NCBI RefSeq assembly: GCF_013745115.1
Contig: NZ_CP051151.1
Location: forward strand, 992,001 to 1,056,000
Length of the DNA: 64,000 nucleotides
DNA from: Hujiaoplasma nucleasis
GTDB taxonomy: Bacteria; Bacillota_I; Bacilli_A; Izemoplasmatales; Hujiaoplasmataceae
Direction: 5' to 3'
Part shown: one piece after another, positions 1-64,000 of the stretch
Layout of the letters: every line of letters starts with the position of its first letter
Numbering within the stretch: the stretch's first letter is position 1
Program-made: the position numbers and the translations under genes
Notes under the pieces: generated by a model
Databases searched by the model: none
Told to the model about the DNA's origin: nothing
What the model saw: the letters and a program-made list of their open reading frames with translations, nothing else

Positions 1-23
1 TCTGTAGCCGGGGGACGTATTAT

Positions 24-680
24 TCAATAAATATTATCATTATAACCCCATCTTTGAGGATGTTTTGGATAACAAATTTTGCCACTAGATATTCCTTTAC
101 ACTTTGATTTATACCTTGCTACTTCCTTAAGGACTATAGAATTCTTACAAGCAAAATTTAATATCTCTTTAATTCGAGCATCATAATATCCCCTAAAAAT
201 ACCATTGGCATTACCACAAGCCAAAATGACATCAGGCTTTAATTCTTTATATTTATTATAGAGTTTTTCAATAACTTCAATATTTTTTAAATATCTGACA
301 GCATCATTTGCTACTGGATTAGATTTTGGGTTTGACCTTTTCACAAATCCATAGTGCGAATTAATATTTCTTGCCACCGAATCATAATAAGGATACAAGT
401 TCAACAAAAATATATCTGTATACCCTTTTTTCTTAGCTAGAGTTATGGCTTTCGTGGTAGTTATATCTAAGAACTTATCAGTGTAATTTTTTGTTTTTTT
501 CAAATGATACCCTTTAAAGGATTCACTAGGGTTTTTCATAATAATAAAGACAATTTTTTTTCTCTTTTTTCTCTTTATTTTAAAGTACAAATAATACCTA
601 TTCGCAAAAATTTTCCTTGGCCGATAATCAATATGTTTTAAATTGATAAAATTCGGAATTGTACAAGCCATATCAATCAT
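24..680 (-). CDS. DUF1643-family protein
   Basis: The 218-aa product matches the DUF1643 pattern: a core beginning VFIIMKNPSES, then a TTTKAITLAKKKGY segment, LNLYPYYDS, and a later DVILACGNANG strand. The family has no established biochemical function; members recur in phages and defence-rich regions. The product has no signal peptide or membrane segment. The start at 680 overlaps the stop of the upstream nuclease-like gene by 8 nt, so the two are probably translationally coupled; an ATG at 671 (MACTIPNF) is a possible alternative. It is the last gene visible at the left edge of the mobile element. Domain call fairly sure, function unknown. Confidence 0.72.
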   Translation of the reverse strand: MIDMACTIPNFINLKHIDYRPRKIFANRYYLYFKIKRKKRKKIVFIIMKNPSESFKGYHLKKTKNYTDKFLDITTTKAITLAKKKGYTDIFLLNLYPYYDSVARNINSHYGFVKRSNPKSNPVANDAVRYLKNIEVIEKLYNKYKELKPDVILACGNANGIFRGYYDARIKEILNFACKNSIVLKEVARYKSKCKGISSGKICYPKHPQRWGYNDNIY

Positions 681-1752
681 TGACTTTCTTGATTAGATTT
701 TTAAAAAAATCTTCAATAACATTATCAATATCACTATCAATAAACTCGTGTCCGCCAAATCTATAAATTTCATATCCATGAAGTTTCATTTTTCTATCAT
801 AACCGACCATTTCTGCGTATTTTTTTGGTGAAGGTTTCCCACCTTCTGAATAATGCTGAACCCCATCAATCTCTATAATTATTCTTCTACCAGCATATAA
901 CATTAGAAAATCCATTCTCTGATGAATTAGCCTTTTTTCACCAAATAACTCTTTTATTGTCTTGGGATCGTAATGTAAATATACTTGCGGAAGCAAAGCA
1001 GGCAAATCAAAATCATTTTTTACAATTTGTTTATAATAAATATCAAAGAGTTTAATTTCGACTTCATTTCCTTTAATTGATTCTATAAGTCTAGGAAATA
1101 ACTTTTCTTCACTCTTATCTTTCCACCAATTTATTAAATCATTAATACTCAAACTCGAGTTATCAATATGTCTATCATAAATCAAAGAATATTTTTCATT
1201 CTTAACTATTTGTATGTTGTTCTCTAAAGCATCTTCTAGAACTATCTCAGGTTTCAATGTTGAAGCAAATATAATATTTTTAATATTACCATGTTTAAAA
1301 CTCTTGTCTAACTTAAAAATTGGCTCGTAATCTACTGTTTTAAATGGTTTTTGATAACCAGTAATTTTACTGCCTCCACTTTCACATAACTGTGGATCCA
1401 TAAACTCAATAAAATCTATATACGTTTGATTTATAACGAATGTTTGATTGACATTTGAAATTTGTTTTAGCTTATGAATAATACTGATAATAAAAATAAG
1501 TTCTCTGCTCTCATGAGCATTATAATGGATTGATTCCGTATCGGGATTATACATGTTGTGTGTTCTACCTTTATAAGATAAAAAAGATATTAAACTATCT
1601 AATTTCGAGTGTAGAATAGCAAGTATATCCCTAATTTCATTAGGGAAACTATCATAGATTTGATTATATTTTTCGTCAATCAAATTACCACTGTTACTTA
1701 GTTGCTTACGAATATCTTGTAAAGCAATCGAATAAGTTTTTTTATCAATCAT
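673..1752 (-). CDS. AbiJ-related protein with a C-terminal DUF559-like nuclease domain
   Basis: The 359-aa product ends in a PD-(D/E)XK-like module at about residues 279-345: RMDFLML, a strand with IEIDG, QHYSE, then YDRKMKLHGYEIYRFGGHEF. This resembles Vsr/DUF559 nucleases. The segment LPALLPQVYLHYDPKT just before it is what I associate with proteins annotated AbiJ-related, from memory rather than a search. The N-terminal 200 residues are helical and unrecognised. A TATAAT-like -10 (minus strand, 1773-1778) lies about 20 nt before the ATG in the gap after the HNH gene, but I see no good -35. It is followed by the overlapping DUF1643 gene. An abortive-infection role is inference. Confidence 0.6.
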   Translation of the reverse strand: MIDKKTYSIALQDIRKQLSNSGNLIDEKYNQIYDSFPNEIRDILAILHSKLDSLISFLSYKGRTHNMYNPDTESIHYNAHESRELIFIISIIHKLKQISNVNQTFVINQTYIDFIEFMDPQLCESGGSKITGYQKPFKTVDYEPIFKLDKSFKHGNIKNIIFASTLKPEIVLEDALENNIQIVKNEKYSLIYDRHIDNSSLSINDLINWWKDKSEEKLFPRLIESIKGNEVEIKLFDIYYKQIVKNDFDLPALLPQVYLHYDPKTIKELFGEKRLIHQRMDFLMLYAGRRIIIEIDGVQHYSEGGKPSPKKYAEMVGYDRKMKLHGYEIYRFGGHEFIDSDIDNVIEDFFKNLIKKVND

Positions 1753-1803
1753 TCTAATACCTCTTTTTTATAATTATACCAAAAACAAATTATAAAAACG
1801 AGG

Positions 1804-2088
1804 CTATCTAGAAATTAAGTTCCCCTCTTTATCAAATTGCTGTTGATTAGAGAAACGCTTGTGTTCTTTATTATGACATTTCTTACATAAGAGTTCTAAG
1901 TTATTTTGTTTCAAACTAATATTTGTATCACCAATATTATTTAATGTGAGACTTTTCTTATGATGAACTTCTTCACCTAATGCACCACATCTCTCGCATC
2001 TTCCATTCGCATCAAATATCTTAATCTCTCTGGCCAACTTCCAGTCCTTAGATTTATAAAATCGATGTAGTTCTTTAGGCTTTTTCAT
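1804..2088 (-). CDS. Small HNH endonuclease (phage type)
   Basis: The 94-aa protein is almost entirely an HNH nuclease fold: FYKSKDWKLARE, a first Cys pair (CERCG), EVHHKKSL with the catalytic His pair, NLELLCKKCHNKEH with the Asn, a second Cys pair and the final His. Proteins of this size and layout usually sit beside terminase genes in Firmicutes phages, where an HNH nuclease assists terminase cleavage at cos or pac sites. The ATG overlaps the 3' end of metK by 14 nt, indicating coupled translation. No terminase large subunit follows it here; defence-like cargo does instead. Confidence 0.85.
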   Translation of the reverse strand: MKKPKELHRFYKSKDWKLAREIKIFDANGRCERCGALGEEVHHKKSLTLNNIGDTNISLKQNNLELLCKKCHNKEHKRFSNQQQFDKEGNLISR

Positions 2089-3205
2089 ATAACTGTCTCA
2101 ATTCAGTAATCTTATCATCCACATGCTCCCAACGAACATCTAAATCTTCTCTACCGAAGTGCCCATAAGCAGCTAAGTCTTGAAACTTAACACTATCAAG
2201 TTTAAGCTCCTTTCTTATGTTCTCTGGTTTGAAATCAAATACATAATTCACAAGCGCTTGTATCTCTTCATCACAAGTCACTCCTGTATCAAATGTATAA
2301 ACTAAAACACTAACCGGCTTCGCTACTCCAATAGCGTAGCTTAAGTGAATCTCGCAATGTGTGGCCAAACCTGCGCCAACAACGGCCTTTGCTACGTATC
2401 TAGCATAATAAGCCGCACTGCGATCAACCTTGCTTACGTCCTTTCCTGAGAAAGCTCCACCGCCATGTCTAGCATATCCACCATATGTATCTACAATTAT
2501 CTTTCTACCCGTTAAACCTGAATCTGCATAAGGTCCACCAATGACAAACTCACCAGTCGGATTAATTAATACCTCAGCCTTCATTATCGTATCATAATCA
2601 AAGGCCTTGGTTAGAACTTCATTGATGATTATATCTTCATAGAGTTCTTTTCTTATATGAGGTTTGGTTTGCGCTGATATAACAATAGTCTTTACTTTCT
2701 TTGGTCTACCGTTTTTATATGCTACTGATACTTGACACTTACCATCTGGACCAAAGATATGCGAATACTTCTCTTTACGAATCTTATCCATTTCTTTGGA
2801 GATTTGATTCGCAAGCATAATCGGCAAAGGCATGAATTCCTGTGTTTCATTACAAGCATAACCAAACATAATCCCTTGATCCCCTGCACCTTGTTCATGT
2901 GAGTCTGTTGAGTTTACACCAAGAGCGATATCAGGTGATTGTTTGCTTATCTTTTCCATGACCAAAAACTCATCATCATAACCTATCTCTTTAAGTTTTC
3001 GTTTTGCTATATCTTTATAGTTTACTTTAGCTCTTGTTGTAACTTCTCCAAAGACAATAACTAAATCATCCTTAATGGCTGTCTCAACAGCTACTCTTGA
3101 GTTTTTATCTTGTTCTAATAAAGCATCTAATATGGCATCACTGATTTGGTCACAGACTTTATCCGGATGACCAGAGAATACTGACTCACTTGTTATTACT
3201 TGCAT
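2075..3205 (-). CDS. metK: S-adenosylmethionine synthetase (phage-encoded)
   Basis: The enzyme makes SAM from methionine and ATP. The 376-aa product is close to normal MetK length and carries SGHPDKVCDQISDAILD near the N-terminus, the GAGDQGIMFGYA loop, and GGGAFSGKDVSKVDRSAAYYARY in the C-terminal third. I take the ATG at 3205 because AGGAG (3215-3219) lies 9 nt upstream; the ATG at 3214 abuts that site. It lies between phage small genes and the HNH gene, in the same neighbourhood as a ParB-methyltransferase, so it may supply SAM for phage DNA methylation (inference). metK within a terminase-proximal block is a known arrangement in Firmicutes prophages. Confidence 0.93.
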   Translation of the reverse strand: MQVITSESVFSGHPDKVCDQISDAILDALLEQDKNSRVAVETAIKDDLVIVFGEVTTRAKVNYKDIAKRKLKEIGYDDEFLVMEKISKQSPDIALGVNSTDSHEQGAGDQGIMFGYACNETQEFMPLPIMLANQISKEMDKIRKEKYSHIFGPDGKCQVSVAYKNGRPKKVKTIVISAQTKPHIRKELYEDIIINEVLTKAFDYDTIMKAEVLINPTGEFVIGGPYADSGLTGRKIIVDTYGGYARHGGGAFSGKDVSKVDRSAAYYARYVAKAVVGAGLATHCEIHLSYAIGVAKPVSVLVYTFDTGVTCDEEIQALVNYVFDFKPENIRKELKLDSVKFQDLAAYGHFGREDLDVRWEHVDDKITELRQLYEKA

Positions 3206-3230
3206 TTTATCCATCTCCTTATTAACGACT

Positions 3231-3253
3231 AAAAAAGGAGCTATTCGCTCCTT
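3231..3253 (-). terminator. Intrinsic terminator before metK
   Basis: AAGGAGC and GCTCCTT arms (7 bp, 5-nt loop) are followed on the minus strand by six T. The right arm overlaps the stop of the 100-aa gene ending at 3241, so metK sits just beyond a potential terminator. Confidence 0.6.
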
Positions 3254-3543
3254 AGTACTGATTTATTTATATAAGCTGTATATCTTGCGTAATGATAACC
3301 TTCGCTTTCAACCAAGATACCAAATTCATGTGCCTTACTTGTTATGAAAATACAATGGAACACATCTTCTTTATCACAATACATTATATCTATGTTTTCT
3401 TTTATAAAATCATAATCATCAAGTGGATCGTGTATGAACCTTTCAAACAAATCTTCTGCTATGATGATTTCTTTTTCTATGATAAATTCATCTTGTGGCA
3501 ACAATTCTTCAGGTGTTGCTTTTCTTATAAGGTTAACTTTCAT
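3241..3543 (-). CDS. Hypothetical phage protein (100 aa)
   Basis: The product (MKVNLIRKATPEELLP...) is a small, acidic, soluble protein with no recognised motif, transmembrane segment or cysteine cluster. I start it at the ATG at 3543, which overlaps the stop of the upstream gene as ATGA, rather than at an upstream start with no ribosome site. It is the last of three tightly coupled small genes between the ParB-methyltransferase and metK, and a terminator hairpin overlaps its stop codon. Function unknown. Confidence 0.6.
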   Translation of the reverse strand: MKVNLIRKATPEELLPQDEFIIEKEIIIAEDLFERFIHDPLDDYDFIKENIDIMYCDKEDVFHCIFITSKAHEFGILVESEGYHYARYTAYINKSVLRSE

Positions 3544-3917
3544 TTTGTAATCTCCCATGCTGTGTATACTGAACGGTATGTCGAGTCCCAAGTATCAAGT
3601 ATCACTCCATCTACACAAACTGTAACATGACCTGCCATTTTTAAGATGTAAGTTCCCTTTGGATGAAGTCTAGTAAAATCTCTACCTTTAATCCTTGGTT
3701 CTCCTTTAACCGCTTTAAATATTAATCTTGGATATTCTTTTAAATACTCATATAAGAACTTGGTGTCCTTATAACTTGTATACCCTAGTTCTCTTTTCTT
3801 TCTGTTTAATTCTCTTCTACATTCTAAGTAATCCGTGTTAGTGGCTGTTGAGATTGCTCTTACAACACAATCACCTGTTTTTAATCCTTTAGGATGTGCA
3901 TTATATTCTTTATACAT
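3540..3917 (-). CDS. Phage protein with a papain-like Cys/His/Asp pattern
   Basis: The 125-aa product has TGDCVVRAISTATNTDY near the N-terminus and HPKGTYILKMAGHVTVCVDGVILDTWDS towards the C-terminus. The order Cys followed by a helix, then GHVT, then DTWDS resembles the Cys-His-Asp layout of papain-fold or C39-like domains seen in many small Firmicutes phage proteins. Catalysis is not shown. The ATG at 3917 is chosen because GGGTGG lies a few nt upstream and the start overlaps the previous stop as TAATG; a GTG at 3929 is less likely. It is coupled at both ends to neighbouring small genes. Confidence 0.6.
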   Translation of the reverse strand: MYKEYNAHPKGLKTGDCVVRAISTATNTDYLECRRELNRKKRELGYTSYKDTKFLYEYLKEYPRLIFKAVKGEPRIKGRDFTRLHPKGTYILKMAGHVTVCVDGVILDTWDSTYRSVYTAWEITK

Positions 3918-4345
3918 TATAACTGCCACCCTTCATTTAACCATTTCACAAGTTCTCTTGATGAGTCTGATTCAAAAAGTGGTTTATCAAAATGATTCTT
4001 TCTGCCATAAACAGTGTAACGTTTATCATTGTGGATGCTTGCTATTTGTATGGTTAATAATGTGTCACCTATTTCTATACTTGCGAATCTGAAATCATCA
4101 TATAAGGGTCCTTGAAGTGGACAATTATTTTTAAACCAAACATACATGGTATCAAGATTAACTTTTCCACCATCTTTAACTTGTTTAATAATATTACCCA
4201 TTCTTTTTGTTTTCCCGGCAAGACTTGTTTCTCTACAAAACCAATCATACCATCCTGCTTCACATTGAACTTGATAATCCCTTGATTCAAAATCACCTTG
4301 TTTAAACCTTTTAATCCATGTTCTTACGGTCATTTCTTTTTTCAT
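3917..4345 (-). CDS. Hypothetical phage protein (142 aa)
   Basis: The soluble 142-aa product contains TVRTWIKRFKQGDF, then CEAGWYDWFCRETSLAGKTKRMG, and ends KWLNEGWQL. I do not recognise a family with confidence. The ATG at 4345 follows a strong AAGGAGG site; the longer frame upstream lacks one. It heads a cluster of three coupled small genes and lies downstream of the ParB-methyltransferase across a short gap (4346-4433) holding an AAGTCA/TGACTT inverted repeat. Confidence 0.6.
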   Translation of the reverse strand: MKKEMTVRTWIKRFKQGDFESRDYQVQCEAGWYDWFCRETSLAGKTKRMGNIIKQVKDGGKVNLDTMYVWFKNNCPLQGPLYDDFRFASIEIGDTLLTIQIASIHNDKRYTVYGRKNHFDKPLFESDSSRELVKWLNEGWQL

Positions 4346-4433
4346 TAACTTAGCCTCCTTTGTTTTGCTTACTCTATATATCACTCAAAAGGGACTAAAT
4401 AGCAAGTCAATTTTTCACTATAGTGACTTATTT

Positions 4434-5630
4434 TTAAAAGTTATCAAAATGGCTAATCGGAGATGTTTTCCCATCTCTGATTAAATAACAATTTTCTTTA
4501 CTTTCAGTATGTCTGATATATCTTTTAACAATCACATCAACAAACTTCTCATCTAACTCCATTAAGTATGAATGTCTGTCTAATTGCTCAGATGCTATCA
4601 TCGTCGAACCAGAACCACCAAATAGATCAAGAATTGATTCATATCTTCTTGATGAATTACTAATGGCCCTACCAACTAACTCTAAAGGCTTCATTGTTGG
4701 ATGTTCATCATTTCTTTTAGGTTTGTTATATTCCCAGATGGTATCTTGAGTTCTATCATCCACAAAGAAATGAGCTGCACCCTCTTTCCATCCATAAAGA
4801 ATAGGCTCATGACGCCAGTGATAATCTTGTCTACCAAGAACAAGTGCATTCTTAACCCAGATTAAACACTCAGCTAATTTGTAACCAGCATTCTTAAATG
4901 CATTTCTAAAGTTTAAACCTTCTGTGTCCGCATGGCATACATAAATTGCGCCACCAAGTTTTGTATGTTCAAACATATTATTAAAAGCAGCCGACAAAAA
5001 AAGATAGAAGCTATCATCTTCCATCTTATCGTTCTTAATTTTACCTGCAGTTCCTTCATAATCAACATTATATGGTGGATCTGTAAATACCATATCAACT
5101 AATTGGCCATCCAATAACTTAGCCACATCATCCCCGTTAGTTGAATCACCACACATAATTCTATGATTACCTAATTGATAAATATCTCCTGGTTTAGAAA
5201 AAGGCTCTTCTGGTATTTCACCTTCAATATCAAAGTCATCATCAGATGCATTGTCAGGTAGAAGGCTTTCTAGTTCTTCAAAACCAAACTGTAACATGTC
5301 CATATCAATGTTTGCTAATTCATCTTCCAATTTAGATAAGTCCCAAGTGGCAAACTCTGCTGTCTTATTATCCGCTAAGCGAAAGGCTTTGATTTGTGCC
5401 TCATTTAAATCATCTGCGATAATACAGGGCACCTCTTCTAAGCCAAGCGACACAGAGGCTTTTAGACGCGTGTGACCGGCTATAATGACATCGTCACTTG
5501 TAATCACAATCGGCACTTTAAACCCAAACTCTCTTATAGAATTAGCAACCGCTTCTATAGCTTCTTCATTATTTCTAGGATTATTATCATATTCAATTAG
5601 ACTCTTTATCTTTTTCATGATGACTTGCAT
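4434..5630 (-). CDS. ParB-like N-terminal domain fused to a DNA methyltransferase
   Basis: Residues 1-100 form a ParB/Srx-type nuclease-like domain (YDNNPRNNEEAIEAVANSI, FGFKVPIVI, AGHTRLKAS, EVPCI). The C-terminal part is a SAM-dependent DNA methyltransferase with DPPYNVDYEG at about residue 184 and FGGSGST at about 337. That order, with the target-recognition region between, is class beta; DPPY points to N6-adenine or N4-cytosine as target. Such fusions are common beside phage terminase genes and are thought to methylate phage DNA. The start overlaps the terminase-like gene by 38 nt; an ATG at 5618 is possible. No partner nuclease is adjacent, so it is probably an orphan methylase. Confidence 0.88.
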   Translation of the reverse strand: MQVIMKKIKSLIEYDNNPRNNEEAIEAVANSIREFGFKVPIVITSDDVIIAGHTRLKASVSLGLEEVPCIIADDLNEAQIKAFRLADNKTAEFATWDLSKLEDELANIDMDMLQFGFEELESLLPDNASDDDFDIEGEIPEEPFSKPGDIYQLGNHRIMCGDSTNGDDVAKLLDGQLVDMVFTDPPYNVDYEGTAGKIKNDKMEDDSFYLFLSAAFNNMFEHTKLGGAIYVCHADTEGLNFRNAFKNAGYKLAECLIWVKNALVLGRQDYHWRHEPILYGWKEGAAHFFVDDRTQDTIWEYNKPKRNDEHPTMKPLELVGRAISNSSRRYESILDLFGGSGSTMIASEQLDRHSYLMELDEKFVDVIVKRYIRHTESKENCYLIRDGKTSPISHFDNF

Positions 5631-6093
5631 TTGACCACTTTTCCTCTTCTCGATTTCTTAAACGCTCATACATAGCATCTATTTCTTCCTTTTTATCATT
5701 AAAGACTCTACCAAACTTAATGATCAACAAATACCTAATGGCATTCATATCTGGTTGAGCTTTCTTTTTATACTTCACAATCTTTTTCTTTGTTCCTGCT
5801 TTAGTTTCTTCAATGGTTGTTTGAGACTCTTCATATTCATAACCGGTTGCTTTTTTAAGCATTGAATCAATTAATGTATATTTGAGTTCATCGTTACCAA
5901 AAACAAAGGCTTGATTTAACTTAGGATACTTCTTCTTAAGTTTAATCAAAGTTTTTTCTGAAACACCTAATACTTTAGATATTTCTTTTTGTGTAATGTT
6001 TTTAGAAACTAAATCTTTTATATCGGTTAACTTTCTATTTAATACCCCATCACGTTTCCATCTCTCGTAGTAATCGAGCACTTTTCCTTTCAC
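5593..6093 (-). CDS. Phage terminase small-subunit-like HTH protein
   Basis: The 166-aa product has an N-terminal helix-turn-helix (ITQKEISKVLGVSEKTLIKLKKKYP, about residues 34-56). The central part, KATGYEYEESQTTIEETKAGTKKK followed by KKAQPDMNAIRYLL, is typical of phage small-terminase or related DNA-binding proteins, in which a TGY.YEE segment precedes a PD..AI motif. Small terminases recognise the packaging site. The start is GTG at 6093 with GGAG about 9 nt upstream. It begins the late-like block but no large terminase gene follows in the window, so the role in this element is uncertain. Confidence 0.65.
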   Translation of the reverse strand: MKGKVLDYYERWKRDGVLNRKLTDIKDLVSKNITQKEISKVLGVSEKTLIKLKKKYPKLNQAFVFGNDELKYTLIDSMLKKATGYEYEESQTTIEETKAGTKKKIVKYKKKAQPDMNAIRYLLIIKFGRVFNDKKEEIDAMYERLRNREEEKWSNASHHEKDKESN

Positions 6094-6405
6094 TTAAATC
6101 ACTCCAACTGTACAGTAAAAATGTTCAAAACTGTAATCATTTACCAGTTAAATACTACAAATCTTTCTGCAAAAGAAAAAGGAACTCATATGACTGAATT
6201 CCATTTCTTCTAGGCCACTTAGCCAGTACTCCACGATATCTATACTCTATCAAATAAGTCAAATTTTGTCCATACGCTAAAAGCGCTTGTTAGTAATTTA
6301 CCTGCTTAAAACTGTATAGCCATTTATTAGTCTTTATCTATTCTAAGTGTTTATTCATTGTTCTTGGTAGCATTCACATGTATTATTCCTATTTAGATTA
6401 ATATA
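6094..6405. other. 312-nt region without a recognisable gene
   Basis: This gap separates the HNH restriction gene from the terminase-like gene. On the minus strand it contains a 44-codon stop-to-stop frame (about 6152-6286) reading QALLAYGQNLTYLIEY and onward to QKDL, with no convincing start, which may be a decayed gene. At 6370-6393 lies a 24-nt motif repeated at 12022-12045. I see no RNA gene or clear terminator. Confidence 0.5.
6370..6393. repeat. 24-nt repeated motif, copy 1
   Basis: This 24-nt stretch (GCATTCACATG then TATTATTCCTATT) matches 12022-12045 at 22 of 24 positions. Each copy lies in the non-coding gap in front of a block of minus-strand phage genes, here the terminase-like/ParB-methylase block, suggesting a shared regulator site. 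Confidence 0.6.
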
Positions 6406-7917
6406 TTATAACGGTTTAGATTCATATTGTTCTACTAAAGTACTCAATCTTTGCATGTCAAAACTAGAAATTATTTTTTTATCTTTCAAAATACGAACAT
6501 GTTTTTTAGTAAGGCAATGATATGTTGTAATCATATTTTCAAACAATGCAACACTTAGACTGCCATTAGAAATAAGGTGTCTATACAAATCTTCTTTTTC
6601 CTCGTTACATGCATTATGTAATAGTCTATGTTTTTCTGGACCCAAAATAAGTAAATTATCGGTAATATCAGGTCCATCCTCACCATTAAACTCTATTATG
6701 TGATGTGCTTCAACATAATTTAACCCCTCGGGAGTTTGGAAGGTTGGTAGGCCAGTAGCCTCACATGTATAGTTCTTTTGTATTTTCGCAATTTCTTTAA
6801 TTAACCTACTTCGCACTCTTTTGTTTTTCTTAACTATCGGATATTTAATCGACCTAATATTTAGTTTTACTACTAACTCAGAATCAGATTCAAGTGCGTG
6901 TTTTAGCAAAATATTTCGATTTTTCAATACAACAGATAATAATTGATTGTGTGTTTTATGTCCCTCATCAATCTTCACTAGTAACTCATCTAGAACTGTA
7001 AGTTCAATTGGAACATTATTACTGATTAAGTTTCTAGAATACTCTGTTAAAGATATAGTATTATAGATTTCATTAATAGTAATCAAACCGAAGGTTTCCA
7101 TTAATAGTAAAAAAGAGTTGAACTTAAAATAAGGTTGTTGTGAGGAAACATAAGTAAACCTTCCAGATTCATCAAACCATCCAAGTTCTTCAAAAAAGTA
7201 TTTAATCTGATCACTCTGGTTAGACGGAAGCATACTACCGATTTCAAAGGCGTGTTGTAATACAACTTGTTGCTTTTGAACAGAATCTACCCTTCCAAGC
7301 AATACGGACAGTTCAAATTTCGTAACATCTCTACCAATTTTACTCATATATTGTAATATAGATATTGTGGGTTTATAATCTGCATCATCATCTATTTCAA
7401 GTCTTTGTTCAGCATTAATAAACTCATTTTCCTTAATAGACATTTCAATAAGGTTACTTCTATAAATATCAAATAAAACTGTTTCATCCGAATATAAAAA
7501 CTCATTACACTTATCAAAATCCAGTACTTTTTTTTGTCTAGAAATACTTTTTATGATATTAAAGAAAAGCAACCAACCCATCCAATGTCTAAACATCCGA
7601 CCTTGGGTTCTATAAAGATTATCAATATCTATATCAGTTCTAAAGTAACGTTTTTCAAAATCTGTAGAACGTTCGTTAGGATAGTTTCCTAGTTTAATTT
7701 CCTCAATTATCTCTGCTAATAACTTTTTATAATTAAACTCATGTAGTTTTTCTTTATCAACTAAACTAATATATGATATTAGTGTTTTAATAGATGTTAG
7801 CAGATCGGGGATGTTTGAAAAATCTGGCCTTGGCATATTGATAACGTCATTGTGGAACCTATTAAATCCATCAACAGAATCAATATAATTCCTATATCTT
7901 TCTCTTAAACCGCCCAT
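6406..7917 (-). CDS. HNH restriction endonuclease
   Basis: The 503-aa protein has an unrecognised N-terminal two thirds and a C-terminal HNH domain: YTCEATGLPTFQTPEG, VEAHHIIEFNG with the His pair, ITDNLLILGPEKHRLLHN with the Asn and final His. A preceding basic stretch (KKNKRVRSRLIKEIAKI) fits DNA contact. It is the third gene of an operon, 3 nt after a DNA methyltransferase, which in turn is 4 nt after another. HNH nucleases with a large specificity region next to two methyltransferases are typical of type II systems recognising asymmetric sites. Restriction activity is inferred from this context. It may alternatively be a solitary modification-linked nuclease. Confidence 0.8.
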   Translation of the reverse strand: MGGLRERYRNYIDSVDGFNRFHNDVINMPRPDFSNIPDLLTSIKTLISYISLVDKEKLHEFNYKKLLAEIIEEIKLGNYPNERSTDFEKRYFRTDIDIDNLYRTQGRMFRHWMGWLLFFNIIKSISRQKKVLDFDKCNEFLYSDETVLFDIYRSNLIEMSIKENEFINAEQRLEIDDDADYKPTISILQYMSKIGRDVTKFELSVLLGRVDSVQKQQVVLQHAFEIGSMLPSNQSDQIKYFFEELGWFDESGRFTYVSSQQPYFKFNSFLLLMETFGLITINEIYNTISLTEYSRNLISNNVPIELTVLDELLVKIDEGHKTHNQLLSVVLKNRNILLKHALESDSELVVKLNIRSIKYPIVKKNKRVRSRLIKEIAKIQKNYTCEATGLPTFQTPEGLNYVEAHHIIEFNGEDGPDITDNLLILGPEKHRLLHNACNEEKEDLYRHLISNGSLSVALFENMITTYHCLTKKHVRILKDKKIISSFDMQRLSTLVEQYESKPL

Positions 7918-7920
7918 AAT

Positions 7921-8748
7921 CTACTCCTTCCTAAAATTTATAATATTTTGATGCATGTGATTTATCTTAAATGCATATGGGTATCCAAATGGGAATAAAG
8001 GCTTATGATCCTGTAATAAGGCAATTGTTCCTACAAAAGTGTATCCTATTTCTTGCATAGCTCTAACAACATCACCTTGTACAAATACCTCTTTTTTATC
8101 TACAGTAAAATCACTAATGATTATGCTACAATATGCTCCGGTTTTTAATTTTTTAAAAGCCTTTTCCATGATTTTCTTAAACAGTTCAATAAAATCCTCA
8201 TAATATTCTTGGTTTCCTAAATCATTGTCCTTTTCCGAATAATACTCTACACCTTGTCTTGAACCGTTACGATATCCTCTAGAAGACCTATCATCTCTTA
8301 ATCCCTTTGATTTGTTTTGTAAAATATTGTGATAGGGTGGAGAAGTTATAAGATAGTCAAACTCATCAACTTCATCAATCTTGATCAACGAATCTCCAAC
8401 CATATAAACATAGTCATCGTTTTCTATCATCTCTAAATCATCAAATCTGCTTTGTGCTAATGTTTTGTACTCCGGGTTCAAGTCTATACCAATTGATTTT
8501 CTATTTGATAAAAAGGATGCAATTGCTGTTGTTCCTGATCCCATAAACGGATCAAAAACTACCATCTCTTTTTTAGTAAACATCTCGATAAATTTTTGCA
8601 CATCTTTTACTAAGAATGGTGCAGGATGATCATATGCAGGTTTATCTAGTTTTGATTTTTCAGAAAAAACAAAACTTTTGGTTCTTAATAACCAATCTTT
8701 CCCAGTTAAGTTGTTTAATTTGTTTCTTGGATCATATCTACCACCCAT
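7921..8748 (-). CDS. DNA methyltransferase (N4-cytosine/N6-adenine type)
   Basis: The 275-aa enzyme has HPAPF at about residue 41, the SAM-binding DPFMGSGTT at 66-74 and the catalytic TSPPY at 135-139. TSPPY is the form common in N4-cytosine methyltransferases, though some N6-adenine enzymes share it. The SAM motif precedes the catalytic motif. The ATG has AAGGAGTG directly upstream. It lies between the larger methyltransferase and the HNH nuclease in a tight operon and probably methylates one strand of the recognition site. Confidence 0.9.
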   Translation of the reverse strand: MGGRYDPRNKLNNLTGKDWLLRTKSFVFSEKSKLDKPAYDHPAPFLVKDVQKFIEMFTKKEMVVFDPFMGSGTTAIASFLSNRKSIGIDLNPEYKTLAQSRFDDLEMIENDDYVYMVGDSLIKIDEVDEFDYLITSPPYHNILQNKSKGLRDDRSSRGYRNGSRQGVEYYSEKDNDLGNQEYYEDFIELFKKIMEKAFKKLKTGAYCSIIISDFTVDKKEVFVQGDVVRAMQEIGYTFVGTIALLQDHKPLFPFGYPYAFKINHMHQNIINFRKE

Positions 8749-8752
8749 GTTA

Positions 8753-10594
8753 TCACTCCTTGATCTTGTTGTTTATTAATTTTTTTAGAAAAACTACATC
8801 GGGTGTCATACCATTGGGAAATTTCATAAACACTTTTTTGTATATATAATTTTTCTTAATTTTCTCATTTTCTTTTATAAGTTTATTAACAAATATTTTT
8901 ACTCTATTACTCAAAGTCTTGCTATTATTTGAATCAAAATCCATACCAGCTAGCCACCATTTACCATCAATTAATATAAATTTACTTCCTAAATAATGAT
9001 CGAGCACTGTTTTAATCTTTGCATCAAAATTATTTAAATTATAATGTTTCTCAGAAAACACAACCAGTAAAGCATTAAATAATATTTGAAAATGTGTTGG
9101 TTCAAACCTCTTTTTTATAAGTTCTTCAGTTGTATTGACTATTATTTCTTCTAAATCCTTCTTATCCATTTTTGTTGAAGTTTGTGTTTCGGATTTTACA
9201 CACCTAATATAAAAATCGGAGCTTGAAGTTCCGTAAGGATCCTTCACATTAGATTCACCACTTCTTTTATTCTGCTGATGAATTACTTTTTCAATTTCAA
9301 ATCCACTATTTACAATACTTCTCAAAAACGCATTCCAAATTTGCAGATTTTTATTATGAAAAGTGAACACTAATTTCCCATTATCTTTTAGTACAGTTCT
9401 TAAATTTGTCAATCCTCTAGTAAGATCTTGTTCAAATCTGTTGACATCGTTATCATTCTTTACAGTAATTTCTTTCTCGAACTCCGCCTTATATTTTGAG
9501 TCAAATTTCTCTAACCAAACCAGCCAAATATAACTTAAATCTAAATATTTCACCAACCCTCCATACGGTGGATCAGTTAGTATAAAGTCAACTGATTTTG
9601 CAGGTAGAATATCTGCTAAAGTGTTTATATCTTGAATTCCATATACTATATCAGCATCATCAAAGGAAAATACATCATTTCTTGATAAAAATTTGCTTTT
9701 TGGTATTTTCCCAATATATTTCTGTACACTACTTAGTGAGCTAGAAACAGATTGTTTACCTTTGCAACTACTTTCAAACAAAAGTAGAGGATTCATCTCC
9801 ATTTGCTTTTTAGGAAGCATGTATGCAGATCTTCCCCAACTAGTTGAAAATGGTCTGTTTGATGCTTTTGACCTGGGAATACACATTTTTGATGCTAAAT
9901 GAACTGTTTGAATAAATCCGAACAATAAATGTTTTTGGACGGATTTATCATTCACTTTAAGTATTAGTTCATATATTAACGAAAGAACATATATGTTTCT
10001 TTTTGTCCATAATGAACTTACCTTATTCTCAGTTAATTTTCTAAATGAGTTTGAAATTTCAATATGCTTTGGGAACTCTATTTTTTTTATCCAGTCACTT
10101 ATTTTCTGTTCAAAATCGAAATCAATATAATCCAAATCTTCTGGTAAACCCAATTTTCTTGACTTATGATTCTTCCCAAAATATCCAATTTCGTAAATTT
10201 TCCCATTATTCCATTTAACATGTTGAATGATATACTCATTTCTATCTGAATTATAGTTGTATAATTTTTGATAATTTATATTTGCTGAAACTTTTTGAAT
10301 AATATTTTCAAGAGCAAGTTCAAAACTTTTTTTCTTGAATGGAGTTGTAAATACGTCAATTAAAAAAGAGGTTAGTGGGTTTATGTCAAATGCAACTGCC
10401 CTCTTACCTGCTTTTACAGCTTCTAATGCACTCATAGCACTTCCTGAAAACGGGTCCAAGTAAATACCCTCTACACCAGTATAATTCTTGATGTACTCGT
10501 GCCATATGTTGTGAGGTTTTTTTCCCCAATATTTCATTGCAGTATATAATGGCGGTCTCGTATCTTCTACCAAGGCATAGTTAATGTTCTTCAT
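8753..10594 (-). CDS. Large DNA methyltransferase of the restriction-modification operon
   Basis: The 613-aa enzyme carries a SAM-binding DPFSGSAMSALEA at about residue 47 and a catalytic LTDPPYGG at about residue 341. The roughly 290 residues between would hold target recognition, an alpha-like order with a long insert. The N-terminal YTAMKYWGKKPHNIWHEYI is typical of this large methylase group. DPPY suggests adenine-N6 methylation, not proven. About 170 residues follow the methylase core and could be a further specificity region. It is the first gene of the operon, downstream of a near-consensus promoter, so methylation would be expressed before restriction. Confidence 0.87.
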   Translation of the reverse strand: MKNINYALVEDTRPPLYTAMKYWGKKPHNIWHEYIKNYTGVEGIYLDPFSGSAMSALEAVKAGKRAVAFDINPLTSFLIDVFTTPFKKKSFELALENIIQKVSANINYQKLYNYNSDRNEYIIQHVKWNNGKIYEIGYFGKNHKSRKLGLPEDLDYIDFDFEQKISDWIKKIEFPKHIEISNSFRKLTENKVSSLWTKRNIYVLSLIYELILKVNDKSVQKHLLFGFIQTVHLASKMCIPRSKASNRPFSTSWGRSAYMLPKKQMEMNPLLLFESSCKGKQSVSSSLSSVQKYIGKIPKSKFLSRNDVFSFDDADIVYGIQDINTLADILPAKSVDFILTDPPYGGLVKYLDLSYIWLVWLEKFDSKYKAEFEKEITVKNDNDVNRFEQDLTRGLTNLRTVLKDNGKLVFTFHNKNLQIWNAFLRSIVNSGFEIEKVIHQQNKRSGESNVKDPYGTSSSDFYIRCVKSETQTSTKMDKKDLEEIIVNTTEELIKKRFEPTHFQILFNALLVVFSEKHYNLNNFDAKIKTVLDHYLGSKFILIDGKWWLAGMDFDSNNSKTLSNRVKIFVNKLIKENEKIKKNYIYKKVFMKFPNGMTPDVVFLKKLINNKIKE

Positions 10595-10633
10595 ATTATC
10601 TCATCCTATTTTCTGTCTCAATCATCAAGATTT

Positions 10634-10662
10634 ATTATAGCATAATCTAGGGTGACTATCAA
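10634..10662 (-). promoter_or_regulatory. Strong promoter of the restriction-modification operon
   Basis: On the minus strand TTGATA, a 17-nt spacer and TATAAT with an upstream TG (extended -10) lie about 40 nt before the ATG of the first methyltransferase. This gives the operon expression independent of the phage genes upstream. Confidence 0.75.
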
Positions 10663-10683
10663 TTGAATGATTATTAAATCAAA

Positions 10684-11094
10684 CTACTTAGTGTAATCCT
10701 CTATTTGATTTATTAATTGATAAAAACGACTTCTAGAAAGTTTCATCTGTTTTGCTATTTCTTTCCTAGACATGTTGGTCTCAATCAAAGATGTAAGAAT
10801 GTGATATTGTTTGTTATTTAAAGAGTTTTTGAAATTATTGTATCTTTCTATTATAGATTTGCATCTCTCTATGTTTTTATTCACTTTTTCTATCTTATCA
10901 ATAACATATAACAAATTATTCTCTACATTGTTCTTGCTAGTTCCTGAACCTACATGGTCATATGTAACTGCATTATACCCAACTAGTCTCGATTCATAAA
11001 ACTTGAGTTTTTCTTCTAACTCTTCTTTATGTCTGTAGGCTTTTTTTATATCATCGATCCACTTGTAAAAATCCGTTTTTGAACCATTCTTCAA
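10684..11094 (-). CDS. Phage HTH regulator (DUF1492/RinA-like)
   Basis: The 136-aa protein has a long N-terminal coiled coil (KKAYRHKEELEEKLKFYESR; IDKIEKVNKNIERCKSIIERY) and a C-terminal sigma-4-like helix-turn-helix (NMSRKEIAKQMKLSRSRFYQLINQIE). That layout fits phage late-gene regulators of the DUF1492/RinA/ArpU kind; exact family membership is inferred. The start is TTG at 11094, with AAAGGAGG eight nt upstream, and it overlaps the replication gene by 44 nt. In phages these genes lie between replication and packaging modules, as here, apart from the inserted restriction operon. Confidence 0.65.
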   Translation of the reverse strand: MKNGSKTDFYKWIDDIKKAYRHKEELEEKLKFYESRLVGYNAVTYDHVGSGTSKNNVENNLLYVIDKIEKVNKNIERCKSIIERYNNFKNSLNNKQYHILTSLIETNMSRKEIAKQMKLSRSRFYQLINQIEDYTK

Positions 11095-11944
11095 ACTTGA
11101 TGCCTCCTTTATCTTCTAGCTTCTTAAACCGTTCTAAATTCGTTATAAGCGATACTTTCATAAAACTATATTTATCATCAATAGGTGGTGTTGGATTCTT
11201 AGCATATGAAATTAAATAGTTCACACCACTTAATACATTCTCATATCCATAATCCAAGATTGCTGTTTCAAATAAGATATTATATTTCATGATATTCGCA
11301 TCTACTTCTGAAATGTATTTACGATCAATAATTAATTGAGTTAAAAAGTGCATTTTGGGGTACCCATAAATGCTTTTATCTTTTTTTATCAATATATCCC
11401 TTTTACTTTTTCTTTTTCTTTGTGTATTATTGTCAACATTTACCGAGTTTTTGCTTACATTAACCGAGTTATTGTTAACATTAACTTGTTTCTTTTGTTT
11501 TTTATCCTTCTTTTTATCCATACTTAAAAGGATTCCAAGCTTCTCCATGGTTTTGGAATCTAGTAACCAATATTTACTGATGTCTACTTCTTTACGTCTC
11601 TTGGCTGCGAATATGAACTGCTCCTGGATTTTTGGTGATGTGATCACACCCTCTTCAAATAAGTCTTTATCAAACAACCCAAGATTGACACATGCTCTTA
11701 CAGCTAGTTCAATTTCCGTTCGTTCAACCCACTTTGGTCCTAACACTTTATGAAGTTTGTTGATCAGTTTTTTCTCTGACAACTCCAGGCAATATCCATT
11801 CGCATAAATGAGCATCAAAATTCTAATATAAATATGTTGCGCCATTGGTCCGTAATCGTAATGTAGATCATCAAGCTTTTCATCCTCAAAAGCACGGACT
11901 GCCAGAGGGAAGTAATCCAACCCTCTTTTTATTGGTCTAGCCAT
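11051..11944 (-). CDS. DUF4373 (Lin1244/Lin1753-like) replication-module protein
   Basis: The N-terminal 115 residues (MARPIKRGLDYFPLAVRAF, LHYDYGPMAQHIYIRILMLIYANGYCLE, RACVNLGLFDKDLFEEGVITS) match the DUF4373 winged-helix region found in phage DnaD-like replication proteins. A basic, Asn/Val-rich linker follows, containing three imperfect 7-residue repeats (VNVNNNS, VNVSKNS, VNVDNNT). The C-terminal part ending FKNGFLQVDR is helical. It probably opens or marks the element's replication origin. The ATG has GAGGT upstream. The linker repeats reflect three 21-bp DNA repeats that could be initiator sites. Confidence 0.75.
   Translation of the reverse strand: MARPIKRGLDYFPLAVRAFEDEKLDDLHYDYGPMAQHIYIRILMLIYANGYCLELSEKKLINKLHKVLGPKWVERTEIELAVRACVNLGLFDKDLFEEGVITSPKIQEQFIFAAKRRKEVDISKYWLLDSKTMEKLGILLSMDKKKDKKQKKQVNVNNNSVNVSKNSVNVDNNTQRKRKSKRDILIKKDKSIYGYPKMHFLTQLIIDRKYISEVDANIMKYNILFETAILDYGYENVLSGVNYLISYAKNPTPPIDDKYSFMKVSLITNLERFKKLEDKGGIKFEEWFKNGFLQVDR
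11423..11485. repeat. Three 21-bp direct repeats inside the replication gene
   Basis: Three adjoining 21-bp units at 11423-11443, 11444-11464 and 11465-11485. The last two read CGAGTT, then TTG, then ACATTAAC; the first is more diverged. Phage initiator genes often carry origin iterons in their own coding sequence, so this is a candidate replication origin. Confidence 0.5.
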
Positions 11945-11973
11945 GCTTTTACCTCTTCATTTTGAGTATAGCA

Positions 11974-12045
11974 AATAATGCTTGTATAATGCTTTAGATA
12001 TCTGTTTCACTTTTCTAAGGTGCATTCACAAGCATTATTCCTATT
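11974..12045. promoter_or_regulatory. Inverted repeat and second copy of the 24-nt motif
   Basis: AATAATGCTTGT at 11974-11985 is exactly inverted as ACAAGCATTATT at 12028-12039, and similarity extends a few bases further inward. The right arm lies in the 24-nt motif (12022-12045) shared with 6370-6393. The pair sits upstream of the minus-strand replication gene, whose start is at 11944, suggesting an operator. A shorter GCATTCACAAG copy occurs at 15029. Confidence 0.55.
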
Positions 12046-12055
12046 GTATGTATTT

Positions 12056-12253
12056 TTATTTCTTTAAGATTCTTTCGTTTGAATTTCTATCAATAAATGC
12101 ATCTAGGCTTAGTTTTGATATGCGCCATTGGTTACTCATACGAAATCCTTTTAATTCATTTTTCTTTAATAATTTTAATACTGTTTGTGGTGATACTTTT
12201 AATACTTTTGCTATTTCTGGTACTGTGTAAAAATCTCTTGTTTCATCTCTCAT
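12056..12253 (-). CDS. Excisionase-like helix-turn-helix protein
   Basis: The 65-aa protein is a single MerR/excisionase-type DNA-binding domain (HTH_17): FYTVPEIAKVLKVSPQTVLKLLKKNELKGFRMSNQWRIS followed by LDAFIDR. Small proteins of this kind act as recombination directionality factors or regulators. Its start overlaps the end of the antirepressor gene by 11 nt, so the two are co-translated. Being one gene away from the tyrosine integrase, it is a reasonable candidate partner for it, though this is inference. Confidence 0.8.
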   Translation of the reverse strand: MRDETRDFYTVPEIAKVLKVSPQTVLKLLKKNELKGFRMSNQWRISKLSLDAFIDRNSNERILKK

Positions 12254-12980
12254 GGTTTTTTGTTTTATACTCCTTTAGTATTTTTTCTATTAATGCTATG
12301 CCTTTTTTATAAACGTATGTTCTTTGCGAACTGACAACGTTTCCTGCAACAATAACTGTAGCATCTACAACTCTAAAATATCTTTTGTCACAGAACTCTT
12401 GATAGGGTTGATTGGTTTCATCTAATATATTCATTGTTCTTAAAATTTTAAATAAGTTGGTATTCCCTATACCTGGATATTTAATGATTTTTGAAACTCT
12501 GTCTAGGTCAACACAATTTTTTGATCCAAGTAGTTCGTTGATATATCTGACTTTAGGTTTTAACATATTCATGTCTGTTTCTAGTACAGTGTTTCTTATT
12601 TTTAAATGCTTGTTTTCTTCGATGAGTTTAATTATTTTTTCACCATCTTCATATTCATCTATGCTATAGTCTAGTGAGTTTAGTAATTTTGGTAGAATGG
12701 TGGCATAAAACCAATCATTTATTTCATCAATTTCAGGTTTCTTTGATTTATAGATAAACTTACTTAAATGCTTAATTTTTACGAACAATCTTACTTTTAT
12801 TTTGCTTTTTTCTTTTATTTCTATACGCTTTAGGTCTGAATCAGGAATACCTGTCCTACTTGTTTGTGAATTGGCTATACCTAGTGTTCTAGAAATATCT
12901 ACTAGACACAAGTACGGCTTTTTATTTACAACTGCAGCTCTTATTGTTCCATATTCTGCATTTTTAAATGTTCTAATCAT
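12243..12980 (-). CDS. BRO-N / KilAC-like phage antirepressor
   Basis: The 245-aa product starts with a BRO-type N-terminal domain (MIRTFKNAEYGTIRAAVVNKKPYLCLVDISRTLGI) and ends with a KilAC-like region (RVSKIIKYPGIGNTNLFKILRTMNIL, then PYQEFCDKRYFRVVD and the closing KKGIALIEKILKEY), with a helical linker between. Such proteins antagonise phage repressors. I use the ATG at 12980; a GGAGG lies 15 nt upstream, further than usual, and the open frame extends to a GTG at 13055 inside the integrase gene. It is immediately downstream of the integrase on the minus strand. Confidence 0.8.
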   Translation of the reverse strand: MIRTFKNAEYGTIRAAVVNKKPYLCLVDISRTLGIANSQTSRTGIPDSDLKRIEIKEKSKIKVRLFVKIKHLSKFIYKSKKPEIDEINDWFYATILPKLLNSLDYSIDEYEDGEKIIKLIEENKHLKIRNTVLETDMNMLKPKVRYINELLGSKNCVDLDRVSKIIKYPGIGNTNLFKILRTMNILDETNQPYQEFCDKRYFRVVDATVIVAGNVVSSQRTYVYKKGIALIEKILKEYKTKNHER

Positions 12981-13026
12981 GACTTGAATTTTAATCCTCC
13001 GAGTAATTTTTTTGTTGTCTTTTTTG

Positions 13027-13962
13027 TTAGGTAAGCCCTTTAAGTAAGTCGTCACCTATGATTTCTTCATATTTTTCTTTGCGCCTATTTATTTTGTGTA
13101 AATAGATTTTGGTAGTGTTTGTGTTTTTGTGTCTGAGCATATGTTGAGCACTATATAAATCAGCACCCTTTTCCATTGCTAGAGTCGCCGCTGTATGACG
13201 CAGGCTGTGAGCTGTAAATTTTTTACTATCAATATTAATTCCAAGTAGATATTTTTTAACTATTTTACTGATTGATCTAGTTTTTAATCTAATTTCTTTA
13301 TATGTGCTTCCATGGTTAATAAACAAGGGTTTATGTTCATCTGAACGCATCATTAAATATGTTTCAATTAGTTTATATACTAGGGGTGAAAGTTTGTTAT
13401 AGGAGTCTTTTTCATCTCTACCTTTACCCATAACATATAGCACATGAGAATCACCAATGAAGTGAATATCTGAGACATCTGCTCTTTCTATTTCAATCGT
13501 TCTAAATCCTGTTGAAATCATTAATGCAATCATTGTAAAGTTTCTATATTCGATAATGCCTTTAGATGATTCTTTTTTAGCATATTCTAAGAGTTGTCTT
13601 GCTTGTTTTTCACTTAATGATTCACGCTTGAATGTATTTTCTATTCTTGGACCCTTTATATTGATTGCGATATTGTCTCCTTTGCCTTCAGCGTATAGCC
13701 AGGCATAAAACAATCTAACAACGACAATATATTTTTGAACAGTATTAGCACTATGGTCTTTTATCAAAGTATCACGATATTGTTTAACATCATCTCGAAT
13801 TGGTGGTTCAGTTAAATGTTCAACATATTCTACATACCTAAGCAATATCCTTCTATAGCTTTCTTTTGTAATTGGTTTAACATCGTGATACTTTATAAAT
13901 TCAAGTACCTGTTCTTTTAGTTTTTGACTATGCATTAAAGTTAAATTTATTGGCTTTATCAT
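13027..13962 (-). CDS. Tyrosine recombinase/integrase
   Basis: The 311-aa protein has the two-domain XerC/D layout: an N-terminal SAM-like core-binding domain (ITKESYRRILLRYVEYVEHL, TVQKYIVVVRLFYAWLY) and a C-terminal catalytic domain with Arg in STGFRTIEIE, HSLRHTAATLA (His-x-x-Arg), HMLRHKNTNTT and the nucleophile region TTKIYLHKI. It probably integrates or excises the element, or resolves its dimers. It overlaps the 3' end of the XRE gene; starts at 13962 (ATG), 13935 (ATG) and 13971 (TTG) are all possible and none has a strong ribosome site. Having this plus two serine recombinases in one element is notable. Confidence 0.88.
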   Translation of the reverse strand: MIKPINLTLMHSQKLKEQVLEFIKYHDVKPITKESYRRILLRYVEYVEHLTEPPIRDDVKQYRDTLIKDHSANTVQKYIVVVRLFYAWLYAEGKGDNIAINIKGPRIENTFKRESLSEKQARQLLEYAKKESSKGIIEYRNFTMIALMISTGFRTIEIERADVSDIHFIGDSHVLYVMGKGRDEKDSYNKLSPLVYKLIETYLMMRSDEHKPLFINHGSTYKEIRLKTRSISKIVKKYLLGINIDSKKFTAHSLRHTAATLAMEKGADLYSAQHMLRHKNTNTTKIYLHKINRRKEKYEEIIGDDLLKGLT

Positions 13963-14212
13963 AGGACTCAATATATGCTTTTTCAGATTCTATTAGATTG
14001 CATATATCAACTTCTAAAGCCTGAGCCATTTTAAGTAACATTCTAACGGATAACTTACAGCCTTTCTCACCGTTTTCAATTTGAGCGTAGTAATGATAAC
14101 TAATACCTATTTTATCTGAAACATCCTCTCCAGTTACTTTTAACTTATCTCTTTGCACTTTTAAATATTCTCTGTGAAGTTTCACTTTTTTATAAACTAT
14201 CTTCTCTTTCAT
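13928..14212 (-). CDS. XRE-family transcriptional regulator
   Basis: The 94-aa protein is a Cro/CI-type helix-turn-helix: LKVTGEDVSDKIGISYHYYAQIENGEKGCKLSVRMLLKMAQALEVD, followed by a short tail. A very strong GGAGGAGGAG site precedes the ATG. It heads the leftward gene cluster and overlaps the integrase gene, so it likely controls integrase and antirepressor expression. It faces the second XRE gene across a 206-nt AT-rich gap with a candidate operator. Confidence 0.82.
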   Translation of the reverse strand: MKEKIVYKKVKLHREYLKVQRDKLKVTGEDVSDKIGISYHYYAQIENGEKGCKLSVRMLLKMAQALEVDICNLIESEKAYIESYDKANKFNFNA

Positions 14213-14375
14213 TTTTCTCCTCCTCCTTTTAAAATTTGCTGTAATATTATTGTATATGGAAAGATATATCTTGAAAATAACTTATATGAACAAAATTTAA
14301 AACGAAACAAATTGTATTGCTTTTTTCTTATATATTATGATATTATTATGATAATTATTTGAAAAAATAAAACTA

Positions 14376-14392
14376 GGCAACAATCTGTTGTC
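14376..14392. promoter_or_regulatory. Candidate operator between divergent XRE genes
   Basis: The sequence GGCAACAATCTGTTGTC has CAACA/TGTTG arms around ATC, the size and symmetry of a CI/Cro-type operator. It lies 27 nt before the start of the plus-strand regulator in the divergent 14213-14418 gap, the element's likely genetic switch. Confidence 0.5.
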
Positions 14393-14418
14393 AATTATGA
14401 TTATTCTCGGAGGAATAC

Positions 14419-15018
14419 ATGTCAGCTGACCATTTATGTGATAATTCAAATCAATTATTTATTGGAGAAAACTTAGAAAAGCTACGCAAGTCATACAAAC
14501 TTAAAATGACCGAAGTTGCGGACGTCATAGGAAAAACGAGACAAGGTTACAGAAATTATGAAAAAGGTCTGAGAGATATTAGCATTCAAGATTTAATAAC
14601 ACTGAGTGGTTTTTATAATGTGTCACTTGATGTCCTAGTCGCGAATCCATCATCACTAAAAAGTGATAAGACTCTAGCTTTTAGGTCTTTTGAAACTGTC
14701 GATAATGAGATTCAAGAAATAATGCCAATAACAATATCCACTGTTTTTGATGATGTTATTTGTTATAAAAAAGATAATGAGAACTACTTGTTTTTTTGGA
14801 AGACTAACCTCAATCAAGTAGGCCATGTTATGATATTTGATTATTATGATAAGATATATGTCTCAAAAGTATTTTATAATCACAGTGGTGGTGGCCACTT
14901 CTATATCAATGATGAACCTAAATACTTTAACAAACCAGGATCTGAAAACATCATCTTTAAAGGTGTCCTTATGGCAGACCTTAATAAACGCATGGATATT
15001 CCTTGTTTTTTCGATTAG
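14419..15018 (+). CDS. XRE-family phage repressor-like regulator
   Basis: The 199-aa protein has an N-terminal helix-turn-helix (LRKSYKLKMTEVADVIGKTRQGYRNYEKGLRDISIQDLITLSGFYNVSLDVL, about residues 23-75). The C-terminal domain (from about 95) is beta-rich and ends VLMADLNKRMDIPCFFD. The shape recalls CI-type repressors, but I see no clear LexA/S24 Ser-Lys cleavage pair. CGGAGG precedes the ATG. Divergent from the leftward XRE gene, it is the likely maintenance repressor. It is transcribed toward the recombinases, with a terminator between. Confidence 0.78.
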   Translation: MSADHLCDNSNQLFIGENLEKLRKSYKLKMTEVADVIGKTRQGYRNYEKGLRDISIQDLITLSGFYNVSLDVLVANPSSLKSDKTLAFRSFETVDNEIQEIMPITISTVFDDVICYKKDNENYLFFWKTNLNQVGHVMIFDYYDKIYVSKVFYNHSGGGHFYINDEPKYFNKPGSENIIFKGVLMADLNKRMDIPCFFD

Positions 15019-15111
15019 CACTTTAAGCGCATTCACAAGAAAAAATATTTATGATAGACTACTCGTGGTGGTTTAGACATATTTTGCATAATTAACAGTC
15101 CTTCTTAAGAG

Positions 15112-15139
15112 GAGTCGCTTTCTTAGCGGCTCTTTTTTT
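15112..15139 (+). terminator. Intrinsic terminator after the repressor
   Basis: GAGTCGCT and AGCGGCTC arms (8 bp with one G-T pair, 5-nt loop) are followed by seven T. It separates the repressor from the recombinase operon. Confidence 0.8.
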
Positions 15140-15157
15140 ATTTGAAAGGACATATAA

Positions 15158-15295
15158 ATGGATAACAATATAAAGTTTCAACAACAAGTTTCAATCATTA
15201 ATGAGTTAAAGAAAAGAGCATTGATTACAGATTTTGAGTGGTATCGTTGTATACAAAAGTTAATCGATCATTTTATAGAAAAAAGCAACAAATAG
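15158..15295 (+). CDS. SHOCT-like micro-protein upstream of the recombinases
   Basis: A 45-aa frame (MDNNIKFQQQVSII, then NELKKRALITDFEWYRCIQKLIDHF) is preceded by GAAAGGA at a good distance. The pattern of a short helix, LKK..LIT, an acidic-aromatic E and a second helix resembles SHOCT domains, short oligomerisation or binding modules. It lies 68 nt before the first serine recombinase and is probably co-transcribed. Too short for a firm family call; it could act as an accessory or directionality factor. Confidence 0.55.
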   Translation: MDNNIKFQQQVSIINELKKRALITDFEWYRCIQKLIDHFIEKSNK

Positions 15296-15363
15296 GGTCT
15301 TTAAGACTTGCTATTTATTGCTTTTTGAGTGATATATGGAGTAAGAAAATAAAGGAGGAAAAA

Positions 15364-17064
15364 ATGCAAAAAAAGAGAGTAATTGTGATAGAACCTACTC
15401 AAGTGATTCACGAAGATAAAAATGGCTTGCCAACTTTAAAACCAAAGTTGAAAGTATGTGCATATGCTAGAGTTTCTACTGATTCAGAAGATCAACTACA
15501 TAGTGTCGAAGCCCAAAAGAGTGTATATACTGAAAAGATCCAAGAAAACGAAGCATGGGATTTCATTGGCCTATATGCAGATGAAGGTTTATCTGGCACA
15601 AGTATTAAAAAAAGACCACAGTTTTTAAAGATGATTAAAGATGCTAAGGATGGTAAAATTGATTTAATACTAACCAAGTCCTTATCAAGGTTTGCTAGAA
15701 ACACTGTCGATACCTTAACCATTATTAGAGAGTTAAGAGAACAAAACGTCGATGTATTCTTTGAAAAAGAAAATATTTATTCATCCGATACAAAGGTTGA
15801 TTTTATGCTGACCATCTTCTCTTCTATCGCCCAAGAAGAAGCAAGGAACATTAGTGAAAATGTAAAATGGGGTTTTAGAAAAAGATTTAAAGAGGGTAAG
15901 GTACACATTAATACAAAGAGATTTCTTGGTTACGATAAGGATGATTTGGGAAAAATCATTATTAATGAAGCACAAGCTAAAACAGTGAGAATTATCTTTG
16001 ATATGTATATATCAGGTGCTTCTTTAAAAGAGATCGTTTCCTTCTTAACAGAAAACCAACTCAAGAATGGTCGAGGTGAGGTCTTTTGGGTATCAGCGAC
16101 AGTAAATGCCATTCTTACCAATGAAAAGTATTGTGGAGATGCCATTTTACAAAAGCGAGTGACTGTCGATTATTTAACGCATAAATCAGTTAAAAATGAT
16201 GGCCATGCACCCAAGTACTACATTATGAATAACCATGAACCCATTATATCAAGGACCAAGTTTGAACTTGCCCAGGAACTAAAGAAAAAGCGCTCAAGGA
16301 AGCGCAAGCAATCAAACTACGGTAATATATACCCCCTGAGTGGTATCGTTTTTTGTGGCCAGTGTGGTGCGGTTATGAACCGGAGTTATTATAATTATGG
16401 CAAAGATAATGAAAGAGTTGTTTTGACCTGCAGAAAAAATAATAAAGGCCATGTTTGTTCAAACAAACCAATAGACAATAATACATTAGAAAAGGCCATT
16501 ATTGATTCTATTAAGGCACTTAAATTATCCGATGAAAATATCATTGATGAAACCTTGGATATAGTTCAATCATGCCTAAACTCTACTCATATAGAAGATG
16601 AGATTACATCATTAAAAAAAGACATCACCAAAACTCAAAAAGACATCAAAGATATTATCAACATCAATGTCGATTCTATATCAAACAATAGTGATTTTTA
16701 TAAATCAATTTATGATGAAAAGAAAGCTGAGCTGATTGATTTGAAAGCCAAGCTAAGCAATAAGAAATCGCTACTTCTAAGCAAACACCTACATGAAGAG
16801 CGTATACAAGAAATGAAGTTATTCTTGGATGGTCACATTGGATTAAACAAGAATATATTACTTAATGCTTATAAGTTTATCATTGCTCTTAATCCATCTG
16901 AAGCACTTCTACTCATTAATGATGAAGTCATTACTAATAAGAGAATTGATGAGGACTTGGATATTTATAAAGCCATCTCACCTATTTATACAGGATATGC
17001 AAAAAGTCCTAATGGCAAACAAGAAATCCATTATAAAGTTATCGATTTAAGGAAAGCAAAATGA
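15364..17064 (+). CDS. Large serine recombinase 1
   Basis: The 566-aa protein has an N-terminal resolvase domain with the nucleophile in YARVSTDSEDQ (about Ser38), TKSLSRFARNTVDTL and SIAQEEARNISENVKWG. A recombinase domain follows (about 190-300), then a zinc ribbon (FCGQCG ... CRKNNKGHVC), a coiled coil (about 415-490) and a C-terminal tail. This is the layout of phage and transposon large serine integrases. I use the ATG at 15364, preceded by AAAGGAGG; the frame stays open upstream through the micro-gene. Its stop overlaps the next recombinase as ATGA, so the two are made together. Confidence 0.92.
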   Translation: MQKKRVIVIEPTQVIHEDKNGLPTLKPKLKVCAYARVSTDSEDQLHSVEAQKSVYTEKIQENEAWDFIGLYADEGLSGTSIKKRPQFLKMIKDAKDGKIDLILTKSLSRFARNTVDTLTIIRELREQNVDVFFEKENIYSSDTKVDFMLTIFSSIAQEEARNISENVKWGFRKRFKEGKVHINTKRFLGYDKDDLGKIIINEAQAKTVRIIFDMYISGASLKEIVSFLTENQLKNGRGEVFWVSATVNAILTNEKYCGDAILQKRVTVDYLTHKSVKNDGHAPKYYIMNNHEPIISRTKFELAQELKKKRSRKRKQSNYGNIYPLSGIVFCGQCGAVMNRSYYNYGKDNERVVLTCRKNNKGHVCSNKPIDNNTLEKAIIDSIKALKLSDENIIDETLDIVQSCLNSTHIEDEITSLKKDITKTQKDIKDIININVDSISNNSDFYKSIYDEKKAELIDLKAKLSNKKSLLLSKHLHEERIQEMKLFLDGHIGLNKNILLNAYKFIIALNPSEALLLINDEVITNKRIDEDLDIYKAISPIYTGYAKSPNGKQEIHYKVIDLRKAK

Positions 17065-18713
17065 GCGCTGTAGAAATCATTGACTTAAATCAAATTGAAA
17101 AAGAGAACGCTAAACAAAATGTCTGTGCTTATGCTAGGGTTTCAACAACTAAAGAGCTACAGGCCACTTCTCTTGCCTTACAAGTGGAAACATACACAAA
17201 GTTGATCACTGAAAAACCTGAGTGGAACTTTTCCGGAGTCTTCTATGATGTTGGTAAGTCTGGGACAGATACAAAACATAGGACTCAATTTAATCAAATG
17301 ATTGAACTGGCCAAGGCGGGTGGTATTGATTTAATCATTACCAAATCAATATCACGATTTACAAGAAACACAGTTGACTGTTTAAAGATTATTCAAGACT
17401 TAAAAAGACATAAGGTTGAGGTTTGGTTTGAAAAGGAAAACATCTCATCCTTTGATCCTAAAGTTGAATTAACCATGACCATTTATGCAAGTGTCGCTGA
17501 AGAGGAGTCAAAGATAAATAGTGAGAATACATTATGGGGTGTTAAAAAGCGTTTTGAAGATGGGGTCGTTCCCATGGTCACATCTAAAGTTTTGGGTTAC
17601 AAAAGAGACAAAGACAACAATATCATAGTTGATGATAAAGAAGCTAAGATTGTAAGAAAGATATTTAATCTTTATGCTAGAGGTTATTCATTATATTATA
17701 TAGCAGAAAAGTTAAATGAAGCGGGTCATAAAACCAAGTATAAAAACTTACCTTATAAAAAAGGTGCTGTTAGAGGGATTCTAATCAATGAGAAATACAC
17801 TGGTAATGCCTTACTACAAAAATCAAAACGAAAAAAGGTAGGTAGTAGAATCGGAGAGAAAAACCAACAAACTCATCCAAAGTATTATGTGGAAAACTCT
17901 CATCCAAAGATTATTACAAAAGCCTTATGGGATAAGGTTCACGCTATAAGAAACCAAAGAATGATGAAATACAATCATACAACTGATATTGTAAAGTTAA
18001 AAGAACAAGCCAAGCATAAATCAATTTATAGTGGTTTTGTCCAGTGCGGTGTCTGTGACAAAAACTATCATTTCAAAGTCAATAACAAAAAAGAAAAATG
18101 GGCAACAGAAACTTTAATCTGTGCATCTAATAGAGAAAAGAAAACATGCGAGAATGATGCCTTGTTTGTTAAAACATTTGAGAATCAACTTCTATCACAT
18201 ATAAATGATATGATTAAAAACAAATACGAGTTTCTAAACACGCTTCATGAAGTCCTGGTATCTCACCCTGAGATAAGAAAACTTAATATTGATAATCACA
18301 CATTAGAAGATAAGTTAGATGAGGTTAATGAACATATCAAGTCCTTAGTATCAATTGACAGTGAATTTGAGGTAAAGGTCCTTGAAGAACTAAAAGAAAG
18401 AAAAGCAAGCATTGAAACAGCTTTAACCGGAAACAGAAATAAGCTATTAACATCTCATAATGTTGAAACTAAACTCAAACAATACAAGCTACTTTTAAAA
18501 GACTACAAAAAGCCTATATCAAGCTTAAGTGATTTTCCTTTCAAAGCATTCTTTGACAAGGCAATTGTTTATAGTAGAGATAGACTTGAATTTATATTAA
18601 ACCCCTTTAATACTGATGAGGATAAAATCACATACTCATTTCCTGAATTAATGACTTATTACACAATTAGAAAAACAACTCACCAATCAATAAGTAAGGT
18701 GATTTGTATATAA
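17061..18713 (+). CDS. Large serine recombinase 2
   Basis: The 550-aa protein has the same architecture as its neighbour: YARVSTTKELQATS (nucleophile about Ser28), TKSISRFTRNTVDCL, SVAEEESKINSENTLWG, a recombinase domain, a zinc ribbon (VQCGVCDK ... CASNREKKTC), a coiled coil and a C-terminal region. The sequences differ enough that this is an old pair rather than a fresh duplication. Overlapping, co-translated recombinases suggest a heteromeric or sequentially acting integration system, as in CcrA/CcrB-type or multi-recombinase elements. It is the last gene before the tRNA cluster, placing the element's right end within about 280 nt. Confidence 0.92.
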   Translation: MSAVEIIDLNQIEKENAKQNVCAYARVSTTKELQATSLALQVETYTKLITEKPEWNFSGVFYDVGKSGTDTKHRTQFNQMIELAKAGGIDLIITKSISRFTRNTVDCLKIIQDLKRHKVEVWFEKENISSFDPKVELTMTIYASVAEEESKINSENTLWGVKKRFEDGVVPMVTSKVLGYKRDKDNNIIVDDKEAKIVRKIFNLYARGYSLYYIAEKLNEAGHKTKYKNLPYKKGAVRGILINEKYTGNALLQKSKRKKVGSRIGEKNQQTHPKYYVENSHPKIITKALWDKVHAIRNQRMMKYNHTTDIVKLKEQAKHKSIYSGFVQCGVCDKNYHFKVNNKKEKWATETLICASNREKKTCENDALFVKTFENQLLSHINDMIKNKYEFLNTLHEVLVSHPEIRKLNIDNHTLEDKLDEVNEHIKSLVSIDSEFEVKVLEELKERKASIETALTGNRNKLLTSHNVETKLKQYKLLLKDYKKPISSLSDFPFKAFFDKAIVYSRDRLEFILNPFNTDEDKITYSFPELMTYYTIRKTTHQSISKVICI

Positions 18714-18733
18714 TAGAGCTTAAAAAACTGATA

Positions 18734-18760
18734 GATCGTTGAAAAAACGGTCTTTTTTTT
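18734..18760 (+). terminator. Terminator after the recombinase operon
   Basis: GATCGTT and AACGGTC arms (7 bp, one G-T pair) with a 5-nt loop and eight T follow the stop of the second recombinase. Confidence 0.75.
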
Positions 18761-18867
18761 ATATTTTTAGCCTAGTTCAAATACGGTCGGGTCGTCAAAA
18801 AATGGCCTTTTTAGCCAAAAACTCAAGTCCGGTCTTGTGAAAGGTGTTTTAATCAATATAGCCCAAT

Positions 18868-18906
18868 AAAAAAAGAGTAAAATCAATGAAAAATCACTAA
18901 TTTTAC
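18868..18906 (-). terminator. Minus-strand terminator near the element/tRNA junction
   Basis: A 13-bp stem (18877-18889 with 18894-18906, two wobble pairs) with a 4-nt loop is followed on the minus strand by seven T (18868-18874). It would stop transcription from the tRNA cluster entering the element. The stretch 18761-18867 holds no gene; it contains two TTTTTAGCC copies and may include the attachment site. Confidence 0.65.
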
Positions 18907-18916
18907 CCTAAATAAT

Positions 18917-18986
18917 AGAAAAAGTTGCTTTATGTTAAAACATTTAAAACGTCTATATTTAGACGTCAAACGCTATAAAGCAACTT
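18917..18986 (-). terminator. Nested hairpin downstream of tRNA-Cys
   Basis: Exact 12-bp arms AAGTTGCTTTAT (18922-18933) and ATAAAGCAACTT (18975-18986) enclose an exact 7-bp hairpin, ACGTCTA/TAGACGT (18949-18966). On the minus strand the outer stem is followed by a T-rich run, so it is probably the tRNA operon terminator with an inner stem. Confidence 0.6.
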
Positions 18987-18999
18987 GGTATAATCAACC

Positions 19000-19073
19000 T
19001 GGAGGACCCTGCCGGATTTGAACCGGCGGTGAGGGAGTTGCAGTCCCGTGCCTTACCGCTTGGCTAAGGGTCC
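19000..19073 (-). tRNA. tRNA-Cys (GCA)
   Basis: The minus strand folds as a cloverleaf: acceptor GGACCCT/AGGGTCC with U discriminator and encoded CCA, anticodon stem CGGGA/TCCCT-like with loop CTGCAAC giving GCA, and a T-arm with GGTTCAAATCC. It is the last of three tRNAs and the one nearest the mobile element, whose serine recombinases end 287 nt away. Confidence 0.95.
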
Positions 19074-19117
19074 TAATAAAAGATAAAGAGTAAGTCGCCT
19101 TACTCTTAGTTTTTTGA

Positions 19118-19194
19118 TGGTCGGGAAGACAGGATTCGAACCTGCGACCTCCTGGTCCCAAACCAGGCGCTCTACCAAGCTAAGCTACTTCCCG
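19118..19194 (-). tRNA. tRNA-Pro (UGG)
   Basis: The minus strand gives acceptor CGGGAAG/CTTCCCG, discriminator A and encoded CCA, anticodon stem CCTGG/CCAGG with loop TTTGGGA (anticodon TGG), and T-arm GGTTCGAATCC. It lies between tRNA-Arg and tRNA-Cys in one minus-strand cluster. Confidence 0.95.
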
Positions 19195-19199
19195 TATAC

Positions 19200-19276
19200 T
19201 GGCGCGCTCATCAGGAGTCGAACCCGAAACCTTTTGATCCGTAGTCAAACGCTCTATCCAATTGAGCTATGAGCGC
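19200..19276 (-). tRNA. tRNA-Arg (ACG)
   Basis: The minus strand gives acceptor GCGCTCA/TGAGCGC, discriminator G and encoded CCA, anticodon stem TTTGA/TCAAA with loop CTACGGA (anticodon ACG, read as ICG after deamination), and T-arm GGGTTCGACTCC. It is the first tRNA of the cluster. Confidence 0.95.
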
Positions 19277-19350
19277 AAATCGCCATATTTTTGTTGGATG
19301 ATGCATTTGTATGGTAAAGGCATCGTTTCCTAATTTCAAGGCCGATATAT

Positions 19351-19379
19351 ATCTTATCAAATATTAATTAAAAAAGCAA
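19351..19379 (-). promoter_or_regulatory. Promoter of the tRNA cluster
   Basis: On the minus strand TTGCTT, a 17-nt spacer and TAAGAT lie about 75 nt upstream of tRNA-Arg. Both boxes match four of six consensus bases. No other candidate stands out in the 19277-19473 gap. Confidence 0.5.
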
Positions 19380-19473
19380 GTTTTTTATTTAATAAAGTGA
19401 AAATTATTTTTCGAGCATATCATGAGAATTTTCTACTAAATTTAGTTATAATGTTGATAAGAAGGTGAGAATT

Positions 19474-20316
19474 ATGCTTTATTACTATCATAAAGATGCA
19501 ATACATATATCTAAAATAGATTTACTTGTAAAAGACTTAAAAATTAGTAAAGATTTCTATACAAACAGTATAGGTTTTTCAGTCTTAAAAGAAAATGAAA
19601 ATTATATTTCTTTGACAGTAGATCATGAAACAGAAATTATTCGTCTTCATTTAAATGAAGACGAATCATATAACAATCAAAAGAATAATATCTATCATTT
19701 TGCCATACTTTTACCAAGCAGAAAAGATTTAGGTAAATTTCTACATCACTTAATTTCAAAACAAATACCTATAGACGGAGCTGCTGATCACTTAGTGAGT
19801 GAAGCAATTTATTTACAAGACCCTGATGGTATAGGAATCGAAATATACTCTGACAAGGATGATTCTCAATGGAATTACTCTAATCAGCAAATTGAAATGG
19901 AAACATTGCCTTTCGATTATAAAGGTGTATATTACGCTACTGATGAGGATGACATCTTTAGGTCCTTGCCAATTGACACCATTATTGGACACTTACATCT
20001 ACAAGTTGATAAACTTAAAGAAACTAAAGAATTTTACAATGAAATTATCGGTTTTAATATCGTGAATGATAAAATAAATAACGCAGTCTTCATGTCTGAC
20101 AAAAATTACCATCATCATTTAGCAATAAATTCTTGGAGCCCCCAAAGATCTAGAGTTCAAAGAATGAAATCATTTACTATCACTTATCCAAATTGCGAAA
20201 AATTTATTGAAACATTTGAAAATTTAAAAAAAGCAAATATTGAATTTGAAGAAACCAATGATGGTATTTTATTAAAGGATCCTGAAAACACAAAGATATA
20301 TTTAAGTATAAAATAA
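19474..20316 (+). CDS. Two-domain glyoxalase/extradiol dioxygenase (VOC) family protein
   Basis: The 280-aa protein holds two VOC modules. The first (about 10-125) includes HISKIDLLVKDLKISKDFYTNSIGF and ends LQDPDGIGIEIYSDK, with His and Glu metal ligands. The second (about 165-280) includes IGHLHLQVDKLKETKEFYNEIIGF and ends LKDPENTKIYLSI. This matches CatE-like catechol-2,3-dioxygenase or glyoxalase proteins. The second half lacks the usual terminal Glu (TKIYL in place of IEIY), so its metal site may be incomplete. Substrate unknown. The ATG at 19474 follows GAAGGTGAG; an upstream GTG at 19465 is unlikely. Confidence 0.85.
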   Translation: MLYYYHKDAIHISKIDLLVKDLKISKDFYTNSIGFSVLKENENYISLTVDHETEIIRLHLNEDESYNNQKNNIYHFAILLPSRKDLGKFLHHLISKQIPIDGAADHLVSEAIYLQDPDGIGIEIYSDKDDSQWNYSNQQIEMETLPFDYKGVYYATDEDDIFRSLPIDTIIGHLHLQVDKLKETKEFYNEIIGFNIVNDKINNAVFMSDKNYHHHLAINSWSPQRSRVQRMKSFTITYPNCEKFIETFENLKKANIEFEETNDGILLKDPENTKIYLSIK

Positions 20317-20346
20317 TTCCAAGCAGATGCTTGGAATTATTTTTTT
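20313..20346. terminator. Bidirectional terminator, VOC gene / AEC transporter
   Basis: An exact 12-bp stem, ATAATTCCAAGC / GCTTGGAATTAT, with a 4-nt loop and a T run on the plus strand lies between convergent genes and overlaps the stop of the VOC gene. Confidence 0.85.
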
Positions 20347-21355
20347 ATAATATTTCTAAAATCTTTAACAATAAAACAGTTAAGAATATAGAAATTATTG
20401 ACATCACCGTTGTCCAAACAACAGTTTGAGAAGCCAAATCATAATCATTCTTCATTTCTTTGGCCATAACAGCTCCAGTAATGGCTGTTGGAGAAGCAAA
20501 TAAAGAAATAAAAGCAGGATATACTAGATAATTAAAATTGAAAAAGTTTGATTCCTTATCAATGATAATAGCTGCCAACAGAATAATAAATGGTGTAATA
20601 AATGATCTAATTAAGGTACCAATAAATATTTGTCTTGATAGGTTCTTGATTACATAAAACTGAAAACCTCCACCTAAGACAATCAAGGCAATCGGAGATG
20701 TTGTTTGACCTAACCATTGAACAGGTAAAAATAAGAATCGAAGGTCCTCTTCTAACGAAAAGACAAGTATACCTTGCTTGTCCAAGGGAATAAAAGATCT
20801 TACAAATAAAACTATCATACCAAGAAAAATACCGGCAATTAAGGGGTTTTTCAATATCTTAATTATTGTTGTTTTGATTTGTTTGCCTTGGTCTTCTTTA
20901 ATATACATTGTTAAGGCCAAAACAGACAATATATTCATCAGTGGAATCGCAATCGCTGATATCATTGAAAGATTAATAACAGCTGCTTCTCCACCTATAC
21001 TTTCGGCTAAAGGTATTCCTATAATTGCAAAGTTAGCTCTAAAGATAGTTTGAACAATAACGCCTTTTTGCTTTTCATCAGGTATGAATATTTTAACAAT
21101 AATCATTCCAAGTATAAACAAGAATAGTATAGCTGTTGAAGCAAATATCACATGATTCCATTGAATATCAGAAAAAGACTCAATCTTATAGATATTGTAA
21201 AATAACATTGATGGCAAGGCAATTCTATAAACAAATTTATTGGCTACACTTAAAAAATTATCATTGATGAAATTGATATGTTTTAATAAGTAACCAAGTC
21301 CCATTAAAATAATGATTGGTAATACTGCATTAATTGCAAATAATAATGTATCCAT
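20345..21355 (-). CDS. AEC-family (auxin efflux carrier/malate permease) transporter
   Basis: The 336-aa membrane protein has about ten hydrophobic segments in two halves. It has AEC features: an N-terminal PIIILMGLGYLLKH, FYNIYKI, a helix with ANFAIIGIPLAESIGGEAA and, in the second half, ALIVLGGGFQFY and the typical end region SPTAITGAVMAKEM with a VVWTTVMSI helix. The family moves organic anions such as malate or amino-acid-like compounds; the substrate here cannot be told. It is monocistronic, between the VOC gene terminator and the terminator of nrdJ. Confidence 0.9.
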   Translation of the reverse strand: MDTLLFAINAVLPIIILMGLGYLLKHINFINDNFLSVANKFVYRIALPSMLFYNIYKIESFSDIQWNHVIFASTAILFLFILGMIIVKIFIPDEKQKGVIVQTIFRANFAIIGIPLAESIGGEAAVINLSMISAIAIPLMNILSVLALTMYIKEDQGKQIKTTIIKILKNPLIAGIFLGMIVLFVRSFIPLDKQGILVFSLEEDLRFLFLPVQWLGQTTSPIALIVLGGGFQFYVIKNLSRQIFIGTLIRSFITPFIILLAAIIIDKESNFFNFNYLVYPAFISLFASPTAITGAVMAKEMKNDYDLASQTVVWTTVMSIISIFLTVLLLKILEIL

Positions 21356-21413
21356 AAGTCATCCTTTTTAATAAATTTACAACAAAGATATTATAACATA
21401 TTATATAATTTTC

Positions 21414-21447
21414 TAAGAAAAAAGTGTTGAGAAAATCTCAACACTTT
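21414..21447 (-). terminator. Terminator after the ribonucleotide reductase
   Basis: A 12-bp stem AAAGTGTTGAGA / TCTCAACACTTT with an AAA loop is followed on the minus strand by a T run. Confidence 0.85.
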
Positions 21448-21451
21448 GATT

Positions 21452-23638
21452 TTAGATAGCGCATTTTTCATAATCGCAATCATTATTTGAACATTGAATA
21501 CAACCTTCTTTTTTTACTAAGACCGACTTACAAATAGGACATAATTCTTTTTCAAATCTTTTTGGCTTATAAGCTGCTTCTTCAATCAAGACATGAGTTC
21601 TATATTCTTTAACCTTTCCTGATTTTAGGTTAGCCCAAGTCTCATCAATACCAAATTGAGGAGCTACAGCAGGATTTAAATCTTCTGTCGCCTCATTTAC
21701 GCCTGATAAAATTCCAATTTTTGCACATCTATCTCTAAAGACAGTAGCGCCTTTTAAACCTTTTTTCCAAGAAGAAATATAAATATTCATTACATCATCT
21801 ATAGATGCTGAATTAGGTAAATTAAAGGTTGAAGAAATAGCTGTATCTACATATTTTTGAATGGTCGCTTGAACATTGGCTCTGTCTTCAAAAGAAATAT
21901 TTTGCGATGTTATTCGAGTCCATTCAGGTAATTCATCTGGATCAACACCAAGTGTCTTAGCCATTGCTAGCGGTGTTTTTTCCCAAACAGTAATCTTCTT
22001 TTCTTCTTCAAACATAGAAATAATTCGTCTAGTGTAATTTATTTGGAAGTATGGTTCTACACCGCCACTAACACCAAAGATATTTGAAATTGAACCTGTT
22101 GGAGCAATGCTTAATAGTCTTGAGTTTCTTAAACCATATTTTTTAATAATTTCATCTGTTTCAGCCGTAATTACCGATTGATAAAACTTAGATGAAGAAA
22201 CTTTTTTATAATCATAAACAGGAAATACTCCATCTTCTTTTGCTTTCAATGCAGATGCTCTTGCGGCTTGATTAATCATACGACTCATTAATTCATCTAA
22301 AAAGTCAATAAATGCTTGCGAACCGTATGGTAAATTCATACTTAAAGCCAAATCTGCTAAGCCCATGACTCCTAAACCAACCTCACGGTATTTTTTTACA
22401 TGATCTCTTTGTTCTTGCAAGGCGTGTCTATCACCCAACATAGTTAATAGTTCATCTAATGACCAAATCATTTCTTCAACAACATGATCAAATCTTTCCC
22501 AATTAAAGAATGATTCATCTGTAAAAGGATTTTTAACAAAAGCGTTTAAATTTACACTAGCCAAGTTACATGAACCATGAGCCATTAATGGTTGTTCTCC
22601 ACATGGATTTGTTGCAGTAAATTTGACTTCATCATATTCACTCATTAAGTGATATTCATTCATATGATCTATAAACATAACACCTGGATCTCCCATGGTG
22701 TGTGCTGAATAAGAAATTAATTCTAATAAATCTCTTGCTTTTACTTTTTTGATTATGTCTTCATAAGGCGTCTTATATCTCATAGTCCAGATACCATCTT
22801 CTTCAACAGCTTGCATAAAGGCATCTGAGATAGCCACTGAAATGTTAGCACCATTGATTTTATTTAAATCTAGTTTTGTTGTAATAAAATCAATGATATC
22901 AGGATGATCTACATTTAAAACCAACATTAATGCGCCGCGTCGACTCTCTTGTTGGGTATTTAAGGTTGTATGTGAATACTTTTCAGCAAAAACCATAACT
23001 CCAGGTGTTGTATTTGAACTATTGTTTACTTTAGCTCCCTTAGGTCTAATTTTAGATAAATTCATACCTTGACCGCCGCCATATGAATAGGTTCTAGCGA
23101 TTTGGTAATCAACTTTATAGATGCTTTCTAAGTTATCTTCTGGGTCTTCAGTAACATAACAATTACTACCAGTAATATTGCCTTCTCTACCAATAGCATA
23201 TAAATTTCTTCCAGCAAAAATTGCTTCTTTATGTCTAAGTATTTTTTCTAAAGCAGGTCTTTTAAATGATACTCTTTTTAAAAATTCTTTCTTTGTTTCA
23301 TTTGGTAATAAGTATTTTTGGAGGATTAAATCCTGCCTTTCATCGTTATCACTCCAAGGATTTTCGCGGTCTAAACGTTGTTTTTCACGGTATTTAATAT
23401 ATGCTTTAGCAACTTCGTAATCTTTATTCTCCATTAAAAATAATTCAACACAGTCTTGAATTTTTTCAATTGAGACTTCTTCGAAATTGATGAGTTCATC
23501 AGAGATTTTTTTAGCGTATTCGGTACATTGTACTTTTGTTTTTTTATTTCCTACAGAGCGATAAGCCTTATATAAAGCATCCGCAATTTTTCTTTTATCA
23601 AACTTTTCTTGAACACCATTCCTCTTAATTACATACAT
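21452..23638 (-). CDS. nrdJ: Adenosylcobalamin-dependent (class II) ribonucleoside-diphosphate reductase
   Basis: The 728-aa enzyme begins with an ATP-cone-like region (VIKRNGVQEKFDKRKIADALYKAY) and continues into the catalytic barrel with GGGQGMNLS, RRGALMLVLNVDHPDI, NPCGEQPL (an active-site Cys) and SIAPTGSISNI. It ends in a Cys-rich zinc-ribbon tail (CPICKSVLVKKEGCIQCSNNDC). That tail and the single-subunit size are typical of class II NrdJ, which uses vitamin B12 to make deoxyribonucleotides without oxygen or an NrdB partner. GGAGGG precedes the ATG. The upstream gap carries a long dyad that may regulate it or terminate gltX. Confidence 0.92.
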   Translation of the reverse strand: MYVIKRNGVQEKFDKRKIADALYKAYRSVGNKKTKVQCTEYAKKISDELINFEEVSIEKIQDCVELFLMENKDYEVAKAYIKYREKQRLDRENPWSDNDERQDLILQKYLLPNETKKEFLKRVSFKRPALEKILRHKEAIFAGRNLYAIGREGNITGSNCYVTEDPEDNLESIYKVDYQIARTYSYGGGQGMNLSKIRPKGAKVNNSSNTTPGVMVFAEKYSHTTLNTQQESRRGALMLVLNVDHPDIIDFITTKLDLNKINGANISVAISDAFMQAVEEDGIWTMRYKTPYEDIIKKVKARDLLELISYSAHTMGDPGVMFIDHMNEYHLMSEYDEVKFTATNPCGEQPLMAHGSCNLASVNLNAFVKNPFTDESFFNWERFDHVVEEMIWSLDELLTMLGDRHALQEQRDHVKKYREVGLGVMGLADLALSMNLPYGSQAFIDFLDELMSRMINQAARASALKAKEDGVFPVYDYKKVSSSKFYQSVITAETDEIIKKYGLRNSRLLSIAPTGSISNIFGVSGGVEPYFQINYTRRIISMFEEEKKITVWEKTPLAMAKTLGVDPDELPEWTRITSQNISFEDRANVQATIQKYVDTAISSTFNLPNSASIDDVMNIYISSWKKGLKGATVFRDRCAKIGILSGVNEATEDLNPAVAPQFGIDETWANLKSGKVKEYRTHVLIEEAAYKPKRFEKELCPICKSVLVKKEGCIQCSNNDCDYEKCAI

Positions 23639-23670
23639 TTTCTTCCCTCCAAAATTTTATTAAAAAAAAT

Positions 23671-23732
23671 ACCAGTTTTTAACTTGTATTTTAATATCAC
23701 GGTAATGATTTTATTATACAAGATAAACTGGT
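23671..23732. promoter_or_regulatory. Long dyad in the gltX-nrdJ gap
   Basis: ACCAGTTT and CTTGTAT (23671-23689) are inverted as ATACAAG and AAACTGGT (23716-23732), with 26 nt between and a T run on both sides. On the minus strand it looks like a large-loop terminator for gltX and also lies in the nrdJ leader. A possible promoter sits inside the loop. Terminator, attenuator or repressor site are all possible. Confidence 0.55.
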
Positions 23733-23760
23733 TTTTTTATAGCATAAAATTTAAAAAAAT

Positions 23761-25410
23761 CTATAATAAATTTATTGTATAAGATATTCGCTCTACAACT
23801 CTTTTTTGTCCCAAAATTTTTAATACATCGTAAAAATTCGGTGTATCAGGTTTCCCACATGCAGCAATCCTTACAATCTCAGCGTAATCTCCTACATGGC
23901 CAATATACTGATCAGGATTCTTTTTGTAATCTTTTGGTCTTGGAGCAAAGTTCCTCTTAACAGCTTTATCTTTCAAAGCTGAAAACCATTCATTTTGGTC
24001 TAAATTTAGGCCTGTATCTTCAATATATTCATCTAATATTTCTTTAATTAAGTCCTTAGAAAATCTTTCATTAAAAGGTAGTTCTTCAATCATATCATAA
24101 AAGTTCTTGTCATACATAAAAGCCACTATATCATAAACATCAGCGTATTTTTCATAATCTTTTCTTGGTTTTTCTTGATCTCTACCAATGTTAATAATAT
24201 CTTCAAAATATTGCCTATCAATTTCTATCATTTCTTCTAATTTTGGCTCATATTGACGAGCATAAGCAAGAGCATTATCTGTAAAATCATGAGCATTCAT
24301 TAAGGATAATCTATCCTTAGATATAGACTTAATTTTTTCTATATCAAACAAAGCACCATCAAGACTCATCTTATTAAAAGACAAATCAAAATCAAAGATA
24401 TTTGCTTGTGGATTTTCTATCCTCCACTCTTCAAAATTCGAATTTGCTAGGGTCATTAAATATTCTAAAAAACCTTCAATAGGATAACCTTTTTCTAAGA
24501 AATAATCCACTGAAGCTTCTTCATCTTTTCTCTTAGATAATTTTCTTCTTTTTCCATCATCTAACTTCATGATGACTGGAAAATGAGCATATATAGGTCT
24601 GGTCCAATTCAATCTATCAAAAATTTCTAAATGAATTGGCGCAGAAGACATCCACTCTTCACCTCTGGTTACATGAGTAGTTCTCATAAAATGATCATCA
24701 ACCACATGGGCAAAATGATATGTTGGTAATTGGTCAGTTTTCATAATAACAATATCCAAAATATTCTCAGGAAACTCAATGGTGCCTCTTATAGCATCAT
24801 CAAAAGAAACTCTTTGATCTGCTTGACCATTTGATTTAAAACGAATAACAAAATCATCACCTTTTTTAATTCTATCTAAGACTTCATCATCATTCAGATG
24901 ACGACAAGTCGCAAATTCTCCGTAATATCCCGGTAACAATTTATTGTCTTCTTGGTAACGTCTAATATCAGCTAAATCATCGTGAGAACAAAAACAAGGG
25001 TATGCATCTCCAGAAATAATCATTTCTTTAATCACTGTATGATAAATTTCCTTTCTTTCAGACTGAATTAAAGGGCCATACATTGATTCTTCTAAATAAG
25101 ACTCATCAGGTTCAATACCAAAAGTTTTTAATTGTTCAATCACTTTATCACCTGATCCTTTTATTTCTCTTTTTTGATCAGTATCTTCCAATCTTAAGAA
25201 AAAGACTCCCTCTGTTTGTTTAGCGAAGCGCCAAGATACTAGAGAGGTAAATAAAGATCCTGTATGTAAAAACCCAGTAGGACTAGGGGCGAATCTTGTG
25301 ACTATAGCCCCTTCTTTTAAATTTCTTTTTGGAAATTCAATTTCCAAATCTAAAACAGACTTTTTAATGTCTGGAAAAATAGCATTAGCAATCATTTCTT
25401 TCTTGTTCAT
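23761..25410 (-). CDS. gltX: Glutamyl-tRNA synthetase
   Basis: The 549-aa class I synthetase charges tRNA-Glu (and perhaps tRNA-Gln). The HIGH-type signature is FAPSPTGFLHTGS at about 40-52 and the KMSKS-type loop is RRKLSKRKD near 290; LRLEDTDQKRE and HVTRGEEW are also typical. It is longer than the usual 485 residues, like the roughly 550-residue clostridial group, with an N-terminal extension of some 35 residues before the Rossmann fold. No separate glnS is visible here. Its promoter region is shared with the divergent cyuA-like gene and contains a minus-strand TATAAT near 25445-25450. Confidence 0.93.
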   Translation of the reverse strand: MNKKEMIANAIFPDIKKSVLDLEIEFPKRNLKEGAIVTRFAPSPTGFLHTGSLFTSLVSWRFAKQTEGVFFLRLEDTDQKREIKGSGDKVIEQLKTFGIEPDESYLEESMYGPLIQSERKEIYHTVIKEMIISGDAYPCFCSHDDLADIRRYQEDNKLLPGYYGEFATCRHLNDDEVLDRIKKGDDFVIRFKSNGQADQRVSFDDAIRGTIEFPENILDIVIMKTDQLPTYHFAHVVDDHFMRTTHVTRGEEWMSSAPIHLEIFDRLNWTRPIYAHFPVIMKLDDGKRRKLSKRKDEEASVDYFLEKGYPIEGFLEYLMTLANSNFEEWRIENPQANIFDFDLSFNKMSLDGALFDIEKIKSISKDRLSLMNAHDFTDNALAYARQYEPKLEEMIEIDRQYFEDIINIGRDQEKPRKDYEKYADVYDIVAFMYDKNFYDMIEELPFNERFSKDLIKEILDEYIEDTGLNLDQNEWFSALKDKAVKRNFAPRPKDYKKNPDQYIGHVGDYAEIVRIAACGKPDTPNFYDVLKILGQKRVVERISYTINLL

Positions 25411-25488
25411 ATCATTACTCCATTCTATAAATCATATCGAATTTATTATAACATAAAGTCTTTATTTTGAATATCATTAAAAGCCATA

Positions 25489-25524
25489 TAGACAATTGAC
25501 AATGTCTACACGCTATGCTAATAT
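25489..25524 (+). promoter_or_regulatory. Consensus promoter with overlapping dyad, cyuA-like gene
   Basis: TTGACA (25496-25501), a 17-nt spacer and TAATAT (25519-25524, extended TG) precede the gene by about 30 nt. A dyad TAGACA-N8-TGTCTA (25489-25508) covers the -35 box, so a repressor there would block transcription. Confidence 0.75.
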
Positions 25525-25553
25525 CGTATTATCAAACATAGATGAGGTGGCAT

Positions 25554-26843
25554 ATGACAAGCACTATTTACGAACAAGAAATTTTTGATATTTTAAAGGA
25601 AGAATTGGTTCCGGCTAAGGGATGTACTGAACCTATATCCATCGCCTTTGCGGCCGCAAAAGCTAGGGAGGTACTAGGTGAAATTCCTGATAAAATAATC
25701 GTTAGTGCTAGTGGCAACTTAATTAAGAATATTCGTTGTGTTACGGTGCCTAACACTGGTAATCTTGTTGGCATAGAAGCTTCTGCTATTGCTGGTATGA
25801 TAGGAGGAGATGCTTCTTTAGATTTAGAAGTGATTTCTAACATTAAAGAAAGCGACTTAAATATTATTCACCAATATTTATTAAAAAAAATGGTTAAAGT
25901 CACTTTATTGGATACACCTTTAAATTTACATTTTATTTTAAAAGCTCAAAAAGATAATAATGAAGTCATCATAGAAATAAAAAATCTTCACACAAATATA
26001 GTTAGAATTAGTAAAAATAATAAAGATATCTATTTTAAAGAAGATGTTAAAGAAGATTATTTTGGAGTTGAAACAGATCGTTCTTTCTTAACCATCGAAC
26101 ATATTCTAAACTTTGCTAACAAAGCTAATATAGAAACATTAAGAAAGATACTAAAAAGACAAATCGATGATAACATGGCCATTGCTGAAAAGGGCATTCA
26201 AGGTCAATTCGGTGTTGAAATCGGAAAAACTATTTTAAAACATGATAAAACCATCTATGGAAAAATAAAAGCTTATACTGCTGCCGCTTCAGAAGCTAGA
26301 ATGAGCGGTTGTTCATTACCAGTTATTACCAATTCTGGTAGCGGTAATCAAGGTATTGCATCTTCAATTCCAGTCATCATTTATTCAAAACATTTAGGTG
26401 TAAGCGATGAAACCATGCATAGGGCTTTGGTCTTATCAAACCTGTTAACCATATATCAAAAAGGATTTATTGGAAGATTATCTGCTTTTTGCGGAGCTAT
26501 AAGTGCTACAGTTTCTTCAGGTGCTACTTTGACTTATCTTGAAGGCGGAAGCCTTGAGCAAATAAAAATGACCATTACCAATGCCTTAGCCAATGTATCA
26601 GGCGTCGTATGTGATGGAGCTAAACCATCTTGTGCCTCAAAAATCGTCACTGGATTAGAAGCTTCATTTTTAGGCCATCATCTAGCTATGGAAAATAGAC
26701 AATATAATCCACTATCAGGTATTTTAAAAGACTCTGCAGATGATACCATTACAGCTGTAGGTAAAATGGCTAGTCTTGGAATGAAAGATACTGATAAAGT
26801 AATATTAGCTTTAATGCTTGAAGATAAAGATTTTCTAAATTAA
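25554..26843 (+). CDS. UPF0597 / L-cysteine desulfidase or L-serine dehydratase alpha-like Fe-S enzyme
   Basis: The 429-aa protein matches the SDH-alpha/UPF0597 family: ELVPAKGCTEPISIAFAAAKA at the N-terminus, TNSGSGNQGIASSIP in the middle, and CGAISA, VCDGAKPSCASKI and SFLGHHLA towards the end. The Cys residues in KGCTEP, FCGA and the CDGAKPSC motif would hold a 4Fe-4S cluster that removes the hydroxyl or thiol from serine or cysteine. Family members include CyuA/CdsB cysteine desulfidases; substrate is not decidable here. ATG at 25554 follows GAGGTGG; an earlier ATG at 25542 is less likely. It is monocistronic, with its own promoter, dyad and terminator. Confidence 0.85.
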   Translation: MTSTIYEQEIFDILKEELVPAKGCTEPISIAFAAAKAREVLGEIPDKIIVSASGNLIKNIRCVTVPNTGNLVGIEASAIAGMIGGDASLDLEVISNIKESDLNIIHQYLLKKMVKVTLLDTPLNLHFILKAQKDNNEVIIEIKNLHTNIVRISKNNKDIYFKEDVKEDYFGVETDRSFLTIEHILNFANKANIETLRKILKRQIDDNMAIAEKGIQGQFGVEIGKTILKHDKTIYGKIKAYTAAASEARMSGCSLPVITNSGSGNQGIASSIPVIIYSKHLGVSDETMHRALVLSNLLTIYQKGFIGRLSAFCGAISATVSSGATLTYLEGGSLEQIKMTITNALANVSGVVCDGAKPSCASKIVTGLEASFLGHHLAMENRQYNPLSGILKDSADDTITAVGKMASLGMKDTDKVILALMLEDKDFLN

Positions 26844-26856
26844 ATACTTAAACATT

Positions 26857-26886
26857 AAAAAATCACGTGTTATCACGTGATTTTTT
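26857..26886. terminator. Bidirectional terminator, cyuA-like gene / M48 protease
   Basis: An exact 13-bp stem AAAAAATCACGTG / CACGTGATTTTTT with a 4-nt loop lies between convergent genes, ending just before the stop of the protease gene. Confidence 0.9.
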
Positions 26887-28113
26887 CTATTTTAAAGCAT
26901 CAATTCTGTTGGCAATAGGTGGGTGGGAATAAAAAATCTTAACATAATATGGATGAGGTGTTAAATTTGAATAATTCTCTCTTGCTAGAACCTTGAGTGC
27001 TTGAATTAAATCTTCAGAACTACCATTATTTTTAACAAAGGCATCAGCTTGATATTCAAATTTCCTAGATATAAAAGCTGTAAAAATAGATATCAAAGAT
27101 AAGATTGGCGACAATATAATCACATACAATATCAGATTAAAACCTAGATTTATGTTTTCAAAACCAAAAGCCTGTGAAAAAATAGCCTGATTCAAAAATA
27201 AGGATAATACTAAAATGTAAATACTTAACATTAATACTGTCTGAAACAAGTTAAAAATAATGTGTTTATGTTTATTATGACCAATTTCATGGGCCAAAAC
27301 AGCGACTATTTGATCTTCAGTCATTTTATCGATTAAAGTATCAAATAATACAATTCTTTTTGATTTGCCAAATCCAGAAAAGAATGCATTAAGTTTAGAA
27401 GATCTTCTTGATGCATCCATGACAGATATCTTATCTATTTGATAGCCCACAGATTGAGCGAAAGTCTCAATTTTATCTTTTAGACTTCCATCTTCTAAAG
27501 GTTTTAACTTATTAAAAATTGGAACAATCAATGAAGTATAAATTAAATTCATAAGGACAATAATGATGGTTAATCCAATCCACGAATAAACAAAAAACAT
27601 AGAACCGGTATTTTGGTGAATGGCTAAGAGTCCATAAAGTAAAGCTGAACCAAGAACAAGGGTTAATATCAATGATTTTATCTTATCTAAAATAAAGGTT
27701 CTCAAAGTCATTTTATTAAAACCATATGATTCTTCTATCTTAAAGGTTTTTATATACGAAATGACTAAACCACTAATAAAAGAAAGTAAAAAATAAAAAA
27801 AGAGGAATAATAAAACTGACAAATAATAATTATCAGAAATTTGATGAGCTATTTTATGAATCCAATGAAAGAATCCTGAGACTAATAAAATGATGATTAA
27901 TAGCAAATCAAAGCCTTTTACAAATAAGGAAAACTTAAAATTGGCCATGGTATAAGCTTGATACTTTTTATATTCTTCTTCCTCATAAACATCTATAACG
28001 GATTCAGGAATTTTAGCATTTCTGTTTTTGTAATTCAAAATAGATAAAACAAGTTCAAAAACAAACAAAAAAATCAAAATTCCATAAACCAAAATCTGAA
28101 TGATTACTTCCAT
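26887..28113 (-). CDS. M48-family membrane metalloprotease (Ste24/CAAX-protease-like)
   Basis: The 408-aa protein has about seven hydrophobic helices and an N-terminal Ste24-type region including EESYGFNKMTLRTFILDKIKS. The zinc motif HEIGHNKHKH is at about residue 274 and the third ligand is in EYQADAFV near 352. SRRSSKLNAFFSGFGKSKRIVLFDTLID before it is typical of M48. Without prenylation in bacteria, members degrade or process membrane proteins. It is alone in its transcription unit, with GAGGTG before the ATG. Confidence 0.9.
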   Translation of the reverse strand: MEVIIQILVYGILIFLFVFELVLSILNYKNRNAKIPESVIDVYEEEEYKKYQAYTMANFKFSLFVKGFDLLLIIILLVSGFFHWIHKIAHQISDNYYLSVLLFLFFYFLLSFISGLVISYIKTFKIEESYGFNKMTLRTFILDKIKSLILTLVLGSALLYGLLAIHQNTGSMFFVYSWIGLTIIIVLMNLIYTSLIVPIFNKLKPLEDGSLKDKIETFAQSVGYQIDKISVMDASRRSSKLNAFFSGFGKSKRIVLFDTLIDKMTEDQIVAVLAHEIGHNKHKHIIFNLFQTVLMLSIYILVLSLFLNQAIFSQAFGFENINLGFNLILYVIILSPILSLISIFTAFISRKFEYQADAFVKNNGSSEDLIQALKVLARENYSNLTPHPYYVKIFYSHPPIANRIDALK

Positions 28114-28233
28114 AAATTCACCTCTATTTTTATTGATAAATCTAGTATATCACTTATTAATGTAAAGATAAACAATGTATAATTAATTCGAATTAGAAAT
28201 AGTTTATTATAGACCCAAGAAGTAAGCATATTA

Positions 28234-28263
28234 GTTAGATGCGTCTAACAAATCATTTATAAT
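28234..28263 (+). promoter_or_regulatory. pdh operon promoter with operator-like dyad
   Basis: TATAAT (28258-28263) has TTAGAT 17 nt upstream (28235-28240). An exact dyad GTTAGATGCGTCTAAC (28234-28249) covers that -35. Its position suggests repression of the pyruvate dehydrogenase operon; the regulator is not in the window as far as I can tell. Confidence 0.65.
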
Positions 28264-28306
28264 ATAAGCATAGAGATATATTAATAATCACATAGGAGGT
28301 TATGTT

Positions 28307-29395
28307 ATGTTATTCGAAGAATTTGATCCGCTAAAGGGAAAAACCTTACAAATATTGGATCAAGATGGAAAAATCGTTAATGATAAATTAGTACCTAAGA
28401 TTAAAAAAGATACTTTAATGAAAATGTATCACACCATGGTTTTAGGTAGAATCGCTGATGAGAAAGCGCTTCAATTTCAAAGACAAGGTCGTATGTTAAC
28501 ATACGCACCAAACCACGGCCAAGAGGCTGCCCAATTAGGATCTATTGCAGCTATGGATGATGATGACTGGTTGGTATTGGCTTTTAGAGAAATGAACGCC
28601 ATGTTATATAAGGGTGTTACTCTAGAACAATCTTTCCTTTATTGGTTGGGTAATGAATGGGGATCTAGATTTAATGATGATGTCAAAGTTTTACCAATTA
28701 ATGTCCCTATTGGTTCACAGATATCACATGCTGCAGGTCTTGCTTATGCTGCAAAACTAAAAGGGACTAAAGAAGTAGCCATCGCCTATATTGGTGACGG
28801 CGGGACATCTCATGGTGAATTCCATGAAGGTATGAGTTTTGCTTCTGCTTATGATTTGCCAATGATCGTCATAATCCAAAATAATCAATACGCTATTTCT
28901 ACACCAAGAGAGAAAACCATTAAGTCAAAAACATTGGCTCAAAAAGCTATCGCTTATGGTATCCCTGGTATCCAAGTAGATGGTAACGATCCTTTGGCAA
29001 TGTATCTAGCCACTGAAACTGCTAGAGAAAGAGCCTTAAAAGGTGAAGGGCCAACGTTGATTGAAGCTGTAACTTATAGAATGGGTCCTCATACAACATC
29101 AGACAATCCTAAACTATATAGAGAAGATTCTGAAGTTGAAGAATGGGAGAAAAAAGATCCTTTGAAACGTTTTAAAAAATATTTAATTGACAAAAAATAT
29201 TGGACAGATAAAAAAGATGAAGACTTGCATGAAACTAGCAAAAAAGAAGTCTTAGATACATTTAAAAAAGTAGAAAACTCAGGAGAAGTTGATTTAGAAG
29301 ATATCTTTAAATATACTTATGAATCATTAACACCTGAACTAGAAAAACAAATGAAATATTATCAAGAATTTTTAAATGAGGAAGGTGCAAAATAA
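28307..29395 (+). CDS. pdhA: Pyruvate dehydrogenase E1 alpha subunit
   Basis: The 362-aa subunit decarboxylates pyruvate with thiamine diphosphate as part of the pyruvate dehydrogenase complex. It carries QGRMLTYAPNHGQEAAQLGS near the N-terminus, the ThDP motif GDGGTSHGEFHEG ending in IIQNNQYAIS (about 164-200) and EAVTYRMGPHTTSDNP with the phosphorylation-loop-like region. The pattern fits pyruvate rather than branched-chain specificity, supported by the operon. A strong AGGAGG precedes the ATG. The stop overlaps the start of pdhB by one base (TAATG). Confidence 0.95.
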   Translation: MLFEEFDPLKGKTLQILDQDGKIVNDKLVPKIKKDTLMKMYHTMVLGRIADEKALQFQRQGRMLTYAPNHGQEAAQLGSIAAMDDDDWLVLAFREMNAMLYKGVTLEQSFLYWLGNEWGSRFNDDVKVLPINVPIGSQISHAAGLAYAAKLKGTKEVAIAYIGDGGTSHGEFHEGMSFASAYDLPMIVIIQNNQYAISTPREKTIKSKTLAQKAIAYGIPGIQVDGNDPLAMYLATETARERALKGEGPTLIEAVTYRMGPHTTSDNPKLYREDSEVEEWEKKDPLKRFKKYLIDKKYWTDKKDEDLHETSKKEVLDTFKKVENSGEVDLEDIFKYTYESLTPELEKQMKYYQEFLNEEGAK

Positions 29396-30369
29396 TGGCT
29401 GTTAAAACAATTTTACAAGCAATTAATGAAGCCCTTGACCAAGCAATGGAAAAGGATGAATCTGTTGTAGTCTATGGTGAAGATGTTGGTTTTGAAGGTG
29501 GTGTCTTTAGAACAACTGCTGGCCTTCAAAAGAAATATGGAGAGGGCAGAGTCTTTGATACACCAATCGCTGAGGCAGCCATTGCTGGTTCTGCAGTAGG
29601 TATGGCCATTAATGGATTAAAACCGGTTGTAGAAATGCAATTTTCAGGTTTTTCGCTGCCTGCTTACAATCAAGTCGTAACCCATGTGGCAAGATTTAGA
29701 AATCGTTCAAGAGGTAAATATCATTTACCAATGGTCATTAGAATGCCATATGGTGGTGGGGTTAAAGCCTTAGAACATCACTCTGAAAGTTTAGAGACCC
29801 TATACGCCCATATTCCAGGTTTAAAACTTGTGATTCCTTCAACACCTTATGACGCAAAAGGTTTAACCATGGCAGCTATAAACGATCCTGACCCAGTGAT
29901 TATCATGGAACCAAAAAGAATTTATAGAGCCTTTAAACAAGATATACCTGACGAACCTTATGAAGTTGAAATCGGAAAAGCAAGAATGGTTAAAGAAGGA
30001 AAAGATATAACCATTATTGCCTGGGGTGCTTTAGTAAGAGAAGTCGAAAAAGCTATGAAAACTTTAGATGTGGATGCTGAAATCATTGATTTAAGAACCA
30101 TTGCGCCAATGGATACTGAAGCAATCATAAAATCAGTTAAGAAAACTGGTAGGGTTTTGGTCGTCCATGAAGCATATAAATCATTTGGTCCTGCAGCTGA
30201 AATCATCTCGAGAGTCAATGAAGAAGCCTTCTTCTATTTAGAAGCAGCTCCAAGAAGACTTGCTGGTTTTGATGTGACTGTGCCTTTACCAAAAGGGGAA
30301 GGCCATTTCATCATTAGTCCAGAACAAATAGCTTATGAGGTTAAAAAACTCATGGCTGAAAAGGCATAG
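29395..30369 (+). CDS. pdhB: Pyruvate dehydrogenase E1 beta subunit
   Basis: The 324-aa subunit pairs with PdhA in an alpha2-beta2 E1. Typical features are VVVYGEDVGFEGGVFRTTAGLQKKYG, the TPIAEAAIAGSAVGMA ThDP-contact region, GGGVKALEHHSES and IDLRTIAPMDTEAI, with EAYKSFGPAAEI near the C-terminus. Length is normal for the family. It overlaps pdhA by one nt and is 11 nt before pdhC, so the subunits are translated together. Confidence 0.95.
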   Translation: MAVKTILQAINEALDQAMEKDESVVVYGEDVGFEGGVFRTTAGLQKKYGEGRVFDTPIAEAAIAGSAVGMAINGLKPVVEMQFSGFSLPAYNQVVTHVARFRNRSRGKYHLPMVIRMPYGGGVKALEHHSESLETLYAHIPGLKLVIPSTPYDAKGLTMAAINDPDPVIIMEPKRIYRAFKQDIPDEPYEVEIGKARMVKEGKDITIIAWGALVREVEKAMKTLDVDAEIIDLRTIAPMDTEAIIKSVKKTGRVLVVHEAYKSFGPAAEIISRVNEEAFFYLEAAPRRLAGFDVTVPLPKGEGHFIISPEQIAYEVKKLMAEKA

Positions 30370-30380
30370 GAGGTTTAATT

Positions 30381-31667
30381 ATGTTTGATTTTAAATTCGC
30401 AGATATCGGTGAAGGAATTCACGAAGGAAAGATATTAGAATGGAAATATAAACAAGGTGATAAGGTTGAAGAAGGCGAAACCTTAGTCATCATAGAAACT
30501 GATAAAGTCAATGCTGAAATTCCAATTCCGGTGGATGGGACTATCGTTAAATTAGGTCCACCTGAAGGTGAAATTATCCAGGTTGGTGATTTATTAGCCC
30601 GTATTGATGATGGTGAAGGTGACTCTGAAGAAGCCAGTGAAGAAAAAACTGAAAAACAAGTAGATACTAAAGAGGATGACAACATCGAAGAGGATGAAGG
30701 CGGCGTTGTTGGTAAGCTTGAATCATCAGATGAAATGATTGAATCATATGAAACAAAATCTGAAAAATCAAAATCTGAACGCGTTCTTGCGACACCAGTC
30801 GCTAGAAAACTAGCATCTGATTTAAATATTGATATTCAAGAGATTAAAGGTAGTGGCGAACACGGAAGAGTCTTAAAAGAAGACATAGAAAACCATAAAG
30901 GACAAAGCCAAAAACAAACTAACCGACAAGGACAAAAAGTCTTTAATGCACCAGAAATTAAAGTTTATGAAGCTGATCGTAGAGAAAAAATATCTTCTCT
31001 AAGAAAATCTGTTGTCAATGCTATGACTTTATCAAAACAAGTGATTCCACACACAACTTTAATTGATGAATTAGATGTTACGGATTTAGTAAACTTTAGA
31101 AATGACCATAAGGGAAAAGCCGCTGATGAAGGTGTTAAATTAACTTATATGGCATTTATTATCAAAGCTTTAACAAAAGCAATCAAGGATTACCCTATTT
31201 TAAACGCTTCTTTTGATCAAATCAATGAAGAGATCATCTATAGAAGTCAAGTCAATGTAGGTATCGCTGTTGATACACCTGATGGTTTGATTGTGCCAAA
31301 CATTAAAAATGCCGATACTTTAAGTTTGTTTGATATCGCTAGAAAAGTTGAAGAAATCGCAAGTTTAGCTAAAGAAAGAAAAATACAATTGTCTGACTTA
31401 CAAAGAGGTACCATATCAATCACTAATTTTGGGGCTTTTGATGCTATATCAGGCACCCCAATCATTAAACATCCTGAAGTTGCTATATTAGGTATTGGTA
31501 AAATTGATAAGAAACCTGTGGTAAGAAATAATGAAATCGTCATTAGAGATATCCTTCCTTTATCATTAACATTTGATCATAGAATCATTGATGGAGCTGA
31601 TGGTGGTAGAGCTATGAGAGCTTTCAAAAAATACTTAAAAGACCCTCTTCTACTACTCATGAATTAG
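30381..31667 (+). CDS. pdhC: Dihydrolipoamide acetyltransferase (E2)
   Basis: The 428-aa E2 core has one N-terminal lipoyl domain with the lipoylated Lys in ETDKVNAE (about Lys42) and an acidic linker. A peripheral-subunit-binding domain follows (ATPVARKLASDLNIDIQEIKGSGEHGRVLKEDI, about 135-170), then a second linker and the acetyltransferase domain ending with the catalytic LTFDHRIIDGADGG. It transfers acetyl groups to CoA and binds E1 and E3. AGGAGG precedes the ATG. The lipoate ligase gene just downstream probably modifies this Lys. Confidence 0.95.
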   Translation: MFDFKFADIGEGIHEGKILEWKYKQGDKVEEGETLVIIETDKVNAEIPIPVDGTIVKLGPPEGEIIQVGDLLARIDDGEGDSEEASEEKTEKQVDTKEDDNIEEDEGGVVGKLESSDEMIESYETKSEKSKSERVLATPVARKLASDLNIDIQEIKGSGEHGRVLKEDIENHKGQSQKQTNRQGQKVFNAPEIKVYEADRREKISSLRKSVVNAMTLSKQVIPHTTLIDELDVTDLVNFRNDHKGKAADEGVKLTYMAFIIKALTKAIKDYPILNASFDQINEEIIYRSQVNVGIAVDTPDGLIVPNIKNADTLSLFDIARKVEEIASLAKERKIQLSDLQRGTISITNFGAFDAISGTPIIKHPEVAILGIGKIDKKPVVRNNEIVIRDILPLSLTFDHRIIDGADGGRAMRAFKKYLKDPLLLLMN

Positions 31668-31680
31668 AAAGGATGATTTT

Positions 31681-33060
31681 ATGAAAACATATGATGTAAC
31701 AATATTGGGTGCTGGACCTGGCGGCTATGTAGCCGCCATCAAAGCAGCTCAAAAAGGTTTAAAAACTGCCATTATCGAAAAAGAAGCTATTGGAGGTGTG
31801 TGCCTTAATTGGGGATGTATCCCAACAAAAGCGCTTTTAAAAAGTGCCAAGGTATTCCAACAATTTATGCATGCTAAAGATTATGGTATCCTCGTAAAAA
31901 ATAAGGATGATGTTCATGCTGATTGGCAAGAAATCATTAAAAGAAAAGATAAAGTTGTAAAACGATTAACTGGTGGCGTCAAAATGCTGCTAAAGAAAAA
32001 TAATGTGGATATTTACGAAGGGTTTGGAAAAGTAATCAATAAGAATGAAATCAAAGTTAATGATGATACTATTTCCACCAAACATATTATATTATCTACA
32101 GGCGCTTCACCAATTCTTCCGCCTATTGACGGTTTAAAAGAAGCTTATGAATCTAAATTCTTAATGACTTCTAAAGAACTACTTGATGTAGATGCCATAC
32201 CTAAAGAACTCGTTATTATTGGTGGTGGTGTTATCGGTTTAGAATTTGCAACAATCTTTAATAGCTTCGGCACAAAGGTCACGATTATCGAAAGAGAAAA
32301 TCAAATTCTCTTAAATGTTGATGATGACATTAGAGATCAAATGATGAAAACCTTGAAAAAAGACAAGATAGAAGTCCTTACAAGTTCATCCGTCAGTAAA
32401 ATTGGTAAAGATAAAGTCTATTACAAAGATTCAGACAACAACGAACAAAGCATCAAAGCAGATAGAGTCTTATTATCAGTAGGTATGAAGGCCAATTTAA
32501 AAGGCTATGAAGATCTAAATCTCAAAATGAATAAAAATTTTGTCGAAGTCAACGAACAATTACAAACTTCTATTAGTAATGTATACGCTATTGGCGATAT
32601 GAATGGAAAAATGATGCTGGCTCATGTAGCCAGTCATCAAGGAATCATTGCTATTAACCATATTCTTGGCGAAACAGAGTCAATGAATTACAAGCAAGTT
32701 CCTTCTGCTATCTACTCATTCCCTGAAATTGCCCAAATTGGTTATACTGAAAAAGAAGCTAAAGAAGCTAAGTTAGATTACAAGACATTTACATTCCCTC
32801 TTCAAGCCAATGGTAAGGCCTTATCAGCCAATGAAAATAATGGATTTATCAAAATCATTGCAGATAAAAAATACAATGAAATACTTGGTGTCCATATATT
32901 ATCTGAACAAGCCTCTGATTTAATCAGTGAAGCTGTTATGACTATGAAACTTGAAGGAACAGCTGATGAGATAGCTCATGCTATCCATCCTCACCCAACG
33001 ACTTCAGAAATATTTAATGAAGCAGCTTGGGGTATTGTAGATAAAGCTATTCATATTTAA
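31681..33060 (+). CDS. pdhD: Dihydrolipoamide dehydrogenase (E3)
   Basis: The 459-aa flavoprotein reoxidises dihydrolipoamide on E2 with NAD+. It has an FAD-binding GAGPGGYVAAIKA, the redox disulfide in GGVCLNWGCIPTK (Cys41, Cys46), an NAD-binding GGGVIGLEFATIF, VYAIGDMNG and the C-terminal HPHPTTSE with the active-site His. There is no N-terminal lipoyl domain, unlike the E3 of some Gram-positive and mycoplasma complexes. It is the last gene of the pdh operon and is followed by a strong terminator. Confidence 0.95.
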   Translation: MKTYDVTILGAGPGGYVAAIKAAQKGLKTAIIEKEAIGGVCLNWGCIPTKALLKSAKVFQQFMHAKDYGILVKNKDDVHADWQEIIKRKDKVVKRLTGGVKMLLKKNNVDIYEGFGKVINKNEIKVNDDTISTKHIILSTGASPILPPIDGLKEAYESKFLMTSKELLDVDAIPKELVIIGGGVIGLEFATIFNSFGTKVTIIERENQILLNVDDDIRDQMMKTLKKDKIEVLTSSSVSKIGKDKVYYKDSDNNEQSIKADRVLLSVGMKANLKGYEDLNLKMNKNFVEVNEQLQTSISNVYAIGDMNGKMMLAHVASHQGIIAINHILGETESMNYKQVPSAIYSFPEIAQIGYTEKEAKEAKLDYKTFTFPLQANGKALSANENNGFIKIIADKKYNEILGVHILSEQASDLISEAVMTMKLEGTADEIAHAIHPHPTTSEIFNEAAWGIVDKAIHI

Positions 33061-33071
33061 TTTATAATAAG

Positions 33072-33110
33072 AAAAGAACCTAATCTTTTTCAAAATGATT
33101 AGGTTCTTTT
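33072..33110. terminator. Bidirectional terminator, pdhD / lipoate ligase
   Basis: A 14-bp stem (33072-33085 with 33097-33110; core AGAACCTAATC / GATTAGGTTCT) lies between convergent genes and overlaps the last codons of the lipoate ligase gene. T runs occur on both strands. Confidence 0.85.
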
Positions 33111-33971
33111 TATATGTTTAATATAATCTTGATTGAAATATTTGGTATTTAATAATCGATCATCAACTAGGGGAGATATTTTAACAATATATCCTTTTTC
33201 TATAGTAATATCACAGACCGAATCATCAATAGCCTCTTTTATGGTAAAGGTCGGTGTTTTGCCATAATTCCATTCCCAAGTTTGATATTTATTTTTAATT
33301 ATTTCTTGAATTTTTTCTTCTTCTATTTCTATTTCGCTCTCATTAATATGATAGTCATGAATCATCTGATAGCTTATTTGATTCATGAGTTCTTCTTTTG
33401 ATAAACCAATCATATCTTTTAAATTAATAACAGCCTGTTTATTAGATAAGACTTGATGCCCTTGAGCATTTGCTTGAAAATGAATTAATGCTTTTTGAAT
33501 AATATCAAGATCAGTATCATATAAAATTGTCCCATGATGTAGGAGTTTATTATTAATAAACGCCTGAGCATTACCAGATATCTTATAATCATCGACAAAT
33601 AAATGAGATTTTGGTTTAAAGTGTACGTTTAGACCCTGTGATTTTAAAATATTCTTAATCGATTCTAAAAAATATTCATAATTATTGATTCTATTCTTAA
33701 AGTCATTTGTAATTATCGAAAAATTTAGGGTACCTTGGTCTTGGTAGATGGTTCCACCCCCAGAAATTCTTCTCACTTTGATGATAGAATCATCCAGGAT
33801 ATAATCAGGGTGTATTTCAATGAATGGATTTTGATTTCTTCCATAAACAAAGGCTTTGGATCCATACCAAAGAAAGAGAATATCTTCTTGAATATCTTTT
33901 CTTCTTAACAAATATTCTTCTATGGCTAAGTTCCTTAAAATATCATTTGAATGACTGATTAGAAAGGCCAT
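33099..33971 (-). CDS. lplA: Lipoate-protein ligase
   Basis: The 290-aa enzyme activates lipoate (or octanoate) and attaches it to E2 Lys. It has RNLAIEEYLLRR at the N-terminus, FLWYGSKAFVYGRNQNPFIEI, the family hallmark RRISGGGTIYQDQGTLNFSI, and SGNAQAF followed by HHGTILYDTDLD, with a C-terminal accessory domain containing TWEWNYGKTPTFTI. The ATG at 33971 follows AAGGAG; a TTG at 33974 is less likely. It is convergent with pdhABCD, the obvious source of its target, and is followed upstream by a MATE gene in the same direction. Confidence 0.93.
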   Translation of the reverse strand: MAFLISHSNDILRNLAIEEYLLRRKDIQEDILFLWYGSKAFVYGRNQNPFIEIHPDYILDDSIIKVRRISGGGTIYQDQGTLNFSIITNDFKNRINNYEYFLESIKNILKSQGLNVHFKPKSHLFVDDYKISGNAQAFINNKLLHHGTILYDTDLDIIQKALIHFQANAQGHQVLSNKQAVINLKDMIGLSKEELMNQISYQMIHDYHINESEIEIEEEKIQEIIKNKYQTWEWNYGKTPTFTIKEAIDDSVCDITIEKGYIVKISPLVDDRLLNTKYFNQDYIKHIKRT

Positions 33972-33983
33972 CAATAACTCCTT

Positions 33984-35384
33984 TTATGTTAATTGTTGAA
34001 CAGGTATATTTATTTTATCATGTAAATCTTTCATTTCATACCTATATACAAACATTGAACCTATACCAGCAATAACATCAGCTGCAAAGAATGTCCACCA
34101 AATACCTTCTATCCCAAAGTAATGGGTCAAGATAAATAATATAGGTATAAACAAAATAAATTGTCTAGAAGCAGCAACCAAAAAGGCTCTTAATGGATAA
34201 CCCATGGCTTGGTAAACTGAAGACAGGATGACTTGGAAACCAATAACACCAAATCCTAAAGCAACAACCCGTAAGGCTGCCGGACCTTCGGATAATAATA
34301 AGGAATTGCTTTCTGAAGTAAAGAGCATAAACAGTGGTTTTGCTAAAACCATTGTAAATAATAATGCGCCAACAAAATAGTAACTTAATAGTTTCATTGC
34401 ATAGGCAATAACCTCATGTAAACGATGATATAATTTTGCACCAAAATTGTATCCCACAATAGGTTGTAAACCTTGTACCAAACCAAAACCAGGCATCAAT
34501 AAAAACATAACCAGTCGATTAACGACTCCAAATATAGAAATATGTATTTCAGGAGTCAATGATATATCTTTAATAATATTATTAATAATGATGACTAAAA
34601 AAGCACCTAAAGCATTCCTTATAAAAGATGAAAAACCTATAGTAGAGATTTCCAGCACCATCTTTTTATCAATTTCATACAATTTTTTTAGATCTATATT
34701 TAATTTTGATTGTGATGAAATAGAGGCTAAAAATACATAGATAAAAGAAGCTGTTTTTGCAATTACAGTCGCAATAGCTGCACCCTTTACACCCATATTT
34801 AATCCCCAATCAAAAATAAATATTGGGTCTAATATAATATTAACTCCCGCGCCAATTACCATGGAAATCATCGCAATCTTAGCTCGGCCTTCTGCCCTTG
34901 CAAGATTATTAAATATCACAGATAAAGAAAAAGGCACAAGTCCTATTAAAATATAAAATAAATAATCTTCTGCGTAATGAAGATTTCCATCCGGCCCATC
35001 AGTAGCGCCAAAAAACAATAATAAATCATCTAAAAATATCAAACCGATAACTGCAATTAATACAGAAAAAAATACCCCCATAAATATGGCAGTATTAACT
35101 GACCTACGCATGGTAACCTTATCGTTTCTACCATAAGCTCTTGAAAATATTGACGAAGCTCCAACCCCAATCATTAATCCAAAAGCCATAACAATCATTT
35201 GTACTGGATTTGCTATTGATAAAGCTCCAATAGCAATATCACCAGAACCTTGTCCAACAAAAATAGTATCAGTTAAATTATATAAAGCTGTCACAATCAT
35301 TGCGATTGTGGCAGGTATAGATAATTGTATTAAAGCTTTTTTAACATTTGTTTTTCCTAACAAATCACTTCTTGCCTGGTCCAT
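33984..35384 (-). CDS. MATE-family multidrug/toxin efflux transporter
   Basis: The 466-aa protein has twelve hydrophobic segments and MatE landmarks: IQLSIPATIAMIVTALYNLTDTIFVGQ at the first helix, GASSIFSRAYGRND, NNLARAEGRAKIAM and, in the second half, GLVQGLQPIVGYNFGA. MATE proteins expel cationic compounds using a Na+ or H+ gradient; the neighbouring Mrp operon could supply a sodium gradient (inference). AGGTGATGA precedes the ATG. It lies 12 nt before the lipoate ligase gene, so both may share a transcript. Confidence 0.93.
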   Translation of the reverse strand: MDQARSDLLGKTNVKKALIQLSIPATIAMIVTALYNLTDTIFVGQGSGDIAIGALSIANPVQMIVMAFGLMIGVGASSIFSRAYGRNDKVTMRRSVNTAIFMGVFFSVLIAVIGLIFLDDLLLFFGATDGPDGNLHYAEDYLFYILIGLVPFSLSVIFNNLARAEGRAKIAMISMVIGAGVNIILDPIFIFDWGLNMGVKGAAIATVIAKTASFIYVFLASISSQSKLNIDLKKLYEIDKKMVLEISTIGFSSFIRNALGAFLVIIINNIIKDISLTPEIHISIFGVVNRLVMFLLMPGFGLVQGLQPIVGYNFGAKLYHRLHEVIAYAMKLLSYYFVGALLFTMVLAKPLFMLFTSESNSLLLSEGPAALRVVALGFGVIGFQVILSSVYQAMGYPLRAFLVAASRQFILFIPILFILTHYFGIEGIWWTFFAADVIAGIGSMFVYRYEMKDLHDKINIPVQQLT

Positions 35385-35468
35385 TTCATCACCTCACCTT
35401 GACTATTATAGCAAAATCAGATTCATTTTCATAAGAAATAACCCGCAAACAAGAATAATAATATAAAC

Positions 35469-37577
35469 TTACAATATATAATAGAAGAAAAAGTATATAA
35501 AGACACCTGATAATACAAACACATAAATAAAAGCATCTGCATAGATTAAACTTTGTTCATAACGACGATTAAGAACATTAACAGTAATCACAAAACGATC
35601 AATAAAACCAACATTATTCAAATCATCATCACTCAATTTTATAAACTCTTCTTCATTGTAAGGGCACTTGTGTCCATAAATTATTTTACATAGGTTTTTC
35701 ATTAACAAGTAAGCAGGATAAAAAAACAAATACTCTATACTTAACCACTTTGGAAAATGCAAGCTTAATAATGAGAACTTCTTTCCTATTAGAAATGCTA
35801 CACTTCCCACGAAGATAATCATTAAAGCCATTATAATATCATAAAATTTAAATACATTTAATGGTTGGATATATGTCTCAATAAAATGACTTGAGTAAGC
35901 AAGATTATTTAATTGAGGTAATATAAATTGTTTAAGAATAAAATTAGGATTCAAACCGATTAATATAATAATTAAACTCATCGATATTAAAGCCAAATCT
36001 AATGATGAGAAATCAAAAGTCAAATCCTTATATTCTTTTTGATTGTCCTTAATGAAAACATAATAGAACATTTTCACTAAATAAGCTACAGTACCTATAC
36101 TTGTTATAATAAATAATATTTCAGCAAGAATAAAAATTTGCGAACCGTGTTGATAAGCCTCAACTATGCCGTGATGTAATATAGTTTTAGATATATATCC
36201 GTTAAACAATGGCATACCAATAACACCCAACATACCTATCACAAAAATTATAGTTGTGACAGGTAATTTCTTCCAAATACCACCTAATTTATACATATTT
36301 AATTCATGGGTGTGATAATAAACAACACCAGCAACCATAAATAACAAAGACTTAAATAAAGCATGATTAATAATATGGTAAATAGCTCCAGTGTATCCCA
36401 TAGCGCCTTCATAACCTAAATAAAGCCCTATGCCTATGCCCATTAAGATATAACCCATTTGCGAAATAGATGAATAAGCTAATAATTTTTTTATATTAGC
36501 TTGTTGTAAAGCAAGAATCATTCCCATTACCATGGTAATTATTCCAGACCATATAATGACATATCCAATATTTTTAGATGTAAGCCATAATGAGTGATCT
36601 ATGGATGAACTATCAGGGAAATAATAAGATGTCACAACTCTAATAATCCCGAAAGCCCCAACTTTTATCATTACCCCAGATAACAAAGCACTGGCTGGAG
36701 TAGGGGCAACTGGATGAGCCCTTGGCAACCAAACATGGACTGGTGCCATACCTGCTTTAATTCCAAAACCAAAGATTATCAAACCAATAATCCAATACTT
36801 AATTGATCCCATTTGACTAAGTTCACTAATGGCTGATTCAAAACTTAAATCTCCAAGATTAAAATACAATAACAAAATAGCAGTCAATATAAGAAAACCA
36901 CCGATAAGACCCATAATTATATAGTTATATCCAGCTTTATAAGACTCATCATTCTGGCCATGAATCACTAGAGTATAAGACGCTATTGTCATAATTTCAA
37001 AAAATAAAAACATAGTTAATAAGTCGCCTGACATCATGGTCCCTAAAACCGAACTATAAGTTAAAGCTAAAAAGAAAAAGAAACGTGTACTATGCAACTC
37101 ATGTTTCATATATTCATGAGCATAGACGATTACATAAAACCAAACAAAGGAAGATATTAATAAAACTGTATAACTTAACATATCTATATGAAAACTTATA
37201 CCCAGTAACAATACATCCTTATATTGATAATCTATGGTCCCCATCAAGACCTTAGGATAAATCAAAATCATGAAAACAATCACAAAAAAGCCCATATAGA
37301 TCAATGCCTTATCTCTTCCATCAACATTTTTATCTCTAAAAATAAGATCAAAGGTAGCTCCAATAACTGGAATAAGAATAATTACAAATATATCAAGTGA
37401 TTGTTTATTTAAAAAATTTAAATACTCTTGATAAAAACGACTTTCAACAAGGAAATTTTGAAAAGAAAACCAATTGCTTAAAAAAGCAATAAAGAAAATT
37501 AAAACCAACAAAGATAATCCAACTAAAATTGAATTAGATTTGACCATTTTATCAAGAATTTTAATTTTTCTTTTCAT
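35469..37577 (-). CDS. ND5-like proton-conducting subunit, second tandem copy
   Basis: The 702-aa protein has about 16 hydrophobic helices and the complex I/Mrp antiporter core: FLFFEIMTIASYTLVIHGQND, FGFGIKAGMAPVHVWLPRAHPVAPTPASALLSG and IYHIINHALFKSLLFM with the conserved Lys and His of the proton path. A C-terminal soluble stretch (KCPYNEEEFIKLSDDDLNNVGFIDRF) precedes a final helix. I start it at the ATG at 37577, eight nt after AGGAG. It is a clear paralogue of the gene just upstream, with core blocks nearly identical. It ends the Mrp/Mbh-like operon. Confidence 0.9.
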   Translation of the reverse strand: MKRKIKILDKMVKSNSILVGLSLLVLIFFIAFLSNWFSFQNFLVESRFYQEYLNFLNKQSLDIFVIILIPVIGATFDLIFRDKNVDGRDKALIYMGFFVIVFMILIYPKVLMGTIDYQYKDVLLLGISFHIDMLSYTVLLISSFVWFYVIVYAHEYMKHELHSTRFFFFLALTYSSVLGTMMSGDLLTMFLFFEIMTIASYTLVIHGQNDESYKAGYNYIIMGLIGGFLILTAILLLYFNLGDLSFESAISELSQMGSIKYWIIGLIIFGFGIKAGMAPVHVWLPRAHPVAPTPASALLSGVMIKVGAFGIIRVVTSYYFPDSSSIDHSLWLTSKNIGYVIIWSGIITMVMGMILALQQANIKKLLAYSSISQMGYILMGIGIGLYLGYEGAMGYTGAIYHIINHALFKSLLFMVAGVVYYHTHELNMYKLGGIWKKLPVTTIIFVIGMLGVIGMPLFNGYISKTILHHGIVEAYQHGSQIFILAEILFIITSIGTVAYLVKMFYYVFIKDNQKEYKDLTFDFSSLDLALISMSLIIILIGLNPNFILKQFILPQLNNLAYSSHFIETYIQPLNVFKFYDIIMALMIIFVGSVAFLIGKKFSLLSLHFPKWLSIEYLFFYPAYLLMKNLCKIIYGHKCPYNEEEFIKLSDDDLNNVGFIDRFVITVNVLNRRYEQSLIYADAFIYVFVLSGVFIYFFFYYIL

Positions 37578-37588
37578 TAAAATCACTC

Positions 37589-39700
37589 CTATAAGAATAT
37601 AAGCATTAAGGCAAAAACTAGGACTAATGATAAGGTATATATAAATGCATCCCCACGAATCATCGAAGATTCATACCTTCTGTTTAGAACATTTGAAGTA
37701 ATAACAAACCTATCAATAAAACCTACTTTCTCAATATCTTCTTCACTTAACTTTTTAAAATCATCTTCATTATATGGACACTTATCTCCATATAGTAACC
37801 TACAAAGATTTTTCATTATTAAGTAAGCAGGTAAAAAGAATATGTATTCTACACTCATCCACTTAGGCAAATGCAAGTGGAATAAATTGAATTTTTTTCC
37901 TACAAAGAAAATAACAAAACCAAATGCTACAATTCCAAATGTAGTTAAAAGGTCCTTGATTTCAAAGACATTAAGTTCAAGAATATAATGATGAATAAAA
38001 TCTGGGTCATAAGTCGTCATATACAACTGTGGTACGATTAATTGATAAATGATAAATTTAGGAAAAACACCAATAAGAATAATTATAAAAGCCATGGCCC
38101 ATAAAGCAATATCATGACTAGAATAATCAAAAGGTATACTTTTATAATCATTATTTGATTTTTTAAAGAATACATAATAGCCCATTTTTATAAAAGAACA
38201 TACAGTACCAGCGCTCACAATAATAAAGATTATCTCAGCATAAACAAATGAAGAATGTCCATAATGATAAGCTTCAGTTAAGCCATGATGTAAAATAGTT
38301 TTAGAAACATAACCATTAAATAAAGGAAAACCACTTATACCCAAAGCCGCCACAACAAAGACTATAGTCGTAAATGGTAATTTCTTCCACAAACCGCCAA
38401 GTTTATACATATTCAACTCTTTTGTATGAAAATAAATCACACCAGCTATCATAAATAATAAAGATTTAAAAAGAGCATGATTTATAATATGATAAAGAGC
38501 TCCTGTATAACCCATAGCCCCTTGATAACCTAAATATAGAGCCACGCCAATGCCAGTCACTATATAACCCATTTGACTGACTGAATGATAGGCTAACATC
38601 TTCTTCATGTTTTCCTGTTGGAGGGCTAGAAAAACTCCTAAGGCCATGGTAATAATTCCGGTCCAAATAATGATAGCTCCAATATTTTCAGCTGTAATCC
38701 ATATTGGATCAGTCACCGATGTTATGGTCTCCTTACTAGGAAAATAATAACTTGAAGCTGTTCTAATAATCCCAAATGCCCCAACCTTAATCATCACACC
38801 AGATAGTAAGGCGCTGGCCGGTGTAGGCGCTACTGGATGGGCCCTTGGTAACCATACATGAACAGGTGCCATCCCAGCTTTTATACCAAAACCAAAAACT
38901 AAAAGCCCCATAACCCAATACTTTAAATTTCCTAATTGAGAAAAAGCATCAATGGCAGATTCAAAATGCAAATCACCAATATTAAAATAAATTAATAATA
39001 ATGCCGTTAAAATTAAAAAACCACCGATAAGCCCCATAATAATATAATTATATCCAGCCTTATAAGATGCATCATTTTGCCCATGAATAACCAACATATA
39101 AGATACAATAGTCATAATCTCAAAAAATAAAAACATAGTCAGTAAATCACCTGACATAATTGCCCCTAAAACAGACCCATATGTTAAAGATAGGAAGAAG
39201 AAAAACCTTGTACTTTTCTCTTCTTTTTTCATATATTCATGAGCATAAATCATCACAAAAAACCAAATAAAGGATGATAATAACAAGACAGAATAACTCA
39301 ACATATCTATTCTAAAACTCATACCCAATAATAATATATTTGGTATTTCAAGTCTTATTAGATCTTCCAAAGCAAGGGGATATATAAAAACCACGATAAT
39401 TAATGTCAACAAACCCAAATAAATAACTGATTTATCCCTATGATCAATTGATGTTTTTGCAACAACCGCTTCTATCACAGCACCAAACATAGGGATAAAA
39501 ACTATAAGTAACGGAATATATTTTATCCACGTTGAAAGCAATAAATTTTGATAAAAATGAGTCGTCGTAAAGGATGACTTTATAGAAAACCAATCACCAG
39601 CATATGCTATAAACAAAAACAATAAGGCAAGAGTAAAAACGACCAATGCTGTGTTGGTCTTGGCCATTTTATCAATAATGTCCATTCTTCTTAATTTCAT
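37589..39700 (-). CDS. ND5-like proton-conducting subunit, first tandem copy
   Basis: The 703-aa protein has the same plan as its downstream paralogue: an N-terminal cytosolic RRMDIIDKMAK, about 16 helices, FLFFEIMTIVSYMLVIHGQND, FGFGIKAGMAPVHVWLPRAHPVAPTPASALLSG and LYHIINHALFKSLLFM, and a soluble tail with KCPYNEDDFKKLSEEDIEKVGFIDRF before a last helix. Both would stand in for the missing N-terminal part of MrpA. It lies between mnhD and the second copy with 11- and 12-nt gaps. The tail is not part of standard NuoL or MrpA as I know them. Confidence 0.9.
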   Translation of the reverse strand: MKLRRMDIIDKMAKTNTALVVFTLALLFLFIAYAGDWFSIKSSFTTTHFYQNLLLSTWIKYIPLLIVFIPMFGAVIEAVVAKTSIDHRDKSVIYLGLLTLIIVVFIYPLALEDLIRLEIPNILLLGMSFRIDMLSYSVLLLSSFIWFFVMIYAHEYMKKEEKSTRFFFFLSLTYGSVLGAIMSGDLLTMFLFFEIMTIVSYMLVIHGQNDASYKAGYNYIIMGLIGGFLILTALLLIYFNIGDLHFESAIDAFSQLGNLKYWVMGLLVFGFGIKAGMAPVHVWLPRAHPVAPTPASALLSGVMIKVGAFGIIRTASSYYFPSKETITSVTDPIWITAENIGAIIIWTGIITMALGVFLALQQENMKKMLAYHSVSQMGYIVTGIGVALYLGYQGAMGYTGALYHIINHALFKSLLFMIAGVIYFHTKELNMYKLGGLWKKLPFTTIVFVVAALGISGFPLFNGYVSKTILHHGLTEAYHYGHSSFVYAEIIFIIVSAGTVCSFIKMGYYVFFKKSNNDYKSIPFDYSSHDIALWAMAFIIILIGVFPKFIIYQLIVPQLYMTTYDPDFIHHYILELNVFEIKDLLTTFGIVAFGFVIFFVGKKFNLFHLHLPKWMSVEYIFFLPAYLIMKNLCRLLYGDKCPYNEDDFKKLSEEDIEKVGFIDRFVITSNVLNRRYESSMIRGDAFIYTLSLVLVFALMLIFL

Positions 39701-39710
39701 GAACTAACCT

Positions 39711-41198
39711 CTAAGAGAAAAATACTTTAGCTGCTGCTTCAATATAAGGCATGATTGTATTAGGGAATAAACCCAACAATAAAATCACAGTCCCTAAAAT
39801 AATCAAAGGAAAAATCATTGTTCTCGGCGTTTTTTCAATCGTTGTCATCCGGTAATGGTATTTCTCATTTCTTAAAAACGCAAGAATGATGATTGGTAAA
39901 TAATAGATGACATTAAGTAAAGAACTAACTATGAGAATTACTAAAAATATAATATAATTATTTTCTAAAACAGCGATACCTAAATTCAATTTCGAAATAA
40001 AACCACTGGTCAATGGTATTCCAATCATACCAAGGGCCGCAATAGAAAATACCCCCATTGCTAGAGGCATAATAAAGCCCATACCATCAAAGTCATTAAC
40101 CTTTCTAGTTTTCTTATAAAAAATGATTTCCCCCACCGATAAGAACAAAGCTGTTTTCATTAAACCATGAGATATTATATGGAAAAAAGCTGCCCTTAAT
40201 CCAAAAAAACTAACCAAAGCTATCCCCAACAAAATATACCCTACTTGAGCTACCGATGAATAACCAAGCATTCTTTTTACATCCTTTTGAGCAATAGCGA
40301 AAACAGAACCCAAGATCATTGCACTCGCCGCAAGAATTAACAATATGACAGGCATATTCATTTCATTAAGGATTTCTACTCCGAAAACATTAAACAAAAC
40401 TTTAACCAAAACCAAGAGATAAACCTTAATCACAATAGCTGAAAGAATAGCTGAAGATGTTGATGGTGCACTTGAATGAGCATCTGGTAACCAAATATGA
40501 AAAGGGAATATTGCTGCTTTAATACCCAATCCAACAACCATAAAGCCTAAGGCGATAATAATGTTCATAGGATAATTTACAAAGGCAACTTCAACTGCTT
40601 CAGCCACCAAAGTAATATTGGTATAACCAGTTGCCATATAAATTAATCCGACACCAAATAAATAAGATAAAGAACCTATCTCATTCATCATTACATATCT
40701 AAAAGCCGAAGTATATGTATCTTTTTTCTTTTTAATACTAATAATTGCACATGTTGTAATCGATAATATTTCAATAAAAACATAAGTATTGAATAAATCG
40801 TTGGTATACAAAATACCAAACATTGAAAGAAGCAAAATAAATAATAATATATAATAACGACCATATTCGGTATCTTCAATCCCATCTGTAGCATCGCCAC
40901 TTGAATAAATATATATGATATCAGCCAAGACAATTACTACAATGGTAAATAAAGCAGAAAAAGGCGTTATTAAAAATTCTATACCATATCTACTTTCATG
41001 ACCCCCAAAGGTATAAGAAATATCTCTAACATTATTCACATACCACAATAAATATCCAGAAGAAATAGTCACAAAAATCAAAACTATAAAACCTAAAATC
41101 AAAGTGATTTTAAAGGGTCTTCTTTTTAATAATGGTATGATCAAAGCCATTAAAATAAACAATATTAAATTTAGAATTGGTAATTGATCAATGTTCAT
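39711..41198 (-). CDS. mnhD: MrpD/MnhD-type antiporter subunit
   Basis: The 495-aa protein has about 14 helices with ND4-like motifs: DLFNTYVFIEILSITTCAIIS, GLGIKAAIFPFHIWLPDAHSSAPSTSSAILSA and FFHIISHGLMKTALFLSVGEI, including the Glu and Lys residues of the ion path. In Mrp complexes MrpD is the second antiporter-like subunit. The ATG at 41198 has GAGGAAAA upstream; a GTG at 41210 is also in frame. It overlaps the mnhC gene. Confidence 0.9.
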   Translation of the reverse strand: MNIDQLPILNLILFILMALIIPLLKRRPFKITLILGFIVLIFVTISSGYLLWYVNNVRDISYTFGGHESRYGIEFLITPFSALFTIVVIVLADIIYIYSSGDATDGIEDTEYGRYYILLFILLLSMFGILYTNDLFNTYVFIEILSITTCAIISIKKKKDTYTSAFRYVMMNEIGSLSYLFGVGLIYMATGYTNITLVAEAVEVAFVNYPMNIIIALGFMVVGLGIKAAIFPFHIWLPDAHSSAPSTSSAILSAIVIKVYLLVLVKVLFNVFGVEILNEMNMPVILLILAASAMILGSVFAIAQKDVKRMLGYSSVAQVGYILLGIALVSFFGLRAAFFHIISHGLMKTALFLSVGEIIFYKKTRKVNDFDGMGFIMPLAMGVFSIAALGMIGIPLTSGFISKLNLGIAVLENNYIIFLVILIVSSLLNVIYYLPIIILAFLRNEKYHYRMTTIEKTPRTMIFPLIILGTVILLLGLFPNTIMPYIEAAAKVFFS

Positions 41199-41571
41199 TG
41201 TTTTCCTCACTTATTAATTCAGATAATTCTCGTTGATCAATGGTATTATAGTTTTCATATATACGAATAACTAAACTCAATGAATAAACGGTAATTGATA
41301 CTACAACAACAATACCAGTTAATATAAACACAGAAGGTAAGGGATTAACAAAAACTGAATTTTCTTGGTTAGCGCCAACTATTGGCACCACTCCACCACT
41401 GACGTTACCTATGGCCACAAAAAACAAAAATACCCCTGTACCCATAATGTTTAATCCCATAATTCTTTTGATTAGGTTGGTGTGTAAAACGACAATTCTT
41501 AATCCTATTAAGAATAAGGCTACAGCACCTATATAATTGACATTGTCTAAAATCATTTCAAATATTTTCAT
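41188..41571 (-). CDS. mnhC: MrpC/MnhC subunit (NuoK-like)
   Basis: The 127-aa protein has three helices in the NuoK/MrpC arrangement: VNYIGAVALFLIGLRIVVLHTNLIKRIMGLNIMGTGVFLFFVAIG and LPSVFILTGIVVVVSITVYSLSLVIRIYE. A loop of about 20 residues (GNVSGGVVPIVGANQENS) lies between helices two and three. It starts at an ATG after GAGGAAAAAA, overlaps mnhB by 4 nt upstream and the mnhD frame downstream. Confidence 0.92.
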   Translation of the reverse strand: MKIFEMILDNVNYIGAVALFLIGLRIVVLHTNLIKRIMGLNIMGTGVFLFFVAIGNVSGGVVPIVGANQENSVFVNPLPSVFILTGIVVVVSITVYSLSLVIRIYENYNTIDQRELSELISEENNEH

Positions 41572-41996
41572 ATTTTTTCCTCATCAATCAGTAAGTTAAA
41601 CAAAGATATCATAGTAGAAGCAACTTTAATACCTATACCAATCATTAATAATGGAATAAAGCCCCCAGAAAGAATTTGGCCAATTTCGCCTTCAAAAAAA
41701 CCTGCTTCTAGGTTAGTTAAAAAATAACCACCAGCAAATATTCCTATAACACCTATAAATACAAAAAACAATATACCGCCACTTTCCGCTATTTCCGAAG
41801 TTTTATGAGAAAACTTTTTCTTACCTTTTTCTCGTCCAAAAACTAAAGTATATAGTATCAATGTCGTTCCAATAATTGCTCCTCCAGCAAAACCACCACC
41901 TGGTGATATATGGCCATTTAAAATGATAAAGATTCCATAAACTTGTGCGAAAGGAATTACTATTTTAGTAATATTTTTAATAATAATATCATTCAT
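41568..41996 (-). CDS. mnhB: MrpB/MnhB-domain subunit
   Basis: The 142-aa protein has four helices and the MnhB signature: FAQVYGIFIILNGHISPGGGFAGGAIIGTTLILYTLVFG, then FIGVIGIFAGGYFLTN and PLLMIGIGIKVASTMISLFNLLI. MrpB helps form the sodium-conducting part of Mrp complexes. It overlaps the small MbhE-like gene upstream by 8 nt and mnhC downstream by 4 nt. Confidence 0.92.
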   Translation of the reverse strand: MNDIIIKNITKIVIPFAQVYGIFIILNGHISPGGGFAGGAIIGTTLILYTLVFGREKGKKKFSHKTSEIAESGGILFFVFIGVIGIFAGGYFLTNLEAGFFEGEIGQILSGGFIPLLMIGIGIKVASTMISLFNLLIDEEKI

Positions 41997-42300
41997 CTAT
42001 CTTCACACCCTTTTTAAGTTCTTTATCATGCTTGGTACTTCGTAAAACAGAACCTACTGCCACAACTGAAGTAAATAGAACGATGGTTTCGCCTAATGTA
42101 TCAAATCCACGATAATCCGCTAAAATACCTGCGATTAAATTTGAAGCATTGGTTTCTTTAGCTCCTTCTTCTATATAATAATCTACAACATCATTATAGG
42201 CTGGAGCATCAACAGATGCTTGAGTTGGCATTTCAAAGATCGCAAAGACTAAAATAATGAATAAAATAATAAATAAGATATTGGCTATCACTTTTTTCAT
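41989..42300 (-). CDS. MbhE-like subunit (MrpA C-terminal segment)
   Basis: The 103-aa protein has an N-terminal helix (ANILFIILFIILVFAIFEMP), an exposed loop and a second helix with ADYRGFDTLGETIVLFTSVVAVGSVLRS. FRG-YDTLGE-like sequences of this kind are typical of MbhE in membrane-bound hydrogenases, equivalent to the extreme C-terminal end of MrpA in classical Mrp. Here it is a separate gene, which points to the archaeal/Thermotoga-like organisation. It overlaps its neighbours by 4 to 8 nt. Confidence 0.85.
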   Translation of the reverse strand: MKKVIANILFIILFIILVFAIFEMPTQASVDAPAYNDVVDYYIEEGAKETNASNLIAGILADYRGFDTLGETIVLFTSVVAVGSVLRSTKHDKELKKGVKIDE

Positions 42301-42536
42301 TTTTCATACCTCTTTGTTTTGCTAATGACTGCGAAAAACAAAATAGATGTTACACCCGCACCAATAGCTGCTTCCGTAATCGCAACATCTGGAGAATTTA
42401 ACAAAAGCCATAATATAGACATCATTAAAGAATATGCTGAAAATAATACAACAGCACCAATTAAGTCCTTAATTTTCCCAATTGCTAAGGCACATACAAT
42501 CATGAAAATGACAATAAGCAAATTTACATAAACCAT
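42297..42536 (-). CDS. MbhD-like DUF4040 subunit
   Basis: The 79-aa protein (MVYVNLLIVIFMIVCALAIGKIKDLIGAVVLFSAYS) has three helices and LLLNSPDVAITEAAIGAGVTSILFF, the DUF4040/MbhD signature equal to a C-terminal part of MrpA and to part of NuoJ-like proteins. The ATG at 42536 begins one nt after the mnhG stop; longer starts (42554 ATG) overlap mnhG and are possible. It overlaps the MbhE-like gene by 4 nt. Confidence 0.85.
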   Translation of the reverse strand: MVYVNLLIVIFMIVCALAIGKIKDLIGAVVLFSAYSLMMSILWLLLNSPDVAITEAAIGAGVTSILFFAVISKTKRYEK

Positions 42537-42537
42537 C

Positions 42538-42855
42538 TTACTCACCATCCTCATCAAAATCTATTTCGGCTTCCATCCGTTTATAAGCTGTTTTTGCAAT
42601 TGCATGTGCAGCTGTTGGATTTGTAATCCATACAAATATCAAAATCAATAAGATATTTGCTGAAATAAATGAGAAACCCTGCCACATAATTAAAGCAGCA
42701 AAAACTAAACCGGCACCCATGGTATCGCATTTTGTTGTTGCATGCATTCTTGTAAAAACATTAGGCATCCTTAATAAACCAACAACACCAACGAAAAAGA
42801 AAAATAGGCCGGCAATTAAAAATAAAATAATGATAATATCTAATACAATTGTCAT
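42538..42855 (-). CDS. mnhG: MrpG/MnhG subunit
   Basis: The 105-aa protein shows the MnhG pattern: a first helix, VGLLRMPNVFTRMHATTKCDTMGAGLVFAALIMW, a second and third helix, and NPTAAHAIAKTAYKRM. The RMP..TRMHA..K motif is diagnostic. It overlaps mnhF as ATGA and is followed at one nt by the MbhD-like gene. Confidence 0.93.
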   Translation of the reverse strand: MTIVLDIIIILFLIAGLFFFFVGVVGLLRMPNVFTRMHATTKCDTMGAGLVFAALIMWQGFSFISANILLILIFVWITNPTAAHAIAKTAYKRMEAEIDFDEDGE

Positions 42856-43121
42856 TTTCCTAATTTTCCTTTCATCAATAATTTTGCTAAACCAATCGTA
42901 GTAATAAAACCTAATAAAGCATAAACTAAAGCAACATCAACAAAAAACTTTTGATTTTGTAAAAGAGCAATCATCACAATAATCGTTGTTACTTTTGTTG
43001 CTATCATATTGATAGCTACCATTCTATCTTCAACGGTTGGTCCTACCACAGCCCTATATAAACCTACAAAAGTTAAAATCACCAATATGATTGTAGCAAT
43101 TAATAAAGCAGTCTCAATCAT
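42852..43121 (-). CDS. mnhF: MrpF/MnhF subunit
   Basis: The 89-aa protein has three helices with the MnhF motif RAVVGPTVEDRMVAINMIATKVTTIIVMIAL and the end DVALVYALLGFITTIGLAKLL. It overlaps mnhE by 8 nt upstream and mnhG by 4 nt downstream. Confidence 0.94.
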   Translation of the reverse strand: MIETALLIATIILVILTFVGLYRAVVGPTVEDRMVAINMIATKVTTIIVMIALLQNQKFFVDVALVYALLGFITTIGLAKLLMKGKLGK

Positions 43122-43614
43122 GATTCTTCACCCCTTCTAAGTCTAAAAAGGCTTTTTCTAAACTAGACCCTTCTAAGTCTCTTACATATTTTTTTAATAA
43201 ACCATGAACTACTATTTCATCTTTGTTCATATCAACTGTTAAAGTACCAGGTGTTAAAGTAATCGCATTAGCATATAGACTTTGGTTTAATTCTTTCTTC
43301 AGCTTTTGCTTGATGGTAACGAATCCAGGATCAATAGGCATTTTTTTACTTAATACAATTTTAGCAACATGAATATTAGATAAAATAATATTATAAATCA
43401 AAATAAAAATCAGAACAAAAAAACGAATAATTGTTCTGATTGTAAGTTTTGTTATTGCCTGCTGATTAAAGACTAAATCATAGTTAAAAAAAACCACCAT
43501 TAAAGACGCAAGAAGACCAATAATAGCGACCTCTAAAGAAAATTCAAAGGATAAAATAAACCAAAAAACAAAGAGTAAAACAAATAAAACAAAAGCCCCA
43601 TACCTTTTCTTCAA
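43114..43614 (-). CDS. mnhE: MrpE/MnhE subunit
   Basis: The 166-aa protein has N-terminal helices and the MnhE cytosolic domain: SNIHVAKIVLSKKMPIDPGFVTIKQKLKKE, ANAITLTPGTLTVDMNKDEIVVHGL. It is the first gene of the ten-gene operon. The start is a TTG at 43614 with AGGAAGG about 11 nt upstream and no better ATG. The order E-F-G-MbhD-MbhE-B-C-D differs from the classical ABCDEFG order. Confidence 0.92.
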   Translation of the reverse strand: MKKRYGAFVLFVLLFVFWFILSFEFSLEVAIIGLLASLMVVFFNYDLVFNQQAITKLTIRTIIRFFVLIFILIYNIILSNIHVAKIVLSKKMPIDPGFVTIKQKLKKELNQSLYANAITLTPGTLTVDMNKDEIVVHGLLKKYVRDLEGSSLEKAFLDLEGVKNHD

Positions 43615-43646
43615 AATATCAACGCCCTTCCTAGTTGTTTATATTA

Positions 43647-43676
43647 AGTATATCTAAAAATAACCCTAAGTGTCAA
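43647..43676 (-). promoter_or_regulatory. Promoter of the Mrp/Mbh-like operon
   Basis: On the minus strand TTGACA, an 18-nt spacer and TATACT lie about 35 nt before the TTG start of mnhE. Confidence 0.75.
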
Positions 43677-43689
43677 GGTAAATCCATGT

Positions 43690-44877
43690 TTATTGGTTAA
43701 TCATTTGTATAACATTTAAGAAATCTTGATGATCAAAAATTTTAGGGACAGGATACAGTGGATTTGCTTCTTTATAGGCTTTTTCAACAATTCCTAAGAC
43801 ATCTCCTTCTTTTATTAAACCCTTAAAACTAGAATCTATCATCAATTTATCTTTTAGTGATTCAATTGCTTCTATCACAGAAATAGACTTATCTTGTAAA
43901 GATAAATCGCTATCACCAAATACATCATCATAAATCTTAGCCATCTTTCTATCTATACTATGGTGGTAATATCTTAAAACATAAGGTAATATAACCGCGT
44001 TTGCGTAACCATGACCTAAATGATAATATGCGCTTAATTGATGAGCAATAGCATGAACATTTCCTACATAAGCCCTAGTAAAAGCTACGCCAGCTTGATA
44101 AGCAGCTACTTGCATTTTTCCAAGTGAATCAATATTTCCAGAATAAGCTTTTTCTAAATGATTAAAAATAATTTTTATAGCTGATAAAGCCATTTTCTTG
44201 GTTTTTCTTGTATTCGCTTTACCTAGATATGCTTCTATGGCATGAGTTAAAGCATCCATTCCAGTTTCAGCGATTAGCTTTGGAGGTAAAGACTCAACCA
44301 CACTAAGATCAAGAATAGCATATTTTGGCATTAAAACCGGGTCCATGAGTGCACATTTTTCTTTAGTTCTAGGATTTGATACTACAGCTGCTAGGGTAGC
44401 TTCTGAACCAGTCCCTACAGTCGAAGGTATAGCTATCAACAAAGGAAGTTTTTTAAGAATCTTTAAAGTTCCCCTCATATTTTCTATACTTTTATTTGGT
44501 CTAACAACTCTAGCCCCTAATGCTTTTGCTAAATCTATCACTGAACCACCACCATAAGCAATGATTCCCTGGCATTGATTTTCTTTATATATAGATAAGG
44601 CTTCCTCAATCATAGGAATACTTGGATTGGGTAAAGTATCATTATACAAAGAATAATGAATTGATTCTGCTTTTAAGAGATCAGTGAACGCTTTAAATTT
44701 TGCAGTACCAGATAAATATTGATCACTAACTATCATCACCTTACTTTGGTGAGAGTTTTCCAAAATTTTTATAATATCCTTTAAATCATTAACAACAACA
44801 GGTTCTTTAAAAGAAATAAAAAACGACATCAAATACATTATTTTTTGATAGATCCTAAAAATAAGTTTTTTCATCAT
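43690..44877 (-). CDS. Iron-containing alcohol dehydrogenase family protein
   Basis: The 395-aa enzyme has the NAD-binding GIIAYGGGSVIDLAKALGARV, PLLIAIPSTVGTGSEATLAAVV, and metal ligands in AETGMDALTHAIEAYLGK and HAIAHQLSAYYHLGHGYANAVILPYV (Asp and three His). These are group III, iron-type dehydrogenases acting on alcohols, butanol or 1,3-propanediol-like substrates. The N-terminus has a hydrophobic 15-residue stretch not usual for the family. ATG at 44877 follows AAAGGTGG; a GTG at 44883 is also in frame. It is monocistronic, just before the Mrp promoter region. Confidence 0.88.
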   Translation of the reverse strand: MMKKLIFRIYQKIMYLMSFFISFKEPVVVNDLKDIIKILENSHQSKVMIVSDQYLSGTAKFKAFTDLLKAESIHYSLYNDTLPNPSIPMIEEALSIYKENQCQGIIAYGGGSVIDLAKALGARVVRPNKSIENMRGTLKILKKLPLLIAIPSTVGTGSEATLAAVVSNPRTKEKCALMDPVLMPKYAILDLSVVESLPPKLIAETGMDALTHAIEAYLGKANTRKTKKMALSAIKIIFNHLEKAYSGNIDSLGKMQVAAYQAGVAFTRAYVGNVHAIAHQLSAYYHLGHGYANAVILPYVLRYYHHSIDRKMAKIYDDVFGDSDLSLQDKSISVIEAIESLKDKLMIDSSFKGLIKEGDVLGIVEKAYKEANPLYPVPKIFDHQDFLNVIQMINQ

Positions 44878-44930
44878 AACCACCTTTGTATTTATTATAT
44901 AATAATCCTAGTCAAAATTTAAACGAATTT

Positions 44931-44968
44931 AAAAAACTCACCGCCATTAATGAACTGATGAGTTTTTT
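44931..44968 (-). terminator. Terminator after the MMPL transporter
   Basis: AAAAAACTCA and TGAGTTTTTT form a 10-bp stem with an 18-nt loop. A T run follows on the minus strand. It lies about 120 nt downstream of the MMPL stop; the rest of 44878-45089 shows no gene. Confidence 0.65.
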
Positions 44969-45089
44969 ACTATTCAATGAAAATTCAATGATATCAAGAT
45001 TGAGTCTATCTATAATAACTTCTTGATAGAAAAAAATTATCTTAATGCGCTTTAATCTTCCTTCAACTTAGCTTAAGTAATAATTATTT

Positions 45090-47129
45090 TCAGCCTTTAT
45101 TAGTATTTATAATGATTGAATCTAAAAGATATAATAAAATTGGCAAAAACAATAGAACAAAGCCTAAACTTAATAAGGCTCCCCTACCAATTAATAAACC
45201 AATATCACTAACTACCTCAATATGAGAAAACAACATTTCGGTAAAACCTGCAGATGCTAAAACAATACCTGAAATCATGATTGGAATACTTGTTTTTCTT
45301 AAAGCCATAGCCATTGATTCACCTTTGTTCATATTTTGTCTATTTTCCATATATCGACTTGCATAAAGAACTGCATAATCAATCGTGGCGCCTAACTGTA
45401 AGGACATGACCACCAAATATCCAATGTATATAACCTGACGATCATTCATAACCAACAGGGACATATTAAACCATATAGCGGCTTCTATAACCAATATCAG
45501 TATAAAAGGTATCCATAACTTTCTAAATATTAGGAATAATACTATACCAATTAAAATAACACTGACCAACATGACAATAGGTGTATCAGCTAAAACAGTA
45601 TCTTTGATTTCACCTGTAGAAGAAATCAAACCTAAAATATAATACTCATCATAATTTAAATCAACTTGCTTGTTAACATAATCATTAAAAACAAACATTG
45701 AATCATTCTCTTCTAAAATATCCGTCCACAAAGTTATCCTTGTAAAAGAATTTTGAACATACTGATATTTTATAGGCTCAGGTATCATATTTTCAGGAGT
45801 CATAGGATCAATCACTGTATATAAAGCGTCAATTTTTTCTACATGATCATTTTCACTTAAAGCCGCAATTAATGCTAGCTCTTGTTCCTTGCTTGAATCC
45901 TTAAGCAATATAGTAAGACTTTGATACTCAGGAAAATATTCTCTAATTTCATTCTTATCTTTACTTACCAAAGATTCTTGTCCTGCATAAGAACTTGAGC
46001 CATATAAAAAATCTGTTTTTGATTGAAAAATTAAACCAAAACTTAGAAGTACAAGAAACAAAAAAAGAAAAATATATCTAAATCTAATTAAATACTTACT
46101 AAATCCACCCAAATGAAACATCAAATGTCTATGTCTAAAGCGATCTATTAAAGAATTAAAAACTACAATGATGGCAGGCAAAATAATAATGACTGATAAG
46201 TAACTTAAGAAAATACCCTTCGATAACACCAAACCTATATCCAAGCCAATTCTATATCTCATCATCAATAAAGCTAAAAATCCAACCATGGTTGTGACAG
46301 CTGAAGCTGTTATGACTGGTAATGATTTCTTAAATGCCTTATTCACAGCCTCTAAAACTTCATATCCTTCGTCTCTTAGTTCATAATACCTATGGATAAA
46401 AAACAATGAATAATCCAATGAAATAGCCAGTTGCAAGGCAGAAGCAATCGTTAAAGTAATGAATGATATATTTGGCAATAAAGCATTGGTTCCTAGATTT
46501 ACAATAACTCCTATCCCCAAAACAAACAAAACAATCAAAGGCTCTAACCAAGACTTAGAAGCAAAGAGAAGAATGACAAAACAAATAGGTAATATAATCA
46601 AAATAATTTTATAGACCTCTGCTTGAGCAATACTTCTTGACTCAATATTATTTAAAGCTTCTCCTCTCATATAAATGTCTTCATCTACCAATAATTGTCT
46701 AATTTCTATAATCGAGTCTTCCACATCTAAGTGATAAGCATCTTCAATAAAAACTAATGTCATTAAAGCATTATCTCCTTGATAAAAATTATTCTTAATC
46801 AAGGGGTCTATATCTTCATGATTTACTATATCCCCATAATTATCTAACCATACAACATCCAACACCCCTTCAACAGAAAGAACATCTTCTTTAATCTCAT
46901 AAGCTTCACCAATAGATACATCTTTAATCATCAACTCAATGCTTGCATGGTTACCAAAAGTATCCTCAAGAACCAATAAGCCTTTTCTTGTTTCAGAATC
47001 TTTAGGTAAATATTCAGTCATATCATAATTGGTTTTTATTTGAAATGATAAAATCACAGATACAATTAAAATGACAAAGGTCAAGACCAAAATATACCAT
47101 CTTGCATTATTCTTAATTAAAATTTTCAA
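45090..47129 (-). CDS. MMPL/RND-family exporter
   Basis: The 679-aa protein has two homologous halves, each with one helix, an extracytoplasmic domain and a five-helix bundle: SLDYSLFFIHRYYELRDEGYEVLEAVNKAF in the first, ATIDYAVLYASRYMENRQNMNKGESMAMAL in the second. The Asp-Tyr pairs are the proton-relay positions of RND/MMPL proteins. KTNYDMTEYLPKDSETRKG after the first helix is typical of the YdfJ/hydrophobe exporter group. I favour a TTG start at 47129 because GAGG lies 8 nt upstream; GTG at 47138 overlaps that site. It is divergent from a TetR regulator, which likely represses it. Confidence 0.88.
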   Translation of the reverse strand: MKILIKNNARWYILVLTFVILIVSVILSFQIKTNYDMTEYLPKDSETRKGLLVLEDTFGNHASIELMIKDVSIGEAYEIKEDVLSVEGVLDVVWLDNYGDIVNHEDIDPLIKNNFYQGDNALMTLVFIEDAYHLDVEDSIIEIRQLLVDEDIYMRGEALNNIESRSIAQAEVYKIILIILPICFVILLFASKSWLEPLIVLFVLGIGVIVNLGTNALLPNISFITLTIASALQLAISLDYSLFFIHRYYELRDEGYEVLEAVNKAFKKSLPVITASAVTTMVGFLALLMMRYRIGLDIGLVLSKGIFLSYLSVIIILPAIIVVFNSLIDRFRHRHLMFHLGGFSKYLIRFRYIFLFLFLVLLSFGLIFQSKTDFLYGSSSYAGQESLVSKDKNEIREYFPEYQSLTILLKDSSKEQELALIAALSENDHVEKIDALYTVIDPMTPENMIPEPIKYQYVQNSFTRITLWTDILEENDSMFVFNDYVNKQVDLNYDEYYILGLISSTGEIKDTVLADTPIVMLVSVILIGIVLFLIFRKLWIPFILILVIEAAIWFNMSLLVMNDRQVIYIGYLVVMSLQLGATIDYAVLYASRYMENRQNMNKGESMAMALRKTSIPIMISGIVLASAGFTEMLFSHIEVVSDIGLLIGRGALLSLGFVLLFLPILLYLLDSIIINTNKG

Positions 47130-47142
47130 TTTAAACACCTCT

Positions 47143-47243
47143 TTTAAATATAAATTTAAAATATCTATTTAAATCATATATTTAAAAGCTTATAATAACA
47201 ATATAAACCACGATTGAAACGTGATTTTAAAAGCAATTTAAAA
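47143..47243. promoter_or_regulatory. Three TTTAAA dyads between exporter and TetR gene
   Basis: TTTAAAT-N4-ATTTAAA (47143-47160), TTTAAAT-N5-ATTTAAA (47168-47186) and TTTTAAA-N5-TTTAAAA (47225-47243) share nearly the same symmetry. They are spaced through the divergent gap and are the likely operators of the adjacent TetR regulator. Confidence 0.6.
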
Positions 47244-47260
47244 TAGAATTGGAGGATATC

Positions 47261-47857
47261 ATGCAAAAAAACTTAGATATTAAAGAGAAAATAACCCAAC
47301 AAGCAAAATATTTGCTTAAAACCCAAGGAGCTTTCACAATCAAAGAAATTGCTGATGCATGTTTTATTAATATAGCGGCTGTTAATTATCATTTTGGTTC
47401 TAAAGAAAATTTATTAAATATTGTTTTACAAGAAATTATAGATGAACTAAAATCACTCCTTACACATGCTATTGACGACTTACCAAAAGATTCAAACAAT
47501 GAAAACACCATGGAATTTATATTAAATCTAACTTACTCTTTCGCTATTGAGAACATAGGCATCATCAACTACTTATTCTTGCAAAATGAATATCAAGGAG
47601 AAAATTCTCACATTCTAATCAAAGAATTCTTTAGTGATTCACCTTTTACTAGAGACATCTATAAAAAAATAGCTGAATCGACAAATACTCAAGATATTGA
47701 AACTTTAAGAGTGAAATATCTAGTCTTATTTTCAAGTTTCGCAATCCCTCTATTTATTCAAATTTTAGGAACCAAAAATAAAACGGATATATTATCTCTA
47801 AAAACACCAAGTTTTAGAAAAAAATATATCCATGAGTTAATTAAAATTCTTTATTAA
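47261..47857 (+). CDS. TetR-family transcriptional regulator
   Basis: The 198-aa protein has an N-terminal TetR helix-turn-helix (KITQQAKYLLKTQGAFTIKEIADACFINIAAVNYHFGSKENLLNIVLQEI, about 9-60) and a helical ligand-binding C-terminus. The ATG at 47261 follows GGAGG at five nt; the longer frame begins at a TTG inside that site. It is divergent from the MMPL exporter and likely controls it. Its stop overlaps the convergent yaaA gene by 4 nt. Confidence 0.9.
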   Translation: MQKNLDIKEKITQQAKYLLKTQGAFTIKEIADACFINIAAVNYHFGSKENLLNIVLQEIIDELKSLLTHAIDDLPKDSNNENTMEFILNLTYSFAIENIGIINYLFLQNEYQGENSHILIKEFFSDSPFTRDIYKKIAESTNTQDIETLRVKYLVLFSSFAIPLFIQILGTKNKTDILSLKTPSFRKKYIHELIKILY

Positions 47858-48576
47858 TTTTTAATATAAACGAAATTTTGATCTTTAGAATATTCGATAG
47901 AATAATGATAGCCATCAATGGTAATTGTTTTTATCGTCTCAATATCTTTAATTTGCCTTTTAATCATTTCATTTAAGAACTGACCTCTCGCTTTTTTGGC
48001 GTAATAAGAAAGGCTCCTTAATTTTCCATCATCTTTTCTCTGATAAAACTCAATATTAATCATTTTATCTTTATGATTTTTTATCATTTTAGAAAACTCA
48101 TTCGAGGCTAAATTGATAATCCATTCTTGATCATTAAAATATTGTTCAATGGTCTTTTGCCAAAATTTATATAAATTAATATTATTAGGTTTCATGGTCA
48201 TATCTAAGCGATATGGCCATATTTTTATATTCGGAGATAAAAGCCCATACATAGCTGATAAGATAAGCAAATTATTGTTCATATAATCCATTTGATTTTG
48301 ATTGTAAGTCGATAATTCTAATTGTTCAAAAACTAGTCCAGAATACAAAGAAATAGACGTATACCGAGGATTATTTTCCCTAAAATTATGATACATTTGG
48401 TAAACTTCATCTGTTAGTTTTGAACTGGTTTTCATTATTTTTTTGATTTCTAATTTATTTAAATTTTTAAGTATTGATAACAATTGTAAAGACTTATCCC
48501 TATCAATTAATTTATCTTGACCATGACTTAGTCCACTTTCATTTTGCGTTTTGCTAGGAGAAATTATAATTTTCAT
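47854..48576 (-). CDS. yaaA: YaaA-family (DUF328) peroxide-stress protein
   Basis: The 240-aa protein follows the YaaA/UPF0246 pattern: MKIIISPSKTQ at the start, AMYGLLSPNIKIWPYRLDM in the middle, INLASNEFSKMI, and SYYAKKARGQFLNEMI. E. coli YaaA binds DNA and limits free iron during peroxide stress. The C-terminus (TITIDGYHYSIEYSKDQNFVYIK) is typical. It is preceded by AGGATAC before the ATG and lies downstream of the LTA-synthase-like gene in the same direction, separated by a hairpin. Confidence 0.9.
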   Translation of the reverse strand: MKIIISPSKTQNESGLSHGQDKLIDRDKSLQLLSILKNLNKLEIKKIMKTSSKLTDEVYQMYHNFRENNPRYTSISLYSGLVFEQLELSTYNQNQMDYMNNNLLILSAMYGLLSPNIKIWPYRLDMTMKPNNINLYKFWQKTIEQYFNDQEWIINLASNEFSKMIKNHKDKMINIEFYQRKDDGKLRSLSYYAKKARGQFLNEMIKRQIKDIETIKTITIDGYHYSIEYSKDQNFVYIKN

Positions 48577-48596
48577 AAGTATCCTTTCTAAGAATA

Positions 48597-48619
48597 AAGC
48601 GATATCTAAGATATCGCTT
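48597..48619 (-). terminator. Hairpin after the LTA-synthase-like gene
   Basis: Exact arms AAGCGATATC / GATATCGCTT (10 bp, 3-nt loop) overlap the stop of the upstream gene. The T run on the minus strand is short, so termination is plausible but not strong. Confidence 0.5.
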
Positions 48620-50579
48620 AATCTAAATCTAATTGATCTTGAAGCCAGAAATAATCAATCTCCAATATGGACTCATTGATTAATTGCCTATATAAGTACT
48701 CACCATATAAGGCTTCAGCGTCTGCTAAAGTAATTTCTGAAGTTTCATCATATATGATATATTCTTCATTTTCAGAATCAAAGAAAAAATCATCTGTTAA
48801 AATACTACCATTTGAAAAATATACAGCCCTTCTTTGATTGCTAAAAATATCTTTCCCAAAAATTAATTCATATTCTACTTCTAAATCAAATAAATTAGCC
48901 AGTGTTGGCATAATATCGATAGAAGCAAAAACTTGGTCAAACTCTTTATAATATAAGTCAGAATGATAAATCATCATCGGAACCCTTTGAAATCTTAAGT
49001 CACCTAAAATAGAAGATTCATCAGATTTTGATTCATCATACAAAGCGATTTCTTCACGATCAATTCCATAAGCATAATGGTCCCCAAATAACATAATCAC
49101 AGTATCTTCTAAAAGACCTTGGTTTTCTAGAGTATCCATTAAATAACCCACTGCTAGGTCTAGTTCATAATTAGCTGCGTGATAGTATAAGAACTCATTA
49201 TTCTCTGGTAACTGCATTTCTTCTTGTTCAAAAATATCCTTAATAATATCTAAATTCTTTTTAGCAATAGGATTGCTAGAGTCATAATCTAAGTGTCCCG
49301 AAACAGTTAGAATATATGAAAAGAACGGTTGAGGTTTCTCTAATAAAATATCTAATGATTTTTCCATTAACTCTAAATCACTTTGCCATATGTGATTAGT
49401 AATAACACCTTTAGGTTCCGGCAACATACCGAAATCAACAGCCCCATAATATTCATCATATCCTAAGGTTTTAGGATGGAATACAGACCTTGGATAAAAA
49501 TAATCAGTATAATTATGGAATGAATATGTTCCATAAGATCTGCCACTTTCTAAAACTTTATTAGAAAAAATCCTAGGCAATGTGTAAGGAAAATAATTGT
49601 CTTGATAAGCTTCCATGGTTAAAGGTGAATTTCTACTGGTATAAAAGCCCGTTTGAGACATAAATTCAGTATCTGCAGTATTCCGATAATATAAAGGCGA
49701 ATAGAAATTAGTGAAATTCCAACTGTTCTGTTGCATAGCATATATATTCGGTGTTAAAGCAGGGTCAATAGCAAAAGTATCAAATGACTCAGCCATTATT
49801 AAAATTAAATTCTTACCTTCAAAATAACCTTCATAGAATGGATTTTCAATACGATCTATTCTTTCTTCTCCATAAGAATGTATTTCTTCATAGATGGATA
49901 ATTCATCTGGTTCTTCTTTAAATTTATTCATTATATCTCTTTGGAAATAAGTTATCATACCAAATTTATTGATGGTTTGGTAAGCACTTGGAACTTTATC
50001 ATAAAAATCATAATCAGCATATATATATTCAGATTTACTATAGTTCTCAGGTTTTTTAGGTAGTGTATGAACCACAGTTGTAAATAAAAGCACCGCTACA
50101 ACCAATACTTGTAAAAATTCAAATGTTGATTCATAAAAGAAATATTTTTTAGGGATTTCAACTTTCTTATACTTTATAGCAAAATAAGTAACCAAAGCAA
50201 TGGGTACTAAATACATGATATGAACATAAGTTAAATTCTTAAATATCCTCGATGTAAAAGCAGTCGCTTTATGGGCATCTCCAGCGATATCAAAAGAGAA
50301 GAAAGAACTTAAAATTCGGTAATATATATCTTGAGAAAAATATAAAAGAGTAATTAAAATAATAGAGACTAATATAAAAGTCTTAAATATCTTTCTTGGT
50401 AAAAGTCTTACAAAAAGAAAAGCAAAAAAACTATAAGATGCCGTAAAAGCTATCACCTGAAATATATATTCACTTTTTAAACTTGTCACAGATAATTTAA
50501 TGGTCATTTCTAAATATGCTAAAAAAATAAAAATCATCAAATAAAGGACAATTGAACATTTACGTTTTGTTTTTTTCAT
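48618..50579 (-). CDS. LTA-synthase-like membrane sulfatase/phosphoglycerol transferase
   Basis: The 653-aa protein has about five N-terminal helices and an extracellular alkaline-phosphatase-fold domain. Motifs are NLILIMAESFDTFAID (metal Glu), the nucleophile region YYRNTADTEFMSQTGFYTS, HNYTDYFYPRS, ILTVSGHLDY and IMLFGDHYAYG (metal Asp/His). LtaS enzymes polymerise glycerol phosphate from phosphatidylglycerol; related enzymes modify glycans or lipids. Identity as a true LTA synthase is inference. AAGGGGTGTTG precedes the ATG. It is monocistronic or co-transcribed with yaaA. Confidence 0.87.
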   Translation of the reverse strand: MKKTKRKCSIVLYLMIFIFLAYLEMTIKLSVTSLKSEYIFQVIAFTASYSFFAFLFVRLLPRKIFKTFILVSIILITLLYFSQDIYYRILSSFFSFDIAGDAHKATAFTSRIFKNLTYVHIMYLVPIALVTYFAIKYKKVEIPKKYFFYESTFEFLQVLVVAVLLFTTVVHTLPKKPENYSKSEYIYADYDFYDKVPSAYQTINKFGMITYFQRDIMNKFKEEPDELSIYEEIHSYGEERIDRIENPFYEGYFEGKNLILIMAESFDTFAIDPALTPNIYAMQQNSWNFTNFYSPLYYRNTADTEFMSQTGFYTSRNSPLTMEAYQDNYFPYTLPRIFSNKVLESGRSYGTYSFHNYTDYFYPRSVFHPKTLGYDEYYGAVDFGMLPEPKGVITNHIWQSDLELMEKSLDILLEKPQPFFSYILTVSGHLDYDSSNPIAKKNLDIIKDIFEQEEMQLPENNEFLYYHAANYELDLAVGYLMDTLENQGLLEDTVIMLFGDHYAYGIDREEIALYDESKSDESSILGDLRFQRVPMMIYHSDLYYKEFDQVFASIDIMPTLANLFDLEVEYELIFGKDIFSNQRRAVYFSNGSILTDDFFFDSENEEYIIYDETSEITLADAEALYGEYLYRQLINESILEIDYFWLQDQLDLD

Positions 50580-50670
50580 ACAACACCCCTTGACTTATCA
50601 TATTATACCAAAAAGCAAGTGAAAATTCATCTAAAAAAATAGAAGATATTGAAAATAATACTTATAAAGA

Positions 50671-50695
50671 ATGAGTTAGCAAAAAGCTAACTCAT
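50671..50695 (-). terminator. Hairpin after the HD-GYP coding half
   Basis: Exact 10-bp arms ATGAGTTAGC / GCTAACTCAT with a 5-nt loop overlap the stop codon. The minus-strand T-rich tail is modest. Confidence 0.6.
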
Positions 50696-51658
50696 GTCAC
50701 TATCAAAATCAAATCCTAAAACTTCTTCTACAAAAATTCTAGCAATCAAAGGATCAAACTGAGAACCCGAACACCTTATTATTTCTCTAACAGCATCTTC
50801 TTGACTCATAGCTTTTCGATAGACACGATCTGAAGTCATTGCTTCATAAGCATCCGCTATAGCTATTATTCTAGAAAACAAAGGTATTTCTTCTTTTGAT
50901 AATCCTCTTGGGTAACCTAGACCATTCCAATGTTCATGGTGTGTTAAGGCATATTCTGCTAAATTTGAGTACTTATCTGCAGCACGTAATATATTATAGC
51001 CATTTTCAGTATGTGTTTTAATGATTTCATAATCCTCTTTACTTAAAAAGCTTTTTTTATGCAAAATATGATCAGGAATTGAAATTTTACCTATGTCATG
51101 AAATAAACCTGCAATTTCTAATTCATTCAAATCATCAGTTTTAATATTCAGTTTTTGGCCAATAAGTCGGCAATAATGACTCACTCTGTCCGAATGAATT
51201 TTTTCTTCTTCAAATTTGTCAGTCAAAGTTTTTAAAATGGCTTTAATTGAGTTGTTTCTAATTGATTTACCTTCTGTCAACTTATTACGATACATTTGAT
51301 TTTCAGCATTTTTCATTATCTCTTCAAAAGTTCTTACTTCATCAAGCTTAACTTCGTAGCCGACAGCTACAGATAATGGTATATTTTCGACAAACACCTG
51401 AGATAATTTTCTACCAATATTATCTTTAATCTTATCTAAGATAAGAACTTGAGTGTTCTTAAAAATAATCGCAAATTCATCGCCGCCTATTCGACAAACA
51501 ATATCCTCTTTTTGTGTTTCTTCATTTAGAACTCTAGCAACCTCTTTTAAAGCTATATCACCTTTATCATGACCATAAGCATCATTTAGGATTTTCAATC
51601 CATTCAAATCGACCATCATAAGACCCAAAGGATAATAATTAGGGTGATCAAACTTCAT
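50687..51658 (-). CDS. GGDEF + HD-GYP half of the split gene
   Basis: The 323-aa frame contains most of a GGDEF domain (LMMVDLNGLKILNDAYGHDKGD, RIGGDEFAIIF at about 58-68) and a full HD-GYP domain (about 160-320): HCRLIG... region, FHDIGKISIPDHIL, HHEHWNGLGYPRGL and ADAYEAMTSDR. It could make c-di-GMP and degrade it. As annotated it lacks the first GGDEF helix, which lies just upstream in the same frame without a start, so the ATG used here is probably not the natural one. RNA-level correction or a sequencing error would restore the fusion to the PAS half. Confidence 0.75.
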   Translation of the reverse strand: MKFDHPNYYPLGLMMVDLNGLKILNDAYGHDKGDIALKEVARVLNEETQKEDIVCRIGGDEFAIIFKNTQVLILDKIKDNIGRKLSQVFVENIPLSVAVGYEVKLDEVRTFEEIMKNAENQMYRNKLTEGKSIRNNSIKAILKTLTDKFEEEKIHSDRVSHYCRLIGQKLNIKTDDLNELEIAGLFHDIGKISIPDHILHKKSFLSKEDYEIIKTHTENGYNILRAADKYSNLAEYALTHHEHWNGLGYPRGLSKEEIPLFSRIIAIADAYEAMTSDRVYRKAMSQEDAVREIIRCSGSQFDPLIARIFVEEVLGFDFDSDMS

Positions 51659-51722
51659 AAAGGCTTCAACAAAATATCGGCGATTATAAATACCTGTTAA
51701 AAAATCATGAATACTTATGTAC

Positions 51723-53165
51723 TCAATTTCTTTTTGTTTTTTGCATGGGTTCAGTAATATCTCTAGTGATTCCTACAGCACCAACAATATTTTTCGATTC
51801 ATCAAAAATTGGCGAAATAGAAGATTCAAAAAATAAACTTAAGCCATCAATTTGATATTCCCAATCATAAACTCTATGTTTACCTTTTAATGCATCTTCG
51901 TAAATTTTATCTCTTTCTATACTTTTTTCACCAAATATTTCTACAACTGTCTTACCAAGAAAATCGCTTGCCTTCAACTGTAACAAATTTAAACCTCTAC
52001 CAAAGATAGAAACATACCTTCTATCTTTATCTATCTCAAAAATAATATCTGTGGCAGACTCCATTAAGAGTCTAACCCTTTGGTTTTCTATAGATAGTTG
52101 GTGTTGAGCATCTTGTTTTTCTTGAAAAAACAAGTCTGTAGCTTCCAAAACCTTATTCAAGGCATTTCTAATATGGTCATAATCATCTTTATGTAATTTA
52201 GGCAGGCGATAGTCTATTGTTTTTGAAACATCGATTTGATCTATATCTCTTAACAATAAATCTAATGGCTTTCTAACCCTAAAATTATATATCAATAATA
52301 CAATAACCGCTATAACTAACATAATAAGACCTAAAAAGACAAACATCCGAGATATAAAAATCAAACTTAAAGCAAATTCACTTTGAGGTAAGAAAACCAA
52401 TAATTGGTAATTATTCGACTCAATTTCACCAACACTTAATACACCTTGTTCATCGCTAATATAAAAATCTTCATATGTACCTTGATCACGAACTGCTAGT
52501 AAATTCTCTTCAAAATTACTAACATCTTTTAACTCAATGATAGCTAAATCCATTCCTGGATATGCTAATAAGTGATTGTTAGAATCTAATAATATTGCGT
52601 ACCCATTATCTCCTATTTCTTTTTCGGAAACAAAGGCAGCTATTGTTCTAATATCTATATCTACTGCCAAAACCCCAATTAAAGTATTTTGGTCATAGAT
52701 TGCCTTAGCCGCTGTTACAATAACCCTATCCTTTGATGCATTGACAAAAGCTGGCGTAAAAATGGTGCCTTCCGAAGCAATGGCTGAACTATACCAAATT
52801 CTAGTCCTTAAATCAAAATCTGGCCCTGGAACAAAACCCGATGAATTAACCATAGATTTATCTGTCTTACCCAAGTAGATAGATGCTATGGATTCATATT
52901 TTTGATCTATAGTAACTAATAAATCTAATAATTCACCATCATTCGTATCTAGACTTAAATAAGATTCAAGGGTTTTAATGATCGTATCAATCTCAATAAA
53001 TTCTTCATTTATTTCTTTGCAAGTATTTTCAAGTTCAACAAGCAAAACTTCTTTTTGCTTTTCTTCCACCAATTGATAAGACATAAAAAAGAAATATGAA
53101 AGGGTCGCAAAAGAAATAATGAGATAGATACTAGCCAATATCATTGGTTTTTTGATAAACTTCAT
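51723..53165 (-). CDS. Membrane sensor + PAS half of the split gene
   Basis: The 480-aa frame has helices at about 10-30 and 275-300 bracketing an extracellular dCache-like domain (VAAKAIYDQNTLIGVLAVDIDIRTIAAFV, GYAILLDSNNHLLAYPGM). A HAMP-like segment follows (RKPLDLLLRDIDQI), then a PAS domain (about 365-475) ending GAVGITRDITEPM, after which the frame stops early at KTKRN. dCache domains bind small ligands. The break lies exactly where the GGDEF helix should start. GGGAGAAAT precedes the ATG at 53165. Confidence 0.78.
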   Translation of the reverse strand: MKFIKKPMILASIYLIISFATLSYFFFMSYQLVEEKQKEVLLVELENTCKEINEEFIEIDTIIKTLESYLSLDTNDGELLDLLVTIDQKYESIASIYLGKTDKSMVNSSGFVPGPDFDLRTRIWYSSAIASEGTIFTPAFVNASKDRVIVTAAKAIYDQNTLIGVLAVDIDIRTIAAFVSEKEIGDNGYAILLDSNNHLLAYPGMDLAIIELKDVSNFEENLLAVRDQGTYEDFYISDEQGVLSVGEIESNNYQLLVFLPQSEFALSLIFISRMFVFLGLIMLVIAVIVLLIYNFRVRKPLDLLLRDIDQIDVSKTIDYRLPKLHKDDYDHIRNALNKVLEATDLFFQEKQDAQHQLSIENQRVRLLMESATDIIFEIDKDRRYVSIFGRGLNLLQLKASDFLGKTVVEIFGEKSIERDKIYEDALKGKHRVYDWEYQIDGLSLFFESSISPIFDESKNIVGAVGITRDITEPMQKTKRN

Positions 53166-53317
53166 AAATTTCTCCCTAACACAAAAATGTAGTTTTTTGA
53201 TAAGATAATCATATCATTAAAAAAATAAAAATACAATTTATTAGGGGTTTAACATAGAAAAAACCCTATTAATTCAAGTATATAAGAATAAAAACTAAGA
53301 AATAATTTTTATTAATT

Positions 53318-53338
53318 GAAAAAAAGCAGATGCTTTTT
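53318..53338 (-). terminator. Terminator after the acyltransferase
   Basis: AAAAAGC and GCTTTTT arms with a 4-nt loop (53321-53338) are followed by a T run on the minus strand. The rest of the 53166-53368 gap is AT-rich and shows no gene. Confidence 0.6.
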
Positions 53339-53368
53339 ACTGCATCCACTTTTCAAGAAAATCATCAA

Positions 53369-54151
53369 TCAGTTATTATAATTATTAATATGATCCATGA
53401 CTACTTTTGCTATTTCTATAGTAGACATATCTTTATAATCTTCATAAGGGATCGCTTTTAATATCGTTACTTTTCTTTTAGTTCTCTTAAAAGGGAAATT
53501 ATCCCTAACCCTATCAAGCCCATCAATTCTAATAGGCAAAATATTTGCTTGAGATTTTAAAGCCAACTTAAAAGAACCTGCTTTCATTTTACTTACCGTT
53601 TCATCTTCCCTATATTTTACACTACCTTCAGGAAACACAATTAAGGCCATACCACTCTTTATCGTATCAATAGCAAAAGTCAAAGACTTCGCTGTATGTC
53701 TAATGTTCTTTCTATCAATAAAAAATGCCCTATAAGACCTTAAATATAAACTGATAAAAGGCAATCTAGAAATAGACAATTTTGGAGAAAATGTAATCGG
53801 CCTATTAAAAACCTGTAAGATTGGAAAGGCATCTGAATAAGATTTATGATTCGCGTAGACTACCAAAGGAACATCTTTTGGTATATTATCTTGACCCTTG
53901 TATTCTATATCTAAACCAAATATAAATTTATTAAGAAAAAAAGAAATGCTCCTTAATAAATAAGTTTTATATGGATGTGTCGGCTTTAGTATTAAGACAA
54001 TAGGTATATGTAGATAATAAACCAACATCACTGATAAAAAACCCAATGGATAAGTTACTATCATCCATAAGGGAATAAACCAAATACTTACAAAATAAGA
54101 TAAGCTTATTGTATAAAATAAATAAGTGATAAAAAAAATAGTTGTCGCCAT
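53369..54151 (-). CDS. 1-acyl-sn-glycerol-3-phosphate acyltransferase (PlsC-like)
   Basis: The 260-aa protein has two N-terminal helices and the PlsC/LPLAT motifs: VVYANHKSYSDAF (NHxxxxD catalytic pair, about 100), RAFFIDRKN and ALIVFPEGSVKYREDE (FPEG), then PIRIDGLDRV. It places the second acyl chain to make phosphatidic acid. GAGGTATTT precedes the ATG. It is in the same direction as the split sensor gene but separated by a terminator. Confidence 0.88.
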   Translation of the reverse strand: MATTIFFITYLFYTISLSYFVSIWFIPLWMIVTYPLGFLSVMLVYYLHIPIVLILKPTHPYKTYLLRSISFFLNKFIFGLDIEYKGQDNIPKDVPLVVYANHKSYSDAFPILQVFNRPITFSPKLSISRLPFISLYLRSYRAFFIDRKNIRHTAKSLTFAIDTIKSGMALIVFPEGSVKYREDETVSKMKAGSFKLALKSQANILPIRIDGLDRVRDNFPFKRTKRKVTILKAIPYEDYKDMSTIEIAKVVMDHINNYNN

Positions 54152-54222
54152 AAATACCTCTTATTTATCTATTTTAACATAAGATAAATCAATATCCTTC
54201 AATCTTGATTGAAGAAAGAAAA

Positions 54223-54244
54223 AATAATGGTTTTATCCATTATT
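54223..54244 (-). terminator. Terminator after the broken GGDEF gene
   Basis: AATAATGG / CCATTATT arms with a 6-nt loop are followed by a T run on the minus strand. It overlaps the stop of the broken gene. Confidence 0.65.
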
Positions 54245-54857
54245 TATCACTCTTTATTTTATTTTTATGGATATACATCAATTCATCAGCTTCTTTAAGT
54301 AAATTAGTTAAATCAAATTCTTGGTTTATTTCACTCTCTTTAAAAGCAACAAGCCCATAAGCCAAAGAAGCAATTTCAGAGTGATCTTTAAACTTTTGAT
54401 CAATATTCTCCATATAATTCATATATTCTTGATAACTACACTTATTGAATAAAATTAAAAACTTATCTCCGCCAAGTCTAAATATCGTTCCTTGCTCTTT
54501 AAGGATATTTTGGGTATCTTTAACAAAGCTACTTAATAATCAATCACCAGTATCATGACCAAACTGGTCATTAATAGCTTTAAAATGATTAAAATCGATT
54601 AAAACAAGGCCCATACTATTATCGGATTGAGAAGGCAAAACATTTTCTCTCATATAATTATAAAAATATCTTCTATTGTAAGAACCAGTCAAAGAATCTT
54701 CAATGGAAATTTTCTTTAATAATTGATTAAATTTCTTTAATTCTATATTTTGTTTTTCAATAATTCTTTGTGGATTTAATAACTCACTGTTTAGCTTTGA
54801 TATCTCTATATAGGCTTTTTCATCATGTTTTAAGATATCTTTTTTAAGAGCTCGCAT
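54240..54857 (-). pseudogene. GGDEF-domain gene interrupted by in-frame UGA
   Basis: The frame 54540-54857 encodes a coiled coil then KKISIEDSLTGSYNRRYFYNYM and GLVLIDFNHFKAINDQFGHDTGD, the first half of a GGDEF domain, ending at TGA (54540-54542). The same frame continues directly as LLSSFVKDTQNILKEQG and FRLGGDKFLILFNK to KSDK at 54240. So a single UGA splits an otherwise continuous domain. The signature is GGDKF rather than GGDEF, so cyclase activity would be doubtful even if read through. No upstream sensor domain is present and the frame is closed before 54900. It is probably a decaying copy. Confidence 0.7.
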
Positions 54858-55044
54858 TTCATTAACTTGCTGGCTATTAATTTTTATAATTTTCTTTAGT
54901 AATTCATAAATAATTCATATAAAATTTCATATTATGGAAAAAAGCCAACTTAAGAGACAAATAGTCATTATTGCACAAAATTAAAATAGTATATAAAATA
55001 GACGAGATTTTCAAAAATAGTATCCTAATCTAAATATGCTTGTG

Positions 55045-55051
55045 ATATAAT
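55045..55051 (+). promoter_or_regulatory. Extended -10 promoter of the PH-domain operon
   Basis: TGATATAAT (TG at 55043-55044, TATAAT 55046-55051) lies about 50 nt before the first gene. I see no good -35. The 54858-55100 gap otherwise holds no gene. Confidence 0.45.
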
Positions 55052-55100
55052 ATCATTACTAATAATGAAAGGTAAATACTAGAAAAGTATAAGGTTTTCC

Positions 55101-55598
55101 ATGGAAAAAAAATTAGCAGAGAATATTAATAAGTTCCATCTAGTCACACGTGCTATTGGCTCTAGCATCTTTTATATCGGCTTCATAGTACTCATATTTT
55201 TGCCAATGAATCTTTTTGGAGAAGATATCTTTAAAACACTAGCACTCATATTATTAGGTTTTATTGTTATTATTTTACTGATCTTCAATTTCGTCATAAC
55301 TCGATTTATTTATAAACTATATGGCTATGAGATCAATGAGAATTATCTTCTTATAAAGAAGGGTGTTTTATTTAGAAAAAATTCTTTCATTCCTATAAAA
55401 AGAATACAACATTTAGATAAATTTCAAGGTCCAATTCAAAGTCTATTTAAGATTACAACTCTTATTATATATACAGCTGGATCAAATGATTTTATTATGG
55501 GCATTCCAGAAGATGAAATAGACTTAGTTATTCAACAAATCAGAGAAAACCTTCAAGTTTATTTAGATTCTAAAGAGGTCATCATTGATGAATCCTAA
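55101..55598 (+). CDS. YdbS-like bacterial PH-domain (bPH2) membrane protein
   Basis: The 165-aa protein has two N-terminal helices (about 20-70) and a C-terminal bPH2 domain: YELNENYLLIKKGVLFRKNSFIPIKRIQHLDKFQGPIQSLFKITTLIIYTAGSNDF and the closing VIQQIRENL. The kgvl..k...IP..riQ.v motif is typical of YdbS in Bacillus. It overlaps the next gene, a YdbT-like partner, by 11 nt. YdbS/YdbT are linked to resistance to amyloliquecidin-type peptides in B. subtilis; role here is inference. Confidence 0.85.
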   Translation: MEKKLAENINKFHLVTRAIGSSIFYIGFIVLIFLPMNLFGEDIFKTLALILLGFIVIILLIFNFVITRFIYKLYGYEINENYLLIKKGVLFRKNSFIPIKRIQHLDKFQGPIQSLFKITTLIIYTAGSNDFIMGIPEDEIDLVIQQIRENLQVYLDSKEVIIDES

Positions 55599-57096
55599 AT
55601 ATCATATTGCCAAGAGAAAGTATATATATGATGTCCTTAAATCCATTTTTACTTCCTTTATAATATCTAGTTTTTCAATTGGTCTTCTCTATGAAAAAGC
55701 CGAGGAAGAACTTTTAGAACTAAGTACGAGTCAATCACTTGTCATAACAACTATATTTATAAGCACACTTATTGTTCAACTTATCCTATATTGGCTTATT
55801 TTAAGAAAGTATATTTTTTCTGACCAAGATCAATCTTTCTTAATTGAAAAAGGGCTATTTTTTAAAAGAAAAGTTAATATTCCATATAAAAACATTCATA
55901 CTATCTCTATAAAGAGAAGGTTTAGGGATTTAATATTAGGCCTTTCTACCCTTCAATTTGATACTGGCACTACCACTACTATCGCTCCTGAAGGAAATAT
56001 TGTTGTGGATAAGGCTTATGCACCTGTCTTAAAAAAGTTTATCGAAGAAAAAAGAAACAATAAAAATACTTCGCTACCATCACCAGTTGACTTTAAGCAA
56101 GATGAAGAAGAAAATCTAGAATATTTATATGAAGCTAAATGGACAAAACTATTATTAATGGGTCTTTTAAAACAAGGCTTCTTATTGGTTGCTTTACTTA
56201 TAAGTGTCATTCTTTTTGGACTTGTGATGACAATTACGAAATTTGATCCAGAAATCAATCAAAGGAAACTTTTGATAATCTTAATCATCATATATTTCAT
56301 AATTCTTATCTTGATTCTTATAATATTAATGCTTTATTATTTGTTTAAATTCTATCATTATCGATTAAATATTGAAGGTGATAGCATTAGCTATCGTTAT
56401 GGTTTGTTCAATAAAGTAGAATTTAAACTAAGTAAAAAAAGAATTAATGCTATTCATATCAACCAATCTATTCTTTTTAGGTTCTTTGGTTATTATGAGC
56501 TTAGTGTTTCCGCATTAGGTATCGGTGATAATTTCGGTAATTCAGAAAATAAAATTGAAAGTAAATCACTCTTACTTATGGTGAAAAAGCATACAATGAA
56601 TGAATTAATCAGTTTTTTAGACTATCCAGCTTTAGATGACTTCCAATTATTAAAACCTAAAAAATTTAGATTGCTTAATTTTATATATTTACCTATATTA
56701 TTCTTATTAATCATCAACATACCAATCTATATTTTTCTTTCATTTCCTATCATTGATTTTATGGTTCCAGTAATCATGAATATTCTTTTGTCGGTTCTTT
56801 ATATTATTGGTTTATTCTTATGGATGAATAACCATATTATTGGAAAAAATAAGAATACTTACTTTCTTCAAAAAGGAGCTTTCACTTTGAAAAAAACAAT
56901 GATAAAAAAGACTAGAATCCAGATGATAACTTACCAACAAAATCCTCTACTTCTAATTGAAAGCATTGGAAATATTAGAATCTCATATAAGGCTTTAGGC
57001 GCAAACATTTGTATGAGAAATTTTGAATCAAGTGACTATTTATTACTGAAAGAATCTTTACTTACTGAGAAGATATCATACAAAACGGACCAATAA
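55588..57096 (+). CDS. YdbT-like bPH2 membrane protein
   Basis: The 502-aa protein has about six helices and three bPH2-like repeats: FLIEKGLFFKRKVNIPYKNIHTISI (about 80-150), YRYGLFNKVEFKLSKKRINAIHINQSIL (about 260-340) and FLQKGAFTLKKTMIKKTRIQMITYQQNPLL (about 425-490). That is the YdbT architecture. The ATG at 55588 overlaps the end of the YdbS-like gene, so the two are coupled and probably form a complex. It is followed by a strong terminator. Confidence 0.87.
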   Translation: MNPKYHIAKRKYIYDVLKSIFTSFIISSFSIGLLYEKAEEELLELSTSQSLVITTIFISTLIVQLILYWLILRKYIFSDQDQSFLIEKGLFFKRKVNIPYKNIHTISIKRRFRDLILGLSTLQFDTGTTTTIAPEGNIVVDKAYAPVLKKFIEEKRNNKNTSLPSPVDFKQDEEENLEYLYEAKWTKLLLMGLLKQGFLLVALLISVILFGLVMTITKFDPEINQRKLLIILIIIYFIILILILIILMLYYLFKFYHYRLNIEGDSISYRYGLFNKVEFKLSKKRINAIHINQSILFRFFGYYELSVSALGIGDNFGNSENKIESKSLLLMVKKHTMNELISFLDYPALDDFQLLKPKKFRLLNFIYLPILFLLIINIPIYIFLSFPIIDFMVPVIMNILLSVLYIIGLFLWMNNHIIGKNKNTYFLQKGAFTLKKTMIKKTRIQMITYQQNPLLLIESIGNIRISYKALGANICMRNFESSDYLLLKESLLTEKISYKTDQ

Positions 57097-57110
57097 TGTC
57101 CGTTTTTTTT
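57082..57110 (+). terminator. Terminator after the PH-domain operon
   Basis: AAAACGGAC / GTCCGTTTT arms (9 bp, 7-nt loop) with eight T overlap the end of the coding sequence. The following 57111-57283 gap contains a GAAGT/ACTTC inverted repeat at 57245-57269 but no gene. Confidence 0.85.
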
Positions 57111-57283
57111 ATCCTTATTCTTCTTTTTTAATTCAAGACCAAATCAGTTATATCGATGTATAAATTATTTTATTTTTTTAATAATCATGTAACTTGGTGT
57201 AAAATATATGTAGGATACCTTACAGATATTTAAATATAGAAAATGAAGTGCTAGACTATTAGTGACTTCAAAAGGAGCGTCTC

Positions 57284-57805
57284 ATGTTTAAATTGAAAGT
57301 CAAAGATAATAAACACCAAAACATCAAAGAGCAATTGAAGTTAAAAGAATCACCAAACTATTCTTACGTTATTACAGACGATAAGAATCTTGTGGAAGAA
57401 GACAAAATCAATATAGTCTTTAACCACAATCACATCCTTGAAATGAATAAAGTATTAGATTTACTTGTCAAGGGTCAAGATCTTTATATCAATGGTTACA
57501 ATCAATTTGGTGAAAAAAGAGTTGAATGCCGAAATATCCATTACATTATTTCCCAACAAGATGATGTTTTTGCAGTTCTATCTCAAACTAAACTCATTGT
57601 AAAAATGAAGCTCTATGAGTTAGAGGAACTATTATTGGACAAACAATTTATACGTGTCAGTAAATATTGCTTAGTTAACATTGGAAAAATCAACTACATT
57701 CGCTCTCTTTTAAATTCTAAACTAGAATTACAAATGGACAATGGTGATCTTTGTGAAGTCAATCGCTATTATTTAAAAGAGTTTAAGGAAGCCCTTAAAC
57801 TATAA
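57284..57805 (+). CDS. LytTR-domain DNA-binding regulator
   Basis: The 173-aa protein has a C-terminal LytTR domain (about 75-170): IHYIISQQDDVFAVLSQTKLIVKMKLYELEELLLDKQFIRVSKYCLVNIGKINYI and NGDLCEVNRYYLKEFKEAL. The N-terminal part lacks a receiver domain, so it is a stand-alone LytTR regulator, perhaps with an oligomerisation segment. AAAGGAGCG precedes the ATG. It lies 11 nt before the beta-propeller gene and likely shares a transcript. Confidence 0.87.
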   Translation: MFKLKVKDNKHQNIKEQLKLKESPNYSYVITDDKNLVEEDKINIVFNHNHILEMNKVLDLLVKGQDLYINGYNQFGEKRVECRNIHYIISQQDDVFAVLSQTKLIVKMKLYELEELLLDKQFIRVSKYCLVNIGKINYIRSLLNSKLELQMDNGDLCEVNRYYLKEFKEALKL

Positions 57806-57816
57806 GGAGGTATCTT

Positions 57817-59880
57817 ATGTCAATTATCTTTGAAAATCTATATTTATTTATTGCTGGAATCTTATCCCTTACTTTTCTAATTCTTATGATGGTCAAAGTC
57901 GTAAGAGAATTTTACTTTAACAAATTATTAAAAGAAAAACATAGTCAAATGCGTATATCTGGTGTTAATCGTTCTTTTTCCAAAAGAATGGGTCTTTTAA
58001 CCACCACAGCTTTTGCGCCAATCTTGATCTTTGTATTGATTGTGGCTCTTAGTGTAAATCCACCAAGCATTCCAAGTGGTAATTTACAAGAAATTCGTAG
58101 TTCTAATGATATTTTAGAAATTTATAATGAGTATCAAGAACTCACAGGTTCTTTCTATGAAAATCGTGATGATATCTTTCTTGAAGATGCTGCTGCAGAA
58201 AGTCCTGAAAACGAACAAGGTTCTGATGATTACTCTGAAACCAATGTACAAGTTCAAGGGGTTGATGAAATGGATAATGTCATCACTGATGGCAAATATA
58301 TCTATCAAATGCGAAACAACCAAGTATTAATTACCCTTGCATATACCTTTTCTCAAGAATCAAATGTTCTTTCAAACTATAAAATCATTGAATATATTGA
58401 TGAAGAAACATCTTGCCCTAGTGGTATGTATGTGACAGGTCTTTATGTAGATGATAATTATTTAGTTGTGGTTGGGTCTGAATATCAATATTACTGTAAT
58501 CCTATTAAAAATGGTGAGGATTCTACACTAGATGTCTACTACTATGATTACTGGTATGGCTACAACAATAATGTCAAAATCTATGTATATGACAAAAATG
58601 ATGATTTTGCTTTAACCGGTGAATATGATTTGTCAGGTAATCTTATCGGAACTCGTAAAATTGATGATAAAATCTATGTTGTAACCAATTCTTGGCTACC
58701 TTTGAATAATGAAGATATAGTCATTGATGATTACTTACCAACTTATTCTATCAATGAAGAATCAAATGTTGCAAAATATGAAGATATTTCTTATGTTAAA
58801 GGTATCGCTCCTAATTCATTCACAAGTTTTTTTGCTATAGATTTAGCTAATGAAAGTATTGATTTGGAAGTAGTATTAGGTGATAGTGGCTATAATTTAT
58901 ATGTCTCTCACAACAATATTTATTTAGTAGGAAATATATATTATTATCCAGCTGAAGACCAAGATGAGTCTACCGAGACTATAAATTATTATCAACCTAA
59001 AACGGCTATTCAAAAAATTTCAATCAATGATGCAAATCTTGAATACTCTAACACTGGTATCGTTCCAGGTTACACTTTAAATCAATTCTCAATGGATGAA
59101 TCAGATGGTTACTTAAGAATCGCCACAACCACTGGTTGGTGGGGTGAAGATATTAACAATCGTCTATTTATTCTTGACGAAAACCTTGATGAAGTTTCAA
59201 GACTTGAAAATCTTGGTAAACCAAGAGAAACTATTCGAAGTGTACGTTTTGTTGGTGACTATGGATACATCGTAACCTTTGAACAAACAGATCCTTTCTA
59301 TGTCATTAACTTAAGCGATCCTGAAAACCCTCTTATAGAAGGCGAACTAGAAATTCCTGGATTCAGCACTTACTTGCAAACCCTTAACAATCAATTTATG
59401 TTAGGGATTGGTTTCGGAGATTCAAATGGTGGAACTAATGGATTAAAGATATCCATTTATGATATATCTGATAAGACAAATCCTCAAGTATTCGATGAAG
59501 TTATATTTGATTACGCAGACTTTGGATGGGGTTGGTCTTCTGCAACTTACAATCATAAAGATTTACTTGTCTCTTTATCTAAAGGTATTATTGCTTTACC
59601 ATTCTCAACTTATGATTGGAGTCAAGAATCAGGTTATGTTTATAATAGTGGTATCTTAGTATATCACTTTGATGAAATCAATGGACTAAGTAAATCTGGT
59701 TTTATAACCCATGATCAAAACTCTGATGAAGAAGTATATGTCTACAAAATTAAATTTATTGACCAATACTTCTATACCATTTCATCTCAGTATATAAAGG
59801 CTTCTTTAATTAGCCAACCAGAAACCATATTGAATTCAGTGACATTACCATCTTATGAAAATCCTATCTACCAAGATTAA
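57817..59880 (+). CDS. Membrane-anchored beta-propeller protein
   Basis: The 687-aa protein has two N-terminal helices (about 5-27 and 60-85). A large extracytoplasmic region follows, starting with the beta-propeller family signature TNVQVQGVDEMDNVITDGKYIY and repeated blades with motifs such as SGNLIGTRKIDDKIYVVTNSW, RFVGDYGYIVTFEQTDPFYVINLSDPENP and DKTNPQVF. Asp-rich loops suggest calcium binding. It belongs to the secreted C-terminal beta-propeller (Beta_propel) family, function unknown. AAGGAGG precedes the ATG. It pairs with the LytTR regulator upstream, which suggests signal-linked expression. Confidence 0.85.
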   Translation: MSIIFENLYLFIAGILSLTFLILMMVKVVREFYFNKLLKEKHSQMRISGVNRSFSKRMGLLTTTAFAPILIFVLIVALSVNPPSIPSGNLQEIRSSNDILEIYNEYQELTGSFYENRDDIFLEDAAAESPENEQGSDDYSETNVQVQGVDEMDNVITDGKYIYQMRNNQVLITLAYTFSQESNVLSNYKIIEYIDEETSCPSGMYVTGLYVDDNYLVVVGSEYQYYCNPIKNGEDSTLDVYYYDYWYGYNNNVKIYVYDKNDDFALTGEYDLSGNLIGTRKIDDKIYVVTNSWLPLNNEDIVIDDYLPTYSINEESNVAKYEDISYVKGIAPNSFTSFFAIDLANESIDLEVVLGDSGYNLYVSHNNIYLVGNIYYYPAEDQDESTETINYYQPKTAIQKISINDANLEYSNTGIVPGYTLNQFSMDESDGYLRIATTTGWWGEDINNRLFILDENLDEVSRLENLGKPRETIRSVRFVGDYGYIVTFEQTDPFYVINLSDPENPLIEGELEIPGFSTYLQTLNNQFMLGIGFGDSNGGTNGLKISIYDISDKTNPQVFDEVIFDYADFGWGWSSATYNHKDLLVSLSKGIIALPFSTYDWSQESGYVYNSGILVYHFDEINGLSKSGFITHDQNSDEEVYVYKIKFIDQYFYTISSQYIKASLISQPETILNSVTLPSYENPIYQD

Positions 59881-59904
59881 CATATAATCCCCTTTACCAT
59901 ACAC

Positions 59905-59945
59905 AAAAAAACATACCCATTAAATTAAATGTGGTATGTTTTTTT
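59905..59945. terminator. Bidirectional terminator, beta-propeller / PAS-GGDEF
   Basis: AAAAAAACATACC (59905-59917) pairs with GGTATGTTTTTTT (59933-59945) across a 15-nt loop, between convergent genes. Confidence 0.8.
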
Positions 59946-59978
59946 GTATTATTTTATTGAAATCAATGAATGTAGAAA

Positions 59979-61973
59979 TTATTTATATTTTTTCTTATTT
60001 TCATACATATTAGAATCAGCCAACTTAATTCCTTCATAGATATCTAAATCAGTTTTTTCCACATATACATAACCATAAGCCAATGATAATGGACATTCCT
60101 CACTATATGTTTGACTAATATCTCGGATGATATTCTTATGAATTTCTTCTAATAAAACTTTATTCTTCGAATGAACGAAAACTAAAAATTCATCTCCACC
60201 TATTCTAAAAAAATAATCACTGTCTATATTTTTTCTAATTATTTCAGCTGCTTTTTTAATGATATAATCACCTTTAGAATGACCATAGTTGTCATTTACA
60301 CTTTTTAGATCATTAATATCCATAGATATAATACCTAAGGGATAAAAAGATGCATCTATGATTTCATTAACAACTTTTTCTAAGTAATATCGATTATAAA
60401 AATCAGTGAGATAATCATGATAACTTAAATACTCAATCTTCTTCTTATTTTCTAGTTCTTTAGTAACATCTCTAAAAACAATAACTATGCCTGTTACTTG
60501 GTTTTCATCATCAAAAATAGGCGCAACTGAATCATCTATTTGCATGTATGAAGAAAATTTTGTATTAAGGGTGATGTCATGAATTTCTAAGGGTTTTTTC
60601 TCTTTAACAACCTTACTAATGATATCTTCTAACTTAGTAAAATGCTTATTTCTATAAATATCAAAAATAGAACTTAGTGGTTTCCCTAAAGCTTCCTTTT
60701 GCTTAAAACCAATTAATTTTTCAGCTGCCTTATTTATATTAGTAATCACTCCTAAGATATCAGTCACTATGATACCATCCCCAACTGACATAAGAGTTGC
60801 TTCATAATGTTTTTTTTGATTGATTAAATCTTTTTTTATTTGAACTTCACTAGTAATATCTCGACCAGATACATAAAAAAATTCACCATAGGGAATTGCT
60901 TTCCATTCAATATAATGGTATTGACCATCTATAGAACGGTATCTATTGATATAATCAGCTATTTCCTTTTTTTTATGGATAACATTATCAATAATTGACT
61001 TAGTCATTTTTATATCATCTTCATGAAGAAATTCAATAATTGGTCTGCTTTTTAATTCTTCAATAGAATATCCTAATAAATCTACCCAAGATTGGTTTAT
61101 CCTATAGAAAAAACCTTTTGAATCAACGATGGCTAGTAAATCTAAAGAAACTTCAAAAAATACATCTAATTCTTTTACTTGAGCTTGTAATTGTTGGTTT
61201 ATACTAACATAGTCTGAGATATCTCTAGCTATACCTGCATAGCCTATAATTATTCCGTTTTCAAAGATTGGTGATGCACTCGTTTGATAATATCTCCATG
61301 GTCCATCAAGGTGTTTTAAACGGAATTTTGTAAGTTCTTGATGTTGACTAGAATTTTTTATATTAGAAAAAAAGTCTTCAAGCATATGGATATCTTCAGG
61401 ATGAACAAAGGCTTTAAAAGAATGATTTAAAACTTGATGAAGTGGATGTTTTAAATTTTTAGTCCAAGCTGGAGACAAGTAGGTAAAATTCCCTTGTAAG
61501 TCCATTCTATAAATAATATCTTTGGTATTTTCAATGATTTGCTTTAGAAAAATTTCGTTATACTTATACTTTAATTGCAATTCTTTATTATCATTTATAT
61601 CAATGTGAGTTCCAATAGCAATCATTGGTTGCCCATTACTTGACCATTCAACTACCTTACCACTATCTAAAATCCACACCCAAGAACCATTTTTGTGTTT
61701 CATTCTTACTTCTACCGAATAAAAATCAGTTTCATGATTAATCAGCTTATTTAAGGCATCTTCTGATATTTTTAGATCTTCGGGATGAACTAAATTAATC
61801 CAAGTATCAATAGTAAACGGTTCTAGTTCATCTTTACTATAACCAATAATTTCAAGCCACCTTTGATTAACCATAATATCTCTGCTTTGAATGTTCCATA
61901 CCCAAGAACCTGCATTCATAGCATCGACCATAATATTTAATTGTTCTGAACTATGAATATATTCTCTCCACAT
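59979..61973 (-). CDS. Multi-PAS diguanylate cyclase (GGDEF)
   Basis: The 664-aa soluble protein has four PAS-type domains: about 10-120 (GSWVWNIQSRDIMVNQRWLEIIGYS), 130-255 (IIYRMDLQGNFTYLSPAW), 265-380 (LLAIVDSKGFFYRINQSWVDLLGYS) and 385-505 (DGIIVTDILGVITNINKAAEKLIGF). A GGDEF domain with an intact RIGGDEFLVF near residue 588 follows. It would make c-di-GMP in response to cytosolic signals. The ATG follows GGTGGTG. Of three GGDEF genes in the window this is the only intact one. No EAL partner is visible. Confidence 0.88.
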   Translation of the reverse strand: MWREYIHSSEQLNIMVDAMNAGSWVWNIQSRDIMVNQRWLEIIGYSKDELEPFTIDTWINLVHPEDLKISEDALNKLINHETDFYSVEVRMKHKNGSWVWILDSGKVVEWSSNGQPMIAIGTHIDINDNKELQLKYKYNEIFLKQIIENTKDIIYRMDLQGNFTYLSPAWTKNLKHPLHQVLNHSFKAFVHPEDIHMLEDFFSNIKNSSQHQELTKFRLKHLDGPWRYYQTSASPIFENGIIIGYAGIARDISDYVSINQQLQAQVKELDVFFEVSLDLLAIVDSKGFFYRINQSWVDLLGYSIEELKSRPIIEFLHEDDIKMTKSIIDNVIHKKKEIADYINRYRSIDGQYHYIEWKAIPYGEFFYVSGRDITSEVQIKKDLINQKKHYEATLMSVGDGIIVTDILGVITNINKAAEKLIGFKQKEALGKPLSSIFDIYRNKHFTKLEDIISKVVKEKKPLEIHDITLNTKFSSYMQIDDSVAPIFDDENQVTGIVIVFRDVTKELENKKKIEYLSYHDYLTDFYNRYYLEKVVNEIIDASFYPLGIISMDINDLKSVNDNYGHSKGDYIIKKAAEIIRKNIDSDYFFRIGGDEFLVFVHSKNKVLLEEIHKNIIRDISQTYSEECPLSLAYGYVYVEKTDLDIYEGIKLADSNMYENKKKYK

Positions 61974-62265
61974 ATAGACACCACCATACTTATTTTATGA
62001 CTAAAAGCAAACAAAATTCAATTATATTATACGCCTAAGCACATTTTACTGCAATATGCATGGATATTTTTGTCTAATATTTATTGTATAAACTCTATTA
62101 AGTAATTATGTGAACTCCATTTTCTCAAGTACTTTTTCTGCTTTATAAAACATATTGTATCGGTGGTAGTCTATTTAATAAAGAAAAAAGCATCAGATCA
62201 TTAATCTAATGCTAGTCTTTTAGTTTTTTATTAGCTACTTTTTTTTATAATTATTACAACTTTTC
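61974..62265. other. 292-nt gap holding a terminator, no gene seen
   Basis: Apart from the hairpin at 62189-62213 (AGCAT.AGAT stem, minus-strand T run) serving the lipoprotein gene, I see no coding frame, RNA or repeat. Confidence 0.55.
62182..62213 (-). terminator. Terminator after the lipoprotein
   Basis: AGCATCAGAT pairs with ATCTAATGCT (one mismatch) over a 5-nt loop, followed by T6 on the minus strand. Confidence 0.7.
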
Positions 62266-62766
62266 TTAATTATTTAGCGCATTGATGATTGCTGCTTCAA
62301 GAGTATCTTGTTGAGAGGCAGTCAGTTCATTTGATGTTCTAATGACTAATGTTCCTAAGGCAACATGTGATCCACTAGCAAATATGGTTCCATCAAAGGC
62401 ACTTAAATAGTCATTTCTTTTTTTAGCATCTTCTGCATTGGCATAGACTTCTATACTTCCGCCACCATCAGTTCCTGCTTCTAATGCGCTTGTTTCAGTA
62501 TTACCTTCTACAAGATCATATAAGAAAAATAAAGCTCCCGTATAAGAACCATCTTTACCAAGATTCCCATTTGGATCATTTTCTTCAGTCACAATTTCAA
62601 TCAAACTAATATGGTCTATTGATGAAATCGCATTGCGGACATCTTCTATTGCCGGATTATTAATAAGCGATTTTTCTGTTCCATCATCAGTACATCCCAT
62701 AATAAGGCTTGATAACATTGTTAACAATAATAAATAAAAAATATTTTTCTTTAAAACATAAGCCAT
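62266..62766 (-). CDS. Secreted lipoprotein of unknown function
   Basis: The 166-aa product has a lipoprotein signal peptide (KKNIFYLLLLTMLSSLIMGC) with lipobox LIMGC, Cys at about residue 25. The mature part contains IEDVRNAISSIDHISLIEIVTEENDPNGNLGKDGSYTGALFFLYDLV and IEVYANAEDAKKRNDYLSAFDGTIFASGSHVALGTLVIRTSNELT, a compact alpha/beta domain. I do not recognise the family by name. AAGAGGAAAAAATT precedes the ATG. Its own terminator lies downstream. Confidence 0.8.
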   Translation of the reverse strand: MAYVLKKNIFYLLLLTMLSSLIMGCTDDGTEKSLINNPAIEDVRNAISSIDHISLIEIVTEENDPNGNLGKDGSYTGALFFLYDLVEGNTETSALEAGTDGGGSIEVYANAEDAKKRNDYLSAFDGTIFASGSHVALGTLVIRTSNELTASQQDTLEAAIINALNN

Positions 62767-63147
62767 AATTTTTTCCTCTTTATCTTTCTATAATATAAGT
62801 CTTTTGGTCAATTGAATATTCAATTCTATATCAAAGCTATAAAATGATTATAATATAAGTCTATCAATCTAACAATAGAAATTTTCATCGCCAATAAAAA
62901 AACCTCCAAAGTATTGGACAATAACTAATCTACTCATAATCATTAAGATTACTTTCTTTTTTTTAGTGTCTACTTAAGAGGTATCATATCAATTTATTTT
63001 GGGTCTACTTTTGAGGGTTTGTTTCAAGATTGCTAATTTTATGTTTATAAGCAGGTGAGTCTTATGTGATAAGAATCTTGAAAGCATATCTAAAATAAAA
63101 CTATATAATAATTAATTAATATTCAAAATGGAAGAATTATTTAAAAA
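62767..63147. other. 381-nt gap with short repeats, possible insertion-sequence relic
   Basis: It holds a 14-bp direct repeat TATAATATAAGTCT at 62789-62802 and 62849-62862 (60 bp apart). It also holds GTGTCTACTT (62966) and GGGTCTACTT (63001) direct repeats opposite AACCTCCAAAGTATTGGACA (62901-62920), reminiscent of degenerate IS3-type ends. No transposase frame is present. Confidence 0.4.
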
Positions 63148-64000
63148 TTATTCATATTTTGCTTTTATATATTGTTCCCAATCATTTACGATCTCTTCCC
63201 AAGTTTTATTTGTTAAATCAGTGATAATAGATCTATTAGAAAAAGCGAGTTTGTAAGTTTCTTCACCATAAGTTTCAATAAAGTAATTATTTAAAGAAAT
63301 ATATAAAAATGTATGTTTAAATGGTCTATCCTTCTGAAAAACGTCATCGTATGATTCTGATAAATAGACATACATATCATAGAGTTCATTTCGGTCTTTC
63401 TCAAAATCAATTTCTCTATCATATATTTCTCCAAACATAGTAACCGCATTTTCCGGCTTATTAATTGAACCATTAAGTATTCTTGCATCTAAAATCAAAT
63501 ACTCATAATACTTTTTTTGATAATAAAAATCTTCTGAATAAAAACAAGCTACACCTTCTCTTAGCCATTCATCATTTCTTGTATCATAATCCATATAAGC
63601 ATATGTAATATAGTGGATATATTCATGGCTAAAACTGCGTACTGATCTTAGAAATATATGGCCACCCCTATTATAATAACTATTATCAACCTCTTCTATA
63701 TATATTTTTAAGTCTTTATATTCTACTGTACTATCCTTTAAAATATTATCTATTCTTGTCATTTCATTTTCAAATAGAATTATATTTTCTTTTAAACTCT
63801 TGTATGACTCAAACATAAAATCACCAAACAAACGTGTCTCAGTTCGACTACCATATGATTCATGCAAGAACCATGTTGCACGACTGGTATACCACTTTAC
63901 ATGATAATTTAAAGGATTTCTGTCAAAAAATATTGGATACTCATTCATAGCGATTTCATAAGCAAAACCATTGGTTCTTATATACCTATTAAGTCTTACA
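63148..64000 (-). CDS. Gluzincin-type metallopeptidase, 5' end outside the window
   Basis: The frame stays open from the edge of the window (reading VRLNRYIRTNGFAYEIAM) through the ATG at 63948, so this is probably a partial gene with an unknown N-terminus. A zinc motif HEYIHYI and the third ligand in NDEWLREGVACFYSEDF match Peptidase_MA-like gluzincins. The region between is FLRSVRSFSHEYIHYITYAYMDYDTRNDEW. Substrate unknown. It ends in NDWEQYIKAKYE. Confidence 0.7.
   Translation of the reverse strand, partial: VRLNRYIRTNGFAYEIAMNEYPIFFDRNPLNYHVKWYTSRATWFLHESYGSRTETRLFGDFMFESYKSLKENIILFENEMTRIDNILKDSTVEYKDLKIYIEEVDNSYYNRGGHIFLRSVRSFSHEYIHYITYAYMDYDTRNDEWLREGVACFYSEDFYYQKKYYEYLILDARILNGSINKPENAVTMFGEIYDREIDFEKDRNELYDMYVYLSESYDDVFQKDRPFKHTFLYISLNNYFIETYGEETYKLAFSNRSIITDLTNKTWEEIVNDWEQYIKAKYE

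Follow-up and report, generated by a model that had tools for sequence, protein, structure and literature searches.

The genome of Hujiaoplasma nucleasis contains two separate minus-strand blocks of phage genes, for replication and for packaging, that are each preceded by a copy of the same 24-nt element, which raises the question of what a single short sequence does in both places. To our knowledge, gene control is poorly understood in the phages of Mycoplasmatota. We analysed a 64,000-nt stretch of contig NZ_CP051151.1 (positions 992,001 to 1,056,000, hereafter the window), in which the two copies and their neighbours are arranged as follows.

12022..12045, minus strand: copy B of the 24-nt element, minus-strand sequence AATAGGAATAATGCTTGTGAATGC, upstream of the rep-ltr operon
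6370..6393, minus strand: copy A of the 24-nt element, minus-strand sequence AATAGGAATAATACATGTGAATGC, upstream of terS
12056..12253, minus strand: 65-aa excisionase-family HTH protein (HTH_17; TIGR01764 above cut-off)
11051..11944, minus strand: replication initiation protein (rep), 297 aa (Lin1244_N; phrog_2562)
10684..11094, minus strand: ArpU/Ltr-like regulator, 136 aa (phrog_36), whose gene overlaps rep
6406..10594, minus strand: cargo between the copies, comprising two DNA methyltransferases and another protein, HNH-like over a stretch by eye and matched to type IV restriction by PADLOC (3.4e-6)
5593..6093, minus strand: terminase small subunit (terS; phrog_309), first gene of the late block

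The pair named in the original prediction is present as described, with 22 of 24 bases in agreement and two that differ, and a repeat search extended the similarity between the copies to 40 nt at 80%. Both are intergenic: copy B sits within the 111 bp that separate the 65-aa HTH gene (ending at 12056) from the replication gene (starting at 11944), and copy A within the 312 bp from the last cargo gene (ending at 6406) to terS (starting at 6093). With up to three mismatches the element matched twice in the window, versus no match in 100 shuffles, and a scan of the whole 1.81-Mb genome, using the 24-nt pattern with three free positions, returned these two sites alone, with none for the reversed control. 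An 18-nt core with up to two mismatches gave three extra genomic matches versus two for its reversed control, so only the full-length pair stands out. Among 34 genomes of the family, three mismatches yielded four single matches outside G000, and two for the reversed control, in G025.

Two further sites had been proposed. The inverted half of the element is an exact 12-nt match, located as follows.

11974..11985, plus strand: inverted 12-nt half site, within the rep promoter spacer

With one mismatch allowed, this half site occurs three times in the window versus 1.5 expected; by eye it is clear in lineage 1 and elsewhere only approximate, and it suits a repressor or a DNA loop as well as an activator. 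At 15029-15039, after the repressor gene, the reported 11-nt match is genuine (11/11; 0.04 expected), but the site has eight mismatches to the 24-nt consensus. Four 11-mer core variants searched in L009, L024, L030 and L041 occurred nowhere outside the rep and ter sites; of these loci, L009, L024 (for 236 nt only) and L041 extend over the sequence 3' of the repressor gene, which lies outside L030. We rejected this 11-mer, not found in the relatives scanned, as a third copy.

Downstream of each copy is a box resembling a -10 element.

11965..11970, minus strand: -10-like box of the rep promoter (TATACT), with the start codon 20 nt further on and no -35 box
6313..6318, minus strand: -10-like TATACA of the ter site, no -35 box

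At both window copies TATAC(A/T) lies exactly 69 bp after the first base of the core. This spacing is not general among relatives: nATAC was found at exactly 69 bp in 17 of 26 sites and absent in nine, it occurred in 0/14 of one set of ter sites, and among four rep sites matched in the distant-relative set it was present only in L141 (the L022 contig). The -35 scores of 14 promoters with nATAC at 69 bp resemble those of random places. Related promoters (n = 14) are self-similar at a lag of 10 (z=6.4), with lag 8 also above shuffles (z=4.2), and 10-bp repeats precede the same leader RNA (described below) in 29 distinct regions of distant relatives picked by a tblastn match to the L074 regulator (z=17.7); since the phages are kindred, these z values, like the Mantel values and shuffle counts of this study, overstate independence. 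In L052 the repeats of both sites fall at multiples of 11 bp, and in the window promoters repeats 1 and 3 alone can be made out by eye. On the opposite strand, a promoter-like TTGAGT-17-TATAAT (10/12) overlaps the rep promoter.

The element stands before both rep and terS in 14 distinct phage contigs, and its two copies change in concert. In 11 phages, the rep and ter copies of the same phage differ on average at 5.3 of 25 bases, versus 9.8 in random pairings (0/20000 as low), and when one phage was drawn per lineage its own pairing was the unique best of 24 in 32/32 choices. Own copies are thus far closer than chance pairing would make them, which makes it likely, from sequence comparison, that one trans-acting reader is common to both. 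Own pairs are distant in L042 (11 differences) and L030 (10), and the rep copies of lineages 1 and 2, differing by five, are as close as own pairs. When a matrix trained on eight sites from four loci was applied to held-out loci, the rep and ter sites came 1st and 2nd among all positions of L030 and of L053, and 2nd and 5th in L052; no site fell within the top six matrix matches in L036 or L054. By a strict pattern, which missed L075 and L077 too, no rep copy was detected in L071, L088, L090 and L107. Recurrence in 14 contigs together with concerted change suggests that a binding site shared by the modules, as the original prediction had it, is the best reading of the element.

We consider it probable, though well short of certain, that the element is a shared activator site before the rep-ltr and late operons, with a second lock on the latter. 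Each copy would be the outermost and best conserved repeat of an array bound by the activator, in a promoter with a -10 box (TATACT/TATACA) and no -35 box; one such array would drive the rep-ltr operon and the other the late operon, for packaging. Both arrays would be read by a protein of the phage, most likely the 136-aa ArpU/Ltr-like protein, which would then amplify its own synthesis through autoactivation and take the phage on from replication to packaging. The second lock would consist of a conventional promoter leading into a structured leader RNA, with attenuation at an intrinsic-terminator-like hairpin just before terS. What the sequences show is conservation, the spacing in some of the relatives, the lack of -35, the concerted change of the copies, gene order and covariation; that a protein binds and activates, which protein it is, autoactivation and attenuation are inferred.

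6244..6272, minus strand: second late promoter, TGGACA, 17 bp, TG-extended TAGAGT
6146..6239, minus strand: structured leader RNA of ~95 nt, with a closing helix, small hairpin, terminator-like arm and short hairpin
6171..6202, minus strand: intrinsic-terminator-like hairpin and U tract, inside the leader RNA

The second late promoter was found at the same position in 16/16 leaders in a test of spacer 17 only. Promoter-like matches in the terS leader (2 vs 1.6 in shuffles) show no excess, so the case for this promoter rests on conservation. A TerS-like ORF begins 21-56 nt past the leader RNA at 69 of 72 places; in L064, L066 and L118 no terS was recognised, L118 having only 64 nt left. The 69 loci from IMG/VR, 59 of which were given to the model (the omitted 10 lying on contigs already in the set), were found by a pattern taken from the RNA itself, so that their match to the model is expected and the placement of terS is the independent result. 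Base-pair covariation in the leader RNA exceeds both shuffles and slid controls. Of two alignments that were both fitted to the RNA model, A10, which includes a probably spurious reverse-strand row from L031 (19.7 bits), had 17/32 pairs changed on both sides (0/500 shuffles), and the second had 8/32 (1/500 shuffles). Alignments made with MAFFT only gave 5/30 pairs, and 7/13 pairs with the closing helix not recovered.

Judging from Rfam scans and literature searches, this leader RNA appears not to have been described. Six loci yielded no Rfam family for it (one unrelated tmRNA was matched), positions 5000-13500 of the window gave three weak matches of 22.5-24.9 bits, all below gathering, one of which, to ctRNA_p42d (6169-6208), overlaps the leader. 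Among the papers listed by literature searches for a structured RNA upstream of terminase, none dealt with one. Among 50,697 phage records there was no DNA match to a 34-nt repeat stretch of L052 or to the L024 leader; the leader did match one plasmid record (CP017949). Tentatively, this RNA may represent a new class of phage riboregulator, in which a terminator-bearing leader gates the late operon: a single protein would open the promoters for replication and packaging as well as its own gene, while packaging would be held back by the RNA until the terminator was overcome, whether by the activator after loading at the 24-nt element, by a ligand or by TerS itself. A bolder form, by analogy with the known packaging RNA of phi29, is that the leader RNA might itself act in packaging.

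If the element is indeed a shared activator site, a single short sequence would connect replication and packaging with the gene of the late activator itself, leaving a slot between them for defence genes. The leader RNA, which precedes terS in many viral contigs, would likewise be a new and testable regulator of phage late genes.

The 136-aa protein encoded with rep is, on sequence grounds, the most likely reader. It matches the phrog_36 profile at 2.1e-9 over residues 1-131, nearly its whole length, and the regulators of L071 (3.1e-18) and L074 (1.6e-23) are also members; those of L024 and L053 gave no phrog_36 match at 1e-3. NCBIfam assigned it no curated family at cut-off (YlxM, sigma-70 and others lay below), tblastn with it found no phage, and a fold search with a model of the ArpU-like protein returned no match at E 0.001, the best having E 0.1 and sigma region-4 domains appearing among the weak ones; in the model the C-terminus weakly resembles sigma region 4. 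The C-terminal HTH of ArpU-like proteins is variable, and is not recognisable in L052 despite its strong repeat arrays. Homology of these proteins to Alt was considered and set aside, as hhalign found no link.

The main rival reader is the 65-aa excisionase-like HTH_17 protein (42.3 bits to TIGR01764, cut-off 28.8), which might bind head to tail like BldC or RdfS and either activate transcription or, like AlpA, be loaded onto RNA polymerase as an antiterminator and carry it past the terminator that precedes terS and, in some phages, rep. We think this rather unlikely. Across ten related phages its distances correlate best with those of the ter site (r=0.77, versus 0.45 for the ArpU-like protein and 0.67 for Rep), with a partial r of 0.73 after TerS (L022 being left out of the TerS alignment for an in-frame stop); its gene directly precedes rep in every locus where this stretch could be seen; BldC, RdfS and AlpA offer possible precedents by analogy; and L052 has a terminator-like hairpin between its site and rep. 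However, L071, L088, L090 and L107 keep the 65-aa gene beside rep yet lack a rep site by the strict pattern, while TTGTGAA-like repeats stand before their late leader; the stretch before rep yielded no terminator-like hairpin in the window, L024 or L075; and the AlpA element sits between -10 and -35 rather than about 70 bp upstream.

Three further readings were considered. That the repeat mainly provides homology for swapping cargo cassettes, with no regulatory role, seems improbable: the cargo between the copies does vary among the loci inspected, and extra copies occur between cargo genes in L027 and L042, but this leaves the copy before rep unexplained, and the -10-like box conserved in part of the relatives and the concerted change of the two copies speak against it. 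Such a role can nonetheless coexist with a regulatory one. Those same extra copies in cargo weigh against origin-type iterons bound by Rep, which would place an origin beside rep and another site beside terS, as does the -10-like box followed within 20 nt by the rep start in the window, which suits a promoter; although one copy abuts rep and Rep distances also track the ter site, we regard iterons as very improbable. A lysogeny repressor operator, or a repressor that forms a loop through the inverted half site, is just as hard to credit, despite the inverted half inside the rep promoter and the 11-nt match after the repressor gene. That match was not found in the relatives scanned, and none of the top six matrix matches in the window or in L024 falls in the repressor-cro-like interval between the divergent regulator genes.

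Compared with known systems, the proposed activator arrays most resemble the late promoters controlled by Ltr, RinA and Alt. According to PMC13123087, late promoters under Ltr/Alt control are preceded by four imperfect repeats to which the regulator binds (-76 to -32 in TP901-1), and promoters such as phi13 P23 and that of TP901-1 carry these repeats upstream of -10, with the packaging operon as target. The phage studied here likewise has no -35 box and a packaging operon with terS (phrog_309) first; the imperfect direct repeats of Ltr-type promoters, some 30-110 bp upstream of the start site, may have a counterpart in its weak 10-bp-phased repeats. Unlike in the Ltr-type systems, the element also precedes the operon encoding the regulator and rep, strength is confined to the outer repeat, a structured leader RNA containing a terminator comes next, and in the window the regulator is not directly upstream of the late promoter, from which 4.2 kb of cargo separates it; among four type II loci viewed, the regulator is directly upstream in L071 and L074. 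In lambda, an intrinsic terminator directly follows the late promoter, before the first gene. Our late promoter, with its terminator-like hairpin, shares this order with Lambda Q and AlpA, but its conserved DNA element sits about 55-70 bp upstream of the -10-like box, and a conserved RNA of several helices encloses the hairpin. AlpA itself is an antiterminator with an element between -10 and -35 (PMC7969949). A single regulator serving both its own operon and the late cluster would parallel GafY/GafZ of the Caulobacter gene transfer agent, whose promoters have a degenerate -35 and whose terminators are then bypassed (PMC11150451), although phage and host are unrelated to ours and we only infer antitermination here. 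Finally, the 65-aa protein, a putative reader here, resembles the excisionase-like head-to-tail binders in belonging to HTH_17/TIGR01764 and in the apparent phasing of the repeats at 10-11 bp; among these binders, BldC binds direct repeats head to tail (PMC5859096) and RdfS activates transcription (PMC11963761).

A 24-nt motif had been noted before two separate phage gene blocks and read, in the original prediction, as a binding site shared by the modules. Both copies are present in the sequence, match each other at 22 of 24 bases and precede separate minus-strand blocks, copy B lying before the replication gene (rep) and copy A before the terminase small subunit gene (terS). With up to three mismatches allowed, the motif occurs at these two places only, both in the window and in the 1.81-Mb genome, and 0 of 100 shuffles of the window contained such a match. 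The minus-strand order is integrase and KilAC-type antirepressor, followed by:

12056–12253, minus strand: gene of the 65-aa excisionase-family HTH protein
12022–12045, minus strand: copy B, before the replication protein gene
10684–11094, minus strand: gene of the 136-aa ArpU/Ltr-like protein (family phrog_36), overlapping the replication protein gene
6406–10594: cargo slot, from the ltr-like gene to the late promoter, holding three genes, for two methyltransferases and for a protein in which an HNH-like stretch was seen by eye
6370–6393, minus strand: copy A
between copy A and terS: putative second promoter (TGGACA-17-TAGAGT, extended -10)
6146–6239, minus strand: leader RNA, conserved and structured, which contains a terminator-like hairpin
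5593–6093, minus strand: terS

A repeat search aligned the two copies over 40 nt at 80%. In minus-strand orientation, which is that of the genes downstream, the next block common to both is CTATAC, and the distance from the first A of AATAAT to the first T of TATACT or TATACA is exactly 69 bp, gapless, in both. The bases between core and -10-like box are widely unlike, and a recent duplication kept whole was therefore rejected as the origin of the pair.

Related loci and phage contigs (L-numbers) were gathered via the rep and TerS proteins, by pattern search and by whole-genome search. Fourteen distinct phage contigs have a copy before rep as well as one before terS: the window, L009, L011/L015, L024, L025, L042/L033, L043/L031, L030, L052, L053, L098, L133, and L075 and L077, where both were recognised by eye; L022, L041 and L140 were left out as near-identical in appearance to counted contigs. 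When every position was scored with a matrix trained on eight sites from four loci (window, L009, L024 and L043), the rep and ter sites came 1 and 2 in L030 and in L053, and 2 and 5 in L052. The ter site of L027 ranked 4, and two copies among its cargo ranked 1 and 2. Six loci that cover both regions gave no rep copy: L036 and L054, judged by the six best matrix hits and by reading the sequence, and L071, L088, L090 and L107, judged only by a strict pattern that L075 and L077 also escaped. L025 is a 93-kb plasmid record (CP017949.1, Tenericutes bacterium MO-XQ) that carries the same phage module and may be a phage-plasmid; IMG/VR contig 2775506792_000001 has the same matches at equal relative positions.

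The core differs by lineage: GGAATAATRCWTGTGAATGC in the window, AATAATGCTTGTGATTGC with TATAATCCTTGTGATTTC in L024, AGTAATRCTTGTGAACGGTAAC in L053, GATAATRCTTGTGAACAG in L052 and GATAAT(G/C)TGTGTAT in L075. Among 11 phages, rep and ter copies of the same phage differed at a mean of 5.3 of 25 bases versus 9.8 in random pairings, none of 20000 of which was as low. With one phage taken per lineage, the own pairing was the unique best of 24 in all 32 choices. Own copies are unlike in L042 (11 differences) and L030 (10), and between lineages 1 and 2 the rep copies differ at 5 bases, as close as own pairs. The rep and ter copies lie several kb apart, across different cargo in the loci inspected; that they are nonetheless alike points to a common trans-acting reader serving both. 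Such concerted change bears out, at the level of sequence, the element's candidacy as a binding site common to the modules.

The 69-bp position carries nATAC in 17 of 26 aligned sites. The nine others are L030 rep (TATATA), L027 ter (TAAACT), L032 ter (ACTACA), the four sites of L052 and L053, and two cargo copies. Further searches matched 14 ter sites, none with nATAC at 69 bp, and four rep sites, of which only L141 (the L022 contig) has it; fixed spacing is thus a property of lineages 1 and 2 and of L030/L027. Across 14 promoters with this spacing, no -35 box was found, the best scores (2–4 of 6, spacers 15–19) being similar to those of random places. In 14 promoters, array self-similarity peaked at lag 10 (z = 6.4), with z = 4.2 at lag 8. 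Both L052 sites have repeats at multiples of 11 bp.

The leader RNA lies just 3' of the second promoter and immediately before terS, both in phages from Mycoplasmatota genomes and in IMG/VR contigs (L024 9849–9947, L058–L070 and others). The best hexamer pair holds a constant place in all 16 leaders examined, a set that includes near-duplicates, with 8–10 of 12 consensus bases, spacer 17 alone having been tried; in the window leader the match alone is no better than shuffles give. Among 392 genomes sampled from the phylum, a covariance model built on 11 leaders located the RNA in 11 (15 places). A sequence pattern gave 69 IMG/VR stretches, and all 59 run through the model matched, as expected since they were found by that pattern. 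A TerS-like ORF, in a few cases short, starts 21–56 nt 3' of the RNA in 69 of 72 places (59 from IMG/VR, 13 from genomes). In two alignments fitted to the model, covariation was higher than in all, or almost all, shuffles and than in each slid control; MAFFT-only alignments supported the small hairpin and terminator arm, with the closing helix recovered among close relatives but not in the wide set. By our own criterion, 59 of 61 distinct rows have a terminator-like hairpin and U tract, the exceptions being L030 and a probably spurious reverse-strand row; a terminator scan also found the window hairpin (shuffles 0.0). Rfam gave no match to the leader at gathering scores.

The cargo slot (also L022 2512–7115, L009 8730–13191 and L008 3477–10566) was scanned in five loci (window, L008, L009, L022 and L023) and differs in content among them, with restriction-modification or other defence-like genes: type I and type II methyltransferases, the Gabija-like pair GajA/GajB, and PDC-S14. 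Extra element copies stand between cargo genes at L027 6059 and 7504 and at L042 9217; since a terminator-like hairpin, seen by eye, follows the L042 copy, some may be scars of cassette exchange. Elsewhere in the window, tandem ORFs of 608 and 550 aa (15238–18713), serine-recombinase-like by eye, adjoin the repressor, with a separate tyrosine integrase alongside; L009 carries similarly sized ORFs at 553–3907. In viral contig L013 (983–2352), a terS match beginning at residue 30 comes straight after the integrase, and the replication block, cargo and both element sites are absent.

We consider the ArpU/Ltr-like protein slightly more likely than not to be the reader, because of its phrog_36 kinship with the L071 and L074 regulators, a modelled C-terminal part weakly like sigma region 4, and the architecture published for the late activators Ltr/Alt (PMC13123087). 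The L074 regulator was matched by tblastn in 40 of 75 loci searched (L071–L145), and 10-bp repeats lie upstream of the leader RNA in matching loci (z = 17.7; 36 regions, 29 distinct); the regulator gene is directly upstream of the repeats and leader in L071 and L074, and more distant in L072 and L073. That the 65-aa protein reads the element seems possible, if doubtful. Across ten related phages, ter-site distances track it best (r = 0.77; 0.73 as partial correlation after TerS), with 0.45 (partial 0.29) for the ArpU-like protein, 0.67 for Rep and 0.40 for TerS; the ArpU-like C-terminus is variable across relatives, and in L052 (8376–8810) its HTH is unrecognisable in any frame despite strong repeat arrays. 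BldC and RdfS illustrate how proteins of this kind line up on phased repeats, as the 65-aa protein might. Any other reader is quite improbable.

Most likely, the activator, once made, would bind both arrays, and would thereby switch on rep together with its own gene, as well as the packaging operon, the leader RNA being an added terminator to be passed. Activation is favoured by the missing -35; antitermination is favoured by the terminator-like hairpins in the terS leader and, in L052, between site and rep. By eye, such hairpins before rep also occur in L098, L140, L075 and L077; a scan found none in L075, the window or L024. In the Caulobacter gene transfer agent, activation and antitermination operate together, according to PMC11150451.

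Follow-up and report, generated by a model that had tools for sequence, protein, structure and literature searches.

The genome of Hujiaoplasma nucleasis, a wall-less anaerobe of the order Izemoplasmatales, carries ten tightly packed open reading frames (ORFs) on the minus strand (43614-35469 of the window, i.e., the whole 64,000-nucleotide stretch of DNA analyzed here) in the order E-F-G-MbhD-MbhE-B-C-D-H1-H2, and its gene content identifies this operon as a group 3 Mrp (CPA3) system of the stand-alone type. We consider it moderately probable that its products form a stand-alone group 3 electrogenic cation/proton antiporter in which D, H1, and H2 would lie in a row, with H2 as a third proton unit. 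The number of proton-channel subunits reached three through a recent duplication of one of them: on phylogenetic grounds, H1 and H2 are a young, lineage-specific tandem duplication, within the Izemoplasmatales, of the HL-bearing subunit. The class of antiporter is a known one, and this operon would be of interest chiefly as part of a naturally occurring series graded by the number of antiporter-like modules.

The host genome is a single contig of 1.81 Mb, about 96% complete; the homologues of the operon proteins bear Izemoplasmatales or Acholeplasmataceae names, and the genes are read through with the standard bacterial code. The earlier note had described two ND5-like genes of about 700 residues following E-F-G-MbhD-MbhE-B-C-D, and this description holds, as all ten ORFs lie at that place and exceed the Pfam gathering cut-offs (E = 1e-10 to 1e-63). 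On the minus strand, the operon begins with an MrpE/MnhE-like subunit of 166 aa (43114..43614; MNHE, PF01899, E = 6.6e-31), an MrpF-like subunit of 89 aa (42852..43121; MrpF_PhaF, PF04066, E = 3e-17) and an MrpG-like subunit of 105 aa (42538..42855; PhaG_MnhG, PF03334, E = 2.4e-28). These are followed by an MbhD-like (DUF4040) subunit, which is a homologue of part of the MrpA C-terminus (42297..42557; MbhD, PF13244, E = 3.7e-21), an MbhE-like subunit (41989..42300; MbhE, PF20501, E = 3.7e-10), an MrpB-like subunit of 142 aa (41568..41996; MnhB, PF04039, E = 1.9e-28), and an MrpC-like subunit of 127 aa (41188..41571; Oxidored_q2, PF00420, E = 1.7e-19). Subunit D, a 499-aa antiporter-like protein of the MrpD/MbsH/MbhH kind devoid of a C-terminal extension (39711..41210; Proton_antipo_M, PF00361, E = 1.9e-59), finds its best PDB matches in MbsH (6u8y_H) and MbhH (6cfw_H). 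The last two genes encode the ND5-like antiporter-like subunits H1 (703 aa, 37589..39700) and H2 (705 aa, 35469..37586), each of which matches both Proton_antipo_M and Proton_antipo_N. Neighboring genes overlap by 4-23 bp through D, and gaps of 10 and 2 bp precede H1 and H2, respectively. A gene for an Fe-alcohol dehydrogenase ends 75 bp upstream of the operon, and on the downstream side 84 bp separate the operon from the start of a MatE transporter gene. The 75-bp gap ahead of mrpE contains a candidate operon promoter, TTGACA-18-TATACT (43647..43676, minus strand), identified only by its 11/12 match to the consensus, such sites being overall no more numerous than expected by chance. The gene order, including both H genes, is identical in a congener (G001), where alcohol dehydrogenase and MATE/LplA genes likewise lie upstream and downstream; since this order is kept at 83% identity (H1) and with tight spacing, the arrangement is not due to chance.

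Group 3 Mrp systems are defined by the absence of a fused mrpA gene and by the presence of mrpD-like genes, sometimes several (PMC8415708). Consistent with this definition, the operon combines B, C, D, E, F, and G with MbhD and MbhE equivalents of the MrpA C-terminus and several mrpD-like genes, lacks a fused mrpA gene and a hydrophilic redox module, and codes for antiporter-like subunits that keep the proton-channel Glu and Lys residues. It contains neither the NuoB/MbhJ-type small subunit nor the NuoD/MbhL-type large subunit of MBH, MBS, and Mbx, and H1 and H2 are not fused to MbhD/MbhE-like TM17-21 and fall outside the MrpA/NuoL clade, contrary to what groups 1 and 2 of Mrp would require. 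The closeness in sequence of the MbhD, MbhE, and D-like subunits to parts of MBH/MBS, together with the occurrence of a full Mbx/Mbs-like redox cluster in other Izemoplasmatales, could still suggest that the operon is the membrane arm of an MBH/MBS/Mbx-like redox-driven pump whose soluble subunits are encoded elsewhere. However, this explanation is largely refuted and we hold it to be highly improbable. No match to PF01058 (NuoB/MbhJ) or PF00346 (49-kDa/NiFe-type) was found genome-wide, although control genomes with such redox complexes do yield them, no NuoH-type anchor subunit is encoded in the operon, and D, H1, and H2 are the only three PF00361 proteins of the whole genome. With only three antiporter-like proteins and no NuoB/MbhJ or 49-kDa/NiFe-type subunit, a redox pump is very unlikely, and a hidden redox module is rejected on the basis of the genome-wide searches. 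The earlier note was thus right in reporting no [NiFe]-hydrogenase, sulfane reductase, or soluble electron-transfer genes (none is found in the operon or adjoining it) and in preferring an ion antiporter to a redox pump.

The same conclusion extends to relatives. Among 41 genomes, ten have matches to the operon (G000, G001, G002, G008, G009, G021, G023, G034, G036, and G039, the match in G023 being a fragment of about 220 aa of H only), and none of these ten contains PF01058, whereas all ten genomes that do contain it lack the operon. Under independence, such a lack of overlap has a probability of about 0.04 by a hand calculation that ignores relatedness, so that the strong statement is the absence of PF01058 from operon carriers and not mutual exclusion. 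The genes flanking the operon in relatives, which the earlier note wanted inspected for hydrophilic subunits, include no hydrogenase or ferredoxin module as a conserved partner. Ferredoxin-like ORFs near some related operons turned out to be a GltD-like pyridine-nucleotide flavoprotein (L047), an aldo/keto reductase (L035), and, behind one Coriobacteriia operon (L107), a 4Fe-4S protein, with no conserved partner among such ORFs. Two genomes harbor, instead of the operon, a complete Mbx/Mbs-like cluster encoding homologues of NuoH, B, C, D, and I (L045 in G028, L046 in G004). In both (L045:4468-15187 and L046:311-11052), a protein of 660-690 aa appears to join the NuoI-like ferredoxin domain to an NfnL/GltD-like flavoprotein.

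Several known systems resemble the operon in part. The Mrp of P. furiosus, MrpEFGBB'CD, is likewise stand-alone, has no canonical fused mrpA and has split MbhD/MbhE/B domains; it uses Na+, and it has one antiporter-like subunit, whereas here two HL-bearing ND5-like subunits accompany D (PMC8415708). The cyanobacterial mrpCD1D2EFGAB operon also carries extra antiporter-like genes and was shown to encode a Na+/H+ antiporter, but its duplicated gene is mrpD (PMC5703873). The group 1/2 MrpA-G complexes of Bacillus, Anoxybacillus, and Dietzia share the same subunit folds, TM1-16 of MrpA being the structural counterpart of H; unlike here, MrpA is one fused protein, a single H-type subunit is present, and MrpF Asp35 and MrpC His37/His40 are found. 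MBS and MBH of P. furiosus have the same small subunits, and the D + H combination resembles MbsH + MbsH' with TM15-HL-TM16, but the operon has no NiFe, sulfane-reductase, or anchor subunits and has one additional H copy. A further related arrangement is E-F-G-MbhD-MbhE-B-C-D-H-H' of Alkaliphilus, Tindallia, and Proteiniclasticum (isolates and MAGs), with the same order, three antiporter-like subunits, and no redox genes; there, however, H/H', also found in Erysipelotrichia, stem from an older, separate duplication, and MrpC keeps Glu44 where most Izemoplasmatales have Gly. Mrp is not mentioned in the Izemoplasma papers examined, and a paper on Natranaerobius antiporters tested single-gene antiporters and no operon of the E-F-G-MbhD-MbhE-B-C-D-H1-H2 kind.

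The residues of the putative cation path were compared with those of solved Mrp structures, i.e., MrpF D29/D35, MrpC H37/H40, MrpA E706/D792/E796, and MrpD E137. The following are kept: E62 of MbhD (the equivalent of MBH E69, by alignment to the MbhD of MBH and MBS), D67/E71 of MbhE (the equivalents of MrpA D792/E796, by alignment to 6cfw_E and the MrpA C-terminus), E147 of D, and D32 of MrpF (equivalent to Asp29). The Asp35 equivalent of MrpF is N38, as judged from an alignment to 6z16_F, 7qru_F, 6cfw_B, and 6u8y_B and from a clade survey; Asn occupies this position in nearly all stand-alone group 3 relatives surveyed and Asp in Mrp, MBH, MBS, and local Mbx-like clusters. A residue termed invariably conserved in canonical Mrp is thus Asn in nearly all of the stand-alone group 3 operons surveyed. 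The A. flavithermus complex becomes inactive when MrpF Asp35 is replaced by Leu; in B. subtilis, Glu or Asn in its place proved less detrimental (PMC7419157). In MrpC, aligned to MbsG, MbhG, and MrpC, the canonical S36/H37/H40 positions are G44/T45/F48, leaving the subunit without an ionizable residue at the coupling site; position 44 is Gly in most Izemoplasmatales (Ala or Ser in a few), Asp in MBH, and Glu in MBS and most clostridial relatives. Given the Asn of MrpF and an MrpC with neither the His pair nor the acidic residue, cation specificity or coupling could differ in this complex; these changes are compatible with Na+/H+ antiport, and the ion could be another. The MrpC His pair is incomplete in MBH and MBS as well, so that the cation-path residues are not strict criteria for group 3.

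All three antiporter-like subunits retain the residues of the proton channel. GluTM5, LysTM7, the TM8 Lys, a further conserved Lys, and LysTM12 correspond to E147, K231, K262, K312, and K352 in D, to E194, K274, K305, K366, and K412 in H1, and to E197, K277, K308, K366, and K412 in H2. The earlier note would have taken the loss of conserved Lys, Glu, or His residues from one ND5-like copy as evidence against its reading; both copies keep the whole Glu/Lys/His set. LysTM12 is a lysine in D, H1, and H2 alike, and the middle subunit of complex I, NuoM/Nqo13, has Glu at this position, a feature proposed to allow anti-phase working (PMC7419157). H1 and H2, which are 62% identical over 700 aligned residues, both have an extra N-terminal TM and the C-terminal clamp region (TM15-amphipathic helix-TM16) that is normally the mark of a single terminal subunit; 156 and 158 residues follow their TM14, compared with 16 in D. 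The AF2 model of H2 (mean pLDDT 77.5, pTM 0.81) matches the folds of MrpA, MrpD, and NuoL (VIA Z about 40-42) and places the extra N-terminal helix at 13-36, TM15 at 581-603, the last TM at 677-704, and a low-confidence amphipathic stretch at 617-673; because pLDDT is only about 47-66 along the C-terminal stretch, the length of HL is not used as evidence.

In the mechanism that we propose, the E-F-G-MbhD-MbhE-B-C cation module would be flanked on one side by D, H1, and H2 in line, and the TM15-HL-TM16 of each H would hold it to its inner neighbor. Each of the three would conduct protons, and charge movement along the lysine/glutamate axis would be coupled to a single cation path where MbhD, MrpC, and MrpD meet, with H2, the faster-evolving young copy, forming the outermost of three proton-conducting units. 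A clamp region on both H copies makes a D-H1-H2 series possible as well as alternative D + H1 and D + H2 complexes, which would each contain two antiporter-like subunits and differ in pH range, ion affinity, or regulation. We regard such interchangeable terminal subunits as rather unlikely, and take them seriously mainly because two subunits here have the long C-terminus while in many arrays only the last one does, the added internal subunits of many other group 3 operons ending 15-20 residues after TM14 and lacking TM15-HL-TM16, a feature by which the one terminal subunit is recognized in MBS, Mrp, and complex I. That H1 and H2 diverge most in their N-terminal 100 residues (33-38% identity) and in residues 551-600 (38%) and least in the core would also suit isoforms, as would the fact that one H suffices for most relatives. 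On the other hand, the two genes lie side by side in one operon and nothing points to their being controlled separately, three genomes (G000, G001, and G008) have retained both copies, and an older pair, H (673-739 aa) and H' (611-624 aa), both with the clamp, is maintained independently in Clostridia and Erysipelotrichia; two long C-termini are thus found in the clostridial H/H' type as well as in this operon.

The phylogeny of the ND5-like proteins, an analysis that the earlier note had proposed, resolves the duplication, gives no support to a kinship with MrpA or MbsH', and is weak at its deep nodes. H1 and H2 group with other group 3 H proteins (support 100/99), outside the MrpA + NuoL + NdhF clade (100/99) and apart from MbsH', MrpD, NuoM, and MbhH, while D groups with the D proteins of other group 3 operons, beside MbhH. 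Forcing H into a clade with MrpA/NuoL (AU p 0.071) or with MbsH' (AU p 0.067) is not firmly rejected, so H as an MrpA or MbsH' orthologue lacks support from the tree without being formally dismissed. The notion of a split MrpA, an interpretation of the earlier note, lacks support, even if a common clade is not firmly rejected (AU p 0.071); group 3/MBH-type operons normally have MbhD and MbhE as separate genes. Likewise, the parallel drawn between the duplicated subunits and MbsH/MbsH' fits D and H instead, as MbsH is D-like, MbsH' has TM15-HL-TM16, and H1/H2 are a later duplication. This duplication arose within an Izemoplasmatales clade of eight sequences (100), in which the H2 proteins of this operon, G001, and G008 come together (100); most Izemoplasmatales have one long H. 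H2 is not an orthologue of the clostridial H' (rejected, AU p 1.2e-7), so the third antiporter-like subunit apparently arose by a second, independent duplication. Because the pair occurs in only 3 of the 41 genomes and the H2 branch is longer than that of H1, the extra copy might be a recent near-neutral duplicate, reflecting dosage or ongoing decay and having no distinct role; yet we find this improbable, as H2 is full length, keeps all channel residues, shares 75-77% identity with its G001 orthologue, and has its pair maintained in G008 too.

The cellular context points toward sodium. The genome encodes Rnf subunits at two loci and has no complex I or Ech-type pump. The c subunit of its F-type ATP synthase is closest to the c-rings of 4bem, 3zk1, and 1yce, the last of which is labeled sodium ion specific and the first two of which we take to be Na+ c-rings. 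The pyrophosphatase is closest to the K+-stimulated Na+ pump 4av3, the Na+ and H+ scores being close (583 vs. 567 bits). Alongside its F-type ATP synthase, whose c subunit is of the Na+ type, the genome also encodes a V-type ATPase K subunit (L127 and L128). Taken by their sequences, Rnf, the c subunit, the V-type K subunit, and the pyrophosphatase suggest a Na+-based economy, and given Rnf, the Na+-type c subunit, a Na+-PPase-like pump, and the lack of complex I and Ech, the complex would most likely interconvert Na+ and H+ gradients for pH homeostasis. Its direction, the least certain step, is probably Na+ in and H+ out during fermentation; the stand-alone Mrp of P. furiosus was inferred to import Na+ while expelling H+ upon acidification (PMC8415708).

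The same operon, again devoid of redox subunits, recurs among Izemoplasmatales and also in Erysipelotrichaceae, Alkaliphilus, Tindallia, Proteiniclasticum, and further taxa, and other group 3 operons also carry extra antiporter-like genes without redox partners. These arrays include D+H (G021, G036, L047, L049, and L051), D+H+H' (Alkaliphilus, Tindallia, Proteiniclasticum, and Erysipelotrichaceae), D+H2+H1 (L070, L071, L074, and L118), D+H2+H2+H1 (Coriobacteriia and L106), and longer forms (L083, L088, and L116), where "H2" is an HMM label for short internal subunits and is distinct from the H2 of this operon. It is conceivable, though we hold it only tentatively and find it somewhat doubtful, that D, H1, and H2 act in series in one complex as chainable modules, the H+:cation ratio shifting with their number, and that the complex, its cation site having neither MrpF Asp35 nor an ionizable MrpC residue, is a high-ratio Na+-driven proton extruder. 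If so, Firmicutes and Actinobacteria would hold a natural series of 2, 3, 4, or more modules in which the operon is one step. The proton contribution of the individual antiporter-like subunits of Mrp, MBH, MBS, and complex I is a matter of debate, and stand-alone Mrp operons that differ mainly in subunit number (D+H; D+H1+H2; D+H2+H2+H1; longer) would make this contribution measurable with no redox chemistry involved. The convergent gain of a second HL-bearing subunit would, in addition, test the rule of one lateral helix per complex that grows with the modules.

Other array types were encountered during this survey. L038-L044 (G007, G020, G032, G034, G036, G038, and G040) represent another stand-alone type, EFG-MbhD-B(fused MbhE)-C plus one ND5-like protein of 533-547 aa, which in G034 and G036 occurs together with the type of operon described above. 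G023 contains inside a contig a lone C-terminal H fragment of about 213 aa (L033:4457-5098), either a decaying remnant or an assembly fault. Four antiporter-like subunits are encoded at L091, L094, L095, L097, L098, L101-L103, and L106-L108 (Coriobacteriia and a Schekmanbacteria MAG), the last of them reaching 842-976 aa, of which about 340-445 follow TM14. The model of a Coriobacteriia terminal H (pLDDT 58.9) is too poor for the lateral helix to be read, and the L094 H1 model displays an extra helical domain at 615-755. Finally, at clostridial loci (L083, L088, L105, L085, and L116), Mrp-type clusters contain or adjoin as many as five or six ND5-like genes.
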